Source: Tenacibaculum dicentrarchi (GTDB lineage: Bacteria; Bacteroidota; Bacteroidia; Flavobacteriales; Flavobacteriaceae). From it: DNA of 64,000 nt. Under the pieces are notes generated by a model that was given only the letters and a program-made list of their open reading frames with translations, ran no database searches and was not told the DNA's origin. A program made the position numbers and the translations under genes. The stretch covers positions 62,001-126,000 of the forward strand of contig NZ_OESZ01000012.1 in assembly GCF_900239345.1 (NCBI RefSeq), given 5' to 3'. Below, piece by piece: positions 1 to 64,000 of this stretch (position 1 is its first letter; each line of letters starts with the position of its first letter).

Positions 1-225
1 TTCCTCATCATTAAACTTTAAATCTTGAGGAATTGCAGATATTACAGCGCCTGGGAAAATTCTACAATTTTTACCTATACGAGCTCCTTCCATGATAGTA
101 ACATTTGAACCGATCCATGTTCCTGAGCCAATTTCGACATTAGAATGTATAGTGGTAAATGGTTCTATTACTACATTTCTAGCAATTTTTGCTTGCGGAT
201 GTACGTATGCTAGTGGTTGATTCAT
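1..225 (-). CDS. lpxA: UDP-N-acetylglucosamine acyltransferase LpxA, N-terminal part
   Basis: The first 75 codons of a minus-strand gene that runs off the left edge of the window. The translation starts MNQPLAYVHPQAKIARNV and continues in hexapeptide-repeat style (EIGSGTWIGSNVTIMEGARI), ending near the AISAIPQDLKF motif typical of LpxA. LpxA is the cytoplasmic acyltransferase that starts lipid A synthesis by putting a 3-hydroxyacyl chain on UDP-GlcNAc. The start codon lies 4 bases past the lpxC/fabZ stop, so the two are surely cotranscribed with lpxD. The C-terminal two thirds are not visible. Confidence 0.93.
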   Translation of the reverse strand, partial: MNQPLAYVHPQAKIARNVVIEPFTTIHSNVEIGSGTWIGSNVTIMEGARIGKNCRIFPGAVISAIPQDLKFNDEE

Positions 226-229
226 AAAA

Positions 230-1621
230 TTATTGTTTTTTTGCTATTTGTGCCATTAATTCAGCTTCTACAACGACTTTATTATTTGCGTATCCAAAAG
301 CTTTCATATGACAAATACCTCTTCTTATCGGAGTTATTAATTCACATTTAAATGTTAAAGTATCTCCTGGAAGTACTTTTTGTTTGAATTTAACTTTATC
401 CATTTTCATGAAATAGGTTAAATAATTTTCAGGATCTGGTACAGTATTTAGTACTAAAACACCACCACATTGTGCCATTGCTTCTACTTGTAAAACACCT
501 GGCATTACAGGTGCTTCTGGAAAATGTCCTGTAAAAAAAGGTTCATTCATGGTAACATTTTTCATCCCTACTACGTGCGTGTCTGATAGCTCTAAAATAC
601 GGTCTATCAATAAAAATGGCGGTCTGTGAGGTAAAATATCCATTATTTGATGAATATCCATTAATGGAGGGCTATTTAAATCATATTGAGGAACATTATT
701 ACGTTTCTCTAATTTAATAATTTTTGCTAATTTTTTGGCAAACATTGTATTTACCAAATGTCCAGGTTTATTAGCAATAATTCTACCTTTTATACGTGTA
801 CCAACTAAGGCTAAATCACCAATTACATCTAATAATTTATGACGTGCAGCTTCGTTTTCCCAATGTAATTTTAGGTTATCTAAAATTCCGTTAGATTGTA
901 TTTTTATATCTTCTTTATTAAAAGCTTTTTTTAATTTATCGGTTGTACTATCTGATAATTCTTTATCAACATATACAATAGCGTTGTTTAAATCGCCTCC
1001 TTTAATTAAGTTATTATCCAATAACATTTCAATTTCATGTAAAAAACTAAACGTTCTTGCTTCTGAAATTTCTTGTTTAAAATCGGTAATTTTATTTAAT
1101 GTAGCATTTTGAGTTCCTAATACTTTAGTATCAAAATCTACCATTGTAGTTACCTGATACTCATCGGCAGGCATTAAAATTATTTCACTTCCTGTTTCCT
1201 GGTCTTTATAGCTTATAATTTCTTTAACTACATATTCTTCTACTTCGGCATCTTGTGCTACAATAATAGCTTCCTCTAATGCTTTTACAAAATATTTTGA
1301 AGACCCATCCATAATTGGAAGTTCAGAAGCATTCAATTCGATAATTAAATTATCTATTTCTAAACCAATCACGGCAGCTAAAACATGCTCTGGAGTTTGA
1401 ATTTTTACGCCTTTACATTCTAAATTTGTTCCTCTTTGTGTGTCGGTTACAAATTCTGCTTTTGCCTGAATTGTTGGAGCACCTTCTAAATCTACTCTTG
1501 TAAAAGAGAATCCATGATTTACTGGAGCAGGTTTTAAAACCATTGTTACTTCATTTCCTGTATGCAGTCCTACACCAGTTAATGTAATTTCGTTCTGTAT
1601 TGTTTTTTGTTGCTTACTCAT
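230..1621 (-). CDS. lpxC/fabZ: Bifunctional UDP-3-O-acyl-N-acetylglucosamine deacetylase / 3-hydroxyacyl-ACP dehydratase
   Basis: A 463-residue fusion. Residues about 1-305 are LpxC, the zinc deacetylase that commits UDP-GlcNAc to lipid A; the metal-site segments EHVLAAVIG (about residue 78) and HKLLDVIGDL (about 262) are present. Residues about 318-463 are FabZ, a hot-dog-fold dehydratase of fatty acid synthesis, with HRPPFLLIDR and the catalytic stretch GHFPEAPVMPGVLQVEAM. The fusion is usual in Bacteroidota and does not look like an annotation error. The gene overlaps the lpxD stop by 8 bases and precedes lpxA by 4 bases, giving one lipid A operon. Confidence 0.97.
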   Translation of the reverse strand: MSKQQKTIQNEITLTGVGLHTGNEVTMVLKPAPVNHGFSFTRVDLEGAPTIQAKAEFVTDTQRGTNLECKGVKIQTPEHVLAAVIGLEIDNLIIELNASELPIMDGSSKYFVKALEEAIIVAQDAEVEEYVVKEIISYKDQETGSEIILMPADEYQVTTMVDFDTKVLGTQNATLNKITDFKQEISEARTFSFLHEIEMLLDNNLIKGGDLNNAIVYVDKELSDSTTDKLKKAFNKEDIKIQSNGILDNLKLHWENEAARHKLLDVIGDLALVGTRIKGRIIANKPGHLVNTMFAKKLAKIIKLEKRNNVPQYDLNSPPLMDIHQIMDILPHRPPFLLIDRILELSDTHVVGMKNVTMNEPFFTGHFPEAPVMPGVLQVEAMAQCGGVLVLNTVPDPENYLTYFMKMDKVKFKQKVLPGDTLTFKCELITPIRRGICHMKAFGYANNKVVVEAELMAQIAKKQ

Positions 1622-2654
1622 TTTTTATTTTTTGAGCATTTAACTCTTTTTCTATTTTATCTATTTTTGATGCTAATTTTGGTAAATTTTTAAAATGAAC
1701 GTATGATTTATTGTAGGCATTATAACCAAAAGCAGGAGTTCCCTGTACTACGTCTTTATCTTTTAAGCTTTTACCAATTCCTGACTTAGCTTGTATTTGT
1801 ACATTATTACCAATAGTAATATGTCCTACAATACCAACTTGACCACCAATCATACAATTTTCACCAATTTTTGCAGAACCTGCAATACCTGTTTGCGAAG
1901 CAATTACGGTGTTTTCACCAATTTCAACATTATGAGCAACCTGTATTTGATTGTCTAACTTTACTCCCTTACGTATAATTGTTGATCCTAAAGTAGCTCT
2001 ATCAATAGTAGTATTAGCGCCAATATCAACATTATCTTCTATAATAACATTTCCTATTTGAGGAACTGCTTTATATTCGCCTGTTTCCGTAGGTGCAAAA
2101 CCAAAACCATCAGAACCAATAACACAGCCTGAATGAATTTTACAATTCCTACCTATTTGGGTTTCTGAGTAAATTTTTACACCAGCAAAAATAGTGGTGT
2201 TATCGCTAATTTTAACATTGTCGCCGATAGATGAATTTGGGTAAATTTTCACATTATCACCCAAAACAACATTTTCACCAATATATGTAAAAGCACCGAT
2301 ATATTCTTGCTTACCTATAGATGCTGAACTAGCTATAAAATGAGGGTTTTCACGCCCTTGTTTATTGTTTTTTACTTCATTATAAAATTCTAATAATTTA
2401 GAAAATGACGCATAAGCATCCGTTACTTTTATTAACGTTGCTTCTATATTTTTTTCTGGCTCAAAAGACTTATTTACAATTACTACAGATGCTTTTGTAG
2501 AATATATATAAGCGTTATATTTAGAATTAGACAAAAAACTTAACGCCCCTGTTGTACCTTCTTCTATTTTAGATAATTTAGAAACTTCTGCATTGGCATT
2601 ACCAACTATTTCTCCCTCTAAAATGTCTGCTATTTGTTTTGCTGTAAATTTCAT
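1614..2654 (-). CDS. lpxD: UDP-3-O-(3-hydroxyacyl)glucosamine N-acyltransferase LpxD
   Basis: A 346-residue protein with an N-terminal uridine-binding-like domain (about residues 1-100) followed by left-handed beta-helix hexapeptide repeats (about 110-320). The catalytic-His segment QVAHNVEIGENT is present. LpxD adds the second acyl chain to the glucosamine, the third step of lipid A synthesis. I start at the ATG (MKFTAKQIADIL), because an upstream TTG three codons earlier coincides with a -7 promoter box. It lies 56 bases after the HD phosphohydrolase gene and overlaps lpxC/fabZ by 8 bases. Confidence 0.95.
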   Translation of the reverse strand: MKFTAKQIADILEGEIVGNANAEVSKLSKIEEGTTGALSFLSNSKYNAYIYSTKASVVIVNKSFEPEKNIEATLIKVTDAYASFSKLLEFYNEVKNNKQGRENPHFIASSASIGKQEYIGAFTYIGENVVLGDNVKIYPNSSIGDNVKISDNTTIFAGVKIYSETQIGRNCKIHSGCVIGSDGFGFAPTETGEYKAVPQIGNVIIEDNVDIGANTTIDRATLGSTIIRKGVKLDNQIQVAHNVEIGENTVIASQTGIAGSAKIGENCMIGGQVGIVGHITIGNNVQIQAKSGIGKSLKDKDVVQGTPAFGYNAYNKSYVHFKNLPKLASKIDKIEKELNAQKIKNE

Positions 2655-2660
2655 TGAATG

Positions 2661-2668
2661 CAAAAGTA
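2661..2668 (-). promoter_or_regulatory. Candidate -7 box of the lpx operon
   Basis: The minus strand reads TACTTTTG, a match to the Bacteroidota -7 consensus TAnnTTTG, ending only 6 bases before the lpxD ATG. No convincing -33 TTG lies 19-20 bases upstream. If used, transcription would start within a few bases of the ATG, giving a nearly leaderless mRNA. Confidence 0.4.
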
Positions 2669-2710
2669 ATTATTTTTGTTTAATTACCTCTTATTAGACG
2701 TCTTTAACAA

Positions 2711-3949
2711 TTAAACTAATTGTGTTTTTTTAGGATAACACACATAATATTTAACAACTGGCTTGGTTAAAGCTTTCAAGTTTAATTGATCAGAAGCTTT
2801 AGCGATATCTTTAAGTTTGCCTTTTTTTGTATAAATTTTAATTGGGTTTTTAGTAATATACGCCTGATGTTTAATCTTATTCGATAATACAAAATAATTT
2901 AAGTCAGCTATTTTTATATCGGTGTTTTCTAAAACTTTTTTATGAATTTTAGCAATATAATCATCATCAAAAGGCTCTTTCTGAATTTCTATTTTTAATA
3001 AATTTCTACGGATAATCATTTTTGCTAAACAAGAAAGTACAAAATCGTTGTGATGTACCCATTCTTTTATTGCCGACATTACATCATAATCATCTAATTC
3101 TGCGAATATCTCTAAAGTATCTTTTGTAAAATTAATTTGCGTAATTGGATTGTATAAAAAATGATTTAAGGCTTTTCCTGCAGGTAAATCAATGCCTTTA
3201 CTAGCAAGTTCTTTGGCTCTTTTTAATACATTTACCAGCGTGTTTTCAACGACCAAACCTGTTTTATGCAAATACACTTGCCAATACATTAAACGACGAG
3301 CAATAATAAATTGTTCTACCGAATAAATCCCTTTTTCTTCAATTACTAATTGGTCTTTTACCACGTTCATCATGGCTATTAACCTGTCAGACGAAATATT
3401 TCCTTCAGTTACTCCTGTGTAAAAACTATCTCTTTTTAAATAATCTAACCGATCAATATCTAATTGACTCGATATTAATTGATATAAAAATTTTCGAGGA
3501 TATTTTCCTTCAAAAATTTGAATAGCCAAACTCAGCTTGCCATCAAACTCATCATTTAAGGCTTTCATAAATTTCAATGAAATTTCCTCGTGTGAAACAC
3601 CACTAACAATACTATGTTCTAAAGCATGCGAAAAAGCCCCATGACCAATATCATGCAATAAAATAGCTACATATAAGGCATTTGCTTCATCATCAGAAAT
3701 AACAACTTCTTTATTTCTTAAAACATGCACTGCTTTTTGCATTAGGTGCATGCAACCAATTGCATGATGAAAACGGGTATGATTTGCTCCAGGATACACC
3801 ATATTAGACAAGCCCATTTGAGAAACCCTTCTTAAACGTTGAAAATAAGGATGCTCAATAATATCAAATATTAAAGAATTTGGGATGGTTATAAACCCAT
3901 AAATAGGGTCGTTTATAATTTTTAATTTATTCGGTTTTCTGTTTTTCAA
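2711..3949 (-). CDS. HD-domain phosphohydrolase (dGTPase-like)
   Basis: A 412-residue protein of the HD superfamily (SAMHD1/dNTPase-like group). The metal ligands are visible in HHAIGCMHL (from residue 61), HDIGHGAFSHALEH (from 99) and RLDYLKRD (about 170). The likely role is hydrolysis of a nucleotide phosphate, but the substrate cannot be read from sequence. The start is a TTG: an in-frame TAG lies two codons upstream, and the conserved N-terminal stretch INDPIYGFI sits ahead of the first internal ATG (about residue 46). It is the first gene of the lpx operon, an arrangement I know from other flavobacteria, and it is divergent from porX. Confidence 0.85.
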   Translation of the reverse strand: MKNRKPNKLKIINDPIYGFITIPNSLIFDIIEHPYFQRLRRVSQMGLSNMVYPGANHTRFHHAIGCMHLMQKAVHVLRNKEVVISDDEANALYVAILLHDIGHGAFSHALEHSIVSGVSHEEISLKFMKALNDEFDGKLSLAIQIFEGKYPRKFLYQLISSQLDIDRLDYLKRDSFYTGVTEGNISSDRLIAMMNVVKDQLVIEEKGIYSVEQFIIARRLMYWQVYLHKTGLVVENTLVNVLKRAKELASKGIDLPAGKALNHFLYNPITQINFTKDTLEIFAELDDYDVMSAIKEWVHHNDFVLSCLAKMIIRRNLLKIEIQKEPFDDDYIAKIHKKVLENTDIKIADLNYFVLSNKIKHQAYITKNPIKIYTKKGKLKDIAKASDQLNLKALTKPVVKYYVCYPKKTQLV

Positions 3950-4056
3950 AATCTATAAATACTTCAATTTCTAACAAAATAATCATATTTAATCAACAAA
4001 ACCAAATAAATAAAGGCTTTATTAACTTATTTTTAGCTATTACAAATACAACAAAT

Positions 4057-4070
4057 ACGTTTTAAAACGT
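4057..4070. promoter_or_regulatory. Palindrome in the divergent HD-phosphohydrolase/porX promoter region
   Basis: A perfect 14-base palindrome, ACGTTTTAAAACGT, lies about 40 bases before porX and 108 bases before the divergent gene. A second symmetrical stretch, TTACTTTAAAAGTAA, follows at about 4083-4097. Either could be an operator, but AT-rich palindromes arise by chance in this genome, so the role is only a guess. Confidence 0.25.
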
Positions 4071-4109
4071 TATTTTTAAATATTACTTTAAAAGTAAATT
4101 CAAAATTAT

Positions 4110-5666
4110 ATGAAAAACATAGAAATCCTTTGGGTTGATGATGAAATCGATTTATTAAAGCCACATATTTTATTTTTAGAAAAAAAAAATTACTCCGTAA
4201 CAACCGCTACAAATGGTGCTGATGCTATTGATTTAGTAGATGAAAACAATTTTGATATTGTTTTTTTAGATGAAAACATGCCAGGAATAACAGGCTTAGA
4301 AACTTTGGCATTGATTAAACAAAAAAACGCCAATCTTCCGGTGGTAATGATTACCAAAAGTGAAGAAGAAACCATAATGGAAGAAGCTATTGGTTCTAAA
4401 ATTGCCGATTATTTAATAAAACCCGTTAATCCGAACCAAATATTATTAAGTTTAAAAAAAAATTTAGATAATTCTCGATTAATTTCGGAAAAAACAACGG
4501 CTAGTTATCAACAAGAATTTAGAAAAATTTCTATGGATTTAGCCATGGTGAATTCACATGAAGAATGGATTGAACTATACAAAAAACTAATACACTGGGA
4601 GTTAGAACTAGAAAACATTAATGATATAGGGATGCTTTCTATTTTAGAATCTCAAAAATCAGAAGCAAATTCACAGTTTTTTAAATTTATCAAAAAAAAT
4701 TACCAAGAATGGCTTACTAGTTACGATAAACCAACATTTTCACATACCTTATTTAAAGATTTTATTGTGCCTGAACTTCCTAAAAAAGAAAATGAAAAAG
4801 GGGTATTATTCGTTGTTTTAGATAATTTAAGGTATGATCAATATCGTGTTTTAGAACCTTTTATAAATACCTATTATAAAAAAGAAGAAGAGCATTCCTA
4901 TTACAGTATTTTACCTACAGCTACACAATATGCTCGTAACGCCATTTTCGCTGGATTAATGCCCTTAGAAATGGAAAAAAAACATCCTAATTTGTGGAAA
5001 AATGATACCGATGAAGGTGGAAAGAATTTATACGAAGCTGATTTTTTAGAAGCACAGATAAAAAGGTTAAATTTAAATATTAAACACGAATATTATAAAA
5101 TTGTATCGCTTAAAAGCGGAAAAGAATTAGCAGACAATTACAACGGTACAAAGCAAAACGATTTAACGGTTATTGTATATAATTTTGTTGATATGTTATC
5201 GCATGCTAAAACAGAAATGGAAGTTATAAAAGAATTGGCGGGTGATGACAAAGCCTACCGATCATTAACTGTTAGCTGGTTTAAAAATTCGCCTTTGTAT
5301 GAAATTATTAAAAAGGCCAAAAAATTAGGGCAGAAATTAATTATAACAACCGATCACGGAACAATTAATGCCAAAAACTCTACAAAAGTTGTTGGTGATA
5401 AAAATATCAGTTCAAATTTGCGTTATAAAACAGGAAGAAGCTTAACCTATGAAAATAAAGATGTATTTGCGGTTCAAAACCCTAAAGACATTTTTTTACC
5501 AAGCGTAGCCATAAATAGCCCGTTTATTTTTGCCAAAGAAGACTTGTTTTTTGCTTATCCGAACAACTACAATCACTTTGTGAAGTACTTTAAAAACACC
5601 TATCAACACGGAGGAATATCATTAGAAGAAGTGATTATACCCTGTGCGATTTATAGCCCTAAATAA
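4110..5666 (+). CDS. porX: Response regulator PorX with PglZ domain (type IX secretion control)
   Basis: 518 residues, the same length as Porphyromonas PorX. Residues 1-120 are a receiver domain with the acidic pair D10/D11, the phosphoacceptor D54 (FLDENMPG), the switch Thr in VMITKSE and the Lys in LIKPVNP. Instead of a DNA-binding domain it carries a PglZ/alkaline-phosphatase-like domain with metal-site segments VLDNLRYDQYR, TATQYARNAIF and TTDHGT. In the known family PorX works with the kinase PorY and sigma factor SigP to control the type IX secretion system, and the PglZ domain is a zinc phosphodiesterase acting on oligonucleotides. PorY is not in the window. The upstream region is shared with the divergent HD gene. 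Confidence 0.93.
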   Translation: MKNIEILWVDDEIDLLKPHILFLEKKNYSVTTATNGADAIDLVDENNFDIVFLDENMPGITGLETLALIKQKNANLPVVMITKSEEETIMEEAIGSKIADYLIKPVNPNQILLSLKKNLDNSRLISEKTTASYQQEFRKISMDLAMVNSHEEWIELYKKLIHWELELENINDIGMLSILESQKSEANSQFFKFIKKNYQEWLTSYDKPTFSHTLFKDFIVPELPKKENEKGVLFVVLDNLRYDQYRVLEPFINTYYKKEEEHSYYSILPTATQYARNAIFAGLMPLEMEKKHPNLWKNDTDEGGKNLYEADFLEAQIKRLNLNIKHEYYKIVSLKSGKELADNYNGTKQNDLTVIVYNFVDMLSHAKTEMEVIKELAGDDKAYRSLTVSWFKNSPLYEIIKKAKKLGQKLIITTDHGTINAKNSTKVVGDKNISSNLRYKTGRSLTYENKDVFAVQNPKDIFLPSVAINSPFIFAKEDLFFAYPNNYNHFVKYFKNTYQHGGISLEEVIIPCAIYSPK

Positions 5667-5733
5667 TACTACAACTAGCCTTAAAACAAATTTAATAAAA
5701 CGAAACACTTTTAATTTGTAGAAATTTAGTAAA

Positions 5734-5824
5734 GATGCCTAGCCCCGATTGAAGCTTTGTTTGAGCTCCTTTTTTTGATTTTTCTTCAAAAAAAGAGCGA
5801 GTGCGGAAAGCGGGAAATTGCTTC
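5734..5824 (-). repeat. Interspersed hairpin repeat R3, copy a
   Basis: One of three copies in the window (others at 31234-31329 and 38906-39002), here in the opposite orientation. The conserved flanks are TTTCCCGCTTTCCGCACTCG on one side and GAGCTCAAACA...ATCGGGGCTAG on the other. The centre is a hairpin with 10-base perfect arms (5769-5778 and 5786-5795). It sits between porX and tsaE, both plus strand, and may act as a terminator for porX. It fills most of the 227-base gap; I see no open reading frame in it. Confidence 0.75.
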
Positions 5825-5880
5825 AAATTATTTTTCTACAAATTTTAAAACTTGAGTAACAATAGTATTTAACTCTTCAT

Positions 5881-5888
5881 TATTTTTG
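5881..5888 (+). promoter_or_regulatory. Candidate -7 box of tsaE
   Basis: TATTTTTG matches TAnnTTTG and ends 5 bases before the tsaE ATG, so a transcript from it would be leaderless or almost so. No TTG is at the ideal -33 spacing. Confidence 0.4.
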
Positions 5889-5893
5889 CAACT

Positions 5894-6313
5894 ATGAACA
5901 AAAATTACGCTTTAAACGAACTAGCTCAAATAGCCGAAGAAATTATTAAAAACGTACCGCATAAAGTTTTGCTTTTTGATGGCGATATGGGTGTTGGCAA
6001 AACTACTTTAATAAAAGAAATATGTGAGAAATTAGGTGTTAATGACGTTGCTCATTCACCCACTTTTTCATTAGTAAACGAATACCAAACAAAAAATAAC
6101 GATACAGTATATCATTTTGATTTTTACCGTATTGAACAAGAAGAAGAGGCCTACGACATGGGTATTGAAGAGTATTTATACAGTAATGATTGGTGTTTAA
6201 TTGAATGGCCTGAAAACGTTAAAAATTTACTACCTTTAGATGCTGTTACTATTAAAATTAATCTTTTAGAAAATGGACAACGCAATATTCAATTAAAAAC
6301 TAACAAACTATAA
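5894..6313 (+). CDS. tsaE: tRNA threonylcarbamoyladenosine biosynthesis ATPase TsaE
   Basis: 139 residues, normal for TsaE. The Walker A loop GDMGVGKTT is at residues 30-38, followed by SPTFSLVNEY and the HFDFYRI segment typical of the family, and IEWPENV near the end. TsaE is the ATPase that works with TsaB, TsaC and TsaD to make t6A at position 37 of ANN-decoding tRNAs. tsaC lies elsewhere in this window (27023-27580). The stop and the next ATG share one base (TAATG), so it is translationally coupled to the alanine dehydrogenase-like gene. Confidence 0.95.
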   Translation: MNKNYALNELAQIAEEIIKNVPHKVLLFDGDMGVGKTTLIKEICEKLGVNDVAHSPTFSLVNEYQTKNNDTVYHFDFYRIEQEEEAYDMGIEEYLYSNDWCLIEWPENVKNLLPLDAVTIKINLLENGQRNIQLKTNKL

Positions 6314-7509
6314 TGAGCCTTATATCCCCTTTTACCAAAGCGCAATTAATGCCACAACCTGAAATGCTTGAAATAAAAAAGCAGAAAGGGGAACTATTTA
6401 TAGGAGTACCTAAAGAAACGCATTTTGAAGAGAAACGCATTTGCCTAACCCCTGATGCTGTTGCCGCTTTGGTTTGTCAAGGACACCGAGTTGTAATTGA
6501 AACTGGAGCTGGCGATGGCGCTAATTATAGTGACCATTTATATGCTGAAGCAGGCGCAAAAATTTCCTATAATATTAAAGAAGCTTTTTCATGTGCCATT
6601 GTTTTAAAAGTAGCACCTCCTTCTTTAGATGAAATAAAAATGTTACATCCGCAAGCTATTTTAATTTCTACATTACAATTAAAAACACGCACTAAAAAAT
6701 ATTTTGAAGCACTCTCTAAAAAACGAATTACTGCCATCGCTTTTGATTATATGAAAGATGAGCAAGGATTACACCCTATTTTAAAATCGTTAAGTGAAAT
6801 TGCAGGAATTGCTTCTATTCATATTGCTGCCGAATTAATGACAACATCTAACGGTGGAAATGGACTTTTATTAGGAAATATAAGTGGTGTTCCTCCTACA
6901 AATGTTGTTATTTTAGGAGCAGGTACTGTTGGTGAATTTGCTACCAAATCGGCAATTGGTTTAGGTGCTCGAATAAAAGTTTTTGATAATTCAATTAGTA
7001 AACTTAGACATTTACAACACAGCGTACAATCGCCTATTTATACCTCAACAATTCAGCCTAAAAGCTTACAAAAAGCTTTAATGCGTTGCGATGTAGTGAT
7101 TGCAGCTCTTAGAGGAAAAGACCGATCGCCTATTATTGCTACAGAAAATATGGTTAAAAAAATGAAAGACGGTGCCGTTATTGTCGATGTAAGTATTGAT
7201 CGTGGAGGATGTTTTGAAACCTCAAAAATAACCACACATAGCAAGCCAACCTTTACAAAGCATGGCGTAATTCATTATTGTGTACCTAATATTCCTTCAA
7301 GATATGCCCGAACAGCCTCGGTTTCTATTAGTAATATTTTTATGCCATATTTATTAAGTATTGCTGAAGAAGGAGGCTTTGAAAATGCTAGTCGCTACAA
7401 TAATAGCTTACGAAATAGCATGTATTTTTACCACGGAATTTCAACAAACAAAACCGTATCAGATTGGTTTGGTTTACCTTATAGAGATATTAATTTATTA
7501 ATTTTATAA
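6313..7509 (+). CDS. Alanine dehydrogenase/PntA-like NAD(P)-binding protein
   Basis: 398 residues of the alanine dehydrogenase / transhydrogenase-alpha fold: an N-terminal substrate domain with VPKETHFEEKRICLTPDA, and a Rossmann domain with VVILGAGTVGEFA and VDVSIDRGGC. Such proteins are usually annotated as alanine dehydrogenase, converting alanine to pyruvate with NAD. By my hand alignment two residues needed in canonical Ald are changed: the substrate-binding Lys75 falls on A101 and the catalytic His96 falls on Q122, in a segment (LKVAPPSLDEI) that resembles PntA more than Ald. The Arg (R42) and the Rossmann Asp remain. I am sure of the fold and unsure of the reaction. It is coupled to tsaE by a 1-base overlap. 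Confidence 0.8.
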   Translation: MSLISPFTKAQLMPQPEMLEIKKQKGELFIGVPKETHFEEKRICLTPDAVAALVCQGHRVVIETGAGDGANYSDHLYAEAGAKISYNIKEAFSCAIVLKVAPPSLDEIKMLHPQAILISTLQLKTRTKKYFEALSKKRITAIAFDYMKDEQGLHPILKSLSEIAGIASIHIAAELMTTSNGGNGLLLGNISGVPPTNVVILGAGTVGEFATKSAIGLGARIKVFDNSISKLRHLQHSVQSPIYTSTIQPKSLQKALMRCDVVIAALRGKDRSPIIATENMVKKMKDGAVIVDVSIDRGGCFETSKITTHSKPTFTKHGVIHYCVPNIPSRYARTASVSISNIFMPYLLSIAEEGGFENASRYNNSLRNSMYFYHGISTNKTVSDWFGLPYRDINLLIL

Positions 7510-7521
7510 GCTGATTTTACG

Positions 7522-7529
7522 TACTTTTG
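7522..7529 (+). promoter_or_regulatory. Candidate -7 box before the small membrane protein gene
   Basis: TACTTTTG matches TAnnTTTG, 18 bases before the ATG at 7548. It gives the small gene its own possible promoter although it closely follows the upstream gene. No clear -33 element is visible. Confidence 0.35.
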
Positions 7530-7547
7530 CCACCACAAAAAATTATT

Positions 7548-7928
7548 ATGCAATTATTAAAACGTTTTGGGTATTACGCCATAGGATTAACTTTTGGTTC
7601 TTTAGTCGTATTTTTTATATGGAAAGGAAAAGATGTTTCTTTTGATTACGGAATGGATGCTCGTACTTTAAAAACAATTCGTGTTAGAGAACGCTTATTT
7701 TCAGCACAAGCGAAACAAATTTTAGCTACTACAAGTATTGACAGCGCTACAATTACAACTATTTTTAAAAATGGCGATGTTAATTTTGGCAAAAGCAAAC
7801 CCCGCTTAAAACCCTGCCCTAAATATTTTATTACAGGAAAAGACAGTTTAAAAAATATTGATTTACACGTTATCAGGTGTAAAAACACAACCACTATTGA
7901 TAAAATAACGATACATAAAAAAGAATAA
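7548..7928 (+). CDS. Small membrane-anchored protein, probably DUF4258
   Basis: 126 residues from the ATG (MQLLKRFGYYAIGLTFGSLV); an upstream TTG is part of a promoter-like box and is not used here. One membrane segment lies at about residues 8-25, followed by a soluble domain of some 100 residues with a KPRLKPCPKYF motif. I recall proteins of this shape next to the alanine dehydrogenase-like gene in flavobacteria, annotated DUF4258, but I cannot confirm the family. The function is unknown. The gene ends before a strong bidirectional terminator. Confidence 0.7.
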   Translation: MQLLKRFGYYAIGLTFGSLVVFFIWKGKDVSFDYGMDARTLKTIRVRERLFSAQAKQILATTSIDSATITTIFKNGDVNFGKSKPRLKPCPKYFITGKDSLKNIDLHVIRCKNTTTIDKITIHKKE

Positions 7929-8011
7929 TTTTATTGTTGAAATTTATCTGAAATAAACTAACAAATGAATTGGTACTTCATTAATAGTGTTTAGAATTTA
8001 TGTGATAATAA

Positions 8012-8061
8012 AAAAACAAAAAAGAACCTAATATTTAAATATTAGGTTCTTTTTTGTTTTT
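8012..8061. terminator. Bidirectional terminator between the small membrane protein gene and recQ
   Basis: A perfect 50-base palindrome with 25-base arms (8012-8036 and 8037-8061), A-rich on the left and T-rich on the right, so it can end transcripts from both converging genes. A second inverted repeat (AATTCAATTT / AAATTGAATT) follows at 8062-8090. Confidence 0.85.
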
Positions 8062-8091
8062 AATTCAATTTAACATCTTAAAATTGAATTT

Positions 8092-10293
8092 TTAATTTGC
8101 AATTTCACTTGTAAATTTAATCCGCATTAATCGCAATTCATCTTCATCATAATCACCATCAAATTCATCTAAAGCATCTTGAATTTTATCAGATTCCGAT
8201 TCCATGAAATAATCGTGTATTTCTTCTTGCTGGTCTTCATCTAACAAATCTTCAACAGCATAATCTATATTTAATTTTGTTCCAGAAAACACAATCGCTT
8301 CCATTTCTTTGATTAGCTCGTTCATAGCCAATCCTTTCGATTTTGAAATATCTTCTAAAGGTAATTTTCTATCGGTATTTTGAATAATAAATAATTTTAA
8401 TCCTGAATTTACTCCCGTACTTTTAACGATTAAATCATCAGGTCGCATAATTTCATTTTCGGCTACATAACTTGTAATAAGCTTTACAAAATCTTTACCA
8501 AATTTTCTAGATTTTCCTTCTCCAACACCATGAACTTTAGATAATTCTTCTAAATTTACAGGATATTTCAATGCCATATCTTCTAATGAAGGATCTTGAA
8601 AAACAGCATAAGGAGGAACACCTAAACGCTTTCCAACGCTTTTTCGTAACTCTTTTAGCATTTTTACCAATTTCGTATCTACAGCTCCTGTTGCTTCTTT
8701 GGTTGTTGATATTATTATTCCATCATCATCTGTAGCATAGACATGATTTTCAGTCATCATAAATGACTTCGGATTTTCAATAAATTGCTTTCCTTTTTCT
8801 GTTAGTTTTAAAACTCCATATTGTTCAATTTCTTTCTTAATTAAATCGACTACTAATATTTGACGAATTAACGCCATCCAATAATGATTATTTTTGTCTT
8901 TTCCAATTCCGAAAAAAGGCTGTGCCGTTGTTTTGTGTGATTTTAACAAGGCATTTTCAGCACCAATAATTGTATTAACTACTTCTTTAGGTTTGTACAT
9001 TTCGTTGGTATCTCTAATAACCGACAATAATGTTTTTACCTCATTTTGAGCTTCATTTTGTTTTTTAGGATTTTTCATGTTATCATCTAACATAGCTCCT
9101 TCTCCATTTACTTCGTCAAATTCTTCTCCAAAATAATGAAGAATATACTTACGTCTGTTCATTGAAGTTTCAGCATACCCTACAACTTCTTGTAAAAGTG
9201 CATGTCCAACCTCCTGCTCTGCAACAGGTTTGTTAGCCATAAACTTCTCTAATTTTTCAATATCTTTGTAAGAGTAAAAAGTTAAGCAATACCCTTCGCC
9301 ACCATCACGCCCTGCTCTACCAGTTTCTTGATAATAACTCTCTAAACTTTTAGGAATATCATGGTGAATTACATAGCGTACATCTGGTTTATCTATTCCC
9401 ATACCAAAGGCTATTGTAGCTACGATAACATCACAATCTTCCATCAAAAACATATCTTGATGCTTTGCTCGTTTTTTAGCATCTAATCCTGCATGATAAG
9501 GAAGAGCATTAATACCATTTACTTGTAAAACTTGAGAAATTTCTTCTACTTTTTTACGACTTAAACAGTATATAATACCTGTTTTTCCTATGCGTTGTTT
9601 TATAAAACGAATGATATCTTTCTCAATATCTTTTGTTTTCGGGCATACTTCATAAAACAAATTTGGTCTATTAAAAGATGCTTTAAATACATTGGCATCA
9701 CTCATACCTAATGTTTTCAAAATATCTTCTTGTACTTTTTCGGTAGCAGTTGCTGTTAAACCAATGATTGGCACATTATCAATTTGCTTAATAATGTTAC
9801 GTAAATTCCTATACTCTGGTCTAAAATCATGCCCCCATTCAGAAATACAATGCGCTTCATCAATAGCTACAAAAGAAATATTTTGCTGTCTTAAGAAAGC
9901 AGCATATTCTTCTTTTACTAACGATTCAGGTGCTACATACAACAACTTGGTAATTCCTGATTCAATATCTGATTTTACCTGTGCAATTTCTGCTTTATTT
10001 AAAGATGAATTTAACACATGTGCAATACCATGCTCTTCCGAAATACCTCTAATAGCATCTACTTGATTTTTCATCAAAGCTATTAATGGCGATACAACAA
10101 TCGCTGTACCTTCTTTCATCAATGCAGGCAACTGGTAACAAAGAGATTTACCTCCTCCAGTTGGCATTATTACAAATGTATTTTCGTTGTTTAAAATACT
10201 TTTTACAACAACTTTCTGTAAACCTTTAAATTGGTTAAAACCAAATATTTTCTTTAATGATCCGTATAACTCCGTCTCCTCTGTATTCATCAT
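8092..10293 (-). CDS. recQ: ATP-dependent DNA helicase RecQ
   Basis: 733 residues. Helicase motifs are complete: MPTGGGKSLCYQ (43-54), DEAHCISEWGHDFRPEY, GLTATAT, and QETGRAGRDG. An RQC/winged-helix region and an HRDC domain (about 545-620) follow, with an acidic C-terminal extension. RecQ unwinds 3'-to-5' at stalled forks and recombination intermediates. Unusually, the zinc-binding cysteines of the RecQ-Ct domain are absent: where E. coli has CRR...CGNCDIC, this protein has NRR...NGEGAML. The rest of that domain (HYFGE, RQI) aligns well, so this looks like a zinc-less RecQ and not a misassembly. Confidence 0.93.
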   Translation of the reverse strand: MMNTEETELYGSLKKIFGFNQFKGLQKVVVKSILNNENTFVIMPTGGGKSLCYQLPALMKEGTAIVVSPLIALMKNQVDAIRGISEEHGIAHVLNSSLNKAEIAQVKSDIESGITKLLYVAPESLVKEEYAAFLRQQNISFVAIDEAHCISEWGHDFRPEYRNLRNIIKQIDNVPIIGLTATATEKVQEDILKTLGMSDANVFKASFNRPNLFYEVCPKTKDIEKDIIRFIKQRIGKTGIIYCLSRKKVEEISQVLQVNGINALPYHAGLDAKKRAKHQDMFLMEDCDVIVATIAFGMGIDKPDVRYVIHHDIPKSLESYYQETGRAGRDGGEGYCLTFYSYKDIEKLEKFMANKPVAEQEVGHALLQEVVGYAETSMNRRKYILHYFGEEFDEVNGEGAMLDDNMKNPKKQNEAQNEVKTLLSVIRDTNEMYKPKEVVNTIIGAENALLKSHKTTAQPFFGIGKDKNNHYWMALIRQILVVDLIKKEIEQYGVLKLTEKGKQFIENPKSFMMTENHVYATDDDGIIISTTKEATGAVDTKLVKMLKELRKSVGKRLGVPPYAVFQDPSLEDMALKYPVNLEELSKVHGVGEGKSRKFGKDFVKLITSYVAENEIMRPDDLIVKSTGVNSGLKLFIIQNTDRKLPLEDISKSKGLAMNELIKEMEAIVFSGTKLNIDYAVEDLLDEDQQEEIHDYFMESESDKIQDALDEFDGDYDEDELRLMRIKFTSEIAN

Positions 10294-10434
10294 CTAATAT
10301 CAAAAAATTAAAAACTTAAACTAATTTACAAAAAAAAATTATACAAACTCCTGTAAATTTTATTTTTATTAAAAAGTTTTCTTCTTAAATATTCCTATTT
10401 TTACATTTTAAAAATTATTTAAAACTTTTTTAAC

Positions 10435-11406
10435 TTGAAAGACGCAAATGCAATTCTCTCAACAGCAAAACAAACCATACTTTTAGAAAGTAATGCTATT
10501 GCTAATTTAGCAAATTTATTAGATAGTTCGTTTGTTGATGCTGTAAATTTTATATTCAATTCAAAAGGTCGTGTTGTCGTTACTGGAATAGGTAAAAGCG
10601 CTAACATTGCTAATAAAATGGTTGCTACTTTTAACTCTACAGGTACTCCATCTCTTTTTATGCACGCTGCTGATGCTATTCATGGTGATTTAGGTAGTAT
10701 ACAAAAAGATGATGTGGTTATTTGTTTATCTAAAAGTGGAAATACTCCTGAAATTAAGGTTTTAGTTCCTTTAATAAAAAAAACGAATAATAAATTAATT
10801 GCAATTACTGGAAACCCTGAATCATTTTTAGCAACCAATGCTGATTTTTCACTAAATTCTTTCGTTACCAAAGAAGCCTGTCCTAATAATTTAGCTCCTA
10901 CATCAAGTACTACAGCACAGTTAGTTTTAGGCGATGCTTTAGCTGTTTGTTTATTAAAACTTCGAGACTTTACAAGTAGTGATTTCGCTAAATACCACCC
11001 AGGAGGTGCCTTAGGAAAACGCTTATATTTACGTGTTGATGATTTAATAAAAAATAATCAATTACCTAAGGTTAGTAATACTGATTCTGTAGCTAGTGTA
11101 ATTGTTGAAATTTCAGAAAAAAGACTCGGTGTAACCGCTGTTATTTCTGATAAAAATATAATATCAGGAATTATTACAGATGGTGATATCCGTAGAATGC
11201 TTAGCAAAACAACTAAAATTGATACGCTAACAGCCAACGATATTATGAGTAAAAACCCTAAAACTATAAATGTAAATGCTATGGCAGTTGAAGCTTTAGA
11301 AGCTTTAGAAAACAATAGTATTACGCAAATTTTGGTGACAGATAACAACAACAATTATGTTGGTGTTGTTCATTTACACGACTTAATTAAAGAAGGTATA
11401 TTTTAA
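10435..11406 (+). CDS. kdsD: Arabinose-5-phosphate isomerase KdsD (KpsF/GutQ family)
   Basis: 323 residues: a SIS sugar-isomerase domain (VVTGIGKSANIANKM, AIHGDLG, CLSKSGNTPE, YHPGGALGKRL) followed by two CBS domains from about residue 210. The family interconverts ribulose-5-phosphate and arabinose-5-phosphate, the first step to Kdo for the LPS inner core. The start is TTG: an in-frame TAA lies four codons upstream and the first internal ATG (about residue 62) would delete part of the SIS fold. It opens the plus-strand run kdsD-tatC-AhpD-like-lptB, with 1 base to tatC. Confidence 0.9.
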   Translation: MKDANAILSTAKQTILLESNAIANLANLLDSSFVDAVNFIFNSKGRVVVTGIGKSANIANKMVATFNSTGTPSLFMHAADAIHGDLGSIQKDDVVICLSKSGNTPEIKVLVPLIKKTNNKLIAITGNPESFLATNADFSLNSFVTKEACPNNLAPTSSTTAQLVLGDALAVCLLKLRDFTSSDFAKYHPGGALGKRLYLRVDDLIKNNQLPKVSNTDSVASVIVEISEKRLGVTAVISDKNIISGIITDGDIRRMLSKTTKIDTLTANDIMSKNPKTINVNAMAVEALEALENNSITQILVTDNNNNYVGVVHLHDLIKEGIF

Positions 11407-11407
11407 T

Positions 11408-12229
11408 ATGGCAACAACAGAAATGTCTTTTTTAGACCATCTTGAAGAATTAAGGTGGCATTTGGTTAGAAGTTTTGCAGCAATATTTATTATAGCAATT
11501 CTTATTTTTGCAAATATAAATTTTGTTTTTAATGATATATTATTAGCCCACTTAAAACCAGACTTTGCAACCTATCATTTTTTTTGCAAGGTATTTACAG
11601 CAATTGGTATTGATAGTAGTTTTTGCAATATTAGTTTTAAACAAACCTTGCAGGCATTAAACCCAACACAGCAATTAATGACGGGTATTTGGTCGTCTTT
11701 AATTTTAGGTTTTGTGGTCGCTTTTCCATATATTCTATGGGAATTTTGGCGTTTTGTAGCCCCCGGATTACACAGTTCTGAAAGAAAAAAATCAAAAGGT
11801 TTTATTTTTATTGCTTCCTTATTATTTTTTTTAGGAATACTTTTTAGTTATTATGTTATCTTACCAATGTCTGTTTATTTCTTTTATAATTTTGAAATAT
11901 CGAGTTCAATTGAAAACAATTTTAAACTAGAGGCATACATAAGCCTAATAACCAACACACTAATTGGTGTTGCTGTATTTTTTGAACTGCCTGTTATTAT
12001 TTATTTCTTAACAAAAATAGGACTAATAACACCTGAATTTTTACGAAAATACCGCAAACACGCATTGGTCGTAGTTTTGGTTTTATCGGCAATAATAACA
12101 CCTCCAGATATTGCAAGTCAAATAATTGTTTCCGTACCAATTATGATACTTTATGAAGTAAGTATTTATGTATCGCAATTTATTTTAAAAAAACAACAAA
12201 AGAATGTCTCAAAAAGTCCAAGAGTTTAA
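11408..12229 (+). CDS. tatC: Twin-arginine translocase subunit TatC
   Basis: 273 residues with six predicted membrane helices and the N-terminal TatC signature FLDHLEELRWHLVRS, then FWRFVAPGL and the late AIITPPD segment. TatC is the receptor of the Tat pathway that exports folded proteins across the inner membrane. It begins one base after kdsD and overlaps the next gene by 26 bases. TatA is not in the window. A possible Tat substrate is the metallophosphoesterase at 61136. Confidence 0.95.
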   Translation: MATTEMSFLDHLEELRWHLVRSFAAIFIIAILIFANINFVFNDILLAHLKPDFATYHFFCKVFTAIGIDSSFCNISFKQTLQALNPTQQLMTGIWSSLILGFVVAFPYILWEFWRFVAPGLHSSERKKSKGFIFIASLLFFLGILFSYYVILPMSVYFFYNFEISSSIENNFKLEAYISLITNTLIGVAVFFELPVIIYFLTKIGLITPEFLRKYRKHALVVVLVLSAIITPPDIASQIIVSVPIMILYEVSIYVSQFILKKQQKNVSKSPRV

Positions 12230-12548
12230 CGACTACCGAACTAAAATGAATGATAAAATTTTAGCGGGTGATAATAAAATAATCAAACGAATTTTTAATT
12301 TAGATACCAATGCCTTTAAAGAAGGTCATTTACCTGAAAAAACAAAAGAATTACTTGGTTTGGTTGCCTCTGCCGTTTTGCGTTGTGATGATTGCATCGC
12401 TTATCATTTAGAAACTGCTCATAAAAATGGCGTAACCAAAGAAGAAATGATGGAAACCATGAGTATTGCTACCTTAGTTGGCGGAACTATATTGATACCC
12501 CATTTACGTAGAGCCGTTGAATTTTGGGATGATTTAGAAGAAAAATAA
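12204..12548 (+). CDS. Carboxymuconolactone decarboxylase / AhpD-like protein
   Basis: 114 residues with the AhpD-type motif C61-x2-C64-x3-H68 (LRCDDCIAYHLE) and the following ATLVGGTILIPHLRRA helix. The fold is that of carboxymuconolactone decarboxylases; the CxxCxxxH motif suggests a thiol peroxidase-like or disulfide activity and not decarboxylation. The substrate is unknown. The ATG lies inside the end of tatC (26-base overlap), so the two are probably coupled, and lptB follows after 30 bases. Confidence 0.85.
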   Translation: MSQKVQEFNDYRTKMNDKILAGDNKIIKRIFNLDTNAFKEGHLPEKTKELLGLVASAVLRCDDCIAYHLETAHKNGVTKEEMMETMSIATLVGGTILIPHLRRAVEFWDDLEEK

Positions 12549-12578
12549 AGGCTTTTTATCAAAAAAATAGAGTAATTC

Positions 12579-13313
12579 ATGAAGTTAAGAGCAGATAATA
12601 TACAGAAAATTTACGGTAGCCGAAAGGTAGTAAAAGGAATTTCTGTAGAAGTCAAACAAGGTGAAATCATTGGTTTATTAGGACCTAATGGCGCAGGAAA
12701 AACTACATCTTTTTATATGATTGTTGGTATGGTAAAACCTAATTTTGGACATGTTTTTTTAGACGATCAAGATATTACCAAAGACCCAATGTATAAGCGT
12801 GCTCAAAAGGGAATTGGATATTTAGCACAAGAAGATTCTGTTTTTAGAAAATTATCTATTGAAGATAATATCATGGCTGTTTTAGAATTTACTGACCGAT
12901 CTAAATCAGAAAGAAAAGCCCGTTTAGAGGAATTAATTGATGAATTTAGTTTGGGGCATGTTCGTAAAAACCGTGGTGATTTACTTTCAGGAGGAGAACG
13001 CCGTAGAACAGAAATTGCACGTTGTCTTGCTTCCGACCCTAAATTTATTTTATTAGATGAGCCTTTTGCAGGAGTAGACCCTATTGCGGTGGAAGATATT
13101 CAAGGAATTGTAGCCAAGTTAAAGACCAAAAATATCGGTATTTTAATTACCGATCATGATGTACAAGCAACTCTAGCAATTACCGACAGAACTTATTTAA
13201 TGTATAACGGAGGAATTTTAAAAGAAGGAACTCCTAAAGAATTAGCCGAAGATGAAACCGTACGTCGTGTGTATTTAGGAAAAGATTTTATCTTAAAAAA
13301 GAAGAAATTTTAA
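12579..13313 (+). CDS. lptB: LPS export ABC transporter ATPase LptB
   Basis: 244 residues: Walker [10 protein letters not shown] (35-43), signature [13 protein letters not shown], Walker [14 protein letters not shown] and the H-loop in ITDHDV. The [13 protein letters not shown]-loop and the FAGVDP stretch are typical of LptB, which powers LptFG in moving LPS from the inner membrane to the outer membrane. The upstream genes for Kdo (kdsD) and the lipid A operon nearby fit this role. A bidirectional terminator follows. Confidence 0.95.
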
Positions 13314-13337
13314 GATTAAACCTTGATATAAACTATA

Positions 13338-13363
13338 AAAAAGGAGCAATTAAGCTCCTTTTT
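13338..13363. terminator. Bidirectional terminator between lptB and pssA
   Basis: Ten-base perfect arms (AAAAAGGAGC and GCTCCTTTTT) around a 6-base loop, with A/T tracts on both sides, between converging genes. Confidence 0.85.
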
Positions 13364-13394
13364 CTTGTTTTAAAACGATATTATTTTACGATTT

Positions 13395-14135
13395 TTACGA
13401 TTTCTTTAAATTATTAACCACTGAAAAAGTAACATATATCAATATTATTAAAGGAATTGCTACAAATTTTAATACAATTAATAATAAAACACAAAGCGCT
13501 AAGAAAATATATTTTAAGGCATTTTCTTTAAATCCAAAGGTTTTAAATTTTAAGGCAAATAACGGGATTTCAGCATTCATTAAAAAAGTTAAAACAATCG
13601 TTACAATCGCTAAAAAATAAGAATTATTAATTAAATCAACAAAAAAAGCTTGATTTGAATATTCCGCAATTAATGGCAACGAAATTACAAATAACGCCAT
13701 AGCAGGCGTTGGAAGCCCAATAAATGAATCTGATTGGCGAGTATCAATATTAAAATTAGCCAAGCGATAACAAGCTCCTAAGGTTAATAACAAGCCGAAA
13801 TACGGCAAATTACTGCCCGTTGCTCCGTAAATATCTACGCCAAAATAACCCACTGCATCAACATCTAAAGCTGTTACGAAAAGTTGTAACATCACGATTC
13901 CTGGCACTACACCACTGGTTACCATATCAGCTAAACTATCTAATTGCTTGCCCAATTCGCCCTGAACGCCTAATAATCGAGCTAATAATCCATCAAAAAA
14001 ATCAAAAATAATCCCTAGAATAACTAAAATTGCTACGCCAAAAAAATCACCTTTTATCGCAAAAATTACAGCTATAGTACCGCATAATAAATTCCCTAAT
14101 GTTACTAAATTAGGAATATGTTTTTTAAAATTCAT
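13395..14135 (-). CDS. pssA: CDP-diacylglycerol-serine O-phosphatidyltransferase PssA
   Basis: 246 residues from the ATG (MNFKKHIPNLVTLGNL); a TTG two codons upstream is also possible. The CDP-alcohol phosphatidyltransferase motif is present as FDFFDGLLARLLG...GKQLDSLADMVTSG (about residues 45-75), and seven or eight membrane segments follow. The NLVTLGNLLCG start and overall length fit the membrane-integral (Gram-positive type) phosphatidylserine synthase, the first step to phosphatidylethanolamine. It stands alone, converging on lptB. Confidence 0.9.
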   Translation of the reverse strand: MNFKKHIPNLVTLGNLLCGTIAVIFAIKGDFFGVAILVILGIIFDFFDGLLARLLGVQGELGKQLDSLADMVTSGVVPGIVMLQLFVTALDVDAVGYFGVDIYGATGSNLPYFGLLLTLGACYRLANFNIDTRQSDSFIGLPTPAMALFVISLPLIAEYSNQAFFVDLINNSYFLAIVTIVLTFLMNAEIPLFALKFKTFGFKENALKYIFLALCVLLLIVLKFVAIPLIILIYVTFSVVNNLKKS

Positions 14136-14245
14136 TTTCAAATATTTATAGCGAAAATAAGAAACTTATATCATTTTTCAGCTTTTAATTTTGATGCTAT
14201 TTTTATATTTTGTATTATTTTTGATACATCTCTTTATTTTTAAAC

Positions 14246-15256
14246 ATGCCGATTATTTACGCTGATTTCAAACCTTCTTTTTTACTTAAAAACCCCCATT
14301 TTAACACGATATATCGTCCGTTATTTGCAAAAGATACTATAAAATATCAACGAAAAAGAATTACTACTTGGGACAATGATTTTATCGATTTAGATTTTTC
14401 AATAAATTCAGAAAACTCACAAAATTCAAAAACGCTAGTTTTATTGATTCACGGATTAGAGGGAAGTTCAAATTCAAATTATATAATTACAACTTCAAAT
14501 CACTTAAATAAAGTAGGGTTTTATACCGTTTCCATGAATTTACGAAGTTGTAGCGGAGCAAATAATTTGCTTTTAGAAACCTATCACAGCGGAAAAACCG
14601 ATGATGTTCATTTTATAACCGAATATCTTGCGACAAATTACACATATGAAAATATGATTATCATTGGTTTTAGTTTGGGCGGAAATTTAACCCTAAAATA
14701 TTTGGGTGAATATGAAAATATTTCACCAAAAATAAAAGGAGGTATTGCCGTTTCTACACCGATTGATTTAACAAGTTCACAAGCCGAATTATCAAAATTT
14801 AAAAACAGGCTCTATTTAAAGGAGTTTTTACGAACCTTAAAACCCAAAATACTAGCAAAATCTAATCAATTTCCAGACTTTAAATTAGATAGAAAAAAAG
14901 TGGAAAATGCTACCAGACTTTGGCAGTTAGAAGCACAATATACCGCACCAATATTCGGGTTTAAAAACCCGCAAGATTATTGGACAAAAGCAAGTTCAAA
15001 ACCGTATATTAAAAATATTACATTGCCAACGTTGCTTATCAACTCACTTGATGACCCTTTTTTATCCGAAGAATGTTATCCTTTTAAAGATGCCAAAAAG
15101 ATGCCAAATTTTTATTTATTAACACCAAAATATGGCGGACACGTAGGATTTATTTCTTCTTTTAATACTTCAAAAAATAGTAAAAACATCAAAAATAAAT
15201 GGCTCGAAGAAAGTATTCTGAAATTTATTCAAGATAAAATTGGCGTTTATTTTTAG
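14246..15256 (+). CDS. Alpha/beta hydrolase, YheT family
   Basis: 336 residues. The start MPIIYADFKPSFLLKNPHFNTIYRP... is typical of YheT-like hydrolases. The oxyanion region LIHGLEGSSNSNY and the nucleophile elbow GFSLGGN are clear; the acid and base are likely in NSLDDPFL and YGGHVGF. The family hydrolyses lipid or ester substrates that are poorly defined. The TAG stop is formed at the very edge of a repeat element (15254-15479), so the last residues may have been shaped by its insertion. Confidence 0.88.
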   Translation: MPIIYADFKPSFLLKNPHFNTIYRPLFAKDTIKYQRKRITTWDNDFIDLDFSINSENSQNSKTLVLLIHGLEGSSNSNYIITTSNHLNKVGFYTVSMNLRSCSGANNLLLETYHSGKTDDVHFITEYLATNYTYENMIIIGFSLGGNLTLKYLGEYENISPKIKGGIAVSTPIDLTSSQAELSKFKNRLYLKEFLRTLKPKILAKSNQFPDFKLDRKKVENATRLWQLEAQYTAPIFGFKNPQDYWTKASSKPYIKNITLPTLLINSLDDPFLSEECYPFKDAKKMPNFYLLTPKYGGHVGFISSFNTSKNSKNIKNKWLEESILKFIQDKIGVYF

Positions 15257-15479
15257 AGCTTTTAAAAATTTTATTCCAAAAATTTTTGCAATATCAAAAT
15301 AGTATGACAAGGAGTTAAAACCCCTTGTTTTAAGAATAAAAATGCGTCAAAGGGTTTTTATTTCAGTTTCACACCCTGGTTTGCCGTAGTTCTTCGCTTT
15401 ATGCGATGCTGAAATAAATTCAGCATGAAGTTTAAATGTTTAAAAAAAACTTTAGTTAAAATTTAAACAGAGACTCTTA
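15254..15479 (+). repeat. Interspersed MITE-like repeat R1, copy a
   Basis: The 307-base gap before the DUF4105 gene is mostly this 226-base element. The left end reads TTAGAGCTTTTAAAAATTTT and the right end AAATTTAAACAGAGACTCTTA, imperfect inverted repeats with TTA at both outer edges. Inside are an imperfect palindrome (AAGGAGTTAAAACCCCTTG), a CAGTTTCACACCCTGGTTTG segment and GCTGAAATAAATTCAGCATG. Other copies are at 17892-18186, 19761-19896 and 52585-52720. It contains no transposase. Confidence 0.8.
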
Positions 15480-15563
15480 AAATAATAGCTACACAAAAAT
15501 GATATTTTTTTAATCTTAATTAAGATATTTGTATTGTAAAATCACTCTTTTTAGAATTCAATT

Positions 15564-16748
15564 ATGATAAAAAAAATCACTACTATTTTCTTGTTTTTAT
15601 GTTGTTTCAATACCGTTTTATCACAAGTAACTGATAGTTTAAAATTATCAAATAACGCACAGATAAGCATCATCACTTCAGGACCTGGCGAAGCTTTGTA
15701 TGAAAAATTCGGACACGCTGCAATTCGTATAAAAGACCCTGTTTTAAACTTTGATTTCATTTATAATTACGGAATTTTTGATTTCGAAAACCCTACTTTT
15801 TATGCCGATTTCACCAAAGGATACATGAAATATAAATTAGCGAAATATCCTTTTTATTTGGCTTTAAAAAACAATCAACGACATAAACGCTGGGTAAAAG
15901 AACAGGTTTTGAATTTATCACAAGTACAAAAAAATGAGTTTTTCACAATTTTAGAAATCAATATTTTGCCCGAAAATGCGGGTTATTTATACGACCCGTA
16001 TTTTGATAATTGCGCGACAAAACCTAGAGATATTATCAAAAAAGTTGTAGGCAAAAATCTAATTTTCAAAGATGATTTTGTTAGACAAAAAATGTCTTTA
16101 CGTCAATTAATGAACAACGAAATTCATCAAAATACTTGGGGAAGTTTAGGAATTAATATCGCTTTAGGAAGTCGATTAGATAAAGTTGCAACAGCAAATG
16201 AATATTTATATTTACCCGATTATGTTTTTGAAGCTTTAAATTATTCTAAAATTTTAAAAGATGGAAAAGAAGATACTCTCATATCAAAAACTAATATTTT
16301 ATTAGATTTTGATGAAAAACAGCCAAAAAGCGATAATTTCAGCCCATTTTTAATCATTTTAGTACTTTCTTTACTTGGTTTATGTATCACGTATAAAGAT
16401 TATAAAAATGCCAAAAGAAGCAAATGGCTCGATTTTATCATCTTTTTTATATCAGGAATAACAGGCGTTTTAATTGTGTATTTATGGTTTTTCACGAATC
16501 ACTCAACAGCCCCAAATAACTTTAATTTTTTATGGGCATTTGCTCCTAATTTAATCGTTTCTTTCTTTTTGATACAAAAAAAATCACCAAAATGGATTTC
16601 AAAATATATGCTACTTTTACTAGTCTTTTTAGTGATATTAGCTATTATTTGGGTAACAAAAACACAATTATTTTCAATTACGTTAATCCCTTTATTTGTT
16701 TTGTTTGCTGTAAGATATTGGTTTTTACAAAAAACTTTGAATCGCTAA
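15564..16748 (+). CDS. DUF4105 (Lnb N-terminal-like) membrane protein
   Basis: 394 residues with a signal peptide (MIKKITTIFLFLCCFNTVLSQ), an extracytoplasmic DUF4105 domain to about residue 240 and four to five membrane helices at the C-terminus. The domain shows GEALYEKFGHAAIRI and PYFDNCATKPRDI; the His and Cys of these motifs resemble a Cys-His pair of the NlpC/P60-like fold, but activity is not established. The family is common in flavobacteria and of unknown function. The last 24 bases overlap the end of the convergent aroQ. Confidence 0.85.
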   Translation: MIKKITTIFLFLCCFNTVLSQVTDSLKLSNNAQISIITSGPGEALYEKFGHAAIRIKDPVLNFDFIYNYGIFDFENPTFYADFTKGYMKYKLAKYPFYLALKNNQRHKRWVKEQVLNLSQVQKNEFFTILEINILPENAGYLYDPYFDNCATKPRDIIKKVVGKNLIFKDDFVRQKMSLRQLMNNEIHQNTWGSLGINIALGSRLDKVATANEYLYLPDYVFEALNYSKILKDGKEDTLISKTNILLDFDEKQPKSDNFSPFLIILVLSLLGLCITYKDYKNAKRSKWLDFIIFFISGITGVLIVYLWFFTNHSTAPNNFNFLWAFAPNLIVSFFLIQKKSPKWISKYMLLLLVFLVILAIIWVTKTQLFSITLIPLFVLFAVRYWFLQKTLNR

Positions 16749-17141
16749 ATGATAACTTTTTAAACCGAAACCTAAAATAACACCTTTCGCATTTGCCGAT
16801 AAATAACTTTTATGACGGAAACTTTCACGAGCGTGTACGTTTGAAATATGCACCTCAACAACAGGCGTTTCAATTCCTTTTACAGCATCGGCAATAGCGA
16901 TAGAAGTGTGCGTGTAAGCTCCTGCGTTTAAGACAATTCCGTCATATTCGAAACCTATTTCATGTAATTTATTGATAATTTCGCCTTCAATATTCGATTG
17001 AAAATAACTTAACTCAGTAGTATTATAAGTTTCTTTTAATTCTTTAAAAAAATCTTCAAAAGAATTTGAACCATAAATTTCTGGCTCACGTTTTCCTAAT
17101 AAATTTAAATTTGGTCCGTTTATTATTATAACTTTTTTCAT
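16725..17141 (-). CDS. aroQ: 3-dehydroquinate dehydratase, type II
   Basis: 138 residues, the usual length. The start IIINGPNLNLLGKREPEIYG carries the catalytic Tyr (Y23) and Arg of the flexible loop; NAGAYTHTSIAIADA and VEVHISNVHARESFRHKS supply the substrate-binding and catalytic His segments. It catalyses the third step of the shikimate pathway in the cytoplasm. It converges on the DUF4105 gene with a 24-base overlap of the coding ends, so there is no room for a terminator between them. Confidence 0.95.
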   Translation of the reverse strand: MKKVIIINGPNLNLLGKREPEIYGSNSFEDFFKELKETYNTTELSYFQSNIEGEIINKLHEIGFEYDGIVLNAGAYTHTSIAIADAVKGIETPVVEVHISNVHARESFRHKSYLSANAKGVILGFGLKSYHLAIQSFL

Positions 17142-17187
17142 CTAGTATATTTATATTGTAAAAATACTCTTTTAACTTTTAAGCATA

Positions 17188-17218
17188 AAAAAAGAGAAGC
17201 TAAATTACTTCCCTTTTT
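17188..17218 (-). terminator. Terminator after the 193-residue barrel gene
   Basis: On the minus strand GGGAAG and CTTCTC form a short stem (with A/T extension) followed by seven T. It separates the barrel gene from aroQ. Confidence 0.6.
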
Positions 17219-17236
17219 ATATCGTAAAATATTTTA

Positions 17237-17818
17237 TTAAAACTTATACGTTAATCCAAAATTAACATTAGATAAATTTAAGTTTAAACCAAATGAATTA
17301 ACTGATTTAGCACCAGTAATATCTACCTTTGAACTGTTATAAGATAGAGCTCCAACAGACGCTTTTAACGCTATCGAATTAGATACAAAATAGTTAATCC
17401 CAGGAGAAACATCAAGACTAAAAGTATTTCTATCAGGTCCTTCAATACCTGCTGTTTCTGTTTTATAAGTAGTGTATCCTAAGCCTGCCCCAACAACAAA
17501 AGAAAAATTATTTTTAGGAGTAAAGAAATAATCTGCTCCTGCCTTAACTCCAAAAGCAGTTGATTCAGCAGCTCCATTTTCAGAACCACTAATCGCTAAA
17601 CCTAACTCTAAAGCTATATTTTCAGAAACAAAATAACCAACCGATGGAGAAAAAGTATAAATACTTACGTCTCCAGCTCCTGACATTTTACTATAACCTA
17701 CACTACCCGAAACATAGATATCTTCTTGTGTAAAACCACCTTTAACTTCATTTTTATTTTGTGCATTTGCTGTAAAACCTGCAGCAACAATAGCAATTGT
17801 TAATAATACTTTTTTCAT
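17237..17818 (-). CDS. Outer-membrane beta-barrel protein
   Basis: 193 residues. A signal peptide (MKKVLLTIAIVAAGFTANAQ) is followed by alternating aromatic/polar strands (VGYSKMSG, VGYFVSENIALELGLAI, GLGYTTYKT) and a C-terminal NFGLTYKF ending in Phe, all typical of a small OMP_b-brl porin-like family. Function unknown; such proteins are often adhesion or structural barrels. The signal-peptide DNA is very similar to that of the next barrel gene (18248-18721), while the mature parts differ. A terminator follows. Confidence 0.82.
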   Translation of the reverse strand: MKKVLLTIAIVAAGFTANAQNKNEVKGGFTQEDIYVSGSVGYSKMSGAGDVSIYTFSPSVGYFVSENIALELGLAISGSENGAAESTAFGVKAGADYFFTPKNNFSFVVGAGLGYTTYKTETAGIEGPDRNTFSLDVSPGINYFVSNSIALKASVGALSYNSSKVDITGAKSVNSFGLNLNLSNVNFGLTYKF

Positions 17819-17891
17819 GTTTTTTTTATTTATTCAGTAAATATATTGCTATATCTAAACATAAAAAAACTTAATTAATTAAAATATTACT

Positions 17892-18186
17892 TAGAGCCTG
17901 TTTAAATTTCATCTAAAAAAGTTTTGTAACATCAAAATAAGAAATCAAATCTGTCAAACTGAATTTAGTTCAGTTTCGCATCCTGATTTGCCGTAGTTAT
18001 TCCCTTTTTTTGATAATTCTTGTCAATTCGAGTGATTTTAATGACTAAAAGGAATTAAAATTGTATCGAGAATTTGAGTTGTTTTATGTTGATGAATTTT
18101 ATACAAAAAAGTTCTCGATACAATTTTTTTGAAGGAAAAAAATAACTCGAACTGACAGTTTATTTTAATTTTTAAACAGGCTCTTA
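17892..18186 (+). repeat. Interspersed MITE-like repeat R1, copy b
   Basis: The 429-base gap between the two barrel genes holds this 295-base element. Its ends are near-perfect inverted repeats, GAGCCTGTTTAAATTT and its complement AATTTTTAAACAGGCTC, each flanked by TTA. The left half carries the family segment CTGAATTTAGTTCAGTTTCG. The right half has been replaced or split by a second palindromic element (18021-18157). No gene in it looks real. Confidence 0.82.
18021..18157. repeat. Palindromic repeat R2 nested in R1 copy b
   Basis: A 137-base unit bounded by TGTCAATTCGAGT and its near-complement ACTCGAACTGACA. Inside it a perfect 16-base inverted repeat (18057-18072 and 18112-18127, core TTGTATCGAGAA) flanks a 39-base loop. 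I recall similar units as multicopy intergenic repeats in marine flavobacteria; this is the only copy here. Confidence 0.75.
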
Positions 18187-18196
18187 AGCATAAAAA

Positions 18197-18222
18197 AAGT
18201 GCTGTTATAAATAACAGCACTT
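18197..18222 (-). terminator. Terminator after the 157-residue barrel gene
   Basis: Perfect 12-base arms (AAGTGCTGTTAT and ATAACAGCACTT) around a 2-base loop, followed on the minus strand by a T tract. Confidence 0.85.
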
Positions 18223-18247
18223 CTTGTAAATTTTAATTTTTTATTTT

Positions 18248-18721
18248 CTATAAAGAAAAAGAATATGTTGCTCCAATTCCAAAAGAAGAAAGTGTTGTTT
18301 GATCAAGAACAACTGCTGCATAATCAACATGAGCTGTAATTGCGTTTGTTACTTTATAACCAACCATTGGTCTGTAGTAAAAACCACTTTCAGTATTTTC
18401 AGATGGTCTAACTCCTATTCCATATCCCATATCTAATCCTAAAGAAAACTTTTCAGATACTGTAAAACGACCCGCTGCTGCTATTGGTAAAAAAGCGGCA
18501 TCTGCGCCATCTCCTAAGAAATGTATGTGAGATATAGCCCCACCAACTTTTAATTCTTCTGAAACTTTAAATAAATAGTTTACCTCAATAGCTCCTGTTA
18601 CATCAGCTTTTGAATCTCCTGAAGGAATACCAATAGTACCACCAACATTTAATTCTGATTCTTGTGCATTTACTGTAAACCCTGCAGCAACAATAGCTAT
18701 CATTAATAATACTTTTTTCAT
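18248..18721 (-). CDS. Outer-membrane beta-barrel protein
   Basis: 157 residues: signal peptide MKKVLLMIAIVAAGFTVNAQ, then strands such as VGGTIGIPSG, VGGAISHIHFLGDG, GLDMGYGIG and a terminal GIGATYSFSL. It fits a small porin-like outer-membrane barrel of unknown function. Its signal peptide differs from that of the neighbouring barrel in only two residues, yet the mature domains do not align well by eye. It is divergent from xerD. Confidence 0.8.
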   Translation of the reverse strand: MKKVLLMIAIVAAGFTVNAQESELNVGGTIGIPSGDSKADVTGAIEVNYLFKVSEELKVGGAISHIHFLGDGADAAFLPIAAAGRFTVSEKFSLGLDMGYGIGVRPSENTESGFYYRPMVGYKVTNAITAHVDYAAVVLDQTTLSSFGIGATYSFSL

Positions 18722-18817
18722 AATTTTAATTTTTTATTGATAAGTTTGTTAAACAAATTTAGTTTTTATTTATCGATTAAAAACGTTTTTTTTTTAAAAT
18801 AATCACCCCTATACACA

Positions 18818-19735
18818 ATGAATTGGAAACAAGCTATTTCAGATTACACAAACTTCTTAAAAATAGAAAAAGGACTTGCAAAAAACTCCATCGAAAGCTA
18901 TTCAAGAGATATTAAAAAACTAATTTTATTTATTGATACGCTGAACACGCCAATTTCTCCGATTAATATTACTTCGGAAATAATTGAACAATTTATGTAC
19001 GATATTAATCAAAAATTAAACCCACGAAGCAAAGCACGGTTAATTTCAGGCTTGCGAAGTTTTTTTGATTATTTAGTTTTTGAAGATTACCGAAAAGACA
19101 ATCCTACCGATTTAATTGAAAGCCCAAATACCATTCGAAAATTACCAGATACCCTCGAGAAAGAAGAAATTGACGATTTAATAAATGCTATTGATTTAAG
19201 TCATCCTCAAGGCGAACGTAACAAAACTATTATTGAAACCATTTTTAGCTGCGGTTTGCGAGTTAGTGAATTAATTAATTTACAACTTTCTGATTTATTT
19301 TTTAATGAAGGTTATATTCGAGTATTAGGAAAAGGAAATAAATACCGATTTGTACCCATTCACAGCACTACTATTGATCGGTTAAATTTTTATATAGATT
19401 ATATCCGCCCTGCGATAACTCCGAAGGAAAAAGAAGAAGACATTATTTTTTTAAACCGACGCGGAAGCCGCTTAAGCCGTCAAATGGTCTTTATTATTTT
19501 GAAAGAATTAGCCATTAAAACAAATCTTAAAAAAAGTATTGGACCGCATACCTTGCGTCATTCTTTTGCTACTTATTTATTAAAAAACGGAGCAGATTTA
19601 CGTGTTATTCAGCAATTATTAGGGCACGAAAGTATTACAACCACCGAAATTTACGTGCATTTAGATACCAGCTATTTAAAAGAAGTTGTTGATTTACATC
19701 ACCCAAGAAGTTCAATGAATATTAATGACCAATAA
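18818..19735 (+). CDS. xerD: Tyrosine recombinase XerD/XerC
   Basis: 305 residues: a SAM-like core-binding domain (1-100) and a catalytic domain with R148 (CGLRVSELI), K172, H244 and R247 (HTLRHSF), H270 (LLGHESI) and the nucleophile Y279. This full set indicates an active site-specific recombinase of the Xer type, which resolves chromosome dimers at dif. No integrase-style neighbours or attachment sites are present, so I take it as the housekeeping enzyme. The C-terminal YLKEVVDLHHPR fits flavobacterial XerD. Confidence 0.9.
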   Translation: MNWKQAISDYTNFLKIEKGLAKNSIESYSRDIKKLILFIDTLNTPISPINITSEIIEQFMYDINQKLNPRSKARLISGLRSFFDYLVFEDYRKDNPTDLIESPNTIRKLPDTLEKEEIDDLINAIDLSHPQGERNKTIIETIFSCGLRVSELINLQLSDLFFNEGYIRVLGKGNKYRFVPIHSTTIDRLNFYIDYIRPAITPKEKEEDIIFLNRRGSRLSRQMVFIILKELAIKTNLKKSIGPHTLRHSFATYLLKNGADLRVIQQLLGHESITTTEIYVHLDTSYLKEVVDLHHPRSSMNINDQ

Positions 19736-19760
19736 AATAATTTATAGTTGAAAAATCGAA

Positions 19761-19896
19761 TCCGTCAAAGGAATTTTATTTCAGTTTCGCATACTGATTT
19801 TCCGTAGTTATTAATTTTATGTGATTCTAAAATAAATTCAGAATGACGTTTATACCTTAAAAAAGATACTTTATTTAAAATTTAAAGAAACTCTTA
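19761..19896 (+). repeat. Interspersed MITE-like repeat R1, copy c (left end missing)
   Basis: Right-hand part of the R1 family: TTATTTCAGTTTCGCATACTGATTT, then TCTAAAATAAATTCAGAATG and a right end AAATTTAAAGAAACTCTTA. The left inverted repeat is gone, so this is a decayed copy just after xerD. Confidence 0.7.
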
Positions 19897-19967
19897 TACT
19901 TTTTGATTTTAGCATTACACAAAATCAGAAAAAAATATAAAATTGAGCATTAAGGTAAAAAACAACT

Positions 19968-20042
19968 AAAATATAAAGAAAATATAAAGAAAATATAAAG
20001 AAAATATAAAGAAAATATAAAGAAAATATAAAGAAAATATAA
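19968..20042. repeat. 11-base tandem repeat, six perfect copies
   Basis: AAAATATAAAG repeated six times without error (19968-20033) plus a partial seventh copy. The unit length is close to one helical turn, so the A4 tracts are in phase and the DNA is probably bent. It lies between xerD and the 3' end of the SRP RNA gene. The whole 611-base gap holds R1 copy c, this array and the SRP RNA. Confidence 0.92.
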
Positions 20043-20083
20043 TTTTTACAGAAATGTAAAACGAAAATAAAAGACACAAAAAA

Positions 20084-20181
20084 TGGCAAGCTACCTACAT
20101 CACACTGCTACAACCTAATACCCTTGCTGCGTTCCCGCCCTGGGGGAGTTCAAAGGGAGCTAGTTGTGTAGAACTTGCCGT
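20084..20181 (-). ncRNA. ffs: Signal recognition particle 4.5S RNA
   Basis: On the minus strand the RNA runs from GGCAAGTTCTACACAAC to GTAGGTAGCTTGCC; the ends (GGCAAG / CTTGCC) pair. The apical domain-IV core reads AGGGCGGGAACGCAGCAAGGG, with the GGAA tetraloop and the conserved GCAGC bulge side of SRP RNA. About 98 bases, the short bacterial form. It guides Ffh and FtsY in co-translational targeting. A T6 run follows the 3' end and a small hairpin (20044-20061) lies beyond it. Confidence 0.9.
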
Positions 20182-20183
20182 GG

Positions 20184-20213
20184 CAAATATACATCCTTTT
20201 TTGAAACTGACAA
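20184..20213 (-). promoter_or_regulatory. Promoter of the SRP RNA gene
   Basis: Minus strand: TTG (20213-20211), a 19-base spacer, then TATATTTG (20191-20184). This matches the Bacteroidota housekeeping consensus in both boxes and spacing, and places the start a few bases before the paired 5' end of the RNA. It is the best promoter in the window. Confidence 0.75.
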
Positions 20214-20315
20214 TAAAAAAAATAGCTTTTTTTTCATGACATTTTTAACTCGTTGACTGCTAATATATTGTTTAAAAACTTTTTTAAAAAAAATTTAGAA
20301 TCGAAAACAAAATAA

Positions 20316-20323
20316 TATATTTG
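20316..20323 (+). promoter_or_regulatory. Candidate -7 box of the DUF4199 gene
   Basis: TATATTTG, a full match to TAnnTTTG, 23 bases before the ATG; no clear -33 TTG. Confidence 0.4.
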
Positions 20324-20346
20324 TACTAACTAACTCAATTAATTCA

Positions 20347-20874
20347 ATGGAAAATCAAACGCAAAGCAGAAACATTATTTTAAATTACGGCTTAATTTAT
20401 GGAGCAATAATTATCTTTATCAATTTAATAATTTACGCATTAGGAATGACTTTTGACACAACAGGTGGTGTTATTAATATGGTTGCCCTTATACTTTGTA
20501 TTGTCGTATTACCTGTGTTAGCAATTAAAAAATTTAAAAAAGAGAATAATGGTTTACTTATTTGGGGGCAAGCTTTGAAAATAGGCGTTGGTATTGTTGC
20601 TGTTGGGGCAGTTATTAGTATTATATACACCCATGTTTTTACAGGTATTATTGAGCCTAATTTTTACAATCAGTTAGCCGATTTTCAAACAGGAAAATTT
20701 TTAGATGCAGGTTTGTCAGAAGATCAAATTGAAAGTCAATTAGCCATGCAAGCTAAATTTCAAGGAACTATTATTGGCGATGCTTTAGGACTTTTGTTTT
20801 ATGTATTTTTAGGATTTATAATATCGGCTATTACAGGGGCTATTATGAAACATACTCCAGAAGATGAATACTAA
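20347..20874 (+). CDS. DUF4199 membrane protein
   Basis: 175 residues with four membrane helices (about 13-32, 40-58, 75-97, 145-167) and a soluble loop between helices 3 and 4. Matches the shape of DUF4199 proteins, which in Bacteroidota often precede a dolichol-phosphate-mannose-synthase-like glycosyltransferase, as here. The function is unknown; the conserved pairing suggests a part in polyprenyl-sugar handling. 108 bases separate it from the next gene, with a short hairpin-like stretch in between. Confidence 0.82.
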   Translation: MENQTQSRNIILNYGLIYGAIIIFINLIIYALGMTFDTTGGVINMVALILCIVVLPVLAIKKFKKENNGLLIWGQALKIGVGIVAVGAVISIIYTHVFTGIIEPNFYNQLADFQTGKFLDAGLSEDQIESQLAMQAKFQGTIIGDALGLLFYVFLGFIISAITGAIMKHTPEDEY

Positions 20875-20982
20875 AATTAGTAAAAAGGTAACTTATAAAG
20901 TTTTTGAAATACTCCAAATATTCTAAAGACTTTGTAACTTTACCTTTTTTTAATTTGTACATACTAATTTGCATCAAAAAAC

Positions 20983-21939
20983 ATGGATATATCGGTAGTT
21001 ATACCACTTCTTAATGAAGAAGAATCTTTACTAGAATTACACAATTGGATTGCTAAAATTATGCAATCCAATACTTATTTATATGAAATTATTTTTATTG
21101 ATGATGGTAGCACCGATACTTCTTGGCAGGTAATTGAGCAATTATCCGAAGAAAATAATGCCGTAAAAGGAATTCATTTTCAAAAAAACTACGGAAAATC
21201 GCAAGCTTTAGATGCTGGTTTTGGTTTAGCTGAAGGAAATGTAGTTATTACTATGGATGCAGATTTACAAGATAGCCCTGATGAAATCCCTGGATTATAT
21301 GAAATGATAACAAACCAAAATTTTGATTTAGTTTCAGGATGGAAAAAGAAACGTTACGACAATCTTCTTACCAAAAATATTCCATCTAAATTATTTAATT
21401 GGGCAGCTCGAAAAACATCAGGATTACAATTAAATGATTTTAACTGCGGATTAAAAGCTTATAAAAACGAAGTAATTAAAACTGTAAAAGTTAGTGGCGA
21501 AATGCATCGTTATATTCCTGTTTTAGCGAAAAACGAAGGTTTTAATAATATTGGCGAAAAAGTAGTACAGCATCAAGCACGTAAATACGGCGTTACTAAA
21601 TTCGGGATGGATCGGTTTATAAATGGATTTTTAGATTTAATTACGATTTCCTTTTTATCAAAATTCGGAAAACGACCAATGCACTTTTTTGGACTTTGGG
21701 GAAGTTTAATGTTTATATTCGGCTTTTTATCAGCATTTATTATTGGTTCACTAAAAATTTATCATTTATTTTCAGGTGTAAAAGCTATTTTAGTTACTAA
21801 TAATCCGTTATTTTATATCGCTTTAACATCAATGATTTTAGGAACACTTTTATTTTTAGCTGGCTTTTTAGGCGAATTAATTATAAAAAGTAATCCACAA
21901 CAAAAACACTACACAATTAAAGAAAAATTAAACTTTTAA
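20983..21939 (+). CDS. Family 2 glycosyltransferase, polyprenyl-phosphate type
   Basis: 318 residues: a GT-A domain with VVIPLLNEEESLLEL, DDGSTDTSW (about 40), the metal site MDADLQDSPDE (about 90) and HQARKYGVTKF, then two C-terminal membrane helices (about 236-256 and 270-296). This layout matches GtrB/ArnC/DPM1-like enzymes that load a sugar from a nucleotide onto undecaprenyl phosphate. The sugar is not predictable. It is followed after 39 bases by a phosphohexomutase and an exporter, which fits envelope glycan supply. Confidence 0.88.
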   Translation: MDISVVIPLLNEEESLLELHNWIAKIMQSNTYLYEIIFIDDGSTDTSWQVIEQLSEENNAVKGIHFQKNYGKSQALDAGFGLAEGNVVITMDADLQDSPDEIPGLYEMITNQNFDLVSGWKKKRYDNLLTKNIPSKLFNWAARKTSGLQLNDFNCGLKAYKNEVIKTVKVSGEMHRYIPVLAKNEGFNNIGEKVVQHQARKYGVTKFGMDRFINGFLDLITISFLSKFGKRPMHFFGLWGSLMFIFGFLSAFIIGSLKIYHLFSGVKAILVTNNPLFYIALTSMILGTLLFLAGFLGELIIKSNPQQKHYTIKEKLNF

Positions 21940-21978
21940 AATACGTACTTTGTACGCTATTTATATAACTTATAATTT

Positions 21979-23691
21979 ATGGAAGAGATTTTAAACAAAG
22001 CTAAATTATGGCTTTCTGAATCATTTGATTCAGCTACTAGAAATGAAATTGAACAATTAATAAGCGAAAAATCGGACGATTTAGCCGACCGTTTTTATAA
22101 AAATTTAGAATTCGGAACTGGCGGAATGCGTGGAATTGTAGGCGCAGGAACGAACAGAATCAACAAATATACTTTAGGGAAAGCAACACAAGGTTTAAGT
22201 AATTATTTACATCAAATACATCCGAATAAAGAATTAAAAGTAGCGATTGGCTATGATTGTCGTCATGACAGTAAATGGTTAGCAAAAGTAGTTGCCGATG
22301 TGTTTTCTGCAAATAACATCAAAGTTTTTCTTTTTGAAGACCTACGCCCTACTCCTGAACTTTCGTTTGCAGTAAGTCATTTAGGTTGCGATGTTGGAAT
22401 CGTTTTAACAGCTTCTCATAATCCGCCTGAATATAATGGTTATAAAGTTTATTGGTCTGATGGAGGTCAAATTGTTCCACCTGAAGATACTGAAATTATA
22501 AATGAAGTAAATTCATTAGCTTTTACAGATATTAATTTTAAAGCAAATGAAGAATTAATTTCGAGCATCGGAAGTGAAATTGATGAAGCTTTTTGGCAAG
22601 CATCTATTAAAAATGGAACTTTTGATGTAAAAGGACGAGAAGATTTAAAAATTGTTTTTACTTCTTTACACGGAACTTCTATTAAATTAATTCCTGAAGT
22701 TTTAAAACGTGCAGGTTATACGCAAGTTTATATTGTTGATGAACAAGCCGAGCCAGATGGAAGTTTTCCAACGGTAAAATCTCCAAACCCTGAAGAACCT
22801 GAAGCTTTACAAATGGCGGTGGATTTAGCGAATAAAGTAGGTGCTGATATCGTTTTAGGAACTGACCCCGATTCTGATAGAATTGGTATTGCTGTTCGTG
22901 ATTTAGAAGGAAATATGAAATTATTAAACGGAAATCAGACCATGAGTATGATGACTGATTTTTTAATTAACGATTGGAAAAATAACGGGAAATTAAACGG
23001 AAAACAATTTGTAGGTTCTACTATTGTTTCTACGAATTTAGTAAACGAAATAGCAAGCTCATACGGTGTTGAAACTAAAGTTGGTTTAACTGGTTTTAAA
23101 TGGATTGCTAAAATGATTAAAGATTTCCCAGAGCTTGATTTTATTGGCGGTGGAGAAGAAAGTTTTGGTTATATGGTGGGTGATTTTGTAAGAGATAAAG
23201 ATGCTGTAACCGCTGCTTTATTAGCCTGTGAAATTGCTTCGGATGCAAAAGCAAATAACAGTTCGTTTTATTATGAATTATTAAACTTATACACTCGTAA
23301 TAATTTTTATAAAGAACACTTAATTTCTATTGTTAAAAAAGGAATGGACGGCGCACAGCAAATCAAACAAATGATGGTTGATTTACGCAAGAATCCTATT
23401 ACTGAAATTGACAATGCTAAGGTTGAGTTTTTATATGATTATCAATCATCAATTAAAAAGAATTTAATTACTGGTGAAGAAGTAATTATGGATATTCCAA
23501 AATCGAATGTGCTAATTTATCAAACTACCGACGGAACAAAAATAGCTGCTCGCCCAAGTGGAACAGAGCCTAAAATAAAGTTTTATTTCAGTGTTAAAAC
23601 AGCATTAGCTTCGGTTAAAAATGCAGAAGCTATTGAAGTATCATTAGATGCAAAAATTCAAAGAATTATTAAAGAAATGAAACTAAATTAA
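21979..23691 (+). CDS. Phosphoglucomutase/phosphomannomutase (phosphohexomutase)
   Basis: 570 residues, the long form. The phosphoserine loop TASHNPPEYNGYKVYW, metal loop GTDPDSDRIG, sugar loop GGGEESFGY and phosphate loop RPSGTEPKIKFYF are all intact. It interconverts hexose-1- and hexose-6-phosphates to feed nucleotide-sugar synthesis; which hexose it prefers is not clear. The stop shares its last A with the ATG of the next gene (TAATG). Confidence 0.93.
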   Translation: MEEILNKAKLWLSESFDSATRNEIEQLISEKSDDLADRFYKNLEFGTGGMRGIVGAGTNRINKYTLGKATQGLSNYLHQIHPNKELKVAIGYDCRHDSKWLAKVVADVFSANNIKVFLFEDLRPTPELSFAVSHLGCDVGIVLTASHNPPEYNGYKVYWSDGGQIVPPEDTEIINEVNSLAFTDINFKANEELISSIGSEIDEAFWQASIKNGTFDVKGREDLKIVFTSLHGTSIKLIPEVLKRAGYTQVYIVDEQAEPDGSFPTVKSPNPEEPEALQMAVDLANKVGADIVLGTDPDSDRIGIAVRDLEGNMKLLNGNQTMSMMTDFLINDWKNNGKLNGKQFVGSTIVSTNLVNEIASSYGVETKVGLTGFKWIAKMIKDFPELDFIGGGEESFGYMVGDFVRDKDAVTAALLACEIASDAKANNSSFYYELLNLYTRNNFYKEHLISIVKKGMDGAQQIKQMMVDLRKNPITEIDNAKVEFLYDYQSSIKKNLITGEEVIMDIPKSNVLIYQTTDGTKIAARPSGTEPKIKFYFSVKTALASVKNAEAIEVSLDAKIQRIIKEMKLN

Positions 23692-25520
23692 TGGGATATT
23701 TTAAAGATATATTAAAATATGAAAAAAAGTATCGAAAATTTACAGTTCTAAATATTGTATTTAATATACTTTACGCAATTTTTAATGTGCTATCAGTTTT
23801 AGCTTTTATCCCTGTTTTAGGAATTCTATTTGGTACTGATAAAAAAATTATAAATAAACCAAACTATGAAGGTCTTAGTAAAATTGGTGATTTTCTAAAA
23901 GATAGTTTTTATCATTTTATATCAGAAAAAATAAAAACAGAAGGTGACATAAATACACTTGTATTTATTTGCTTATTAGCACTTTCATTATTTTTTCTAA
24001 AAAACTTATTTAGATATTTAGCGTCTTATGTTATTGCTTTTTTAAGAACAGGTATTGTAAAAGACCTACGAGATAAACTCTACGATAAAATTGTTGAGTT
24101 ACCGATTTCTTATTTTTCCGAAAAAAGAAAAGGAGATATCATAGCACGTATGACTTCTGATGTACAAGAGGTAGAAGGTTCTATTATATCATCAATAGAA
24201 ACCATTGTTAGAGAACCTTTAACAGTTATAATATCTATCTCTATCATGCTTTTTATGAGTTTAAAACTCACCTTATTTGTTTTTGTTTTACTACCTGTTT
24301 CTGGTGTTATAATATCATCTATAAGTAAAAAACTAAAAGCAAATTCAGCAAAAGCACAAAAAGAAACTGGTAATTTTTTATCTTTTATTGAAGAAACATT
24401 AACCGGCTTAAGAATAATTAAGGGTTTTAATGCTGAAGGTGTAATTGCAACAAAATTCAATAACTCTACAAGTAATTTTAAACAATTAACGACAAGTGTT
24501 TTTCATAGGAAATCATTAGCTTCACCTATGAGTGAGTTTTTAGGTTCTGCAACCATTATTGCCATTCTTTGGTACGGAGGAACCGAAGTTCTATCTAAAA
24601 CAAGTGCACTACAACCAGATGAGTTTTTTGGTTATATTGTATTGTTTTACACCGTTTTAAACCCTATAAAATTAATAACATCAACGTTTTATAATATCCA
24701 AAAAGGTGAAGCTTCTGCAGAAAGAATTATGACGGTCTTAAATACAGAAAACACTATTAAAGACAAATCAAATGCAACCATAAAAGAGACCTTTAAAAAT
24801 AAAATTGAATTTAAAAACATTTCTTTTAAATATAAAGATGATTATGTTTTAAAAGATTTTACATTAACTATTAATAAAGGCGAAACTGTTGCTTTGGTTG
24901 GGCAGTCTGGGAGTGGAAAATCTACTTTAGCAAACCTTATTACTCGTTTTTATGATGTAAACAAAGGAGAGGTGGTAATTGATGAGGACAATATTAGAGA
25001 CATCACCAAAAAATCTTTAAGAAATTTGATGGGAATTGTATCACAAGATTCTATTTTATTTAATGACACTATCACAAACAACCTTAAATTAGGGTCACAA
25101 AACGCCAATGATACTGCTGTTTTAGAAGCTGCAAAAATTGCAAATGCTGATGAATTTATTCAAAATTTACCAGAAAAATACAATACAAATATTGGTGACA
25201 GTGGAAACACACTTTCTGGAGGACAAAAACAACGTTTATCTATTGCAAGAGCTGTTTTAAAGAATCCACCAATTATGATTTTAGATGAAGCAACTTCTGC
25301 TTTAGACACAGAGTCTGAACAATTGGTACAAGTTGCATTAGAAAAAATGATGCAAAATAGAACTTCTTTAGTAATCGCACATAGATTATCGACCATTCAA
25401 AATGCCGATAAAATTGTTGTGATGAAAAAAGGTGCAATCGTTGAGCAAGGAAAACATGATGAATTATTAGCTAAAAAAGGCGAATATTATAAATTAGTAA
25501 CCATGCAATCTTTAGCGTAA
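23691..25520 (+). CDS. ABC exporter, MsbA-like (fused permease and ATPase)
   Basis: 609 residues: six membrane helices in the first 320 residues, then a nucleotide-binding domain with VGQSGSGKST (Walker A), VSQDSILFNDTI (Q-loop), LSGGQKQRLSIARA and MILDEATSALD, and an IAHRLSTI switch. This is the half-transporter form of type IV exporters and looks most like MsbA, which flips lipid A-core. A lipid or glycolipid substrate is likely in view of the two genes before it, to which it is coupled by a 1-base overlap. Confidence 0.88.
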   Translation: MGYFKDILKYEKKYRKFTVLNIVFNILYAIFNVLSVLAFIPVLGILFGTDKKIINKPNYEGLSKIGDFLKDSFYHFISEKIKTEGDINTLVFICLLALSLFFLKNLFRYLASYVIAFLRTGIVKDLRDKLYDKIVELPISYFSEKRKGDIIARMTSDVQEVEGSIISSIETIVREPLTVIISISIMLFMSLKLTLFVFVLLPVSGVIISSISKKLKANSAKAQKETGNFLSFIEETLTGLRIIKGFNAEGVIATKFNNSTSNFKQLTTSVFHRKSLASPMSEFLGSATIIAILWYGGTEVLSKTSALQPDEFFGYIVLFYTVLNPIKLITSTFYNIQKGEASAERIMTVLNTENTIKDKSNATIKETFKNKIEFKNISFKYKDDYVLKDFTLTINKGETVALVGQSGSGKSTLANLITRFYDVNKGEVVIDEDNIRDITKKSLRNLMGIVSQDSILFNDTITNNLKLGSQNANDTAVLEAAKIANADEFIQNLPEKYNTNIGDSGNTLSGGQKQRLSIARAVLKNPPIMILDEATSALDTESEQLVQVALEKMMQNRTSLVIAHRLSTIQNADKIVVMKKGAIVEQGKHDELLAKKGEYYKLVTMQSLA

Positions 25521-25549
25521 AATTAAATTATCAATATATATAATTAACA

Positions 25550-25585
25550 AAAAAAAGAGAAGTTTATTAAAACTTCTCTTTTTTT
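25550..25585. terminator. Bidirectional terminator between the ABC exporter and cca
   Basis: Perfect 16-base arms (25550-25565 and 25570-25585; core AGAGAAGTTT) with a 4-base loop and A/T tracts at both ends, between converging genes. Confidence 0.9.
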
Positions 25586-25597
25586 ACTTTATGAAAA

Positions 25598-27019
25598 CTA
25601 AACTAATTCTAAGCCTAAGTTTTTTCCTTTTAATATCATAAAATCGTAACAAGCTTTATGTTCATTAGGAATTTCACCTTCTAAAATGGCTTCTTTTATG
25701 GCTTCTTTTATCTGTCCTATTTCTCTACAAGGCGTTAAATTAAAAGCCTTCATAATTTCTTCTCCAGTAATTGGCGGTTGAAAATTACGGACTTTATCAC
25801 GTGCTTCAACTTCTTTAATTTTTTCACGAACCAATTTAAAATTATGATGATAACGGCTAAATTTCTTCGGATTTTTAGTCGTTATATCTGCTTCACAAAG
25901 TGTCATTAATGAATCGACATCATCACCAGCATCAAAAACTAACCTACGCACAGCAGAATCTGTTACATCACTAGCCAACACAATTGGTCGAGAACTTAGC
26001 ATGACCATTTTTTGAACAAATTTCATTTTATTGTTCAATGGCATTTTTAATCGCTTAAATAATTTATAAACCATTTTAGAGCCTACAAATTCATGTGCAT
26101 GAAACGTCCAACCTTGTTTTTTATGATAACGCTTTGTAGGTGCTTTACCAATATCGTGTAATAAAGCTGACCAACGAAGCCAAACATCATCTGTATTTTC
26201 AGCAATATTATCTACAACTTCTAACGTATGATAAAAATTATCTTTATGTTTTTGTCCTTCTACCTCTTCTACTCCTTTTAATGCTGTTAATTCTGGAATA
26301 ATACGCTTTAATAAAGCTGTTTTTTCCAACAATAAAAACCCTACAGAAGGTTTTGAAGATGCTAAAATTTTATTCAATTCAACAACAATTCGTTCTTTTG
26401 TTATGATGTCAATTCGCTTTGCATTTTTAGTAATTGCATGTAGCGATGCTTCTTCAATTACAAAGTTTAATTGAGAGGCAAAACGAATAGCACGCATCAT
26501 ACGTAAAGGATCATCAGAATAGGTAATATCAGGATTTAAAGGCGTTTTTATGATTTTATCTTCTAAATCAGCAATACCATCAAAAGGGTCTAATAATAGT
26601 CCGAAAGTTTCTTTATTTAAAGATAACGCTAAGGCATTTATAGTAAAATCACGCCTATTTTGGTCATCTTGTAAAGTTCCTGAAATTACTTGAGGATTTC
26701 GACTATCTTCGGTATAAGATTCTTTTCTTGCTCCTACAAACTCAATTTCTACATCATTATAACGCAACATTGCAGTTCCATAGGTTTTAAAAACTTGAAC
26801 TTTTGGTTTATTTGGTAATAAAGAAGCTACTTTTTGAGCCAATTCGATACCACTACCAACAGCCACGACATCAATATCTTTTGCCGTACCTCTTTTTAAA
26901 ATAAAATCACGAACAAAGCCTCCAATTACATAACTTTCTAGTTTTAATTCTTCGGATGCGTTGCTTATATATTGAAATATTTCGGCAGAAATTGCCTCTT
27001 TATAGTATTGATTTTGCAT
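25598..27019 (-). CDS. cca: CCA tRNA nucleotidyltransferase with HD domain
   Basis: 473 residues. The nucleotidyltransferase head has GGFVRDFIL, the metal pair in AKDIDVVAVG, and DDQNRRDFTINALAL; DPLRMMRAIRFASQL follows. An HD phosphohydrolase domain comes after (HDIGKAPTKRYH, about residue 290). It adds or repairs the CCA 3' end of tRNAs; the HD domain can remove phosphates from damaged ends in related enzymes. It is the last gene of a four-gene operon, 3 bases after tsaC. Confidence 0.93.
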   Translation of the reverse strand: MQNQYYKEAISAEIFQYISNASEELKLESYVIGGFVRDFILKRGTAKDIDVVAVGSGIELAQKVASLLPNKPKVQVFKTYGTAMLRYNDVEIEFVGARKESYTEDSRNPQVISGTLQDDQNRRDFTINALALSLNKETFGLLLDPFDGIADLEDKIIKTPLNPDITYSDDPLRMMRAIRFASQLNFVIEEASLHAITKNAKRIDIITKERIVVELNKILASSKPSVGFLLLEKTALLKRIIPELTALKGVEEVEGQKHKDNFYHTLEVVDNIAENTDDVWLRWSALLHDIGKAPTKRYHKKQGWTFHAHEFVGSKMVYKLFKRLKMPLNNKMKFVQKMVMLSSRPIVLASDVTDSAVRRLVFDAGDDVDSLMTLCEADITTKNPKKFSRYHHNFKLVREKIKEVEARDKVRNFQPPITGEEIMKAFNLTPCREIGQIKEAIKEAILEGEIPNEHKACYDFMILKGKNLGLELV

Positions 27020-27022
27020 AAA

Positions 27023-27580
27023 TTATTCTCTTATCACATTCACAGAAGTACCCACTACTTTTAAAATTGTAGAGGATTTTTCGGTTGTCTTATCTTGATG
27101 CAAAGCTACTACATAATCTACACTTTGTAAAATTGCGGTACTTATTTCTGAAAATGTTTTTGGCGTAGGTTCTCCACTAACATTAGCCGATGTAGATACA
27201 ATGGGTTTTCCAAAAGCTTTTATCAATTGTAAACAAAAATCATCTTTAGGTATTCTGATAGCGATTGTATTATCAGAAGCAATCGTGTTTTTTGCTAAAT
27301 TTTTAGGATTTGGATATATAATTGTCGTTGGTTTTTCGGTTATTTTTAAAATATTCAAAACAGTTTCTGAAACAGCATCAACATATTTTTTAAGCATTTC
27401 AACAGAATCAACTAAAATTATTAAACTTTTAGATTCTTCCCTATTTTTTAGTTGATATACTTTTTGAACAGCCTCAAAATTTGTAGCATCACAACCGATA
27501 CCCCAAACCGTATCGGTTGGATAGAGGATTGTTTTGCCTATTTTTAAAAATGAAACGCTATTTTTTATCTGCAAATTCAT
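27023..27580 (-). CDS. tsaC: L-threonylcarbamoyladenylate synthase TsaC (YrdC/Sua5)
   Basis: 185 residues, the short TsaC form without the Sua5 extension. TILYPTDTVWGIGCDA, LKNREESKSL, IAIRIPKD and STSANVSGEP are the substrate-binding motifs. It makes threonylcarbamoyl-AMP from threonine, bicarbonate and ATP for the t6A modification; TsaE is at 5894-6313. The start codon lies 23 bases inside the end of the upstream glycosyltransferase gene, and cca follows after 3 bases, so a tRNA-processing pair rides on a glycan operon. Confidence 0.93.
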   Translation of the reverse strand: MNLQIKNSVSFLKIGKTILYPTDTVWGIGCDATNFEAVQKVYQLKNREESKSLIILVDSVEMLKKYVDAVSETVLNILKITEKPTTIIYPNPKNLAKNTIASDNTIAIRIPKDDFCLQLIKAFGKPIVSTSANVSGEPTPKTFSEISTAILQSVDYVVALHQDKTTEKSSTILKVVGTSVNVIRE

Positions 27581-28409
27581 CTTTTAATAAAATATCATTT
27601 AACTTAAAAAACTCAGATAATGCCAACCACTGAACCTCATTTTTATTTTTCTTTATGTTTTCATCTTTTAAAGAAACCTTTTGAGAACCAATAATAGGAA
27701 TTGGTTCAGCAGGTTTATTTGATGATTGTCTAGAAATAACATTATTAGCTAGTGCCATAGCTTTAAACCATAAATCATCTGCTTTTGGGGCTAATTTCAT
27801 AAATAAATCAACGTCATGAACTTTTGAAGGCATTGCATTTACAGGATACAAAATACCCCACGCACCAATTGGCAATAATCTATCCGAAGGTTTATTTTCA
27901 TCTATAATTCGCCAATCAACAAAAGGTTTATAAGTTCCGTCAGCATTAATTTTTATTTGTGTGGTGGTATTTCCGATAATATCTTTCGGATATTTTAAAT
28001 GCTCTTTATATAATTTTGATAACCAATCTTCCTTGTAAATTAAGTCATCATCACAAGTTATTATTGGCATATCAGGATATTCAATTAAAGAATGTATTAA
28101 TTTTCTATGTGAACATTTTAAATTGGAATATTTTATCTCAAAAAAAGCGCCTTGTAAATTTGATAATCTTTTAGGTAACTTATTTTTTAAGCCATCATGC
28201 AGCCATAAAACAATTTTAGAAGGCAGTACTTTATCTTGATTTAAGATGCTTTTTATTACTAAATCTAAGTTATTTAATCTTTCAGGAATCGATGTTAAAG
28301 ATACTATTATGGGTAATTTTGTTTTATTTTTAACCAAACTATCTGCTGATCGTAGCCGTAAATAACAAGAATAAAAGATCGATTTAGGTAATTCTTTAAT
28401 AACTTTCAT
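27558..28409 (-). CDS. Putative glycosyltransferase (GT-A-like)
   Basis: 283 residues. PIIVSLTSIPERLNNLDLVI, SILNQDKVLPSKIVLWLHD and the metal-site motif PIITCDDDLIYKEDW (about residue 150) are like GT2/GT-A enzymes; the IPIIGSQ end is unusual. I do not recognise a named subfamily. It overlaps the ATP-grasp gene by 14 bases at its start and tsaC by 23 bases at its end. With its neighbours it probably adds to LPS core or another surface glycan. No membrane helix is evident. Confidence 0.72.
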   Translation of the reverse strand: MKVIKELPKSIFYSCYLRLRSADSLVKNKTKLPIIVSLTSIPERLNNLDLVIKSILNQDKVLPSKIVLWLHDGLKNKLPKRLSNLQGAFFEIKYSNLKCSHRKLIHSLIEYPDMPIITCDDDLIYKEDWLSKLYKEHLKYPKDIIGNTTTQIKINADGTYKPFVDWRIIDENKPSDRLLPIGAWGILYPVNAMPSKVHDVDLFMKLAPKADDLWFKAMALANNVISRQSSNKPAEPIPIIGSQKVSLKDENIKKNKNEVQWLALSEFFKLNDILLKDEFADKK

Positions 28410-29319
28410 TTAAAAGATGTTTTTTGATTAATTTTTCGCCAGCAGGTATTTTAGGTAATTCAAAATAATCGCCAATAATTTTATTGTATTTTTTCGGATA
28501 AAAATCTCTTCTTCCATCCCCTGGATAAAAAGTCATTTCACCAAAAGTAATTGTATTGTTTACCGAATAAAAATCAACTCTAACAAAAGGAAAACTTTCA
28601 GATAATTTACCAGCAAGTTCTACCATTTTTGATAAGGTTTGCGGTTTTCCAAAATCTTCTTGAATCAGCTTATCTGCAGGTGAATCTGAAAAAGGTAATT
28701 TTTTAAATTCAAAATCGTAAAAAGCACTTTTATGATTTTTTTCTCTATCTAAGTGAACTTCCAAAAATTTAGGTATTCCATTAAAGCAATAAAATTTATA
28801 ATCGGTTAATGAATCTCTATTTTCATTTTTGATGAATTTCTCAGCAATAATACGAGGTTTCACATCTTTATATGCCCATTCTTGCCCTGTTCGTTTATAT
28901 TGATTTTTACGCAACCATTTAGCCATTAAACGCTTTGTTTTGGCTTTATTTAAAGTGGTTTTATCTTTAACAACCAAATTGATATTACATCCGTGCGTAC
29001 CTTTTAATACAAATTGATTTGGTAATTTATCAAAATTAACTTCCGATGGTTTATTAAAAACACCATAACATTCATTTAAATAATCTTCCCCTATTTTATC
29101 TTTTACAAATGCTCTAACAGCATATTTATCAACAAGAGTATTTAAAATTTTAGGTCTAAAAAAAACTTTATACCACGATAATTTCTGATTAAATTCAATT
29201 AAATTATCATAATCTAATTTTTTACCTGAATAATATTCATAATAATGTTTAATATAATAAGGAGCAGGTAAAAATCTCAATCTTTTAATAATTGTTACCC
29301 AGGTTTTTCGTAAAAACAT
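28396..29319 (-). CDS. ATP-grasp, TupA-like protein
   Basis: 307 residues. The order KLSWYKVFFRPKILNTLVDKY, FVLKGTHGCN (nucleotide-binding), IIAEKFI, DYKFYCFNGIPKFLEVH and VRVDFYSVNN..FGEMTFYPGDG is that of the TupA-like ATP-grasp family (PF14305), found in polysaccharide loci and thought to attach amino acids or related groups to glycans. That role is inferred from the family, not shown here. It begins the operon that runs through the glycosyltransferase, tsaC and cca, and is divergent from another glycosyltransferase. Confidence 0.8.
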   Translation of the reverse strand: MFLRKTWVTIIKRLRFLPAPYYIKHYYEYYSGKKLDYDNLIEFNQKLSWYKVFFRPKILNTLVDKYAVRAFVKDKIGEDYLNECYGVFNKPSEVNFDKLPNQFVLKGTHGCNINLVVKDKTTLNKAKTKRLMAKWLRKNQYKRTGQEWAYKDVKPRIIAEKFIKNENRDSLTDYKFYCFNGIPKFLEVHLDREKNHKSAFYDFEFKKLPFSDSPADKLIQEDFGKPQTLSKMVELAGKLSESFPFVRVDFYSVNNTITFGEMTFYPGDGRRDFYPKKYNKIIGDYFELPKIPAGEKLIKKHLLNESY

Positions 29320-29372
29320 AAAATGCAGTAATTATTTTGCTCAAAAATAATATATTTTAAAAGAATCATGAT

Positions 29373-29380
29373 TACTTTTG
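29373..29380 (+). promoter_or_regulatory. Candidate -7 box of the divergent glycosyltransferase gene
   Basis: TACTTTTG, matching TAnnTTTG, 15 bases before the ATG at 29396. Confidence 0.35.
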
Positions 29381-29395
29381 ACGCAAATATTTTTT

Positions 29396-30220
29396 ATGAA
29401 AACTACTGAAATATCAATAATTATAACTACGTACAATGCAACTGAGTGGTTACAGAAAGTTATTTGGGGCTACCATCAGCAAACATATTCTAATTTTGAA
29501 TTAGTGATTGCCGATGACGGCTCAAAACAAGAAACTAAAGAACTTATTGATACCTTACGAAAAGAAGTTTCTTTTCCTATTACGCACGTTTGGCATGAAG
29601 ATAACGGTTTTCAAAAAACAATTATTTTAAATAAAGCTCTTTTAAAAAGCAAAGGTGAGTATCTTATTATTTCTGATGGAGATTGTATTCCTAAAAAAGA
29701 TTTTGTAGAAACACACTATAAAAAACGAAAAAAAGGTTGTTTTTTATCGGCAGCTTATTTTAAGCTTCCAATGAATATTTCTAAATTAATAACTAAAGAA
29801 CACATTATTTCGCAACAATGTTTCGATATTAATTGGCTAAAACAAAACGGTTTAAAAAAGAGTTTCAAAAACAACAAATTAACTGCTAAAGGACTAAAAC
29901 AAAGTATATTAAATAATTTCACACCAACAAAACCAACTTGGAATGGTGCAAATTCATCGGCTTGGAAAAAAGATATTATTGCCGTAAATGGTTTTGATGA
30001 ACGTATGCAATATGGCGGATTAGATGTTGAACTTGGCGAACGATTATGCAATAATAACATCAAGCCTATACAAATACGATACAGTGCCGTTACCGTACAC
30101 TTAGACCATCCGAGAGGCTACGCAAACCCTGAAAGTTGGAAACTAAATAATGCTATTCGAAAAAATGTTCGAACAAAAAAAATAACATGGACTGATTACG
30201 GTATTATTAAAAAATCATAA
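29396..30220 (+). CDS. Family 2 glycosyltransferase
   Basis: 274 residues from the ATG (MKTTEISIIITTYNATEW); an upstream TTG belongs to the promoter box. GT-A motifs are ADDGSKQETKEL, the metal site ISDGDCIPKKDF (about residue 95), and a C-terminal acceptor segment GANSSAWKKDI...NGFDERMQYGGLDVELGERL. It resembles core or O-unit transferases with a galactosyltransferase-type C-terminal part. It is divergent from the ATP-grasp gene and ends right before a strong terminator. Confidence 0.87.
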   Translation: MKTTEISIIITTYNATEWLQKVIWGYHQQTYSNFELVIADDGSKQETKELIDTLRKEVSFPITHVWHEDNGFQKTIILNKALLKSKGEYLIISDGDCIPKKDFVETHYKKRKKGCFLSAAYFKLPMNISKLITKEHIISQQCFDINWLKQNGLKKSFKNNKLTAKGLKQSILNNFTPTKPTWNGANSSAWKKDIIAVNGFDERMQYGGLDVELGERLCNNNIKPIQIRYSAVTVHLDHPRGYANPESWKLNNAIRKNVRTKKITWTDYGIIKKS

Positions 30221-30253
30221 AAAAACGCACAAAATCATAATTTGTGCGTTTTT
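30221..30253. terminator. Bidirectional terminator between the glycosyltransferase and dapD
   Basis: Perfect 13-base arms (core AAACGCACAAA) around a 7-base loop, with A and T tracts, starting at the first base after the glycosyltransferase stop. Confidence 0.88.
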
Positions 30254-30287
30254 GTTTAGTTTTCAAGAAATATTTCAATAAATAATA

Positions 30288-31103
30288 TTAAACTGCTACA
30301 TCATATTCTCTTAATGCATCGTTTAATGAAGTTTTCTTATTCGTACTTTCTTTACGTTTACCAATAATTAAAGCACAAGGAACTTGAAATTCTCCTGCTG
30401 GAAATTTCTTGGTGTAACTACCAGGAATCACTACTGAACGAGCAGGAACAACTCCTTTCGTTTCAACAGGTTCATCACCAGTAACATCAATAATTTTAGT
30501 ACTCATTGTTAATACAACATTTGCACCTAAAACCGCTTCTTTTTCAACTTTTACACCTTCCACAACAATACAACGAGAACCAATAAAAGCACCGTCTTCT
30601 ATAATTACTGGAGCTGCTTGTAATGGCTCTAAAACACCACCAATTCCTACACCGCCTGATAAATGTACATTTTTACCAATCTGAGCACAAGAACCTACCG
30701 TTGCCCAAGTATCAACCATTGTTCCTTCATCGACATAAGCACCAATATTTACATAACTTGGCATTAAAATAGTTCCTGCCGAAATGTATGCTCCATGACG
30801 TGCAACTGCATTTGGCACAACTCTAATTCCTTTTTCAGCAAAGTTTTTCTTTAATGGAATTTTATCATGATATTCAAAAATACCAGCTTCTAAAGTTTCC
30901 ATTTTCTGAATAGGGAAATATAAAACAACGGCTTTTTTTACCCACTCATTAACTTGCCAACCATTATCAGTAGGTTCAGCTACACGTAACGCACCTGAAT
31001 CTAATAAATCAACTACTTCTCTAATGGCGTTAATCGTAGTTTCTTCTTGTAATAAATCACGATTTCCCCACGCTTTTTCTATAATATCTTGTAATGTTGT
31101 CAT
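30288..31103 (-). CDS. dapD: Tetrahydrodipicolinate N-succinyltransferase DapD
   Basis: 271 residues, the usual length. An N-terminal helical domain is followed by a left-handed beta-helix with VRVVPNAVARHGAYI, YVNIGAYVDEGTMVD, GGVGIGGVLEPLQA and VIPGSYTKKF. It transfers succinyl from succinyl-CoA in the lysine/diaminopimelate pathway, needed for peptidoglycan. It stands alone. A good -7 box is at 31126-31133. Confidence 0.95.
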   Translation of the reverse strand: MTTLQDIIEKAWGNRDLLQEETTINAIREVVDLLDSGALRVAEPTDNGWQVNEWVKKAVVLYFPIQKMETLEAGIFEYHDKIPLKKNFAEKGIRVVPNAVARHGAYISAGTILMPSYVNIGAYVDEGTMVDTWATVGSCAQIGKNVHLSGGVGIGGVLEPLQAAPVIIEDGAFIGSRCIVVEGVKVEKEAVLGANVVLTMSTKIIDVTGDEPVETKGVVPARSVVIPGSYTKKFPAGEFQVPCALIIGKRKESTNKKTSLNDALREYDVAV

Positions 31104-31125
31104 CTTTAAAAATTAAAATTTTCTA

Positions 31126-31133
31126 CAAATATA
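31126..31133 (-). promoter_or_regulatory. Candidate -7 box of dapD
   Basis: Minus strand TATATTTG, a full match to TAnnTTTG, 22 bases before the ATG. Confidence 0.42.
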
Positions 31134-31233
31134 AAATCTATGTTACTATTTTACACTAAAAGAATTAATTTAAACAGATGTTTTTTTCTTGTTTAAAAAT
31201 ACATATTTCAATAAAAAATGATAAAGATTATTA

Positions 31234-31329
31234 GAAGCAATTTCCCGCTTTTCGCACTCGCTTTTTTTATTTTTTCAAAAAGAAAAATAAAAAAGAGCTC
31301 AAACAAATGCTTCAATCGGGGCTAGGCAT
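31234..31329 (+). repeat. Interspersed hairpin repeat R3, copy b
   Basis: Flanks TTTCCCGCTTTTCGCACTCG and AAGAGCTCAAACAAATGCTT with ATCGGGGCTAG, as in the copies at 5734 and 38906. The central hairpin pairs 31261-31276 with 31282-31295, with an A/T pair at the position that is G/C in copy c. It occupies the middle of the 330-base gap between dapD and ruvX, which are divergent, so it cannot be a plain gene-end terminator here. Otherwise the gap holds two promoter boxes. Confidence 0.78.
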
Positions 31330-31409
31330 TTTTGCATCTATTTAAAAATTTTAACACTATTTATTATTTAAAAAACAATAGAAGTACAATTTATAAAGGT
31401 TTAAAACTT

Positions 31410-31417
31410 TATTTTTG
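31410..31417 (+). promoter_or_regulatory. Candidate -7 box of ruvX
   Basis: TATTTTTG, matching TAnnTTTG, 16 bases before the TTG start of ruvX. Confidence 0.4.
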
Positions 31418-31433
31418 TAAAAAATAAAAACAT

Positions 31434-31844
31434 TTGGGACGAGTTTTAGCCATCGATTTTGGTAAAAAAAGAACAGGAATTGCAGTTACTGATGAATTAC
31501 AAATTATTGCATCAGGATTAACGACAGTTAATACAAAAGAATTAATTTCTTTTTTAAAAGACTACATAAAAAAAGAAAATGTAGCATTATTTATCATTGG
31601 AAAACCCAAGCAAATGGATAATTCCGACAGCCAAAGTGAAGCCTTGATACTTCCTTTTTTAGAAAAATTAGCAAAATCAATACCTAACATTCCTATCAAA
31701 AGAGAAGACGAACGTTTTACCTCAAAAATGGCGTTTCAAACCATGATTGATAGCGGACTCAACAAAAAACAACGTCAAAACAAGGCTTTAGTCGATGAAA
31801 TAAGCGCTACAATCATCTTACAGTCGTATTTATACAATAAATAA
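31434..31844 (+). CDS. ruvX: Putative Holliday junction resolvase / pre-16S nuclease RuvX (YqgF)
   Basis: 136 residues. The RNase H-like fold shows LAIDFGKKRTGIAVTD (first catalytic Asp), IIGKPKQMDNSDS, REDERFTSKMA and KALVDEISATIILQSYL. The family takes part in 16S rRNA 5'-end maturation and may cut junctions. The start must be TTG, because the catalytic Asp lies seven residues in and the first internal ATG is near residue 60. def follows after 55 bases. Confidence 0.9.
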   Translation: MGRVLAIDFGKKRTGIAVTDELQIIASGLTTVNTKELISFLKDYIKKENVALFIIGKPKQMDNSDSQSEALILPFLEKLAKSIPNIPIKREDERFTSKMAFQTMIDSGLNKKQRQNKALVDEISATIILQSYLYNK

Positions 31845-31899
31845 TTTTATACATAAACCATTCTTTGTATTTTCGTAACCTTAAAAAATTTAAAAACAC

Positions 31900-32487
31900 A
31901 TGATTTTACCCATTGTTGCTTACGGAGATCCCGTATTACGTAAAGTAGGAACAGAAATCGATAAAGATTATCCGCAGTTAGAAAAATTAATTGCGAATAT
32001 GAAAGAAACAATGTACAATGCGCAAGGTGTCGGGTTGGCAGCACCGCAAATTGGTAAAGACATTCGTTTATTTTTAATCGATGCGTCACCTTTTGCTGAT
32101 GATGAAGATTTATCCGAAGAAGACAGAAAAGCCTTAGAAAACTTTAATCATGTATTTATAAATGCAAAAATCATTAAAGAAGAAGGTGAAGAATGGGCTT
32201 TTAACGAAGGTTGTTTAAGTATTCCGAATGTTCGTGAAGATGTTTTTCGTCAAGAAACCATTACTATTGAATATCAAGATGAAAATTTTGACAAACACAC
32301 CAAAGTTTTAAGCGGTTTAGCGGCACGTGTTTTTCAGCATGAATACGATCATATTGATGGTGTTTTATTTACTGATAAATTATCGACCTTAAAAAAACGC
32401 TTGATTAAAAAGAAATTAGAAAATATTTCTAAAGGAAAAGTAGACGCAGGTTACAGAATGCGTTTTCCTAATGCCAAGAAAAAATAG
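31900..32487 (+). CDS. def: Peptide deformylase
   Basis: 195 residues. The three motifs are GVGLAAPQIG (44-53), EGCLSIP with metal ligand C105, and QHEYDHIDG with ligands H147 and H151 and catalytic E148. It removes the N-formyl group from new proteins. An acidic insertion (ASPFADDEDLSEEDR) follows the second strand, as in other Bacteroidota. Probably transcribed with ruvX and the next two genes. Confidence 0.95.
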   Translation: MILPIVAYGDPVLRKVGTEIDKDYPQLEKLIANMKETMYNAQGVGLAAPQIGKDIRLFLIDASPFADDEDLSEEDRKALENFNHVFINAKIIKEEGEEWAFNEGCLSIPNVREDVFRQETITIEYQDENFDKHTKVLSGLAARVFQHEYDHIDGVLFTDKLSTLKKRLIKKKLENISKGKVDAGYRMRFPNAKKK

Positions 32488-32520
32488 TCTTTTATATAAA
32501 GACACTAAAAACACCATAAT

Positions 32521-32940
32521 ATGGAATTTAACAAAGTTATAGCAGTTACTGGGAAACCAGGATTATTTGAAATTATCTCTCAAACAAAAACAGGAGTAAT
32601 CGTTCGTTCAATTGTTGACGGTAAACGTTTTCCTATTGCAGCAACTCACAATGTAAGTTTATTAGAAAACATTGCTATTTATACTTACGAAGAAGAAGTG
32701 CCTTTAGCAATCATACTTAAAACTATGGATGAAAAACAAGAAGGTAAAGATGCACTTTCTCATAAAGAAAGTAACGATACTTTAATGGCTTATTTTGAAG
32801 AAGTTTTACCAGGTTTCGACAAAGAACGTGTATATGCTTCTAACATTAAAAAGGTAATTCAGTGGTATAATACTTTAGCTGCAGCTGGTTTTGATTTCAA
32901 AACCTTAGAGAAAGTAGCAACAACAGAAGAAGCTAAATAA
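32521..32940 (+). CDS. DUF5606 protein
   Basis: 139 residues. The N-terminal half (VIAVTGKPGLFEIISQTKTG, VRSIVDGKRFPIAAT) looks like a small beta domain and the C-terminal half is helical (EEVLPGFDKERVYASNIKKV). It matches DUF5606, a flavobacterial family of unknown function that regularly follows def. No signal peptide or membrane segment, so cytoplasmic. It is 33 bases after def and 3 bases before mazG. Confidence 0.82.
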   Translation: MEFNKVIAVTGKPGLFEIISQTKTGVIVRSIVDGKRFPIAATHNVSLLENIAIYTYEEEVPLAIILKTMDEKQEGKDALSHKESNDTLMAYFEEVLPGFDKERVYASNIKKVIQWYNTLAAAGFDFKTLEKVATTEEAK

Positions 32941-32943
32941 ATT

Positions 32944-33759
32944 ATGAATACTCGTAAGCAACAATTAGACGCTTTTAACCGTTTGTTAGACATTATGGAC
33001 GAACTTCGAGAGCAATGTCCGTGGGATAAAAAACAAACTTTAGAGAGTTTGCGTCATTTAACGATTGAAGAAACTTACGAATTAGCAGATGCCATTCTGG
33101 ACAATGATTTAGAAGAGGTTAAAAAAGAATTAGGCGATGTGTTATTACACATCGTCTTTTATGCTAAAATTGGTAGCGAAAAAAAAGCGTTTGATATTGC
33201 TGATGTCGCCAATTCAATTTGTGATAAATTAATTCATCGTCATCCGCATATTTATAGCGATGTGGTGGTTAAAGATGAAGAAGAAGTAAAACGAAATTGG
33301 GAAAAATTAAAGCTAAAAGAAGGAAAAACTTCTGTTTTAGAAGGTGTTCCAAAGAGTTTACCTGCTTTGGTAAAAGCTAGTAGAATCCAAGAAAAAGTTG
33401 CTGGTGTTGGTTTTAAATGGGAAAAACCTAAGCAAGCTTGGGAAAAAATTCAAGAAGAAATTCAGGAATTAAACCAAGAAATAAACATCAAAAATAAAGG
33501 CGATAATAAAAATAACAATCAAGCTGATAATCAAGAACGTATCGAAAAAGAGTTTGGCGATGTGTTATTTTCACTGATTAATTACGCAAATTTGATGAAA
33601 GTAAATCCTGAAAATGCCTTAGAAAAAACTAATAAAAAATTTATCAATCGTTTTCAATATTTAGAAGAAGAAGCCAAAAAACAAGGCAAAGAAATTTCTG
33701 ATATGACTTTAAACGAAATGAATACTTATTGGGAAAAATCAAAAGATTTTTTTGAGTAA
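32944..33759 (+). CDS. mazG: Nucleoside triphosphate pyrophosphohydrolase MazG
   Basis: 271 residues with two MazG domains. The first holds CPWDKKQTLESLRHLTIEE and EETYELADAI with KKELGDVLLHIV; the second, after KASRIQEKVAGVGFKWE, has KEFGDVLFSLINYANLMKV. The acidic EExxE metal sites are intact. It splits nucleoside triphosphates to monophosphates, cleaning the pool. A short Asn/Lys-rich stretch (IKNKGDNKNNNQADNQ) interrupts the second domain and is likely a disordered loop. Confidence 0.92.
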   Translation: MNTRKQQLDAFNRLLDIMDELREQCPWDKKQTLESLRHLTIEETYELADAILDNDLEEVKKELGDVLLHIVFYAKIGSEKKAFDIADVANSICDKLIHRHPHIYSDVVVKDEEEVKRNWEKLKLKEGKTSVLEGVPKSLPALVKASRIQEKVAGVGFKWEKPKQAWEKIQEEIQELNQEINIKNKGDNKNNNQADNQERIEKEFGDVLFSLINYANLMKVNPENALEKTNKKFINRFQYLEEEAKKQGKEISDMTLNEMNTYWEKSKDFFE

Positions 33760-33795
33760 AATTCGCTAGTATTTTTCATTTTTCTTATTTTTTTC

Positions 33796-34542
33796 ATGAA
33801 TATCATCATAATTACAGGCGGAAGCAAAGGTATTGGAAAGGCATTGACTCAAAAATATGCTTCTGAAAATTACACCGTTTTTTCATTAGCTAGAACTTCT
33901 TATGAAATTTCAGAAATAAAAAATATTAAAAATATTAAAGTTGATTTAGCTGATAGCATAGCAACTCAAACTATTTTTACGGCTCTTTTAGATAAAATTA
34001 TCCATCAAAATTCAACTTCTAAAATAACGTCAATTACCTTAATTAATAACGCTGGGCGTTTAGGTAAAATAGCCCATTTAGAAAACTTAGAAGCCAATGA
34101 TATTGCAAAATCTATGCAATTAAATATTACTACGCCACTTATTTTATCAGGATTATTTATCAAAAAAACACAACATCTAGCTTGTAAAAAGCAAATTATC
34201 AATATTTCATCTGGCGCAGCCAAAAAACCATATGAAGGCTGGAGTGTTTATTGCACATCAAAAGCAGCAATCGATATGCTAACAAAAACCATAGCCTTAG
34301 AACAAGCCGAACTTCAAAATGGCGTAAAATGTATCGCTATTTACCCTGGTGTTGTTGCTACAGATATGCAAACTAAAATCAGAAATACCCACAAAAATGA
34401 TTTTAAAAATGTACAACGTTTTATCGATTTAAAAAATCAAAATAAATTATACACACCTAGTTTTGTTGCCGATACTATTTATAAAATTGATACTGAAAAT
34501 CAGTTAAAAAGTGGCGTTATTTTTGATATTCGGAATATTTAA
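33796..34542 (+). CDS. Short-chain dehydrogenase/reductase
   Basis: 248 residues of the classical SDR fold: TGGSKGIG (7-14), the NNAG-like NNAGRLG, INISSGAAKKP with catalytic Ser, and YCTSKAA for the Tyr and Lys. The C-terminal PGVVATDMQTKIR is like sepiapterin- or benzil-reductase-type SDRs. The substrate is unknown. The stop codon overlaps the stop of the convergent priA; the TTAA at 34539-34542 supplies both. Confidence 0.87.
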   Translation: MNIIIITGGSKGIGKALTQKYASENYTVFSLARTSYEISEIKNIKNIKVDLADSIATQTIFTALLDKIIHQNSTSKITSITLINNAGRLGKIAHLENLEANDIAKSMQLNITTPLILSGLFIKKTQHLACKKQIINISSGAAKKPYEGWSVYCTSKAAIDMLTKTIALEQAELQNGVKCIAIYPGVVATDMQTKIRNTHKNDFKNVQRFIDLKNQNKLYTPSFVADTIYKIDTENQLKSGVIFDIRNI

Positions 34543-36980
34543 TACGCATCTACATCCATAATAAAACGAATCGACCTAAAATCTTTCACACTTTCAAAAG
34601 AATTTTTAACCCTAATAATTTGTTCTTTTGTTTTTCCTAACGATTGTTTTGGCGGAATTTTAATTACTAAATTTTTAATATATAAATTTCGAACACGAGA
34701 TACGGCAGGCGTTGTAGGTCCTAATACATTTTCAGCAAACACATTTTGCAATGATTTCACTAACCAATTTACACCCGTTTCTACACGAACAGGGTCTTTA
34801 TGTTTTAGCGTAATTTTAATCAATTTATAATATGGTGGATACTTAAAATTCCAACGTTCCTTCAATTGTTCTTTATACATTTCGGCGTAATTAGTGGTCG
34901 AAACTTGCTGTAATATTTGATGATTCGGATTGTAGGTTTGTATCGCAACATTTCCTTGTTTTTTGCTACGTCCTGCTCTACCCGACACCTGAACCATTAA
35001 CTGATACGCTCTTTCGTGGGCTCTAAAATCGGGGAAATTTAACATCGAATCGGCACTTAAAATCCCCACTAACGATACATTTTCAAAATCCAAGCCTTTC
35101 GATAACATTTGTGTTCCTACTAAAATATCAATTTCTTGTGCCTCAAAGGCTCCAATTATTTTTTGATAACCGTATTTTCCACGTGTGGTATCTAAATCCA
35201 TTCTTCCGATGTTATAATCAGGAAATAAAGTTTTTAGTTCTAGCTCAATTTGCTCTGTTCCAAAGCCTTTTGTATTAAGTGTTGTACTTCCACAAGCCCC
35301 GCAATTATTAGGCATCGCACGTTGGTAGCTACAATAATGACATTTTAATTCTCGCCTAAATTTATGAAATGTTAAACTCACATCACAATTTGGGCATTCT
35401 GGTGAAATACCACAAGTATCACATTCTACAACGGGAGAAAAACCACGCCTGTTTTGAAATAAAATAACCTGTTCTTTTTGCTCCAAAGCATCGGTAATCA
35501 TGGTTAATAACCTATCGGAAAAATGCCCTTTCATTTGCTTTTTTCGATATTTTTCTTTGATATCAATCAGTTCGATTTTTGGCAGTTGAATGTTTCCAAA
35601 ACGACGGGTTAATTCAACAAAACCATATTTATTTTGCTTGGCATTAAAATAACTTTCTAACGATGGCGTTGCCGAACCTAACAATACTTTTGCCTTGTGT
35701 AAATGTCCTAAAACAATTGCCGAATCGCGGGCATTATAGCGTGGTGATGGTTCAAATTGTTTGTACGAAGTTTCATGCTCTTCATCAATTACAATTAATC
35801 CTAAGTTTGAAAATGGTAAAAAACCAGCCGAACGAGCGCCTAAAATTATCTGTGCTTTTGGCTTATTTTCTAACACGTTATTCCAAACTTCTACCCGCTC
35901 ATTCATGGAATATTTTGAATGAAAAACAGATATAAAATCGCCAAAATAACGTTCTAATCTACTAATTATTTGTGTTGTTAATGCTATTTCGGGCAATAAA
36001 AACAATACTTGTTTTCCTTCTGCAACAACTTCTTTTATCAGTTTTACATAAATTTCTGTTTTCCCTGAACCTGTAACCCCGTGTAATAAGGTTACATTTT
36101 GAGTTTCGAAAGATGTTTTAATTTCATTAAAAGATTGTGTTTGAAAATCGTTTAATTCTTTAATTTGATTGGTTTCTCCTTCAAAATTAATTCTATCGGT
36201 TTGAATTTGATAAAACTCAAAAATTTCTTTATCAACCAAGGCTTTTAATATTGCTGATGATACGCCTGATTTCTCTTCTAATTCTTTTGCTTTTATTGGT
36301 TTTTTACTACTTGCTAATTGAAAATAAGTAAGCAATGCTTCCCGTTGTTTTTTTGCTCTTGATAAATTTTCTAATAATTTTTGAAGGGCTTCATTCGATT
36401 CATAAACAGCATTTAAACGAACAAATTTTACTAATTTTGGTTTATAGGTTTCATAAATTTCTTCTTTGATAAAAGCGACTTCTTTCTGAATTAGAGAATC
36501 AATAATTGGTAAAGTTGTTTTTTTACTGATAATATTTGCAACTTCATGAATTGTAAGTTGTGAACTATTTTGAAGGGCTTCAAAAATTAAAAATTCATCA
36601 TCAGTTAAAATAGTTTCATCGGTAAAAGTGTCATTTTTATAGATAATTGTTTCACTTTCTAGCATAAAAGCCGACGGTAACGAAGCTCTATAAACATCGC
36701 CTAACGAACACATATAATAGCTCGAAATCCATTGCCAATGCTTTAATTGACGTTCGTTTACAATAGGAAATTCATCTAAAATTTGATGAATATCTTTTGC
36801 TTTATACGATTCAGGTACATTTTGATGAATATCAAAAACAAGTGCTGTATAAATTTTACTTTTCCCAAAAGAAACCGCCACTCGCATTCCTTTTTTAAGA
36901 AACGAAAATTCGGCTTTATTTACACAATATGTAAATGTTTTTTGTAATGGAATAGGTAATATAACGTCGATGAAATACAT
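34539..36980 (-). CDS. priA: Primosomal protein N' (replication restart helicase PriA)
   Basis: 813 residues. An N-terminal 3'-end binding domain, then helicase motifs GVTGSGKTEIY, LGARSAGFLPF, VIDEEHETSYKQ, LLGSATPS and QVSGRAGRS. The eight zinc-binding cysteines are all present (CDTC, CPNC, CHYC, CGAC). PriA reloads the replisome at stalled forks. It shares its stop-codon bases with the convergent SDR gene. Confidence 0.95.
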   Translation of the reverse strand: MYFIDVILPIPLQKTFTYCVNKAEFSFLKKGMRVAVSFGKSKIYTALVFDIHQNVPESYKAKDIHQILDEFPIVNERQLKHWQWISSYYMCSLGDVYRASLPSAFMLESETIIYKNDTFTDETILTDDEFLIFEALQNSSQLTIHEVANIISKKTTLPIIDSLIQKEVAFIKEEIYETYKPKLVKFVRLNAVYESNEALQKLLENLSRAKKQREALLTYFQLASSKKPIKAKELEEKSGVSSAILKALVDKEIFEFYQIQTDRINFEGETNQIKELNDFQTQSFNEIKTSFETQNVTLLHGVTGSGKTEIYVKLIKEVVAEGKQVLFLLPEIALTTQIISRLERYFGDFISVFHSKYSMNERVEVWNNVLENKPKAQIILGARSAGFLPFSNLGLIVIDEEHETSYKQFEPSPRYNARDSAIVLGHLHKAKVLLGSATPSLESYFNAKQNKYGFVELTRRFGNIQLPKIELIDIKEKYRKKQMKGHFSDRLLTMITDALEQKEQVILFQNRRGFSPVVECDTCGISPECPNCDVSLTFHKFRRELKCHYCSYQRAMPNNCGACGSTTLNTKGFGTEQIELELKTLFPDYNIGRMDLDTTRGKYGYQKIIGAFEAQEIDILVGTQMLSKGLDFENVSLVGILSADSMLNFPDFRAHERAYQLMVQVSGRAGRSKKQGNVAIQTYNPNHQILQQVSTTNYAEMYKEQLKERWNFKYPPYYKLIKITLKHKDPVRVETGVNWLVKSLQNVFAENVLGPTTPAVSRVRNLYIKNLVIKIPPKQSLGKTKEQIIRVKNSFESVKDFRSIRFIMDVDAY

Positions 36981-37114
36981 GATAAATTTTAGTGATTTTT
37001 CGGTTGAAAATATCTATTTAATGAAATTCACTAAAATGGATAATATCAAAATTACAAAAAAAATATTAAATTTTAGCACGGGGTTTTATGCCTTTTTTTA
37101 ACAGATATATATCA

Positions 37115-37249
37115 TAGAGACGCCGATTTATCGTGTCTTTATCTGTTGCTAAAAATCTGAAGTAAATGCAATGCTGAAATAAATTCAGAAATACGTTGAA
37201 GAATTTTAAAATAAATTATAATAAAAGACGCGATAAATCGCGTCTCTAC
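37115..37249. repeat. Palindromic units flanking an R1-like core
   Basis: Two related palindromes, TAGAGACGCCGATTTATCG... (37115-37140) and AAAGACGCGATAAATCGCG... (37224-37248), face each other around a 80-base core containing GCTGAAATAAATTCAGAAAT, the segment also seen in R1 copy a. Each flank is a REP-like hairpin of the type AGAGACGCGATTTATCGCGT. It lies in the 293-base gap between priA and the VF530 gene, both minus strand. Confidence 0.78.
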
Positions 37250-37273
37250 CATACCATATTTCTATAAATAAAT

Positions 37274-37492
37274 TTAACGAATAAATTTCAAATAAAAATT
37301 CTCTACTTTGGTTCTTGCCCAAGGTGTTGTTCTTAAAAATTTCAAACTCGATTTATAAGTAGGATTATTTTTAAAACAATTAATATTTAAAATTTCTCCT
37401 AACTCTTCCCAACCATATTCTAAGTATAATTCTTCTAAAATGGTCGCTAATTTTATTCCGTGAAGCGGATTATTTGGTTGTTCTTGGCTCAT
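37274..37492 (-). CDS. VF530 family DNA-binding protein
   Basis: 72 residues: [33 protein letters not shown] and [17 protein letters not shown] match the VF530/DUF2132 family, small helical proteins reported to bind DNA. The biological role is unclear. A -7 box (minus strand TATTTTTG at 37522-37529) lies 30 bases before the start. Confidence 0.9.
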
Positions 37493-37521
37493 ATTTTGAC
37501 TCGTAATTTTATCTAAAAAAA

Positions 37522-37529
37522 CAAAAATA
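37522..37529 (-). promoter_or_regulatory. Candidate -7 box of the VF530 gene
   Basis: Minus-strand TATTTTTG, a full match to TAnnTTTG; no -33 TTG at good spacing. Confidence 0.35.
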
Positions 37530-37717
37530 AAGGTTCTATTTGATTAATTCATCTAATAACCTTCTTACTTTAATCAGCTTAACTTCACTTCTTATTTTTA
37601 CAAAACAATATCAACACATTTTTAGGTAATAATTCATTAAAACATTAACCAAAATAAGGTTATTTATTTGTCATTTTTCAATATTTTAGCATATACTTTT
37701 AAATAAAAAATTTTAGA

Positions 37718-38800
37718 ATGAAAAATACTGCATTAACACATATTCACGAAGCTTTAGGAGCAAAAATAGTTCCTTTTGCGGGTTATAACATGCCTGTACA
37801 ATACGAAGGAATCAATATAGAACACGAAACGGTTAGAAAAGGCGTTGGTGTTTTTGATGTAAGTCACATGGGAGAATTTTTCTTAAAAGGAGAAAATGCC
37901 TTAGCTTTAATTCAAAAAGTAGCCACAAACGATGCTTCAAAATTAGTTCCTGGTAAAGCGCAATATAGCTGTATGCCAAATGCTGATGGCGGAATTGTAG
38001 ATGATTTAATTATTTACATGATTGCTGAAAACGAGTATATGTTAGTTGTAAACGCATCTAACATTGAAAAAGATTGGAATTGGATTGCTAGCCATAATGA
38101 CTTAAATGTTACTATGGAAAACCGTTCTGATGACTGGTCTTTATTAGCTATTCAAGGACCAAAAGCTGTAGAAGCTATGCAGTCGTTAACAGCTGTAAAT
38201 TTATCAACCATTAAATTTTACACCTTTGAAATTGCTGATTTTGCAGGGATTCCTAACGTTGTTATTTCGGCAACGGGGTACACAGGTTCTGGTGGATTTG
38301 AAATTTATGTAAAAAACAAAGATGTAGAGCAACTTTGGAAAAAAGTTTTTGAAGCTGGTGCAGACTGGAATATTAAACCAATCGGTTTAGCAGCTCGTGA
38401 TACTTTACGTTTAGAAATGGGTTATTGTTTATATGGTAACGATATCGATGACACAACTTCTCCTTTAGAAGCTGGTTTAGGTTGGATTACTAAATTCACA
38501 AAAGACTTTGTAAATTCTGAAGCGTTAAAGGCTCAAAAAGAAGCTGGTGTTACTAAAAAATTAGTTGCTTTTGAATTAACAGAGCGTGGTATTCCTCGTC
38601 ATGACTATGAAATAGTTGATGCTGAAGGTACTGTAATTGGTCGTGTTACTTCTGGAACAATGAGTCCTTCTTTAGGCAAAGGAATTGGTTTAGGATACGT
38701 TACTAAAGAAAATTCAAAATTAAATTCTGATATTTTTATTCAAGTTCGTAAAAAACAATTAGCTGCAAAAGTGGTTAAATTACCTTTTTACAAAGGATAA
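37718..38800 (+). CDS. gcvT: Aminomethyltransferase (glycine cleavage T protein)
   Basis: 360 residues. [57 protein letters not shown] and [20 protein letters not shown] are the folate- and aminomethyl-binding motifs of GcvT. It passes the methylene group of glycine to tetrahydrofolate and releases ammonia. The other glycine cleavage genes are not nearby. Codon use is rich in common codons, suggesting good expression. A terminator follows at 38828. Confidence 0.95.
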
Positions 38801-38827
38801 GAAAATTTTATCATATATATATAAAAG

Positions 38828-38853
38828 CAACTCTTTTTAAGGGTTGTTTTTTT
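38828..38853 (+). terminator. Terminator of gcvT
   Basis: Seven-base stem CAACTCT / AGGGTTG (one G-T pair), 5-base loop, then a run of seven T. Confidence 0.75.
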
Positions 38854-38905
38854 GTTAAATTATTTTAAAATAAGGTTTTTCATCGACTATTTAGAAGAAT
38901 TATTT

Positions 38906-39002
38906 GGAGCTATTTCCCGCTTTCCGCACTCGCTTTTTTTGTTTTTTTAAAGAAAAAAACAAAAAAGAGCTCAAACAATTGCTACAATCGGGGCTAAACA
39001 TC
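38906..39002 (+). repeat. Interspersed hairpin repeat R3, copy c
   Basis: Flanks TATTTCCCGCTTTCCGCACT and GAGCTCAAACAATTGCTACA with ATCGGGGCTAA. The hairpin pairs 38933-38948 with 38953-38967, with a G-C pair where copy b has A-T. It lies after the gcvT terminator, between converging genes. Confidence 0.78.
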
Positions 39003-39010
39003 CGTTGTTT

Positions 39011-39070
39011 ATTTTTAGTGTAAATATGTAAAATAGTAACTATCAATTTTTACATATTTACACTAAAAAT
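39011..39070. terminator. Large inverted repeat before the unassigned 39077 gene's stop
   Basis: Perfect 23-base arms (39011-39033 and 39048-39070; core TTAGTGTAAATATGTAAAA) around a 14-base loop, 6 bases past the stop of the minus-strand gene. It may be a terminator for that gene, although its arms are longer and less GC-rich at the base than the other terminators here. Confidence 0.55.
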
Positions 39071-39076
39071 AAATTA

Positions 39077-40156
39077 CTATTTAGGTTTAATTACATACAA
39101 GCCTTTATTATCCGCATCAAAAGCATTTGAAGGATAAAAAACCTTTAAAAAACTTACTGAATTTTTATCTGTATATATTTTAGGCAACACATAATAAGAT
39201 ACATAATGTACAGGGTTTAAAAAAGAACCCACATATTTAATTCCTTGTTCTTTAAATTTAAATACCTCATTTTTTATTTTGAGTTCAAGATAAATTGTTC
39301 CCATAAATGACACAGGAATGTTGGTATATACAATTGTTCCATGAGTATTTTGTTTTTGATAAAAATGTGATTTTATCCCTTCATATTTTGGATAGATTAA
39401 TTTATTTTCTTTTGATACATCAACAAAATCGGGAGTTCCTGAAAATTGTTCATCACCTGACGACCAGGTAGCGTATTTATTATTTTCAGGATTTTTAAGT
39501 AAAATTAATTTGGTGTATTTCTCTGGATATTTTGTTAAAATTTTACCTTTTGAATAAAATTTTATTCCATTATTATCAGCTTCCTTTTTTGAAATATAAA
39601 TTCCGAACCAGTCATTATCAATTTTAAAATATACTTTGTAATTTTTAGCCCCGTATGTTTCGGTATTCGCATAAATAACAATACTTGCTTTATGGTAATA
39701 ATCTTCTATTATATTTAAAAAACCTGCCAACTCTAATTGATTTCCCGAAGCTTTAATTACTTTTTTAAGTATTGTTTGTTTTACTTCTTTTTGGGTTAAA
39801 TCATACACTGCTTCTTCTGTAAAAATATACGACCCTAAATCGGAAAAGCTAATATTATCGGTTCTTTCAATATTAAATACTATTTCTCCTAAGTTATTTA
39901 TTTTTATAATATCGTTACCGCTATTGAGTATAAAGTAATTTCCTTTTTCATCATAAGAAATTGAATTATAACTACTTTCAGATATTTTTAATATTTCTGA
40001 TTTTTCACTATAAACACCTTCTTTTAAAGCTGGATAACTATCATACTCTTTCTTTTTAAATAATGAATTAGACATTATATTTATAGTCGTACATTTTTGA
40101 ATAAAAACTAACAGTAAAAAACCCCATAGTAGCATATATTTATATTTTTTTATCAT
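39077..40156 (-). CDS. Unassigned secreted or membrane-anchored protein
   Basis: 359 residues. The N-terminus has a hydrophobic segment (MLLWGFLLLVFIQKC, about 8-22) ending at a Cys, a possible but non-canonical lipobox. The remainder is rich in Lys, Tyr, Asn and short beta-type stretches (SISYDEKGNYFILNSGNDII, IVIYANTETYG), with no motif I recognise. It could be a periplasmic or outer-membrane-attached WG/beta-propeller-like protein, but that is a guess. It lies between a large inverted repeat and a terminator, apparently a single-gene unit downstream of the efflux operon. Base composition is like its neighbours. Confidence 0.75.
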   Translation of the reverse strand: MIKKYKYMLLWGFLLLVFIQKCTTINIMSNSLFKKKEYDSYPALKEGVYSEKSEILKISESSYNSISYDEKGNYFILNSGNDIIKINNLGEIVFNIERTDNISFSDLGSYIFTEEAVYDLTQKEVKQTILKKVIKASGNQLELAGFLNIIEDYYHKASIVIYANTETYGAKNYKVYFKIDNDWFGIYISKKEADNNGIKFYSKGKILTKYPEKYTKLILLKNPENNKYATWSSGDEQFSGTPDFVDVSKENKLIYPKYEGIKSHFYQKQNTHGTIVYTNIPVSFMGTIYLELKIKNEVFKFKEQGIKYVGSFLNPVHYVSYYVLPKIYTDKNSVSFLKVFYPSNAFDADNKGLYVIKPK

Positions 40157-40208
40157 CTTTTATAAGTCTAAAATTCAAATTACAATTATATCAATCAAAA
40201 AACCATAA

Positions 40209-40242
40209 AAAAGGAGAAATTCAATACTGAATTTCTCCTTTT
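40209..40242 (-). terminator. Terminator of the efflux operon
   Basis: Perfect 15-base arms (core AGGAGAAATTCA) with a 4-base loop and flanking A/T tracts, 25 bases after the adaptor gene stop. Confidence 0.88.
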
Positions 40243-40267
40243 AACCCAATTAAAAAAACTAAAATGA

Positions 40268-41389
40268 TTAATGTTCTTTTTTCGTATCGTTAGTATCTTT
40301 TGATGCTTTGTTCCAAATTTTTATTTTATCATCTTTGGTAACACCTTCTAAAACCTCAACATTTACACCATCAGAAGTTCCTAATTTAACCGTTATTTTT
40401 TCAAATTTATCATCAGAATTTTTAACCTCAACATACGGTTTTTCTGTTTTTTTATCAAACCTAAGCAAGGCTTCTTTTATTGATAAAACTGAGTCTTTTT
40501 TCTCTAAAACAATATCTGCATTTGCGCTATATCCTGCTCTAATAAAATATTCATCATCTAAAGTAACATCGGCTTTAATTTTAAACTGTACCGCTCCACC
40601 TTCATCAGTTCCTTTTGGCGCTATAAAGTTTAAAACCGCAGGGAATTTCTTGTTTTCAATCGCCCCGATAGCAATATCGATATTACTTCCTTTAATTAAT
40701 TTTCCTACTTCCGATTCATCTACTTTTCCTTCAAAAATCATTTTAGTCATATCAGCAATACGAGCAATTGTTGTTCCTGCATTAAAATCGTTGGTTTGTG
40801 TAACCTGATAGCCTTTTTTAACAGGAATTTCAACAATCATACCCGAAGTTGTTGCTCTAATACTTGTATTTGCAGCACTTCCTAAACCTGATGTTGTTCC
40901 TTTTTTAATAATATCCATGTCCGATTTTGCGTTGGCTAATAACAAACGAGCGTTGTTATAATTTAATTCCGCATTTTCAAAATCTTGACGAGAAATTACT
41001 CCTTTATCAAATAAATTTTTATTTCTATCAAACTGTAGCTTTGCATTATTAAACGATAATTTTGCATTTTTCACACTACCATTTGCTCTGTTTAAAGACG
41101 CTACGTTAGGAACAACTCTAACTTTTGCTATTAAATCGCCTGCTTTGACAATAGCACCTTCTTCCACTAAAATTTCAGAAACAATACCAGCTATTTGGGG
41201 TTTAATTTCAACCTCTTCTAAAGGAATTACCTTTCCTGTTGCTACGGTTTTTTTAACTATTGTTGTTCTAAATGCTGTTTCTGTTTCGTATGCTATAATA
41301 TTTTTTTTGTTCTTTTTTGCGAACCATATTAACGCTATTGCAAATAATATTGCTACAATTCCTAAAATAATTTTTGCTCTCTTACTCAT
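40268..41389 (-). CDS. Periplasmic adaptor subunit, MacA/HlyD-like
   Basis: 373 residues: an N-terminal membrane anchor (KIILGIVAILFAIALIWFA), the lipoyl/barrel segment GKVIPLEEVEIKPQIAGIV, a coiled-coil hairpin (about 95-165, VKNAKLSFNNAKLQFDRNK), and a second half-lipoyl plus membrane-proximal domain. In MacA-type systems this links an inner-membrane ABC transporter to an outer-membrane channel. It is the last gene of the operon ATPase-permease-permease-adaptor; no TolC-like gene is seen. Confidence 0.9.
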   Translation of the reverse strand: MSKRAKIILGIVAILFAIALIWFAKKNKKNIIAYETETAFRTTIVKKTVATGKVIPLEEVEIKPQIAGIVSEILVEEGAIVKAGDLIAKVRVVPNVASLNRANGSVKNAKLSFNNAKLQFDRNKNLFDKGVISRQDFENAELNYNNARLLLANAKSDMDIIKKGTTSGLGSAANTSIRATTSGMIVEIPVKKGYQVTQTNDFNAGTTIARIADMTKMIFEGKVDESEVGKLIKGSNIDIAIGAIENKKFPAVLNFIAPKGTDEGGAVQFKIKADVTLDDEYFIRAGYSANADIVLEKKDSVLSIKEALLRFDKKTEKPYVEVKNSDDKFEKITVKLGTSDGVNVEVLEGVTKDDKIKIWNKASKDTNDTKKEH

Positions 41390-41404
41390 AATTTGTTAAT
41401 TGAT

Positions 41405-42646
41405 TTATTCTTCTCTTAATGCTTCGATTGGTTTGATTACTGTTGCCATATGTGCAGGTATTAATCCTATTAAAGTTCCTAATACTACCAAAGTAGTAAA
41501 GGCAATTAATATAATTGGAATGTTTACCGTTGGATTGATTAATTTAGCATCGGGTCCTTGCCCAAAAGCCATATCTATTAAATAAAGTACCAGTGCGCCC
41601 AATATAATTCCTAGCATCCCGGCGATAGTCGTTAAAAAAACAGATTCTAATACAATTTGTTGTCGGATACTTTTAGGTGTTGCTCCTAAGGCTCTACGGA
41701 TTCCTATTTCTTTGGTACGCTCTTTTACCGTTATTAATAAAATATTACCAATTGCAAAAACTCCCGCTATTAAAGTAGCAATTCCTACAAACCATGTTAA
41801 AAATTGCATTCCTGTTAAAAAGCCTGTGAACTTTGCTATTTCAACCCCTAAATTTACGCTTCCGAAGGCTTTTTTATCATCAGGATGCACTTTATGTAGG
41901 TTTTTTAAGGTTAATAACACGTCTTTTTCTAGTTGTTTAATATCTACTCCTTCATTGGCTGTTATCATCATCCAATGAATTTTATCACCCATATTATACA
42001 CCTGCTGAAAGGTTGTAAATGGAATATAAGCACAAGCGCCATCAAAATTAACACTGCTTGACTCTTTATAAACTCCAATTACTTTATAGTTGATATTGTT
42101 AATTTTGATGTATTCTCCTATTGGTTTTTCATTTTTTTCGAATAATTGTTTATAAATATCTTCGGCAATTACCGTTACTTTTGCTTTAGATAAAATATCA
42201 TTTTCGTTTAAAAAACGCCCATAAATCAAGTTCTTTTTTTGCACCTGATCTAAAATAGGATAATCGCCACTAATATCAAAACTTCCAGATTTGAAACCTT
42301 TAACTATCTGCCCGTTCGATTGACTTCTTGGTGCTAATAATTTTATTTCTTTAAACTCTTTTTTTAATATTTTAACATCCGTTAATGTGGGTAAAAAACG
42401 TCTTCCTTTTTGAAAACCTTTAAAAGGTCTGTCGGTAGATTGCGTCCATACAAAAACGCTATTGGTTGCAAAATTTCCAAAAATTTTCTTAAAACTATTT
42501 TCCATCCCTCGAGATGCCCCTAACAGAACAACTAATAAAAATATCCCCCAAAGAACCCCTATAATTGTTATTACGGTTCTAACTTTATTTTTACGGATGC
42601 TTCCATAAATTTCTTGCCAAGTATCTGAATCAAATAAAAATTTCAT
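41405..42646 (-). CDS. ABC transporter permease, MacB/FtsX type
   Basis: 413 residues: one N-terminal helix (VRTVITIIGVLWGIFLLVVLLG), a periplasmic MacB_PCD domain (about 50-245), then three helices with the FtsX motif VKERTKEIGIRRALGATPKSI. No ATPase domain is fused. It is the second of two such permeases; the pair presumably forms a heterodimer. It starts 2 bases after the preceding permease gene. Confidence 0.92.
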   Translation of the reverse strand: MKFLFDSDTWQEIYGSIRKNKVRTVITIIGVLWGIFLLVVLLGASRGMENSFKKIFGNFATNSVFVWTQSTDRPFKGFQKGRRFLPTLTDVKILKKEFKEIKLLAPRSQSNGQIVKGFKSGSFDISGDYPILDQVQKKNLIYGRFLNENDILSKAKVTVIAEDIYKQLFEKNEKPIGEYIKINNINYKVIGVYKESSSVNFDGACAYIPFTTFQQVYNMGDKIHWMMITANEGVDIKQLEKDVLLTLKNLHKVHPDDKKAFGSVNLGVEIAKFTGFLTGMQFLTWFVGIATLIAGVFAIGNILLITVKERTKEIGIRRALGATPKSIRQQIVLESVFLTTIAGMLGIILGALVLYLIDMAFGQGPDAKLINPTVNIPIILIAFTTLVVLGTLIGLIPAHMATVIKPIEALREE

Positions 42647-42648
42647 AA

Positions 42649-43878
42649 TTAATCTGCTCTTAATGCTTCAATTGGTTTAATATTCGCGGCTCTTTTTGCA
42701 GGTAAATATCCTGCAATTAAGCCCGATAAAACTAAAACAACAGTTGCTCCTATTACAATCCCTGGGCTTACGCTAGGATCTTTTATAAAATATTTCTCTA
42801 AACTATCGCCAAGTAAACTTAAAATATAGGTTCCTAACGACAGCCCTAAATACCCTGCAATTGTAGTTATTAATACAGATTCTTGTACTACCATTCCTAC
42901 TATTGATGAAGGCTTTGCTCCTAATGCTTTTCGAATACCAAATTCTTTGGTACGTTCTTTAATTACAAAAATCATAATATTACTAATTCCTATAATACCA
43001 GCGATTAAAGTTCCTGAGCCTACAAAAATGACAATAAAATACAACGCCATCATAAAAGTACCAATACCTTTATTTGCTTCTGCCATATTCCGTACCGAAA
43101 GTGCCCCTTGATCGTCTGGATGAATGCCTAAATTTTTACGTAAATCACGCTCCATTTTATTTCCAAAAGCAATTGCCTGATCTAAACTTAGTTTAGGGTC
43201 ATAACCTACAACAATTTGACTTAAATGGTCGTTATTTCCATAAATCATCTGTGCTGTAGTAACAGGCATATAGGTTTGACGCTCTTCTCTATCGCCTCCA
43301 TCATCAGAAAAAATACCGATAATTAAATAAGATATTCCGTTTACACTTACTCGTTTTCCTAGGGCTGGTTTTTCACCAAATAAATCTTGCTTTACCAAAC
43401 GACCAATAACAATAACTTTCGATTTTTCTTGTAAATCGCGCGTGTTAATATATCTACCTTGATCAATAATTGTTTTCTCTAAAAATTGATGATCAGGATG
43501 AACGGCTCTTAAACTATACTTATCTGATTTATTTTTATACGAAATACTTACATTCTTATAAATACGTGCCGTTAAATGCTGAATTTTATCATCATATTCT
43601 TTTTTGATAAAATTGAAATCTTTATTTTTAAGTTGAATTTCTCGCCCTGTTTGTAAGCCTTTATAAGGTTTTGATGTTTTCCAAACACGAATTCTCATGG
43701 TATTCATGGCATCATCAACAAAATCGCCTCTAAACGAATTACTTAATCCGCTTACAATTCCAAAAAGTAAGGTAAATAGTAAAATTGCAAAAGCCACGGT
43801 AAAGCCAGACATTACCGAACGTAATTTATTTTTACTGATGCTTTGAAATATTTCTCTCCAACGATCTAAATCAAACAT
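42649..43878 (-). CDS. ABC transporter permease, MacB/FtsX type
   Basis: 409 residues with the same layout as its neighbour: N-terminal helix (FTVAFAILLFTLLFG), periplasmic domain, and three C-terminal helices with VIKERTKEFGIRKALGAKPSSI. The two share the family motifs but are clearly diverged, so this is an old duplication. It begins 2 bases after the ATPase gene. Confidence 0.92.
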   Translation of the reverse strand: MFDLDRWREIFQSISKNKLRSVMSGFTVAFAILLFTLLFGIVSGLSNSFRGDFVDDAMNTMRIRVWKTSKPYKGLQTGREIQLKNKDFNFIKKEYDDKIQHLTARIYKNVSISYKNKSDKYSLRAVHPDHQFLEKTIIDQGRYINTRDLQEKSKVIVIGRLVKQDLFGEKPALGKRVSVNGISYLIIGIFSDDGGDREERQTYMPVTTAQMIYGNNDHLSQIVVGYDPKLSLDQAIAFGNKMERDLRKNLGIHPDDQGALSVRNMAEANKGIGTFMMALYFIVIFVGSGTLIAGIIGISNIMIFVIKERTKEFGIRKALGAKPSSIVGMVVQESVLITTIAGYLGLSLGTYILSLLGDSLEKYFIKDPSVSPGIVIGATVVLVLSGLIAGYLPAKRAANIKPIEALRAD

Positions 43879-43880
43879 AT

Positions 43881-44591
43881 TTAAATTGATTTAGATTTAA
43901 CTTTATTTTCGATGTTTGCAGTTAATTCATCACTAATAATAACCCCATCTTTTAAACGAATTATTCTTTTAGTTTGTTCGGCAACCTCTTCTTCGTGGGT
44001 AATTACAAAAACCGTCATTCCTTCTTCATTAATTCCTTTTAATAAATCCATCACCGAATCGGTAGTTGTAGAATCTAACGCACCTGTAGGCTCATCAGCT
44101 AAAACAACTTTGGGTTTTGTAGCTAAAGCTCTTGCAATAGCAACCCGTTGTTTTTGCCCACCCGAAAGTTCATTTGGCAAATGATGCGCCCATTCTTTTA
44201 AGCCTACTTTTTCTAAATATTCTAAGGCAATTACTGCGCGTTCTTTTCTGTTTACACCTTTATAATATAAGGGCAATGCTACGTTTTCTAGAGCAGTTTT
44301 ATAAGATATTAAATTAAAAGACTGAAAAATAAATCCTAAAAATTTATTTCGTAAAACAGCTGCTTTAGTTTCATTTAAATTTTCAATTAATTGATTATTT
44401 AAATAATATTTTCCTTCATCGTGTGAATCTAACAAGCCAACAATATTTAATAAAGTTGATTTTCCTGAACCTGATGAACCCATAATAGATACAAATTCTC
44501 CTTCTTTAATATGTAAATCTAGTCCTTTTAAAACATGAAGTGAGTCTTTACCAATTGGGTAAGATTTGTGTAAGTTTTCTATTCGAATCAT
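43881..44591 (-). CDS. ABC transporter ATPase, MacB/LolD type
   Basis: 236 residues from the ATG MIRIENLHKSYPIG; a TTG 48 bases upstream would give an atypical extension and I reject it. Walker A GSSGSGKST, signature LSGGQKQRVAIARALATKP, Walker B VVLADEPTGALDS and a H-loop VITHEEEV. Type VII ABC ATPases of this sort drive mechanotransmission for MacAB-like export of peptides, lipoproteins or toxins; the substrate is unknown. Confidence 0.93.
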   Translation of the reverse strand: MIRIENLHKSYPIGKDSLHVLKGLDLHIKEGEFVSIMGSSGSGKSTLLNIVGLLDSHDEGKYYLNNQLIENLNETKAAVLRNKFLGFIFQSFNLISYKTALENVALPLYYKGVNRKERAVIALEYLEKVGLKEWAHHLPNELSGGQKQRVAIARALATKPKVVLADEPTGALDSTTTDSVMDLLKGINEEGMTVFVITHEEEVAEQTKRIIRLKDGVIISDELTANIENKVKSKSI

Positions 44592-44747
44592 TGCGCTAGT
44601 TAGTTTTAAAGATAAAAAATACTGATGCTTAATTTGCAACTAATTTTATGTTAAATTAGTATTTACTTCCTTACAAGACGCTTAATTTTGATTTATGTTA
44701 CATTTTTTTTAAGTAATTTTAAATTTAACCTCAAAACGCTAACTTAA

Positions 44748-45161
44748 ATGACTGATTTACCTGCTGATAAAAAAATAATTCTGTTTGATGGAATTTGTAA
44801 TTTTTGCAACTCTTCAATTTTAAAAATAATTAAATTTGATAAAAAAAACCAGTTTATTTTTACCTCTTTACAGTCGGATATTGGTAAAAAAATACTTATA
44901 CATTTAGGAATTGACACTACAAAAATTGATTCCATTATTTTATATGAACCGACTATTTCTTATGATATCAAATCGACAGCAGTTTTAAAAATTATGGCTT
45001 GTTTTGGTGGTTTTTGGCGTTTAACAATATTTTTAAGGTTTTTACCCGAAGGATTTCGTAATTTTTGCTATGATATTATCGCAAAAAACAGGTATAAATG
45101 GTTTGGCAAAAAAGAAACTTGTATAATTCCATCTAAAGAAATAAAAGAGAAATTTTTATAA
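44748..45161 (+). CDS. DCC-family thiol-disulfide protein (DUF393)
   Basis: 137 residues. The start KKIILFDGICNFC places the family's DxxCxxC motif (C17, C20); later TSLQSDIGKKI, STAVLKIMACFGG and RNRYKWFGKK follow. The DCC family is predicted to have a thioredoxin-like fold; its biological role is not settled. It is divergent from the efflux operon. An imperfect hairpin at about 45166-45200 may end it. Confidence 0.85.
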   Translation: MTDLPADKKIILFDGICNFCNSSILKIIKFDKKNQFIFTSLQSDIGKKILIHLGIDTTKIDSIILYEPTISYDIKSTAVLKIMACFGGFWRLTIFLRFLPEGFRNFCYDIIAKNRYKWFGKKETCIIPSKEIKEKFL

Positions 45162-45252
45162 AAAATAAACCCACTTAACAATATGTTAGCGGGCTTATTC
45201 AGTTCAAAATTGGGGGATTATTCTATGAGAAGAAGAGACTTCTTCTATTCTT

Positions 45253-46341
45253 TTAGTTATTAAAATAAATTTTAGAAGCTCCTAAACCTACAGGTGAAGC
45301 ATATATTTCTGATTTAGTATTTATATCAAAAACTTTTAATTTACTTAATTTTTTAAACGCATATTCTACCGTAAATAATTGATTTTGTCTTACATTCATT
45401 CCGTAAATTGAACCAACATTTATACCTTGAGTCGCTAAATTAGATGATGTATTAGTGATATTATAGACCGTAGTATTACTTCCTTGATAATAATAAACTT
45501 TATTATTATCGAAACTCATGTAAGTCGCTCTTTTGTTTTCAGGAAAAGCTAATTCTTTTACTATTTTATTAGTAGAAGTGTTAATAAAACTTATTGAAGA
45601 GGTTGTTGAAGTTAATACTTTTGTATAATCATCATTATAAGTTAAAGGTTTTCCTTCAGATAAAACAATTAAGTTTCCAGCGTTATCAAAAGCCATTTCA
45701 TCTGGATTATCTTTTACAGTAATTGTTGAAACACTATTATTTGCCTTTAAATCGACCACAGAAATAATATTACTTGACGACCAAGCTCCTTTGTGAGAAA
45801 TATATAATTTATGATCTTTATTTAAAATTTGTTCTACACCGTTTTCTAAAGAAATAGTTGTTGTTTCAATTTTATTTGTTTTCAAATCGATAATAGCTAC
45901 ATAATCATCTTTAGTATTTCCGCCATCGCCCCAATTGGTAACATATCCTTTATCGCCTACAACGGTCATATATCTAGGGTTTTTTAAGCCTGTCGTAATT
46001 TCTGCTTTTTTCTTAAACGTTATTTTATCAGCAATAATAATGGTGTTTACATCATTTAAAATAATATAAGCTTCTGTATCGGTAAATGTGATTGATTGAA
46101 TTAATCCACCTAATTGCGCATTATTTTCACCTGTATAAACGAAATTTGTTGCTAACTTCGATAATTGACTATTTACGTAAGCAATCGAGCCATCTTTATT
46201 TCCAAATCCTCCTTCCGAACTAATAATAATTCCTTTAGTATATTCACTTGGAAGTTCTTTAATTGGGGCATCATCACTAGAACAAGAAGTAATAAGTAAA
46301 CTCCCTAAAAAAAGCGATAAAAATATTTTTGTAATTTTCAT
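45253..46341 (-). CDS. BtuG-like surface lipoprotein (DUF5074, beta-propeller)
   Basis: 362 residues. The lipobox LLITSC places the lipid on C20, and the following SSDDAP resembles the acidic lipoprotein export signal of Bacteroidota, so it may face outward. The rest repeats a propeller-type pattern (VGDKGYVTNWGDGG, IIDLKTNKIETTTI, VVDLKANNSVSTI, SFINTSTNKIVKEL), as in YVTN/DUF5074 proteins. In Bacteroides, BtuG of this shape binds B12 at the surface and passes it to BtuB; here it follows btuB by 4 bases under the same B12 riboswitch. The role is inferred from this context. Confidence 0.82.
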   Translation of the reverse strand: MKITKIFLSLFLGSLLITSCSSDDAPIKELPSEYTKGIIISSEGGFGNKDGSIAYVNSQLSKLATNFVYTGENNAQLGGLIQSITFTDTEAYIILNDVNTIIIADKITFKKKAEITTGLKNPRYMTVVGDKGYVTNWGDGGNTKDDYVAIIDLKTNKIETTTISLENGVEQILNKDHKLYISHKGAWSSSNIISVVDLKANNSVSTITVKDNPDEMAFDNAGNLIVLSEGKPLTYNDDYTKVLTSTTSSISFINTSTNKIVKELAFPENKRATYMSFDNNKVYYYQGSNTTVYNITNTSSNLATQGINVGSIYGMNVRQNQLFTVEYAFKKLSKLKVFDINTKSEIYASPVGLGASKIYFNN

Positions 46342-46345
46342 TTTA

Positions 46346-48247
46346 TTAAAATTTATAGTTGATATTAATATTAAAATTTGTTCCAGGCATCGGGCGTAAA
46401 TTTGAGAAATAATACACTTTGTTAAATATATTATTAACAGTTAGCCCAATTATAGGAAGGTTTATTTTTGTTGTTGATAACTTAAAATTAAGTCCTATAT
46501 TTTGTACGTTTACTTTTTTGAGCGAATAAAAATCTAAATTTATTTCGTTGGTATATACTTTACTTTGATATAAACTCTGTAGAAAAATACTAATTTTTTT
46601 ATAAGAATAATCGGCAGTAAAATTCCATAAATGCTTTGGAGCATATGGCAAAATTTTATTATTTTCGATATTTTCAGCCGTTGTAAACGTGTAATTCGAT
46701 GAAATAGCAAATCGATGTTCTGCTATTTTTTTTTGAAAACCGATAAACGATTCTATTCCTTTATGAACTACATCATTTACATTTTTTGGTCGCCATAAAT
46801 TACTATTTCCAGCGGGCAGCCATAAAATTTTATCATTTATATGAATATAAAATGCTGTTGATTTTAATTCTATATTTTTATTTTTAAAAGAAATACCCAC
46901 TTCTCCTTGAACCGAATTTTCTGCTACTAAATGTAAGTTTCCTACTATCGGCCAATACATTTCGTTATACGTTGGCACTCTGTAATTGGTAGAGAAATTC
47001 GCTGAAAAATTTACTTTTGAAGCTATTTTATATTCACCTGCTACAAATACAGAAACAGGCACGTTAAAATCTGAATTAAGTTCTTTTCTTAGCTGAAAAC
47101 TTGTTTTAACTTTTTTTAAAGGCTGATATTTTACACTTCCGATAAAAGCGATTGAATTTCTTTTTTTAGTTATTTTTGAATTATCTCCAATCATATTCCC
47201 TTTGATATTACCATTGATGTTTTCAAAAACAGTTTTATAATTAAAAGATAAAATATTCGAAGGTTTATAAGTCAGATTATAATTGATATGTGTCGTTTGC
47301 GATTTTCCAAAACTAAAATCGATAGCATTTTTATTGGTATAATAGCGATATTCTTGGGTTAAATAAGCAATACTTAGTAGCTGTTTAAATGCAGATGAAT
47401 ACTTATAATTCCACTGTAATAAATTCCGTTGATTAAAATCTTCATTGCGTTCACTTCCTGCTGATGGATTTGGTAATCCATCGGAAAACAACCGATTTCC
47501 GTAATATTTTGTGGTATAAAAAGCGAGTTTATTTTTTGAATTAAATTGATGCGCGATATTAAAATTAACGCCATAATTTTTATAGTTTCCATTTTTATTT
47601 TTCAATAAACGCCCATTTTCATCTTTATATCGCTTATCGATAAAGGTATAATTATTATCAGAATAATTAAATGTAGAAGCCAATTTTACGCTCCATTTTT
47701 TATCAGCAAAAGCACTTTTAAAAAAGTTAGAACTTGTATTAAAACTTCCAAAAGAAGAAAAAATATGGATTTTTTGATGTTTCGTAAAATTTATTTCATC
47801 GTTTAAATGCACCGTTCCACCGATAGCTCCCGAGCCAAAATCGGTACTATTTCCGCCACTTTGAACAGTTACAATATCGCTAATATTAGCAGATAAGGCA
47901 TTAAAATCGGTTTGACCGCTACCAACCGAATTAATCGGGATTCCATTCCAAATTACCAAAGTATTCGAAGCCGAAGTTCCTCTAAAACGAGCCGTACTTA
48001 CACCCCCGTTTCCATAATCTCTAAAGGAAATTGGGCTGTTATATCGTAAAAGATTGGTGAAATTAATAGGGTTTTTAACTTGTTGTTTTATGCCTATTTT
48101 TATGGATTTTACACGTATTTTTTTAGGAGCTATTTTTTTATTTCCAACAACCACCACTTCCTCTAAAACATTCGAAATCGAATTTTTTTGAGCAAAGCAA
48201 GAAAATGCCAGTATAAAAAATAATATAAAAAGTACGTGTTTTTTCAT
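46346..48247 (-). CDS. btuB: TonB-dependent cobalamin receptor BtuB
   Basis: 633 residues. A signal peptide (MKKHVLFILFFILAFSCFAQ) is followed by a TonB-box-like VLEEVVVVGNKK, a plug domain with FRDYGNGGVSTARFRGTSAS and VIWNGIPINSVGSGQTDFN, and a 22-strand barrel ending in NINYKF. It imports corrinoids across the outer membrane using TonB energy. The assignment to B12 rests on the riboswitch just upstream (48297-48464) and the adjacent BtuG-like and cob genes. Confidence 0.92.
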   Translation of the reverse strand: MKKHVLFILFFILAFSCFAQKNSISNVLEEVVVVGNKKIAPKKIRVKSIKIGIKQQVKNPINFTNLLRYNSPISFRDYGNGGVSTARFRGTSASNTLVIWNGIPINSVGSGQTDFNALSANISDIVTVQSGGNSTDFGSGAIGGTVHLNDEINFTKHQKIHIFSSFGSFNTSSNFFKSAFADKKWSVKLASTFNYSDNNYTFIDKRYKDENGRLLKNKNGNYKNYGVNFNIAHQFNSKNKLAFYTTKYYGNRLFSDGLPNPSAGSERNEDFNQRNLLQWNYKYSSAFKQLLSIAYLTQEYRYYTNKNAIDFSFGKSQTTHINYNLTYKPSNILSFNYKTVFENINGNIKGNMIGDNSKITKKRNSIAFIGSVKYQPLKKVKTSFQLRKELNSDFNVPVSVFVAGEYKIASKVNFSANFSTNYRVPTYNEMYWPIVGNLHLVAENSVQGEVGISFKNKNIELKSTAFYIHINDKILWLPAGNSNLWRPKNVNDVVHKGIESFIGFQKKIAEHRFAISSNYTFTTAENIENNKILPYAPKHLWNFTADYSYKKISIFLQSLYQSKVYTNEINLDFYSLKKVNVQNIGLNFKLSTTKINLPIIGLTVNNIFNKVYYFSNLRPMPGTNFNININYKF

Positions 48248-48296
48248 AAATATATTAAAAACCTTTATCCCGAAAGTTTGAATTATTTAAAATATA

Positions 48297-48464
48297 GGCA
48301 GGTCTCCTGGCTTGCGTCTTGTAATTGGTCTTCCCATTTCTAAAAAACAGTGACTAAAGAATTATTACAAGCTTTCTAGCTTACAGTTGCGGGAACAGCT
48401 TCGGTATTTAACCGAATTCCCTTTTAATTTGATGTTATGTTTTTAAACATCAAAACCTAAATTT
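48297..48464 (-). promoter_or_regulatory. Cobalamin (B12) riboswitch
   Basis: On the minus strand it shows AAGGGAATTCGGT, ACCGAAGCTGTTCCCGC followed by AACTGTAA, GTCACTG, GGGAAGACC, and the B12 box GCAAGCCAGGAGACCTGC close to its 3' end. These are the conserved cobalamin-riboswitch elements in the right order. It leads into btuB 50 bases further on, so high B12 should turn off btuB and the BtuG-like gene. The 340-base gap between btuB and cobU is otherwise promoters and AT-rich sequence. Confidence 0.93.
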
Positions 48465-48468
48465 TCGG

Positions 48469-48476
48469 CAAATGTA
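48469..48476 (-). promoter_or_regulatory. Candidate -7 box of the B12 riboswitch transcript
   Basis: Minus-strand TACATTTG, matching TAnnTTTG, just upstream of the riboswitch 5' end. No TTG at -33 spacing. Confidence 0.45.
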
Positions 48477-48587
48477 GACTATTATTTTAATAATAAGAAT
48501 TCATTATCATTAAAAAAGCTATTATTCACTTTTTCTAAAAAATGTTTACAATATTTGCAATAAATTCATTTATTATAATTATTAATT

Positions 48588-49091
48588 ATGATGTATTATA
48601 TCTCTGGCGGAGAACGTTCAGGAAAAAGCAGTTATGCACAAGAATTAGCAGAATCATTATCAGAAAACCCTTATTATTTAGCAACTTCAAGGATTTGGGA
48701 TGCCGATTTTAAAAAACGTGTAGACAGACATATTTCTGATAGAGATGAACGTTGGACAACTATTGAAGAAGAAAAAAACATCAGTAATGTAATTCCTAAA
48801 AATGCCACCGTAGTTATTGATTGCGTTACTTTATGGCTAACTAATTTTTATTTAGATACTAAAAATGATATTCAAGAAAGTTTACATTTAGCTACTCAAG
48901 AAATTGACAAACTAATTGAAATTGATGCAACTATTATTATTATTTCAAATGAAATAGGAATGGGTTTACATGCCGATACTAAAATTGGTAGAAAATTCAC
49001 CGAATTACAAGGTTGGACGAATCAATATATTGCAAAAAAAGCCGATAAAGCCATTTTTATGGTTTCAGGATTGCCTTTAACTTTAAAATAA
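48588..49091 (+). CDS. cobU: Adenosylcobinamide kinase / adenosylcobinamide-phosphate guanylyltransferase
   Basis: 167 residues. P-loop GGERSGKSSYAQ (7-18), then WDADFKKRVDRHISDRDERW with the guanylylated His region, VVIDCVTLWLTN, and SNEIGMGLHADTKIGRKF. The enzyme phosphorylates adenosylcobinamide and adds GMP, first step of nucleotide loop assembly. Two consecutive ATGs (48588, 48591) are possible starts. It opens the operon cobU-cobT-cobS-cobC-btuF, divergent from btuB; I see no separate riboswitch in front of it. Confidence 0.95.
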   Translation: MMYYISGGERSGKSSYAQELAESLSENPYYLATSRIWDADFKKRVDRHISDRDERWTTIEEEKNISNVIPKNATVVIDCVTLWLTNFYLDTKNDIQESLHLATQEIDKLIEIDATIIIISNEIGMGLHADTKIGRKFTELQGWTNQYIAKKADKAIFMVSGLPLTLK

Positions 49092-49103
49092 AAACCTAAA
49101 AAA

Positions 49104-50144
49104 ATGTATTCTACTGATATAAAACCTCTTTCAAATACGCTAAAAACAGAACTTCAAGATAAAATTGATTTTAAAACAAAACCACTCGGATCACTAGGTA
49201 TTTTAGAAGATATTGCCTTACAAATAGGGCAAATTCAAAACAGCCTTAGTCCTACTTTATCAAAACCAACTGTTGTTGTTTTTGCTGGCGATCATGGAAT
49301 TGTAACATCGAAAGCTGTGAGTCCTTATCCGCAGGAAGTAACCCAACAAATGGTGTTAAATTTCTTAAATAATGGCGCTGCAATTAACGTTTTTTGTAAT
49401 CAGAATGATATCAATTTAAAAATTGTTGATGCAGGTGTAAACGCTAATTTTGAAGCAAACATCAATTTAATAGATGCTAAAATAGCTAAAGGAACAAAAG
49501 ATTATAGTATTGAAAAAGCAATGACCACAGCCGAGTGTTTATCGGCGTTAGATAAAGGAAAAAAACTAGTTCAAAAATTACATAAACAAGGCACAAATAC
49601 CATTGGTTTTGGCGAAATGGGCATAGGAAATACCTCTTCTGCTTCTTTATTGATGAGTTATTTTACTGGTATTTCTATTGAAAATTGTGTTGGAAAAGGA
49701 ACTGGTTTAGATGCTTCTGGAGTTCTTAAAAAAGCTGAAATTCTTAAAAACGCACTTAATTTACATCAAAAAAACATTCAAAATCCGATAGATGCTTTGG
49801 CTACTTTTGGTGGTTTTGAAATTGTAATGATGTGCGGTGCAATGCTAGAAGCGGCATCTTTAAAAATGACTATTTTAGTAGATGGATTTATTGTTACTTC
49901 GGCGTTATTAGCGGCACAGGCTATCGATAAAAACGTTTTAGAGTATTGTGTTTTTTGCCATACATCAGGCGAACAAGGTCATGAAAAAATGTTGCAATTT
50001 TTAAAGGCAAAACCACTCTTAAATATTGGTTTACGTTTAGGCGAAGGAACAGGATCTGCTATTGCTTTTCCTATTGTAAAAGCTGCGGTTAGTTTTTTAA
50101 ATGAAATGGCAACTTTTAAAAGTGCCAATATATCAGAAGGGTAA
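49104..50144 (+). CDS. cobT: Nicotinate-nucleotide-dimethylbenzimidazole phosphoribosyltransferase
   Basis: 346 residues. KTKPLGSLGILEDIALQIG, VVVFAGDHGIVTSKAVSPYP, GFGEMGIGNTSSASLL, and the catalytic Glu in LRLGEGTGSAIAFP are CobT hallmarks. It makes alpha-ribazole phosphate, the lower ligand of B12, from nicotinate mononucleotide and a base. 12 bases after cobU. Confidence 0.95.
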   Translation: MYSTDIKPLSNTLKTELQDKIDFKTKPLGSLGILEDIALQIGQIQNSLSPTLSKPTVVVFAGDHGIVTSKAVSPYPQEVTQQMVLNFLNNGAAINVFCNQNDINLKIVDAGVNANFEANINLIDAKIAKGTKDYSIEKAMTTAECLSALDKGKKLVQKLHKQGTNTIGFGEMGIGNTSSASLLMSYFTGISIENCVGKGTGLDASGVLKKAEILKNALNLHQKNIQNPIDALATFGGFEIVMMCGAMLEAASLKMTILVDGFIVTSALLAAQAIDKNVLEYCVFCHTSGEQGHEKMLQFLKAKPLLNIGLRLGEGTGSAIAFPIVKAAVSFLNEMATFKSANISEG

Positions 50145-50147
50145 TTT

Positions 50148-50924
50148 ATGAAAAATCAAATTCATTATTTTTTAACAGCAGTTTTATTTTTCACCCGAAT
50201 CCCCTGCCCAAAATGGGTAAATCATTCTTCGGATATTTTAAATAAAAGCAGTCGATATTTCTCGTTAGTTGGTATTCTTATTGGCGCAATTTCGGCATTG
50301 ACTTATATTAGTTCAGCGTATCTTTTTAATGAAAACATTGCACTTGTTTTTAGTTTGATTGCCTCTATTTTAACCACAGGTGCTTTTCATGAAGATGGTT
50401 TTGCGGATGTTTGCGACGGTTTTGGTGGCGGATGGACGAAAGATAAAATTTTAACCATTATGAAAGATTCTAGATTAGGAACTTATGGTGTTGTTGGGAT
50501 TATTTGCCTTTTATCGATTAAATTATTGTGTTTACACCAACTTTTACAATTCAATAATTCAATTAAAACAGTTCCTTTATTATTGATTTCTGGGCATGCA
50601 ATTAGCCGTTTTATCGCAACTATTTTATTATATACACACCAATATGTAAGAGATATTGACACCGCAAAAATCAAACCGACCACAAAAAAAATGAGTACAA
50701 AAGCGTTAATTATTTCTGGTTTCTTCGGAATTTTTCCGCTTGTATTTTTTCAAGACATTAGAGTATTTACCGTTTTAATTCCGTTGTTTTTAACGTATTT
50801 ATATATGGGGCGTTTTTTCAAAAAATGGATTGGCGGACAAACAGGCGATTGTGCTGGGGCATTACAACAGGTATCCGAAGTTATTTTTTATTTATCAATA
50901 CTTATTTTATGGAAATTATTTTAG
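50148..50924 (+). CDS. cobS: Adenosylcobinamide-GDP ribazoletransferase
   Basis: 258 residues with about six membrane helices. FFTRIPCPKWVN near the start, FHEDGFADVCDGFGGGWTKD (metal/substrate motif) and KDSRLGTYGVVG are typical CobS. It joins adenosylcobinamide-GDP to alpha-ribazole in the inner membrane to finish the cobamide. It follows cobT after 3 bases and overlaps cobC by 16 bases. Confidence 0.94.
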   Translation: MKNQIHYFLTAVLFFTRIPCPKWVNHSSDILNKSSRYFSLVGILIGAISALTYISSAYLFNENIALVFSLIASILTTGAFHEDGFADVCDGFGGGWTKDKILTIMKDSRLGTYGVVGIICLLSIKLLCLHQLLQFNNSIKTVPLLLISGHAISRFIATILLYTHQYVRDIDTAKIKPTTKKMSTKALIISGFFGIFPLVFFQDIRVFTVLIPLFLTYLYMGRFFKKWIGGQTGDCAGALQQVSEVIFYLSILILWKLF

Positions 50925-51436
50925 TCAGACATACCACGCCAAATATTGAAAAAGGAGTTTGCTACGGGCAAGCAGATATTGGCGTTATCGATACTTTTTT
51001 AGAAGAAATACCCCCAATTTTAAAAGAAGTTCCTGTAAATGATACTGAAACAGCGTATTATTCAAGTCCTTTAAAACGTTGTAAATTATTAGCAGAACAA
51101 TTATCTGAAACTATTATTTTTGATGATAGATTAAAAGAACTCGATTTTGGAGATTGGGAACTTCAAAAATGGGATGATATCAATAAACCCGAGTTAGATA
51201 TTTGGATGAACGATTTTGTAAATATTACCGTTACCAATGGCGAATCTTACATTGATTTACACAGTAGAACGGTGGCGTTTTTATCCGAAGTTAAAGCCTT
51301 AAAAAAACAACGTATTGTTATCGTTACACATGCTGGAGTAATCAGAAGTTTATGGGCTTATGTAAACAATATTTCTTTAGAAAATTCTTTCGATTTAAAA
51401 TTAAAATACGGAGATATTATCAAATTCACACTATAA
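50909..51436 (+). CDS. cobC: Alpha-ribazole phosphatase (histidine phosphatase family)
   Basis: 175 residues from the ATG (MEIILVRHTTPNIEKGVC) that overlaps cobS by 16 bases; a TTG-initiated longer form is not plausible. The catalytic His is H8 in VRHT; SSPLKRC and ELDFGDWELQKWDDI follow, and the second His is in VTHAGVIRS. It removes phosphate from alpha-ribazole-5'-phosphate (or cobalamin-5'-phosphate). The histidine phosphatase family is broad, but the position inside the cob operon supports CobC. Confidence 0.88.
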   Translation: MEIILVRHTTPNIEKGVCYGQADIGVIDTFLEEIPPILKEVPVNDTETAYYSSPLKRCKLLAEQLSETIIFDDRLKELDFGDWELQKWDDINKPELDIWMNDFVNITVTNGESYIDLHSRTVAFLSEVKALKKQRIVIVTHAGVIRSLWAYVNNISLENSFDLKLKYGDIIKFTL

Positions 51437-51449
51437 TTCAATCATCAAA

Positions 51450-52565
51450 ATGAAACAGTTTTTAATATTTCTCATTCTTTTATTATTTTTTATCCAATGT
51501 AAAACATCAAAAGAAAAAGACAGCCAAACAATAACAGCAAACCAAAGTCCTATTAAATATGCAAAAGGCTTTGATATTATTACTGAAAATAATCAGAAAA
51601 AATTAATCATTAAAAAAGTATTTCAAAATTCAGATAAACAATTTGAATTTACACTTACCAATAAAACTGATATTTCTAAAAATCAACTAAAAATTCCTGT
51701 TGAAAAATTAGTCGTTACAAGTACTACGCATATACCGATGCTAGAACTTTTAAATAGTGAGGAAAAATTAGTCGGATTTCCACACACTAAATATATTTCA
51801 TCCAAAAAAACAAGAAAAATAATTGATACTGGTCATATTATAGAGCTTGGAAATGAACAAAATATGAACACCGAAAAACTACTCGAGTTACAGCCTGAAT
51901 TGTTGGTTGGTTTTTCGTTACATCCAAATAGTAAACTATACGAAAACATTAAAAAAGCAGGTATTCCTGTTGTTTTTAATGGCGATTGGTTAGAAGAAAC
52001 ACCTTTAGGAAGAGCCGAATGGATTAAATTTTTTGGTGTACTTTTAAATAAAGAAAAACAAGCCGATAGTATTTTTAATACGATTGAAAAAAATTATTTA
52101 GAAGCTAAAAAAACAGCTAAAAAAAGCTCTAATTATCCAACAATTTTATCAGGAAGTATGTTTAAAGAAGTTTGGAATGTTCCTGGAGGAAATAGTTTTA
52201 CAGCTACTTTTTTTAAAGATGCGCATTTAAATTATTTATGGAAAGAAACTAAAAATACGGGTAGTTTACAATTAAGTTTTGAAAGTGTTTTAGACAAAGC
52301 AAAAAATGCCGATTTTTGGCTTGGCTGCGGATTTTATCAAAATAGAAATGAAATTTTAAACGCCAATAAACATTATAAAGAATTCGATGCTTTAAAGAAT
52401 AAAAACACTTATACTATCGGTACAAAAAAAGGAAAAACAGGCGGACTTATCTATTTTGAATTAGCCCCAATTAGACCCGATTTAGTTTTAAAAGATATCA
52501 TCAAAATTACCAATCCAACCGCATTTCCCAATTATGAATTGACCTTTTTTGAGAAGATGAAATAA
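51450..52565 (+). CDS. BtuF-like ABC transporter substrate-binding protein
   Basis: 371 residues. A lipoprotein-like signal ends at C17 (LLFFIQC, non-canonical), followed by about 70 unassigned residues and then the periplasmic-binding domain: VVTSTTHIPMLELLNSEEKLVG, TEKLLELQPELLVGF, IKKAGIPVVFNGDWLEETPLGR. This is the class III binding-protein fold used for B12, iron-siderophores and heme. Being last in the cob operon, 13 bases after cobC, suggests corrinoid capture in the periplasm. The BtuC and BtuD partners are not in the window. Confidence 0.85.
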   Translation: MKQFLIFLILLLFFIQCKTSKEKDSQTITANQSPIKYAKGFDIITENNQKKLIIKKVFQNSDKQFEFTLTNKTDISKNQLKIPVEKLVVTSTTHIPMLELLNSEEKLVGFPHTKYISSKKTRKIIDTGHIIELGNEQNMNTEKLLELQPELLVGFSLHPNSKLYENIKKAGIPVVFNGDWLEETPLGRAEWIKFFGVLLNKEKQADSIFNTIEKNYLEAKKTAKKSSNYPTILSGSMFKEVWNVPGGNSFTATFFKDAHLNYLWKETKNTGSLQLSFESVLDKAKNADFWLGCGFYQNRNEILNANKHYKEFDALKNKNTYTIGTKKGKTGGLIYFELAPIRPDLVLKDIIKITNPTAFPNYELTFFEKMK

Positions 52566-52584
52566 ATTTCATCTGAAAAAAATA

Positions 52585-52720
52585 TAGTGGCAAATCAGGA
52601 TGAGAAACTGAACTAAATTCAGTTTGACGCATTTTTATTTTAAAACAAGGGGTTTTAACCCCTTGCCGTGCTATTTTGACATTACAAAAATTTTTAGAAT
52701 AAAATTTAAACAGGCTCTTA
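52585..52720 (-). repeat. Interspersed MITE-like repeat R1, copy d (one end missing)
   Basis: Minus strand: TAAGAGCCTGTTTAAATTTT, then the palindrome AAGGGGTTAAAACCCCTTG and GCGTCAAACTGAATTTAG and CATCCTGATTTGCC. It aligns with copies a and b; the far end is missing. It lies just after the BtuF-like gene. Confidence 0.78.
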
Positions 52721-52735
52721 TTATTACTATTTTAA

Positions 52736-53929
52736 TTATCTCAATTTATTTCGAGTAATTATATGTTTAAATTTTTCTTTCAAATCGCTTCCTGTATCAT
52801 AAACCATTTGTTCGTTTGATGGAAAATTTACCGATTGCAATCTTGTTAAATTAAAAAACGATTCATCTAAAGCCCTTCTATCGCCATCATAACGAGCGTA
52901 AATATGTTCAAAAATAAATTCGCTATCAATAGGAAAACTCTCTATTAATTGATTTGTTGAATTATCAAAATACTTTACAAGACCTGCTACTTTACTACTC
53001 TTAAATTGTGTAAAACGATATAACTGACATCTAATAGTTTTAAAATTATCAACTTTAATTTTAACACCTAAACTGTCTTTTACATAACCGCCCTTGTTAT
53101 CTTTTAAATATTTAAAGCCATCTTTAAGTTGTTTTTCTTTGATAATTTCTTTTTCGTGAATTTTTTCGGGCGAAATAACAATACTTCTCAAATTTAACTC
53201 CACATCAAAATCATACTTTACTAAACTATTTTTTTCCGCATGATAAACCGTCCATAAATTATTTAATCCATAGGTGTCTAATGCTAATAAATCAGCTTCT
53301 AACCTTCTCGGAATTATTTGATTTGTTTGATTATTTAAAGATACAAAAATATAATCTGTTCCTTTTAAATGTGCTTGTTTCTGTAAATCGTTGGTATTTT
53401 TATAATTTGGTGATATTTTATTTAATTTGGTAAAAACAGTATATGAATTTCTATAATTCATCTTATTTTGATAGCCAGTATTTAATAAACGAACACCCTT
53501 TTGATATAAATAATTAGCATAATTTTCTTTAGCTTCAATAATATTAGTATCGTAATTAACCAAGTTAAAATCTACAATTTTACCTGTTGAAGCGTCGGTT
53601 AAAGGTAATAAGGGCTTAATTTTTTCTTGCCTGTTTTTTAAGCGATGATAAAGTGTATAAATAGCTTCTAAATTTGCAGAATTTGCCTCTTTTTTTAAAT
53701 AATCTATTTTTTCTAAATCTCTATTTGTAGCCTTAAAAAAAGCATTTTGAAGCGTTATAACATAGGGTTGATTTTTCGCTTTATACTTGTTTTTTGCTAA
53801 TTTTTTAATTGATAAAGCAATTGCTTTTTCATAATCGCCTGTATTTAATGCTTTTTCAGTCGTTTTAAGACTGTTGCAAGAAAGCGTTAGAAATACTATA
53901 AAAAGTAGTAATAAAGTAGTTTTTTTCAT
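52736..53929 (-). CDS. Unassigned lipoprotein with TPR-like helices
   Basis: 397 residues. The lipobox FLTLSC gives lipid attachment at C18. ALNTGDYEKAIALSIKKL is like a TPR unit and is followed by other helical pairs (YANYLYQKGVRLL, NYRNSYTVFTKLN); the second half (about 200-397) has beta stretches with no clear family. I recall flavobacterial lipoproteins of this kind, with no known function. It is a single gene, with the M1 peptidase gene upstream on the same strand (67 bases). Confidence 0.78.
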   Translation of the reverse strand: MKKTTLLLLFIVFLTLSCNSLKTTEKALNTGDYEKAIALSIKKLAKNKYKAKNQPYVITLQNAFFKATNRDLEKIDYLKKEANSANLEAIYTLYHRLKNRQEKIKPLLPLTDASTGKIVDFNLVNYDTNIIEAKENYANYLYQKGVRLLNTGYQNKMNYRNSYTVFTKLNKISPNYKNTNDLQKQAHLKGTDYIFVSLNNQTNQIIPRRLEADLLALDTYGLNNLWTVYHAEKNSLVKYDFDVELNLRSIVISPEKIHEKEIIKEKQLKDGFKYLKDNKGGYVKDSLGVKIKVDNFKTIRCQLYRFTQFKSSKVAGLVKYFDNSTNQLIESFPIDSEFIFEHIYARYDGDRRALDESFFNLTRLQSVNFPSNEQMVYDTGSDLKEKFKHIITRNKLR

Positions 53930-53996
53930 GAGTTTTAAATTTTGATAACAAAAGCAACTAATATGCCAATAATTAAGAATTTCGTTTAACTATTTT

Positions 53997-56444
53997 TTAT
54001 TCCAATAATTGCGCCATTGCCATTTTTGCAATTTCAATATTTTTTAATTTATTAGGATGATTCTCTTTCTTTTGTTTTTGCACCAACTCACGCAATAAAT
54101 TTACGCCTACTTTATCAAAACCATATTGTTTATATTGCATTCCTTTCGAAACAATATCTGCCGATAAATTTTTAATAGCCTGTATATTATTACTTTTTGC
54201 AATTTTTAAATACGCCTTTTTATACAACGATTGTATTTGATTATCTTGGCTTAAATACATCCCCGACATTACATTGCTTGCGATAAAAACAAGCTCATCG
54301 TCGTCATTTTCTTCTAAATAAATACGTGTTAAAGGGTTTGCTATAATTTTTTTGACTTCAATAGGCAGTGTTTTTGATTTTTGAATTGCTAATTTTTTAT
54401 CAACATAATACATCGCTACTAACGATTTTCCTAAAACTGCATACGATGTACTTTGCAAGCCTTTTTCAAAAACCGATTTTAATTCAGGGTCGGTTAATTT
54501 CCCTAAAGTTTCAATAGCAGCTGCTTGCACCAATGTTTTCGAATCGTTTACAGCACGTTCTTTTATTTTTTCAATGGCGGTTTTTTTAGCATTCTTATTC
54601 GCTAAACTAATGTTTTCTAAGGCTAAAATTCTAAGTTTATAAAAATCGGCGGTCATAGCATTTACAACTGCATTAAAGGCTTTTTTATCATCTTGATGCT
54701 TGGATACCTCCAATAAAGCCTCTTTTTTATGTTGATAATTAGTCGCATATTTTAGTTGATAAATATAATCGCTTAAAACTTTATTTTCAAAAATATCACA
54801 TAATAAAACACCGTCAGCATTTACCTGAATTAAGCTTGGTTGTTTTACAAATGCAAATGTGAACGAAGCATCTTTATCATTTACAAAAACAGTATGACGC
54901 GTTGGTTTATCACCTTCAAAAATATCAATAGCTAAAGGAAATTTAAAGTCATTTTCTTGAGTTTGTATTATATTTACGCTTACTGTTTTTCGTAATTTAT
55001 TATAATCATAAGAAATTTCCAATACAGGATGTCCGCTATTAAAATACCATTGCTTAAAAAACCAATTTAAGTCTTTTCCTGTAATTTCTTCAAAAGATAA
55101 TCGCAATTGATGTGCCTCAGCAGTGCCGTATTTATTAGCGGTTAAATAATGTTTTAAACCCGCATAAAATGCTTGATCGCCTACATAATTTCGCAGCATA
55201 TGTAAAATTGCGCCACCTTTATTATAGCTAACAGCATCAAACATATCTTCTTTATCAGTGTAATTAAAACGCACCAAATGTTTATCAAAATTCTGCCCGT
55301 TTTTATAGCCTTCAATATCTTCTAATAAATGTGCATCGGCAGCATTTTTTCCATATTTATATTCCTGCCATAAATATTCGCTGTAATTAGCAAAACTCTC
55401 ATTTACCGTTAAATTACTCCAACTTTCAGCCGTTACATAATTACCAAACCAATGATGAAAAGCTTCGTGTGCAATGGTGTTTTCATGGATGTTTTCATCA
55501 ATTAATTGCCCTGGCATTTGATAGGCATTTTCGCCATGAATTACCGCCGTAGTATTTTCCATCGCACCACTTACATAATCACGCCCTACAATTTGTGCGT
55601 ATTTATTCCACGGATATTCGATGCCTGTAATTTTCGAGAAAAAACCCAACATTTCAGGCGTATTTCCAAAAATAGCCTTTGCGTGTGGTGCATATTTTTT
55701 TTCGACATAATAATTTACAGGGATATTCTTATAGGTATCTTTTACAATTTCATATTCGCCTACGCCCATAAAAAATAAATACGGCGCATGTTTTTGAGTA
55801 AAATTCCAATAATCGGTACGAGTTCCGTTGCTGTTTTTCTGTTGATTTTCTAATTTACCGTTCGATAATGTTACATATTTATCAGGAACAGTTATATAAA
55901 TTTCTTGTGAAGTTTTCTGATTAGGCGCATCAATTGTAGGAAACCAACAACTACTTGCTTCGGTTTCCCCTTGAGTCCAAACTTGGGTTGGTTTATTTTT
56001 ATCTAAACCTGTCGGATTTATAAAATATAATCCTTTTGCCGAAGTAATAGCAGTACTTCCTTTTTCTTTTACCTTTTCAGGACGTGCCGTATATTTTATA
56101 TAAATGATAAATTCTTCATTTTTTTTATAGACGCGAGGCAAATCAATAATCAATTTAAAATCATCATAATTATAGGCTAATTTTTGATTATTCATCGTTA
56201 TTTTATCAATAAGCATGGCTTTAGCATCTAAAATAACCTTATCGGTTTGATAAAAATGAGGTTTTAACCTTATCCAAGCCTCGCCGTTTAATTGCTTTTC
56301 TTTAAAATTAAAATCAACCTTTAATTTAGTGTGAATTAAATCGTGAATTTTAGCTGTTTCAGGATGATAAACAGCAGTCGACTGTGAAAATAAATTCAGT
56401 GTACAAAAAAGGAGTATCAGTATAAAAGCGCTTTGAAACTTCAT
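53997..56444 (-). CDS. M1 family metallopeptidase (aminopeptidase N-like)
   Basis: 815 residues from the ATG MKFQSAFILILLF (signal peptide to about residue 21). The exopeptidase motif GAMENTTAVIHG and the zinc site HEAFHHWFGN with a downstream Glu in NESFANYSEYLW are complete. C-terminal helical (HEAT-like) region from about residue 560 (AVVNAMTADFYKLRILALEN). It is exported, and likely trims peptides in the periplasm or outside. A TTG 24 bases upstream is open but would spoil the signal peptide. Confidence 0.92.
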   Translation of the reverse strand: MKFQSAFILILLFCTLNLFSQSTAVYHPETAKIHDLIHTKLKVDFNFKEKQLNGEAWIRLKPHFYQTDKVILDAKAMLIDKITMNNQKLAYNYDDFKLIIDLPRVYKKNEEFIIYIKYTARPEKVKEKGSTAITSAKGLYFINPTGLDKNKPTQVWTQGETEASSCWFPTIDAPNQKTSQEIYITVPDKYVTLSNGKLENQQKNSNGTRTDYWNFTQKHAPYLFFMGVGEYEIVKDTYKNIPVNYYVEKKYAPHAKAIFGNTPEMLGFFSKITGIEYPWNKYAQIVGRDYVSGAMENTTAVIHGENAYQMPGQLIDENIHENTIAHEAFHHWFGNYVTAESWSNLTVNESFANYSEYLWQEYKYGKNAADAHLLEDIEGYKNGQNFDKHLVRFNYTDKEDMFDAVSYNKGGAILHMLRNYVGDQAFYAGLKHYLTANKYGTAEAHQLRLSFEEITGKDLNWFFKQWYFNSGHPVLEISYDYNKLRKTVSVNIIQTQENDFKFPLAIDIFEGDKPTRHTVFVNDKDASFTFAFVKQPSLIQVNADGVLLCDIFENKVLSDYIYQLKYATNYQHKKEALLEVSKHQDDKKAFNAVVNAMTADFYKLRILALENISLANKNAKKTAIEKIKERAVNDSKTLVQAAAIETLGKLTDPELKSVFEKGLQSTSYAVLGKSLVAMYYVDKKLAIQKSKTLPIEVKKIIANPLTRIYLEENDDDELVFIASNVMSGMYLSQDNQIQSLYKKAYLKIAKSNNIQAIKNLSADIVSKGMQYKQYGFDKVGVNLLRELVQKQKKENHPNKLKNIEIAKMAMAQLLE

Positions 56445-56515
56445 AAAATAGTTTAATTTGAACCTCAAAAATAAGAAATTCTATTTGGAGACTTGTTAAT
56501 GCGTCGTTAAAAAGA

Positions 56516-56541
56516 AAAACCATCAATAAGTTGATGGTTTT
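56516..56541 (-). terminator. Terminator of the DUF4252 operon
   Basis: Perfect 11-base arms (AAAACCATCAA and TTGATGGTTTT) with a 4-base loop, followed on the minus strand by a T-rich run. Confidence 0.8.
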
Positions 56542-56565
56542 CGTTTTTTATTTTTAAGATTATTG

Positions 56566-57072
56566 TTATTTATCCTTAGAAAAAGTAGCTGCTAATTTTG
56601 ACATTTTATTAATATCAATAGTACCTGTTAAAAATACAATTATTGATTCTGCCTTGCCATTTTCACCTTTTTTATCCTTTATAAACATTAAAACCTCACT
56701 TACAAAATTTTTGTTTTTAGTTGATTTTACATAAATTTTTACACGAGAATTTTCATCTTTTATACGCATCAACGCTACCAGATTATTTTTGCTAACAGCA
56801 CTTTTAAGCAGCTGTTCCATTTGAACAACAACACTTGGCTTTTTGGTTGAAAATACTTTTAACTCGTCTAAATTTTTAACCATATTAAAAACCTCGATAG
56901 CTTCGTTATCTTGTGAATTTACATCAAATTTTGAGAGCATTTCAAAAGCATCTTTGTTTACAATTACTGACGATACATCGTCCATATCTTCTAGTTTATC
57001 AAATATTGATTGCCCAAAACTTAGGTTTACTGTAAATATCAATCCTATTATTATTGTTATAATTTTCGTCAT
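56566..57072 (-). CDS. DUF4252 protein
   Basis: 168 residues with a signal peptide (MTKIITIIIGLIFTVNLSFGQ). The mature part fits DUF4252: SIFDKLEDMDDVSSVIVNKD, FDVNSQDNEAIEVF, IKDKKGENGKAESIIVFLTG. In flavobacteria such genes usually sit behind an ECF sigma factor and a small membrane protein. Here the small membrane protein is present (57085-57312) but I see no sigma factor. The function is unknown. Confidence 0.85.
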   Translation of the reverse strand: MTKIITIIIGLIFTVNLSFGQSIFDKLEDMDDVSSVIVNKDAFEMLSKFDVNSQDNEAIEVFNMVKNLDELKVFSTKKPSVVVQMEQLLKSAVSKNNLVALMRIKDENSRVKIYVKSTKNKNFVSEVLMFIKDKKGENGKAESIIVFLTGTIDINKMSKLAATFSKDK

Positions 57073-57084
57073 CTTTTTTAGCTT

Positions 57085-57312
57085 TTATTTTACGCTATTT
57101 ATTACTTTTTGTACTGTTTTATCGTAGGTATTTAAACGTGCTAGGGCATTATTTCCTTTGTTTAAATTTTCTGAAACTAACTGTAATGCTACTGTTATTT
57201 GCAAAAATTGTTTTCTTTGCTGATAGTCTTCATATTTTTTATTTCCTACAAAAAATAACACTAGAAGTGCTATTGCTGCTACTGCTATCCATTTTTTTTT
57301 AACTTTTTCCAT
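57085..57312 (-). CDS. Small single-span membrane protein of the DUF4252 operon
   Basis: 75 residues from the ATG (MEKVKKKWIAVAAIALLVLF), with one membrane helix at about 9-25 and a helical periplasmic tail (QFLQITVALQLVSENLNKG). The reading frame stays open for another 90 bases upstream, coding FFKKIEKEIVIKDIELK, which looks like the cytoplasmic part of a longer anti-sigma-like protein but has only TTG/GTG starts. The true N-terminus is uncertain; it may be truncated. It is 12 bases before the DUF4252 gene. Confidence 0.65.
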   Translation of the reverse strand: MEKVKKKWIAVAAIALLVLFFVGNKKYEDYQQRKQFLQITVALQLVSENLNKGNNALARLNTYDKTVQKVINSVK

Positions 57313-57534
57313 TTTCAATTCAATATCTTTGATAACTATTTCTTTTTCAATCTTTTTAAAGAACACAATAACAAATATATTCTTACAAATGTAATGCCAA
57401 GTTAACAAGTATATTGCTTACTTGCCTATTTTTAAAAGGTCTTTTTATCCTTCATTTTAAGTTTATTACATCAAACTTAATAAAAAAATAATATTATTCA
57501 TTAAATTGCGTTAATAATAGCTAATATATTCCTT

Positions 57535-58953
57535 ATGAAATTATTTAAAGCATTTTCTAGTACCTTTTTCAGCTTATTTTTATTGATATCAGTTGTTTCT
57601 TGCAGTAAAAAAGCAGCAACTCCAAGTGATATTCAAATTCAAAATTTTATATGGAAAGGATTAAATGCCAATTATTTATGGCAAGACAAAGTAGCTGATT
57701 TATCCGATAAACGCTTTACAACCGACCAAGAATTATATGCTTTTTTATCAGAAACAGAAAACCCGTCAGACTTTTTTGAAAAATTATTATACAAAAGAAA
57801 TGAGCTAGATAAATGGTCGTGGATTGTTGATGATTATCTTGCCTTAGAGCAATCTTTTCAAGGAACAAGCCAAACCACAGGGATGGAATTTGGCTTAAAA
57901 AAATTCAAAACAAATGCTAGCGAAGTTTTTGGTTATGTTCGTTATGTTGTTTCAGGAACAGACGCCGATACTAAAGGTATTAAAAGAGGGATGATTTTCA
58001 CCCAAGTAAATGGCACACCAATAAACGATAAAAATTACAAAGAATTATTATTTTCAAACGCAAATTCATACACTATTAATTTAGCCGATTATAATAATGG
58101 TGATCCAATAACAAATACAACAAGCTATACTCTTGAAAAAAGTATTTATACCGAAAACCCGATTCATATTGCCAAAACAATTGAGCATGCGGGACAAAAA
58201 ATGGGCTACTTAATGTATAATAGTTTTACCGCAAATTTTGATTCTGAGTTAAACCAAACGTTTCTTAAGTTTAAAACAGCAGGTATTCAAAATTTAATTA
58301 TTGATTTAAGATATAACGGCGGTGGTTCTGTAAACACAGCAACCCGATTAGCAAGTATGATTACAGGGCAATTTACAGGTGATATTTTTGCAAAACAACG
58401 CTGGAATAGTAAATATATGGCAGTTCTTAATCCTGATGATATTACCAATAAATTTACAGATAAAATAAGTGCTTCTGAAGCAATTAACAGTTTAAACCTA
58501 AGCAATATTTATTTTATTACTACAGAAAGCTCAGCATCGGCATCTGAATTAATTATTAATGGTTTAGTGCCACATATTAACGTAAAAACAGTCGGAAGTA
58601 AAACCCACGGAAAATATGTAGGTTCAATTACATTATATGACTCTCCTACTTTTAGCAAAAAAGACATTAATACAGCACATAATTGGGCAATGCAACCCAT
58701 TGTTTTAGAAATTGTAAACAAAGATAATCATAACGATAAAGAAGGGATTTCACCAACAGTAACACGTTTTGAAGACTTTGGTAACTTAGGCGAATTAGGT
58801 AACAAAACCGAGCCTTTACTAGCAAAAACACTTCAACTGATAAGTTCAGGAGCTCGTGGAAATACGAATAATAACATAACTCAATTAGAAACAATTGGAA
58901 GTTCAAAATCAAACAATGTAAACTACAACACCATGTATGTTGATTTAAAATAA
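57535..58953 (+). CDS. S41 family (C-terminal processing) peptidase lipoprotein
   Basis: 472 residues. A lipobox with Cys at about 23 (VVSC) follows a signal segment. A degraded PDZ-like part (IKRGMIFTQVNGTPINDKNY) precedes the peptidase S41 domain: NLIIDLRYNGGGSVNTATRL, TTESSASASELIINGL with the nucleophile Ser, and GSKTHGKYVG with the Lys. The likely role is a surface or periplasmic tail-specific protease. It is divergent from the DUF4252 operon and ends at a terminator. Confidence 0.9.
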   Translation: MKLFKAFSSTFFSLFLLISVVSCSKKAATPSDIQIQNFIWKGLNANYLWQDKVADLSDKRFTTDQELYAFLSETENPSDFFEKLLYKRNELDKWSWIVDDYLALEQSFQGTSQTTGMEFGLKKFKTNASEVFGYVRYVVSGTDADTKGIKRGMIFTQVNGTPINDKNYKELLFSNANSYTINLADYNNGDPITNTTSYTLEKSIYTENPIHIAKTIEHAGQKMGYLMYNSFTANFDSELNQTFLKFKTAGIQNLIIDLRYNGGGSVNTATRLASMITGQFTGDIFAKQRWNSKYMAVLNPDDITNKFTDKISASEAINSLNLSNIYFITTESSASASELIINGLVPHINVKTVGSKTHGKYVGSITLYDSPTFSKKDINTAHNWAMQPIVLEIVNKDNHNDKEGISPTVTRFEDFGNLGELGNKTEPLLAKTLQLISSGARGNTNNNITQLETIGSSKSNNVNYNTMYVDLK

Positions 58954-58980
58954 TACTTCTTTTTAATAAAAAACTAAGAA

Positions 58981-59010
58981 AACCTAACTGAAAAAGTTGG
59001 GTTTTTTTAA
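58981..59010 (+). terminator. Terminator of the S41 peptidase gene
   Basis: Nine-base stem AACCTAACT / AGTTGGGTT (one G-T pair) with loop GAAAA and a run of T. Confidence 0.8.
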
Positions 59011-59023
59011 TAGATAAATAATA

Positions 59024-59959
59024 CTATTTTATTTCTTGATTTTCAAGCATCTCAGGTCTAAATGGGGTCATTTTATCAGCATCTAATTTTTTAGCATATT
59101 TGTATCCTGACTTCCACCATTTGGCCATTAATTTTTTATCAAAAACTAAAGTATTTGTTGTTAAAACAGTTGGTGTGTAATATAAATTTAATTTTACATC
59201 ATGATGTTTTGCAGATAATTTACCAATGGTAATATTATGTTTTTCTACATGCTCTAGCAAAAAACCAAAAACATCTAGCATTAGCGAAAATGGATTTTTA
59301 GCAGGCATTCTATTAATTTGATTCACCTCGGTTTCTAAAATAATCGCATCAATTTCTTTAGCACCACGTAAAATAGCTTCTCTTATAGGTACTAAACTTC
59401 CAAAACCACCATCAGCATACTGATAGCCATTTTTTTCTAACAAACTCATAAAAGGTACGTAATTACACGAGCCCCAAATCCAATCACAAAAATCTTCGTA
59501 AGTACATTCTGAAATCGCTTTATATTCAATCTGATTTGCTGTTAAGTTTGACACCGTTACCACAACTTCCTTATTTTTTTCACGAATTTCATCATACATT
59601 TCACGAGTAACATTCTTTTTAATCAATTTTCTTAAATTTTTACTTTCCCCAAAGGTTTTTCTTCCATTTAAGAAGTTCCAAAATGTATTTATATGCCTAA
59701 TAGATATTACTTTTTCTCCATGAACTATCTTTATTTTAAAAGGACTATTACTAAAAATAGATTTTTGATTTACATTAGTATATAGTTTCTTTAAAGAATC
59801 TACTTTTCCTAGTGCTAAATGCGAAACCATTAAACTACCTGTTGATGTTCCTACAAATAAGTCATAGTCTTTTTTCTTTTCTTTCATTAAAAATTCAGCT
59901 ACACCACCCGCAAATGCGCCTTTGCTTCCTCCTCCAGAAATTACCAATGCTTTTTTCAT
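59024..59959 (-). CDS. Patatin-like phospholipase
   Basis: 311 residues. The oxyanion hole ISGGGSKGAFAGG (7-19), nucleophile elbow FVGTSTGSL (S39) and the catalytic Asp in YADGGFGSL (about 198) are intact. No signal peptide, so it may act in the cytoplasm or be exported otherwise. It would hydrolyse acyl esters of phospholipids. It is convergent with the S41 gene and divergent from the BNR-repeat gene. Confidence 0.9.
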   Translation of the reverse strand: MKKALVISGGGSKGAFAGGVAEFLMKEKKKDYDLFVGTSTGSLMVSHLALGKVDSLKKLYTNVNQKSIFSNSPFKIKIVHGEKVISIRHINTFWNFLNGRKTFGESKNLRKLIKKNVTREMYDEIREKNKEVVVTVSNLTANQIEYKAISECTYEDFCDWIWGSCNYVPFMSLLEKNGYQYADGGFGSLVPIREAILRGAKEIDAIILETEVNQINRMPAKNPFSLMLDVFGFLLEHVEKHNITIGKLSAKHHDVKLNLYYTPTVLTTNTLVFDKKLMAKWWKSGYKYAKKLDADKMTPFRPEMLENQEIK

Positions 59960-60020
59960 GTTTTTTTTCAGATAAGTGAATTGATTTGGTTATTTTTAAT
60001 ATTGTAAAAATATCAAAAAA

Positions 60021-61088
60021 ATGAACCGTTTCCCTATTTTAATTTTAGTGTTATTTATTTCTTTTTCTTGTCAAAAAACTTCACTAAAAAAAGTTAGCTC
60101 TAGAAAATTTAAAAATATTAAAATCAGTCAATTTAAACAAGAAAACAGCAGTATTCGTGCGCTTAAAATTATCAATAAAAATGAAATTGTTTTTGCGGGT
60201 TCAAACGGAATAATTGGTACTACTAAAAATGGCGGAAAATCTTGGAATCAAACACAAATACGTTATCAAGACACGATTATTCCTAATTTTAGAAGCATTG
60301 CCCTAACTAAAAATGCTGTTTTTGCTTTATCTATTGAAAACCCTGCATTGTTATATAAAATTACTGCCGATACCACAAAAATTGTCTATATAGAAAAACA
60401 TCCGAAGGTATTTTACAACAGTTTACATTTTTTTGATGATAAAAAACACGGAATTGCCGTAGGAGATCCTACAGATAAAGAAAATTGTGCGGCTATTATT
60501 TTAACTTCGGATGGCGGAAATTCTTGGACAAAATTGCCTTGTAATAAATCTCCAAAACTAGAAAAAGGAGAAGCTTTTTATGCGGCAAGTAACACCAATA
60601 TTGCAATAATTAATAACACGGTTTGGATTGCTTCTGGCGGTACAAAATCGAGGGTTTTAAAATCTACCGATTTCGGAAATACTTGGGAAGTTTATAATAC
60701 ACCAATTACACAAGGAAATACTGGTGATGGTATTTATTCCATTGCTTTTTATGATGAAAATAACGGATTTATTATTGGAGGAAACTACACCAAACCAACC
60801 GATAATTGCGCCAACAAAGCCCTTACTTCCGACGGAGGAAAAACCTGGAAATTAGTAGCTAAAAATCAAAATCCAACCTATAAAAGTTGCGTACAATATG
60901 TACCAAACACCAACGGAAAAGAACTTTTTGCTGTCGGAATAACAGGAGTTTCATTTTCTAATGATAACGGGTATTCTTGGCGAAAAGTAAGCGAAGAGCC
61001 TTATTATAGTATTCAATTTTTTGATAAAAATACGGCATGGTTATCTGGTCATAAAAAAATAGGGAAATTAAATCTTGGTAAAATGTAA
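60021..61088 (+). CDS. BNR/Asp-box repeat lipoprotein (YCF48-like)
   Basis: 355 residues. Lipobox FISFSC places the lipid on C17. Five Asp-box motifs are spread along the protein (TKNGGKSW, TSDGGNSW, STDFGNTW, TSDGGKTW, SNDNGYSW), consistent with a six- or seven-bladed propeller. Such proteins are often annotated as oxidoreductase or sialidase-like, but no catalytic residues of a sialidase are recognisable. The function is unknown. It precedes the metallophosphoesterase by 47 bases. Confidence 0.85.
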   Translation: MNRFPILILVLFISFSCQKTSLKKVSSRKFKNIKISQFKQENSSIRALKIINKNEIVFAGSNGIIGTTKNGGKSWNQTQIRYQDTIIPNFRSIALTKNAVFALSIENPALLYKITADTTKIVYIEKHPKVFYNSLHFFDDKKHGIAVGDPTDKENCAAIILTSDGGNSWTKLPCNKSPKLEKGEAFYAASNTNIAIINNTVWIASGGTKSRVLKSTDFGNTWEVYNTPITQGNTGDGIYSIAFYDENNGFIIGGNYTKPTDNCANKALTSDGGKTWKLVAKNQNPTYKSCVQYVPNTNGKELFAVGITGVSFSNDNGYSWRKVSEEPYYSIQFFDKNTAWLSGHKKIGKLNLGKM

Positions 61089-61135
61089 TTATTTTTAATA
61101 ACTTGTGTTAAAAAACAGAATATTTAAGAAGTTTA

Positions 61136-61948
61136 ATGACAAAATTAAATAGAAGAAAGTTTATAAAGAGAGGGATATTAACATCTATTGGATTAGTTCT
61201 TTTAGATTCACTTTGGTTTGAAAAATATATTATCGAGTGGAATTATTTTAACATCTCTAAATCAAAAGAAAACAAGATAAAAATCATTCAAATTTCAGAT
61301 TTACATTTTGACAAATTACGTTACTTTCATAAATCTATTGCAAAAAAAATAAACACAATAAAACCCGATTTAATATTTATAACAGGTGATTCTGTTGATA
61401 AAACTGAAAAAATTAACTCTTTAAATGAATTTCTACAATTAATAGATAATTCTATCCAAAAATATGCAATTACTGGAAACTGGGAATATTGGGGTAAAGT
61501 AAATTTAACAAAACTTAAAAATATGTACTCCAAGAATAATTGTGAATTATTAATCAATGAAAACAGAACAATTTCAATAAAAAATCGTGAAATATCAATA
61601 ATCGGAATAGATGATTTGGTTGGTGGAAATCCAGATTTTAAAAAAGCTATTGAAAACATAAAACAGACCCAAACCAATATTGTTTTAGCACATTGCCCAC
61701 AACATAGAGATATTATTTCAAAACAAAAAGGAAGTTTAACGATTGATTTAGTTCTTTCAGGGCATACTCACGGAGGTCAAATTACATTTTTAGGAATTGT
61801 CCCTTTCAAACCTCAAGGAAGCGGTAATTACTTAAAAGGTTGGTATGATAAAACCGAACCGAAAATGTATATATCAAAAGGAATTGGAACGAGTATTTTA
61901 CCTATCCGATTTGGAGCAAGAGCAGAAATGGTTGAAATCGACCTATAA
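61136..61948 (+). CDS. Metallophosphoesterase with Tat-type signal
   Basis: 270 residues. The N-terminus NRRKFIKRG followed by a hydrophobic stretch (ILTSIGLVLLDSLWF) resembles a twin-arginine signal. The calcineurin-type metal motifs are complete: QISDLHFD, FITGDSVD, TGNWEYWG, LAHCPQHRD and LSGHTHGGQ. It matches YkuE/YaeI-type phosphoesterases, which act on phospholipids such as UDP-diacylglucosamine-like substrates in some cases; the substrate here is not clear. tatC is at 11408. Confidence 0.88.
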   Translation: MTKLNRRKFIKRGILTSIGLVLLDSLWFEKYIIEWNYFNISKSKENKIKIIQISDLHFDKLRYFHKSIAKKINTIKPDLIFITGDSVDKTEKINSLNEFLQLIDNSIQKYAITGNWEYWGKVNLTKLKNMYSKNNCELLINENRTISIKNREISIIGIDDLVGGNPDFKKAIENIKQTQTNIVLAHCPQHRDIISKQKGSLTIDLVLSGHTHGGQITFLGIVPFKPQGSGNYLKGWYDKTEPKMYISKGIGTSILPIRFGARAEMVEIDL

Positions 61949-62002
61949 AAACACGGATAATATATTCTCCTATAAATAACTATAAAAACACCCAATATTA
62001 AG

Positions 62003-62010
62003 TATTTTTG
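62003..62010 (+). promoter_or_regulatory. Candidate -7 box of the RNA methyltransferase gene
   Basis: TATTTTTG, matching TAnnTTTG, ends 5 bases before the ATG, the same spacing as at tsaE, so the mRNA may be leaderless. Confidence 0.4.
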
Positions 62011-62015
62011 CAGTT

Positions 62016-62822
62016 ATGAAACAAATTAGCAGTATCCAAAATCCTTATATTAAAGATTTATTGAAACTTCAAGATAAATCTCGTGAACGAAAAAAGAAAG
62101 GATTATTTTTAGTAGAAGGACAACGTGAAATTTCGTTAGTTACAAAAGGTAATTATCAAATAGAAACTATTTTATTTGTGCCTACTATGTTTTCTTCGGA
62201 TGATTTAAAAACTATTAAAATTGCTACTGCTTCTTGCATCGAAATTACCAAAGAAATTTATCAAAAAATAGCTTATCGTGATACTACCGAAGGCGTAATT
62301 GCGGTTGTAAAAACTAAAAATTTTAGTTTAGATACTATTAAATTTAAAACAGAGAACCCACTAGTTTTGGTGTTAGAAAGTATCGAAAAACCAGGGAATA
62401 TCGGTGCAATGCTTCGTACTGCCGATGCCGCAAATATTGATGCTGTTTTTATAGCAAATCCAAAAACAGATTTATTCAATCCGAATATTGTACGCTCTAG
62501 TGTTGGTTGTGTTTTTACCAATCAAATTGGCATTGGTACATCCGAAGAAATTATTGCTTTTTTACAAGAAAAAAACATCAATATTTACAGTGCTACTTTG
62601 CAAAATTCAAACGAATATCATAAAAATGATTATACACAGGCAACGGCTTTAGTTGTTGGTACAGAATCAACAGGATTAACCCAAATTTGGCGCGATAAAG
62701 CTACTCAAAATATAAATATACCTATGCAAGGTGCTATTGATTCTATGAATGTTTCGGTTGCTGCTGCAATTTTAACTTTTGAAGCTAAAAGACAACGAGA
62801 GTTTAAAATAAGTTTATTTTAA
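62016..62822 (+). CDS. TrmH family RNA 2'-O-methyltransferase (SpoU)
   Basis: 268 residues. An N-terminal substrate-binding domain (NPYIKDLLKLQDKSRERKKK, FLVEGQREI) is followed by the SPOUT trefoil-knot domain: ESIEKPGNIGAMLRTADAAN, VRSSVGCVFTN, VVGTESTGL and IPMQGAIDSMNVSVAAAIL, the three SpoU motifs. It methylates ribose 2'-OH in rRNA or tRNA with S-adenosylmethionine. Which RNA is not predictable from sequence. Confidence 0.92.
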   Translation: MKQISSIQNPYIKDLLKLQDKSRERKKKGLFLVEGQREISLVTKGNYQIETILFVPTMFSSDDLKTIKIATASCIEITKEIYQKIAYRDTTEGVIAVVKTKNFSLDTIKFKTENPLVLVLESIEKPGNIGAMLRTADAANIDAVFIANPKTDLFNPNIVRSSVGCVFTNQIGIGTSEEIIAFLQEKNINIYSATLQNSNEYHKNDYTQATALVVGTESTGLTQIWRDKATQNINIPMQGAIDSMNVSVAAAILTFEAKRQREFKISLF

Positions 62823-62881
62823 ACTATTTTTTGATAAATTATGTTTATATTTTAGTAATTTCGACTCTCTAAATAAAACAA

Positions 62882-64000
62882 ATGAAAGTCTGTATTGCCG
62901 AAAAACCAAGTGTAGCAAGAGAAATTGCTAATATATTAGGAGCCAACAACAAACGAGATGGATATTTTGAAGGTAACGGCTATGCAGTAACCTATACTTT
63001 TGGGCATTTGTGCACACTTTTAGAGCCTAAAGATTACAAACCTCATTGGAAAAGTTGGGATTTGAATAATTTACCAATGCTTCCTGAGCGATTTAATACA
63101 AAAGTAACTGGTGATGAAGGTATTCAAAAACAGTTTAATGTTGTTAAATCATTATTTGAAAAAGCCGATGTTGTTATCAATTGTGGTGATGCAGGAACTG
63201 AGGGTGAATTAATACAACGCTGGGTAATAAATCAAGCTAATTATAAAGGCGAAGTACAACGTTTATGGATTTCTTCATTAACAGAAGAAGCTATTAAAGA
63301 AGGGTTTCAGAATTTAAAACCTGCATCACAATATGATAATTTATATTATGCAGGGTTTTCACGTGCTATTGGCGACTGGTTATTAGGCTTAAATGCTACT
63401 CGATTATATACCGTTAAATTTGGAGGATACAAACAAGTACTATCTATCGGAAGAGTTCAAACTCCTACACTTGCAATGTTGGTGAATCGATTTAAAGAAA
63501 TTCAAAACTTTAAACCACAACCTTATTGGGAATTACAAACCTTATACAGAGAAACACTTTTTTCTTATGAAGAAGGGCGTTTTTTAAAAAAAGCAGCAGG
63601 GCAGATTTTTGCTGATAAAGTAAAAGAAAGTGATTTTGAAATTACTTCAGTAACCAAGAAAAAAGGAAAAGAATACGCTCCTAAATTATTCGATTTAACA
63701 GGTTTACAAGTATATTGTAATAATAAATTCGGATTTTCTGCTGATGAAACATTAAAAATGGTTCAAAAGCTTTATGAAATGAAAGTTGTAACGTATCCAA
63801 GAGTTGATACCACTTTTTTACCGAATGATGTATATCCAAAAGTTGCAGGAATTTTAGGAAAACTAACCAATTTCAATACCTTAACAAAACCATTATTAGG
63901 TCAGAAAATAAAGAAATCTAAAAGGGTTTTTGATGATAAAAAAGTAACTGACCACCACGCTATTATTCCAACTGGAATTCAAAATAATTTACCTTATAAT
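62882..64000 (+). CDS. topB: DNA topoisomerase III, N-terminal part
   Basis: The first 373 codons of a gene cut by the right edge. The toprim domain starts MKVCIAEKPSVAREIANILG; the acidic cluster reads CGDAGTEGELIQRW (D103, G105, E107), where E. coli TopB has DPDREGQ, so the second Asp is Gly. The central domain includes YAGFSRAIGDWLLGLNATRL, SIGRVQTPTLAMLV and the catalytic Tyr in TYPRVDTTF (Y305), ending near TDHHAIIPTG. Topoisomerase III decatenates DNA. The rest is outside the window. Confidence 0.9.
   Translation, partial: MKVCIAEKPSVAREIANILGANNKRDGYFEGNGYAVTYTFGHLCTLLEPKDYKPHWKSWDLNNLPMLPERFNTKVTGDEGIQKQFNVVKSLFEKADVVINCGDAGTEGELIQRWVINQANYKGEVQRLWISSLTEEAIKEGFQNLKPASQYDNLYYAGFSRAIGDWLLGLNATRLYTVKFGGYKQVLSIGRVQTPTLAMLVNRFKEIQNFKPQPYWELQTLYRETLFSYEEGRFLKKAAGQIFADKVKESDFEITSVTKKKGKEYAPKLFDLTGLQVYCNNKFGFSADETLKMVQKLYEMKVVTYPRVDTTFLPNDVYPKVAGILGKLTNFNTLTKPLLGQKIKKSKRVFDDKKVTDHHAIIPTGIQNNLPYN

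Follow-up and report, generated by a model that had tools for sequence, protein, structure and literature searches.

Flavo-1 (Rfam RF01705) was described in 2010 without a known function (Weinberg et al. 2010, PMC2864571). Both that study and Rfam list it as a probable RNA, Rfam under the type 'Gene; sRNA'. Passages on Flavo-1 in the literature give no function for it, in agreement with a preliminary description of the present locus, whose author knew of none. Our literature searches returned no interpretation of the family as a repeat or mobile element, although the supplement of Weinberg et al. (2010) may say more. We analyzed a window of 64,000 nucleotides from Tenacibaculum dicentrarchi, in which three intergenic hairpins had been reported, and found them exactly at the positions given. 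With cmscan, copies a, b and c scored 51, 46.7 and 48.2 bits against RF01705. Because all three exceed the gathering score of 42, this kind of element is not new: the hairpins are copies of the already catalogued Flavo-1, which occurs mainly in Bacteroidota. The preliminary description had proposed an RNA element or a transposable hairpin; it was right about a structure-conserved element but missed the known family, and its mention of similar sequences in other flavobacteria was borne out by Flavo-1 matches there. Copy a lies between tandem genes, and the divergent genes around copy b were located as ORFs 30288-31103 (-) and 31434-31844 (+).

Table 1. Flavo-1 copies and their parts, in positions of the window.
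Feature	Position	Strand	Basis
Flavo-1 copy a, TAGC to GCTTC box	5740-5824	+	sequence; Rfam match 5737-5821
Copy a, 5' side of inner stem P1 (CCCG), partner 5811-5814 (CGGG)	5744-5747	+	sequence; covariation
Copy a, variable apical AT-rich hairpin (TTTTTTTGA...TTCAAAAAAA)	5770-5795 (approximate limits)	+	sequence; folds
Copy a, GCTTC box	5820-5824	+	box found 3' of the hairpin
Flavo-1 copy b, between divergent genes	31234-31324	-	sequence; Rfam match 31237-31327
Copy b, one side of inner stem P1, partner 31317-31320	31244-31247	-	sequence; covariation
Flavo-1 copy c, between convergent genes	38906-38996	-	sequence; Rfam match 38909-38999

The elements share a two-part fold. Above a basal stem lies an internal loop that is conserved and rich in purines (GATTGNA facing GNAAAG), and a variable hairpin forms the apex. 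The five basal pairs of 181 distinct elements give 905 cells, of which 880 are Watson-Crick (at most 783 in shuffles) and 70 carry double changes (at most 21 in shuffles), so the predicted pairing withstood the covariation test. Many of these elements were found by patterns that fix P1 letters or by the Rfam model, and the number of paired cells is therefore inflated; double changes cannot be created in this way. The complementarity of CCCG and CGGG, remarked on earlier, corresponds to a covarying helix (C-G in 147 of the 181, T-A in 29, A-T in 3, other in 2). The reported arm differences hold as well: where copy b has an A-T pair, copy c has G-C, and copy a shows GA/TC. Compensation is also seen in the 33 full-pattern copies of the T. 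dicentrarchi genome, in which the first hairpin pair is T-A (27) or C-G (6) and never mismatched. Folds of single copies are weak as RNA (z-scores of -0.15 to -1.94), and as DNA z falls below -3 in one of six. In the minimum-energy DNA fold of copy a, but not in its RNA fold, GCT of the GCTTC box can pair with AGC at 5741-5743, with a 5-nt bulge (AAATT).

The mismatches support one strand as the folding strand, since those in the apical stems (n = 146) are predominantly G.T when read on the Flavo-1 strand (18, with 6 A.C and 13 others). On this strand the core would be made up of A.G and G.A pairs. All six apical A.C mismatches fall at the second C of ATCC, at the base of the stem. The strand argument is not uniform, because basal pair P2b tolerates C.A (6) and P2a tolerates G.T (7). 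Two further structures were considered and rejected. An extended inverted repeat enclosing the element scored at least 10 in 6 of 34 copies (shuffled mean 3.9, maximum 6) and at least 12 in one, copy a (shuffled mean 0.5). For a hairpin within the long 3' spacer, or for base-pairing between this spacer and the 5' flank, the best run was 3.83, with shuffled tops from 2.37 to 3.68, and single examples did not bear it out; the apical stem, as positive control, reached 14.9.

Such a fold could belong to a genuine RNA, an sRNA or untranslated-region element that would be transcribed and bind a protein or another RNA. Wobble pairs and purine-rich cores are common in RNA, and the covariation, the wobble pattern and the core are consistent with this possibility, as are the listing as a probable RNA, the conservation of some positions across genera and a weak sigma-70-like match (9/12) on the Flavo-1 strand at 39046-39017, roughly 21 bp upstream of copy c. 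However, the same scan, which does not cover the flavobacterial promoter, gave no match in 5500-6000 around copy a or directly upstream of copy b on the Flavo-1 strand. Matches occur near both copy b and copy c, and the region around these two holds 33 of them versus 41.9 in shuffles. Flavo-1 also has no preferred orientation relative to the upstream gene, which is co-oriented in 18 of 35 copies. Passages on Flavobacterium psychrophilum describe Flavo-1 matches as sense or antisense to transcribed regions alike, with many outside them (PMC9723704). From the sequence evidence, we consider a genuine RNA rather unlikely.

Intergenic placement is close to random: the 25 wholly intergenic copies lie in 13 tandem, 6 convergent and 6 divergent gaps, and the shares expected from intergenic length are 0.61, 0.16 and 0.23, respectively. 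A transcription terminator or mRNA-protecting 3' element might explain why genes end at the element's 3' side in 24 of 38 copies, a slight excess, but the share of divergent gaps is about that expected by length, and no terminator-like site (a G+C-rich stem followed by a T run) was called at any of the three copies. We therefore agree with the earlier view that the hairpins are not only terminators, and such a role appears improbable.

The exact Flavo-1 pattern (26 fixed and two two-fold positions plus one gap) has 122 matches (72 + 50) in the 2.8-Mb T. dicentrarchi genome and 135 in a relative, G018; the reversed control gave 0, so the repeat is much too frequent to be a chance match. Among 40 copies scored in the T. 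dicentrarchi genome, identity to copy b is 85-100%. Within the genus, 30 of 58 genomes contain the exact pattern and 49 of 58 match RF01705 at E <= 0.001, with 0 to at least 67 matches per genome. Five genomes, all 99% complete, have no match at this threshold (G002, G003, G025, G035 and G049); two of these, G003 and G049, carry one or two elements of a second base type described below. Between species of a single genus, copy number thus runs from 0 to more than 100, which also speaks against an RNA gene. Flavo-1 is present in 57 of 395 genomes of the phylum. Plasmid and phage collections gave no blastn match at E <= 0.01. The 5' motif occurs in 28 viral contigs, just four of which have the 3' motif too (L167, L174, L181 and L182), and L174, L181 and L182 share one element. 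An attC-like cassette array was considered for Treponema and rejected: the two copies there flank a single large ORF at a distance of about 2 kb from each other and form no array. Because of the copy number, the patchy distribution and the lineage-specific presence, we favor a spreading repeat over an RNA gene. On balance, the Flavo-1 copies probably represent a REP-like, non-autonomous interspersed repeat, with movement inferred from these patterns.

Copies differ between orthologous sites. Of 30 loci with the gene gap of copy b, 2 contain the copy and 28 lack it; G008 lacks both copy b and copy c, and copy c is present in G018. At two G018 copies both flanks align with G000, which lacks the element there. 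On the contig compared, 12 of 13 G000 copies occupy the same place in G018, indicating that recent movement is slow. No clean empty site with a target duplication or sharp borders was found in the compared gaps, which are AT-rich and diverged. The loci examined contained no half elements around a gene, save one copy split by insertion sequences. In a gap read as hmgA-hpd, a Flavo-1 site is common to five loci across genera, including Altibacter; sites common to several genera could reflect a retained function.

We considered what might mobilize the element. The Y1, Y2 and reverse-transcriptase families are each absent from at least five high-copy genomes. A REP in the strict sense, mobilized by a RAYT (Y1 HUH transposase), would spread in the same style, and the T. 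dicentrarchi genome has one Y1_Tnp gene. RAYT subclass 2.6 is described as mostly from Bacteroidetes, its members lying next to atypical secondary structures that recur at other places in the genome (PMC6006769). However, the T. dicentrarchi gene sits among a different repeat, GACGCGATAAATCGCGTC. In addition, five genomes with 51-60 copies (G001, G008, G021, G029 and G053) have no Y1_Tnp at E <= 0.001; weak matches occur in G008 (0.005), G001 (0.026) and G053 (0.35), and G021 and G029 have none even at E <= 10. Conversely, G002 and G035 have six Y1_Tnp each and no Flavo-1 match. Mobilization by a RAYT is thus largely refuted, and we give it hardly any credence. Y2_Tnp was rejected as well, being missing in 12 of 13 high-copy genomes. 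When the 479 ORFs near Flavo-1 were clustered, inspection of the 25 largest clusters by eye revealed no shared transposase.

Alternatively, a SINE-like retroposon would move through a folded RNA with an A-rich 3' end that would be copied into T-rich sites by reverse transcription. The sequence after the GCTYC box is A-rich (A at +16 in 40 of 40 T. dicentrarchi copies), hairpins bearing a T tract adjoin a few copies (L009, L030), and RVT_1 is found in 8 of 13 high-copy genomes. However, the tail is partly conserved rather than pure A. RVT_1 is missing at E <= 0.001 from the other five high-copy genomes and present in 5 of the 8 with few or no copies, and it was accordingly rejected as the mover. 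We regard a retroposon as very improbable.

To the 3' side of the hairpin lies a GCTYC box, at two spacer lengths. Since the 76-position RF01705 model ends before this box, the two lengths are not described by it. A second base type, GCGTT/AACGC, has flipped stems relative to TAGC/GCTYC and a similar core loop. Of ten loci with this type, five carry the ATCC module and score 53-64 bits against RF01705; the five with the GTTTGAGCTC module score 27 (L395) and 24.2 bits (L373) or have no Flavo-1 match at E <= 1 (L367, L375 and L392). Each of the two apical modules is found with both base types. Of 12 orthologous pairs from G000 and G018, 3 differ in the linker that follows AGC, which has switched between variants present in other copies. 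Tentatively, these elements may form a modular superfamily of selfish structured elements, with two exchangeable base types, at least two exchangeable apical modules and one core loop, that extends across Bacteroidota and reaches Treponema and GC-rich viral contigs. Its members would possibly travel as folded single strands, through a class of enzyme that has so far been connected with no repeat.

As an interspersed repeat, Flavo-1 would spread by copying, with a candidate trans factor recognizing the folded single strand through the basal stem and core loop. This strand would more likely be single-stranded DNA during replication than RNA. The apical hairpin may act as a spacer that is free to change, and exchange between copies may both keep them alike and swap apical modules. 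Genome annotations based on Rfam carry over the sRNA-gene label of Flavo-1; if the element is truly a dispersed repeat, such labels mislead. The analysis also raises the question of which factor copies a hairpin of 75-110 nt to more than 100 places without the usual suspects. The core loop offers a bait, and the exchangeable modules an experimental design, for finding it.

In comparison with RF01705, the copies show the same conserved ends and core and exceed its gathering score, whereas the GCTYC box lies beyond the end of the model. Like REP and REPIN sequences associated with RAYTs, Flavo-1 is short, structured, high-copy, extragenic, non-coding and patchy in distribution. It differs from them in its length of about 75-110 nt, in needing no Y1 transposase and in the absence of the GTAG tag, as T. 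dicentrarchi copies have C (37 of 40) or T (3 of 40) before TAG. Like MITEs, Flavo-1 is small and non-coding, with partly inverted ends (CCCG/CGGG). Unlike MITEs, it keeps its mispaired core between distant hosts; no target duplication or parent insertion sequence was seen in the comparisons made, in which filled and empty sites are too diverged to show clear borders.

The preliminary description had reported three copies of an intergenic hairpin with conserved flanks and differing, still paired central arms. These were found in the window as described, and a repeat search of the window paired them with one another in direct and inverted orientation. In an Rfam scan, all three scored above the gathering score for Flavo-1 (RF01705); the family was thus already known, and its detection here is a correct, independent rediscovery. 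Among the papers listed by a literature search on Flavo-1, RF01705 and related terms, none addressed its mobility. The window also contains a second interspersed repeat family (GTCAAA...CAGTTTCGCATCCTGATTTGCCGTAG and AAATAAATTCAG) in both orientations, head-to-tail 11-bp repeats (AAAATATAAAG) near a small SRP RNA, and a cobalamin riboswitch.

Positions of Flavo-1 copies and other elements, in the window unless a locus is named
Feature	Position	Strand	Gene gap	Rfam score
Flavo-1 copy a	5740-5824	+	tandem	
Flavo-1 copy b	31234-31324	-	divergent	
Flavo-1 copy c	38906-38996	-	convergent	
359-aa ORF	39077-40156			
Split Flavo-1 copy	L127 1207-3305 (G000 C10:141207-143305)			
GTCAAA-type repeat family	15331-15467, 17938-18014, 19749-19885, 52589-52660, also 37166-37226			
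GACGCGAT..ATCGCGTC palindromes	37224-37247; L031 around 600-1810			
11-bp repeats	19957-20044			
SRP RNA	20080-20187			
Cobalamin riboswitch	48280-48475	-		116.5 bits

The basal stem comprises an inner part, P1 (CCCG/CGGG), and further pairs, P2. For five basal pairs in 181 distinct elements, 880 of 905 cells were Watson-Crick (shuffles: mean 761, maximum 783), 70 were altered on both sides (shuffle maximum 21) and 6 further pair types occurred (shuffle maximum 5), although these shuffles overstate significance, given the relatedness of the elements and the use of patterns fixing P1 letters to find many of them. The double changes are not a product of the search patterns. The P1a pair was C-G in 147 elements, T-A in 29 and A-T in 3. 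Within the variable, AT-rich apical hairpin, the first pair in the own genome was T-A in 27 and C-G in 6 of 33 copies. Mismatches in 146 apical stems comprised 18 G.T on the Flavo-1 strand, 13 others and 6 A.C, all six at the second C of a stem-base ATCC, a position that is unpaired in other elements too; P2 had 7 G.T versus 6 C.A, so the strand asymmetry of mismatches is not uniform. On the Flavo-1 strand, the core GATTGNA/GNAAAG would form A.G, T-A, T-A, G.A, N.N and A.G, of which we take the A.G and G.A to be sheared pairs.

Beyond the Rfam model lies a GCTYC box. Of 198 elements, 145 had GCT at offset 3-8 after the inner stem, against a mean of 6.9 and a maximum of 18 in shuffles; 51 of the remaining 53 had GCT at offset 29-33 and two had none, the shuffle control covering offset 3-8. 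The spacer before the box was short (4-7 nt) in 129 elements and long (29-33 nt) in 53, and no hairpin or clear pairing partner was found in the long form. Folding predictions give the box a possible partner in the AGC of TAGC. Copies a, b and c all show the two paired when their Flavo-1 strand is folded as DNA at minimum energy, but not when it is folded as RNA, where other bases pair instead. AGC is identical in all 198 elements, and this pairing therefore offers no covariation test.

One own-genome element differed from the first base type (TAGC/GCTYC ends) in having the inner stem flipped to GGG..CCC and an outer stem GCGTT/AACGC, with a similar core. For this second base type, the partner half was present in 22 of 36 distinct stretches by a strict search and in 32 by a relaxed one. 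Its core is variable (the letter before NAAAG was G in 24, T in 6 and A in 2 of 32), and its 3' strand carries either a 5-nt bulge or, in most strict matches, a small CCT..AGG-like arm whose stem letters co-vary in several elements. The apical module was ATCC in 19, GTTTGAG in 12 and another in 1 of these 32; the first base type likewise carries both modules. In five elements each, second-base-type copies with the ATCC module scored 53-64 bits in Rfam, and those with the GTTTGAGCTC module 24-27 bits or gave no row. The linker after AGC showed a whole-variant switch in 3 of 12 orthologous pairs between the own genome and its relative G018. Linker switches and modules shared by both base types suggest that copies may exchange parts.

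The family is abundant and unevenly distributed. A BLAST-type search found at least 40 own-genome copies at 85-100% identity. With an exact pattern for the GTTTGAGCTC module, covering both base types, the own genome had 72+50 matches, G018 had 69+66 and another relative, G008, had 26+29; the pattern matched 30 of 58 genus genomes, and its reversed control gave 0 in each of the 58. At E<=0.001 with strict filters, the RF01705 model matched 49 of the 58, with 0 to at least 67 matches per genome; the nine without a match included five at 99% completeness (G002, G003, G025, G035 and G049), one 90% complete and three incomplete. G003 and G049 had 1 and 2 matches to the second-base-type pattern; this pattern matched 44 of the 58 genomes, with at most 29 copies in any one, and its reversed control gave 0 throughout. 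In a phylum sample, at least 57 of 395 genomes carried Flavo-1, a lower bound set by strict filters and a ceiling of 11 matches per genome. Named genomes were scanned with a pattern that demanded G after AGC and so left out the own-genome type; it found at least 119 stretches, and among the matches listed, titles were all Bacteroidota except one Treponema. Judging by its relatives, the host probably belongs to the Flavobacteriaceae; of long matches to the named loci compared, the one with the highest identity was to Tenacibaculum soleae (84% over 1,463 nt), which makes the genus a tentative assignment. Both motifs occur in four viral contigs with a GC content near 0.6, three of which share one element, and 4-5 nt past GGG each contig has a GCTCC box; this box lies outside the search pattern, which supports a true relationship to Flavo-1. 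The three scanned in Rfam (L167, L174 and L181) scored 25.5-27 bits, below the cut-off.

The gene pair flanking copy b is conserved in relatives, and its gap held the element in 2 of 30 loci (own genome and G018); in the other 28 (gap 6-938 bp), no core motif was found on either strand. In G008, this pair is joined by a 64-bp gap, with compared flanks 85-93% identical, and flank comparison found both b and c missing there. On the contigs compared between the own genome and G018, 12 of 13 own copies, including a split one, lay at the same place in G018; the 13th sits close to the end of a contig, and one of its flanks aligned without an adjoining copy. Among the 15 G018 copies, 12 were common to both, one had no aligned flank, and two (one partial) were missing from the own genome with both flanks aligned. 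The compared gaps are AT-rich and too diverged to yield exact borders. The split copy, intact in G018, contains nested genes that by eye resemble insertion sequences, with ORFs of 150 and 334 aa. Separately, G018 apparently lacks, at the corresponding position, the 359-aa ORF that adjoins copy c; the flanks there meet just past the Flavo-1 copy.

Flavo-1 may have an RNA role. Weinberg et al. 2010 place it among 104 candidate RNAs as 'probably' RNA, not cis-regulatory, in Bacteroidetes (PMC2864571), and a 2022 review names it, in a passage that states no function, as one of the abundant sRNA families (PMC9029176). In an F. psychrophilum transcriptome study, matches were sense or antisense to transcribed regions without distinction, and many fell outside such regions (PMC9723704). 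By a simple ORF call, 25 of 30 copies on three contigs were wholly intergenic, 13 in tandem, 6 in convergent and 6 in divergent gaps (shares of intergenic length 0.61, 0.16 and 0.23), orthologous pairs being counted twice and the other five copies left out. Among 35 own copies flanked by genes on either side, 18 had a co-oriented gene 5' of the element, and a gene ended at the element's 3' side in 24 of 38. No terminator-like site was called at copies a, b or c. Promoter-like matches around b and c numbered 33 in 8.4 kb versus 41.9 in shuffles; on the Flavo-1 strand of copy c, one (9 of 12) precedes the copy by ~21 bp, and one near copy b points away. A stretch of 501 bp surrounding copy a gave none.

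Neighbours common to Flavo-1 loci look metabolic, for example those that we take, from their sequences, to be hmgA/hpd and nrdA/nrdB. In the gap read as hmgA-hpd, Flavo-1 lies antisense in five genomes of more than one genus, ~15 nt or less from the upstream stop codon in L043, L050 and L225 and further away in L042 and L055. This shared site may be an old shared insertion or a kept function.

No transposase-like ORF was seen by eye among the 25 largest clusters of neighbouring ORFs. Y1_Tnp, the RAYT-type HUH transposase family, was not found at E<=0.001 in five genomes with 51-60 Flavo-1 copies, nor at E<=10 in two of them, and it occurred six times each in two genomes without Flavo-1. The reverse transcriptase family RVT_1 had no match in 5 of the 13 high-copy genomes, and 5 of the 8 genomes with zero or low copy number did have one; Y2_Tnp was missing from 12 of the 13. 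The single own Y1_Tnp gene is surrounded by a different repeat, not Flavo-1: the GACGCGAT..ATCGCGTC palindromes cluster there and apparently form a true RAYT/REP pair with it. Flavo-1 itself is best read as a REP-like interspersed repeat that has a strand-specific fold and would be served by a putative factor in trans.
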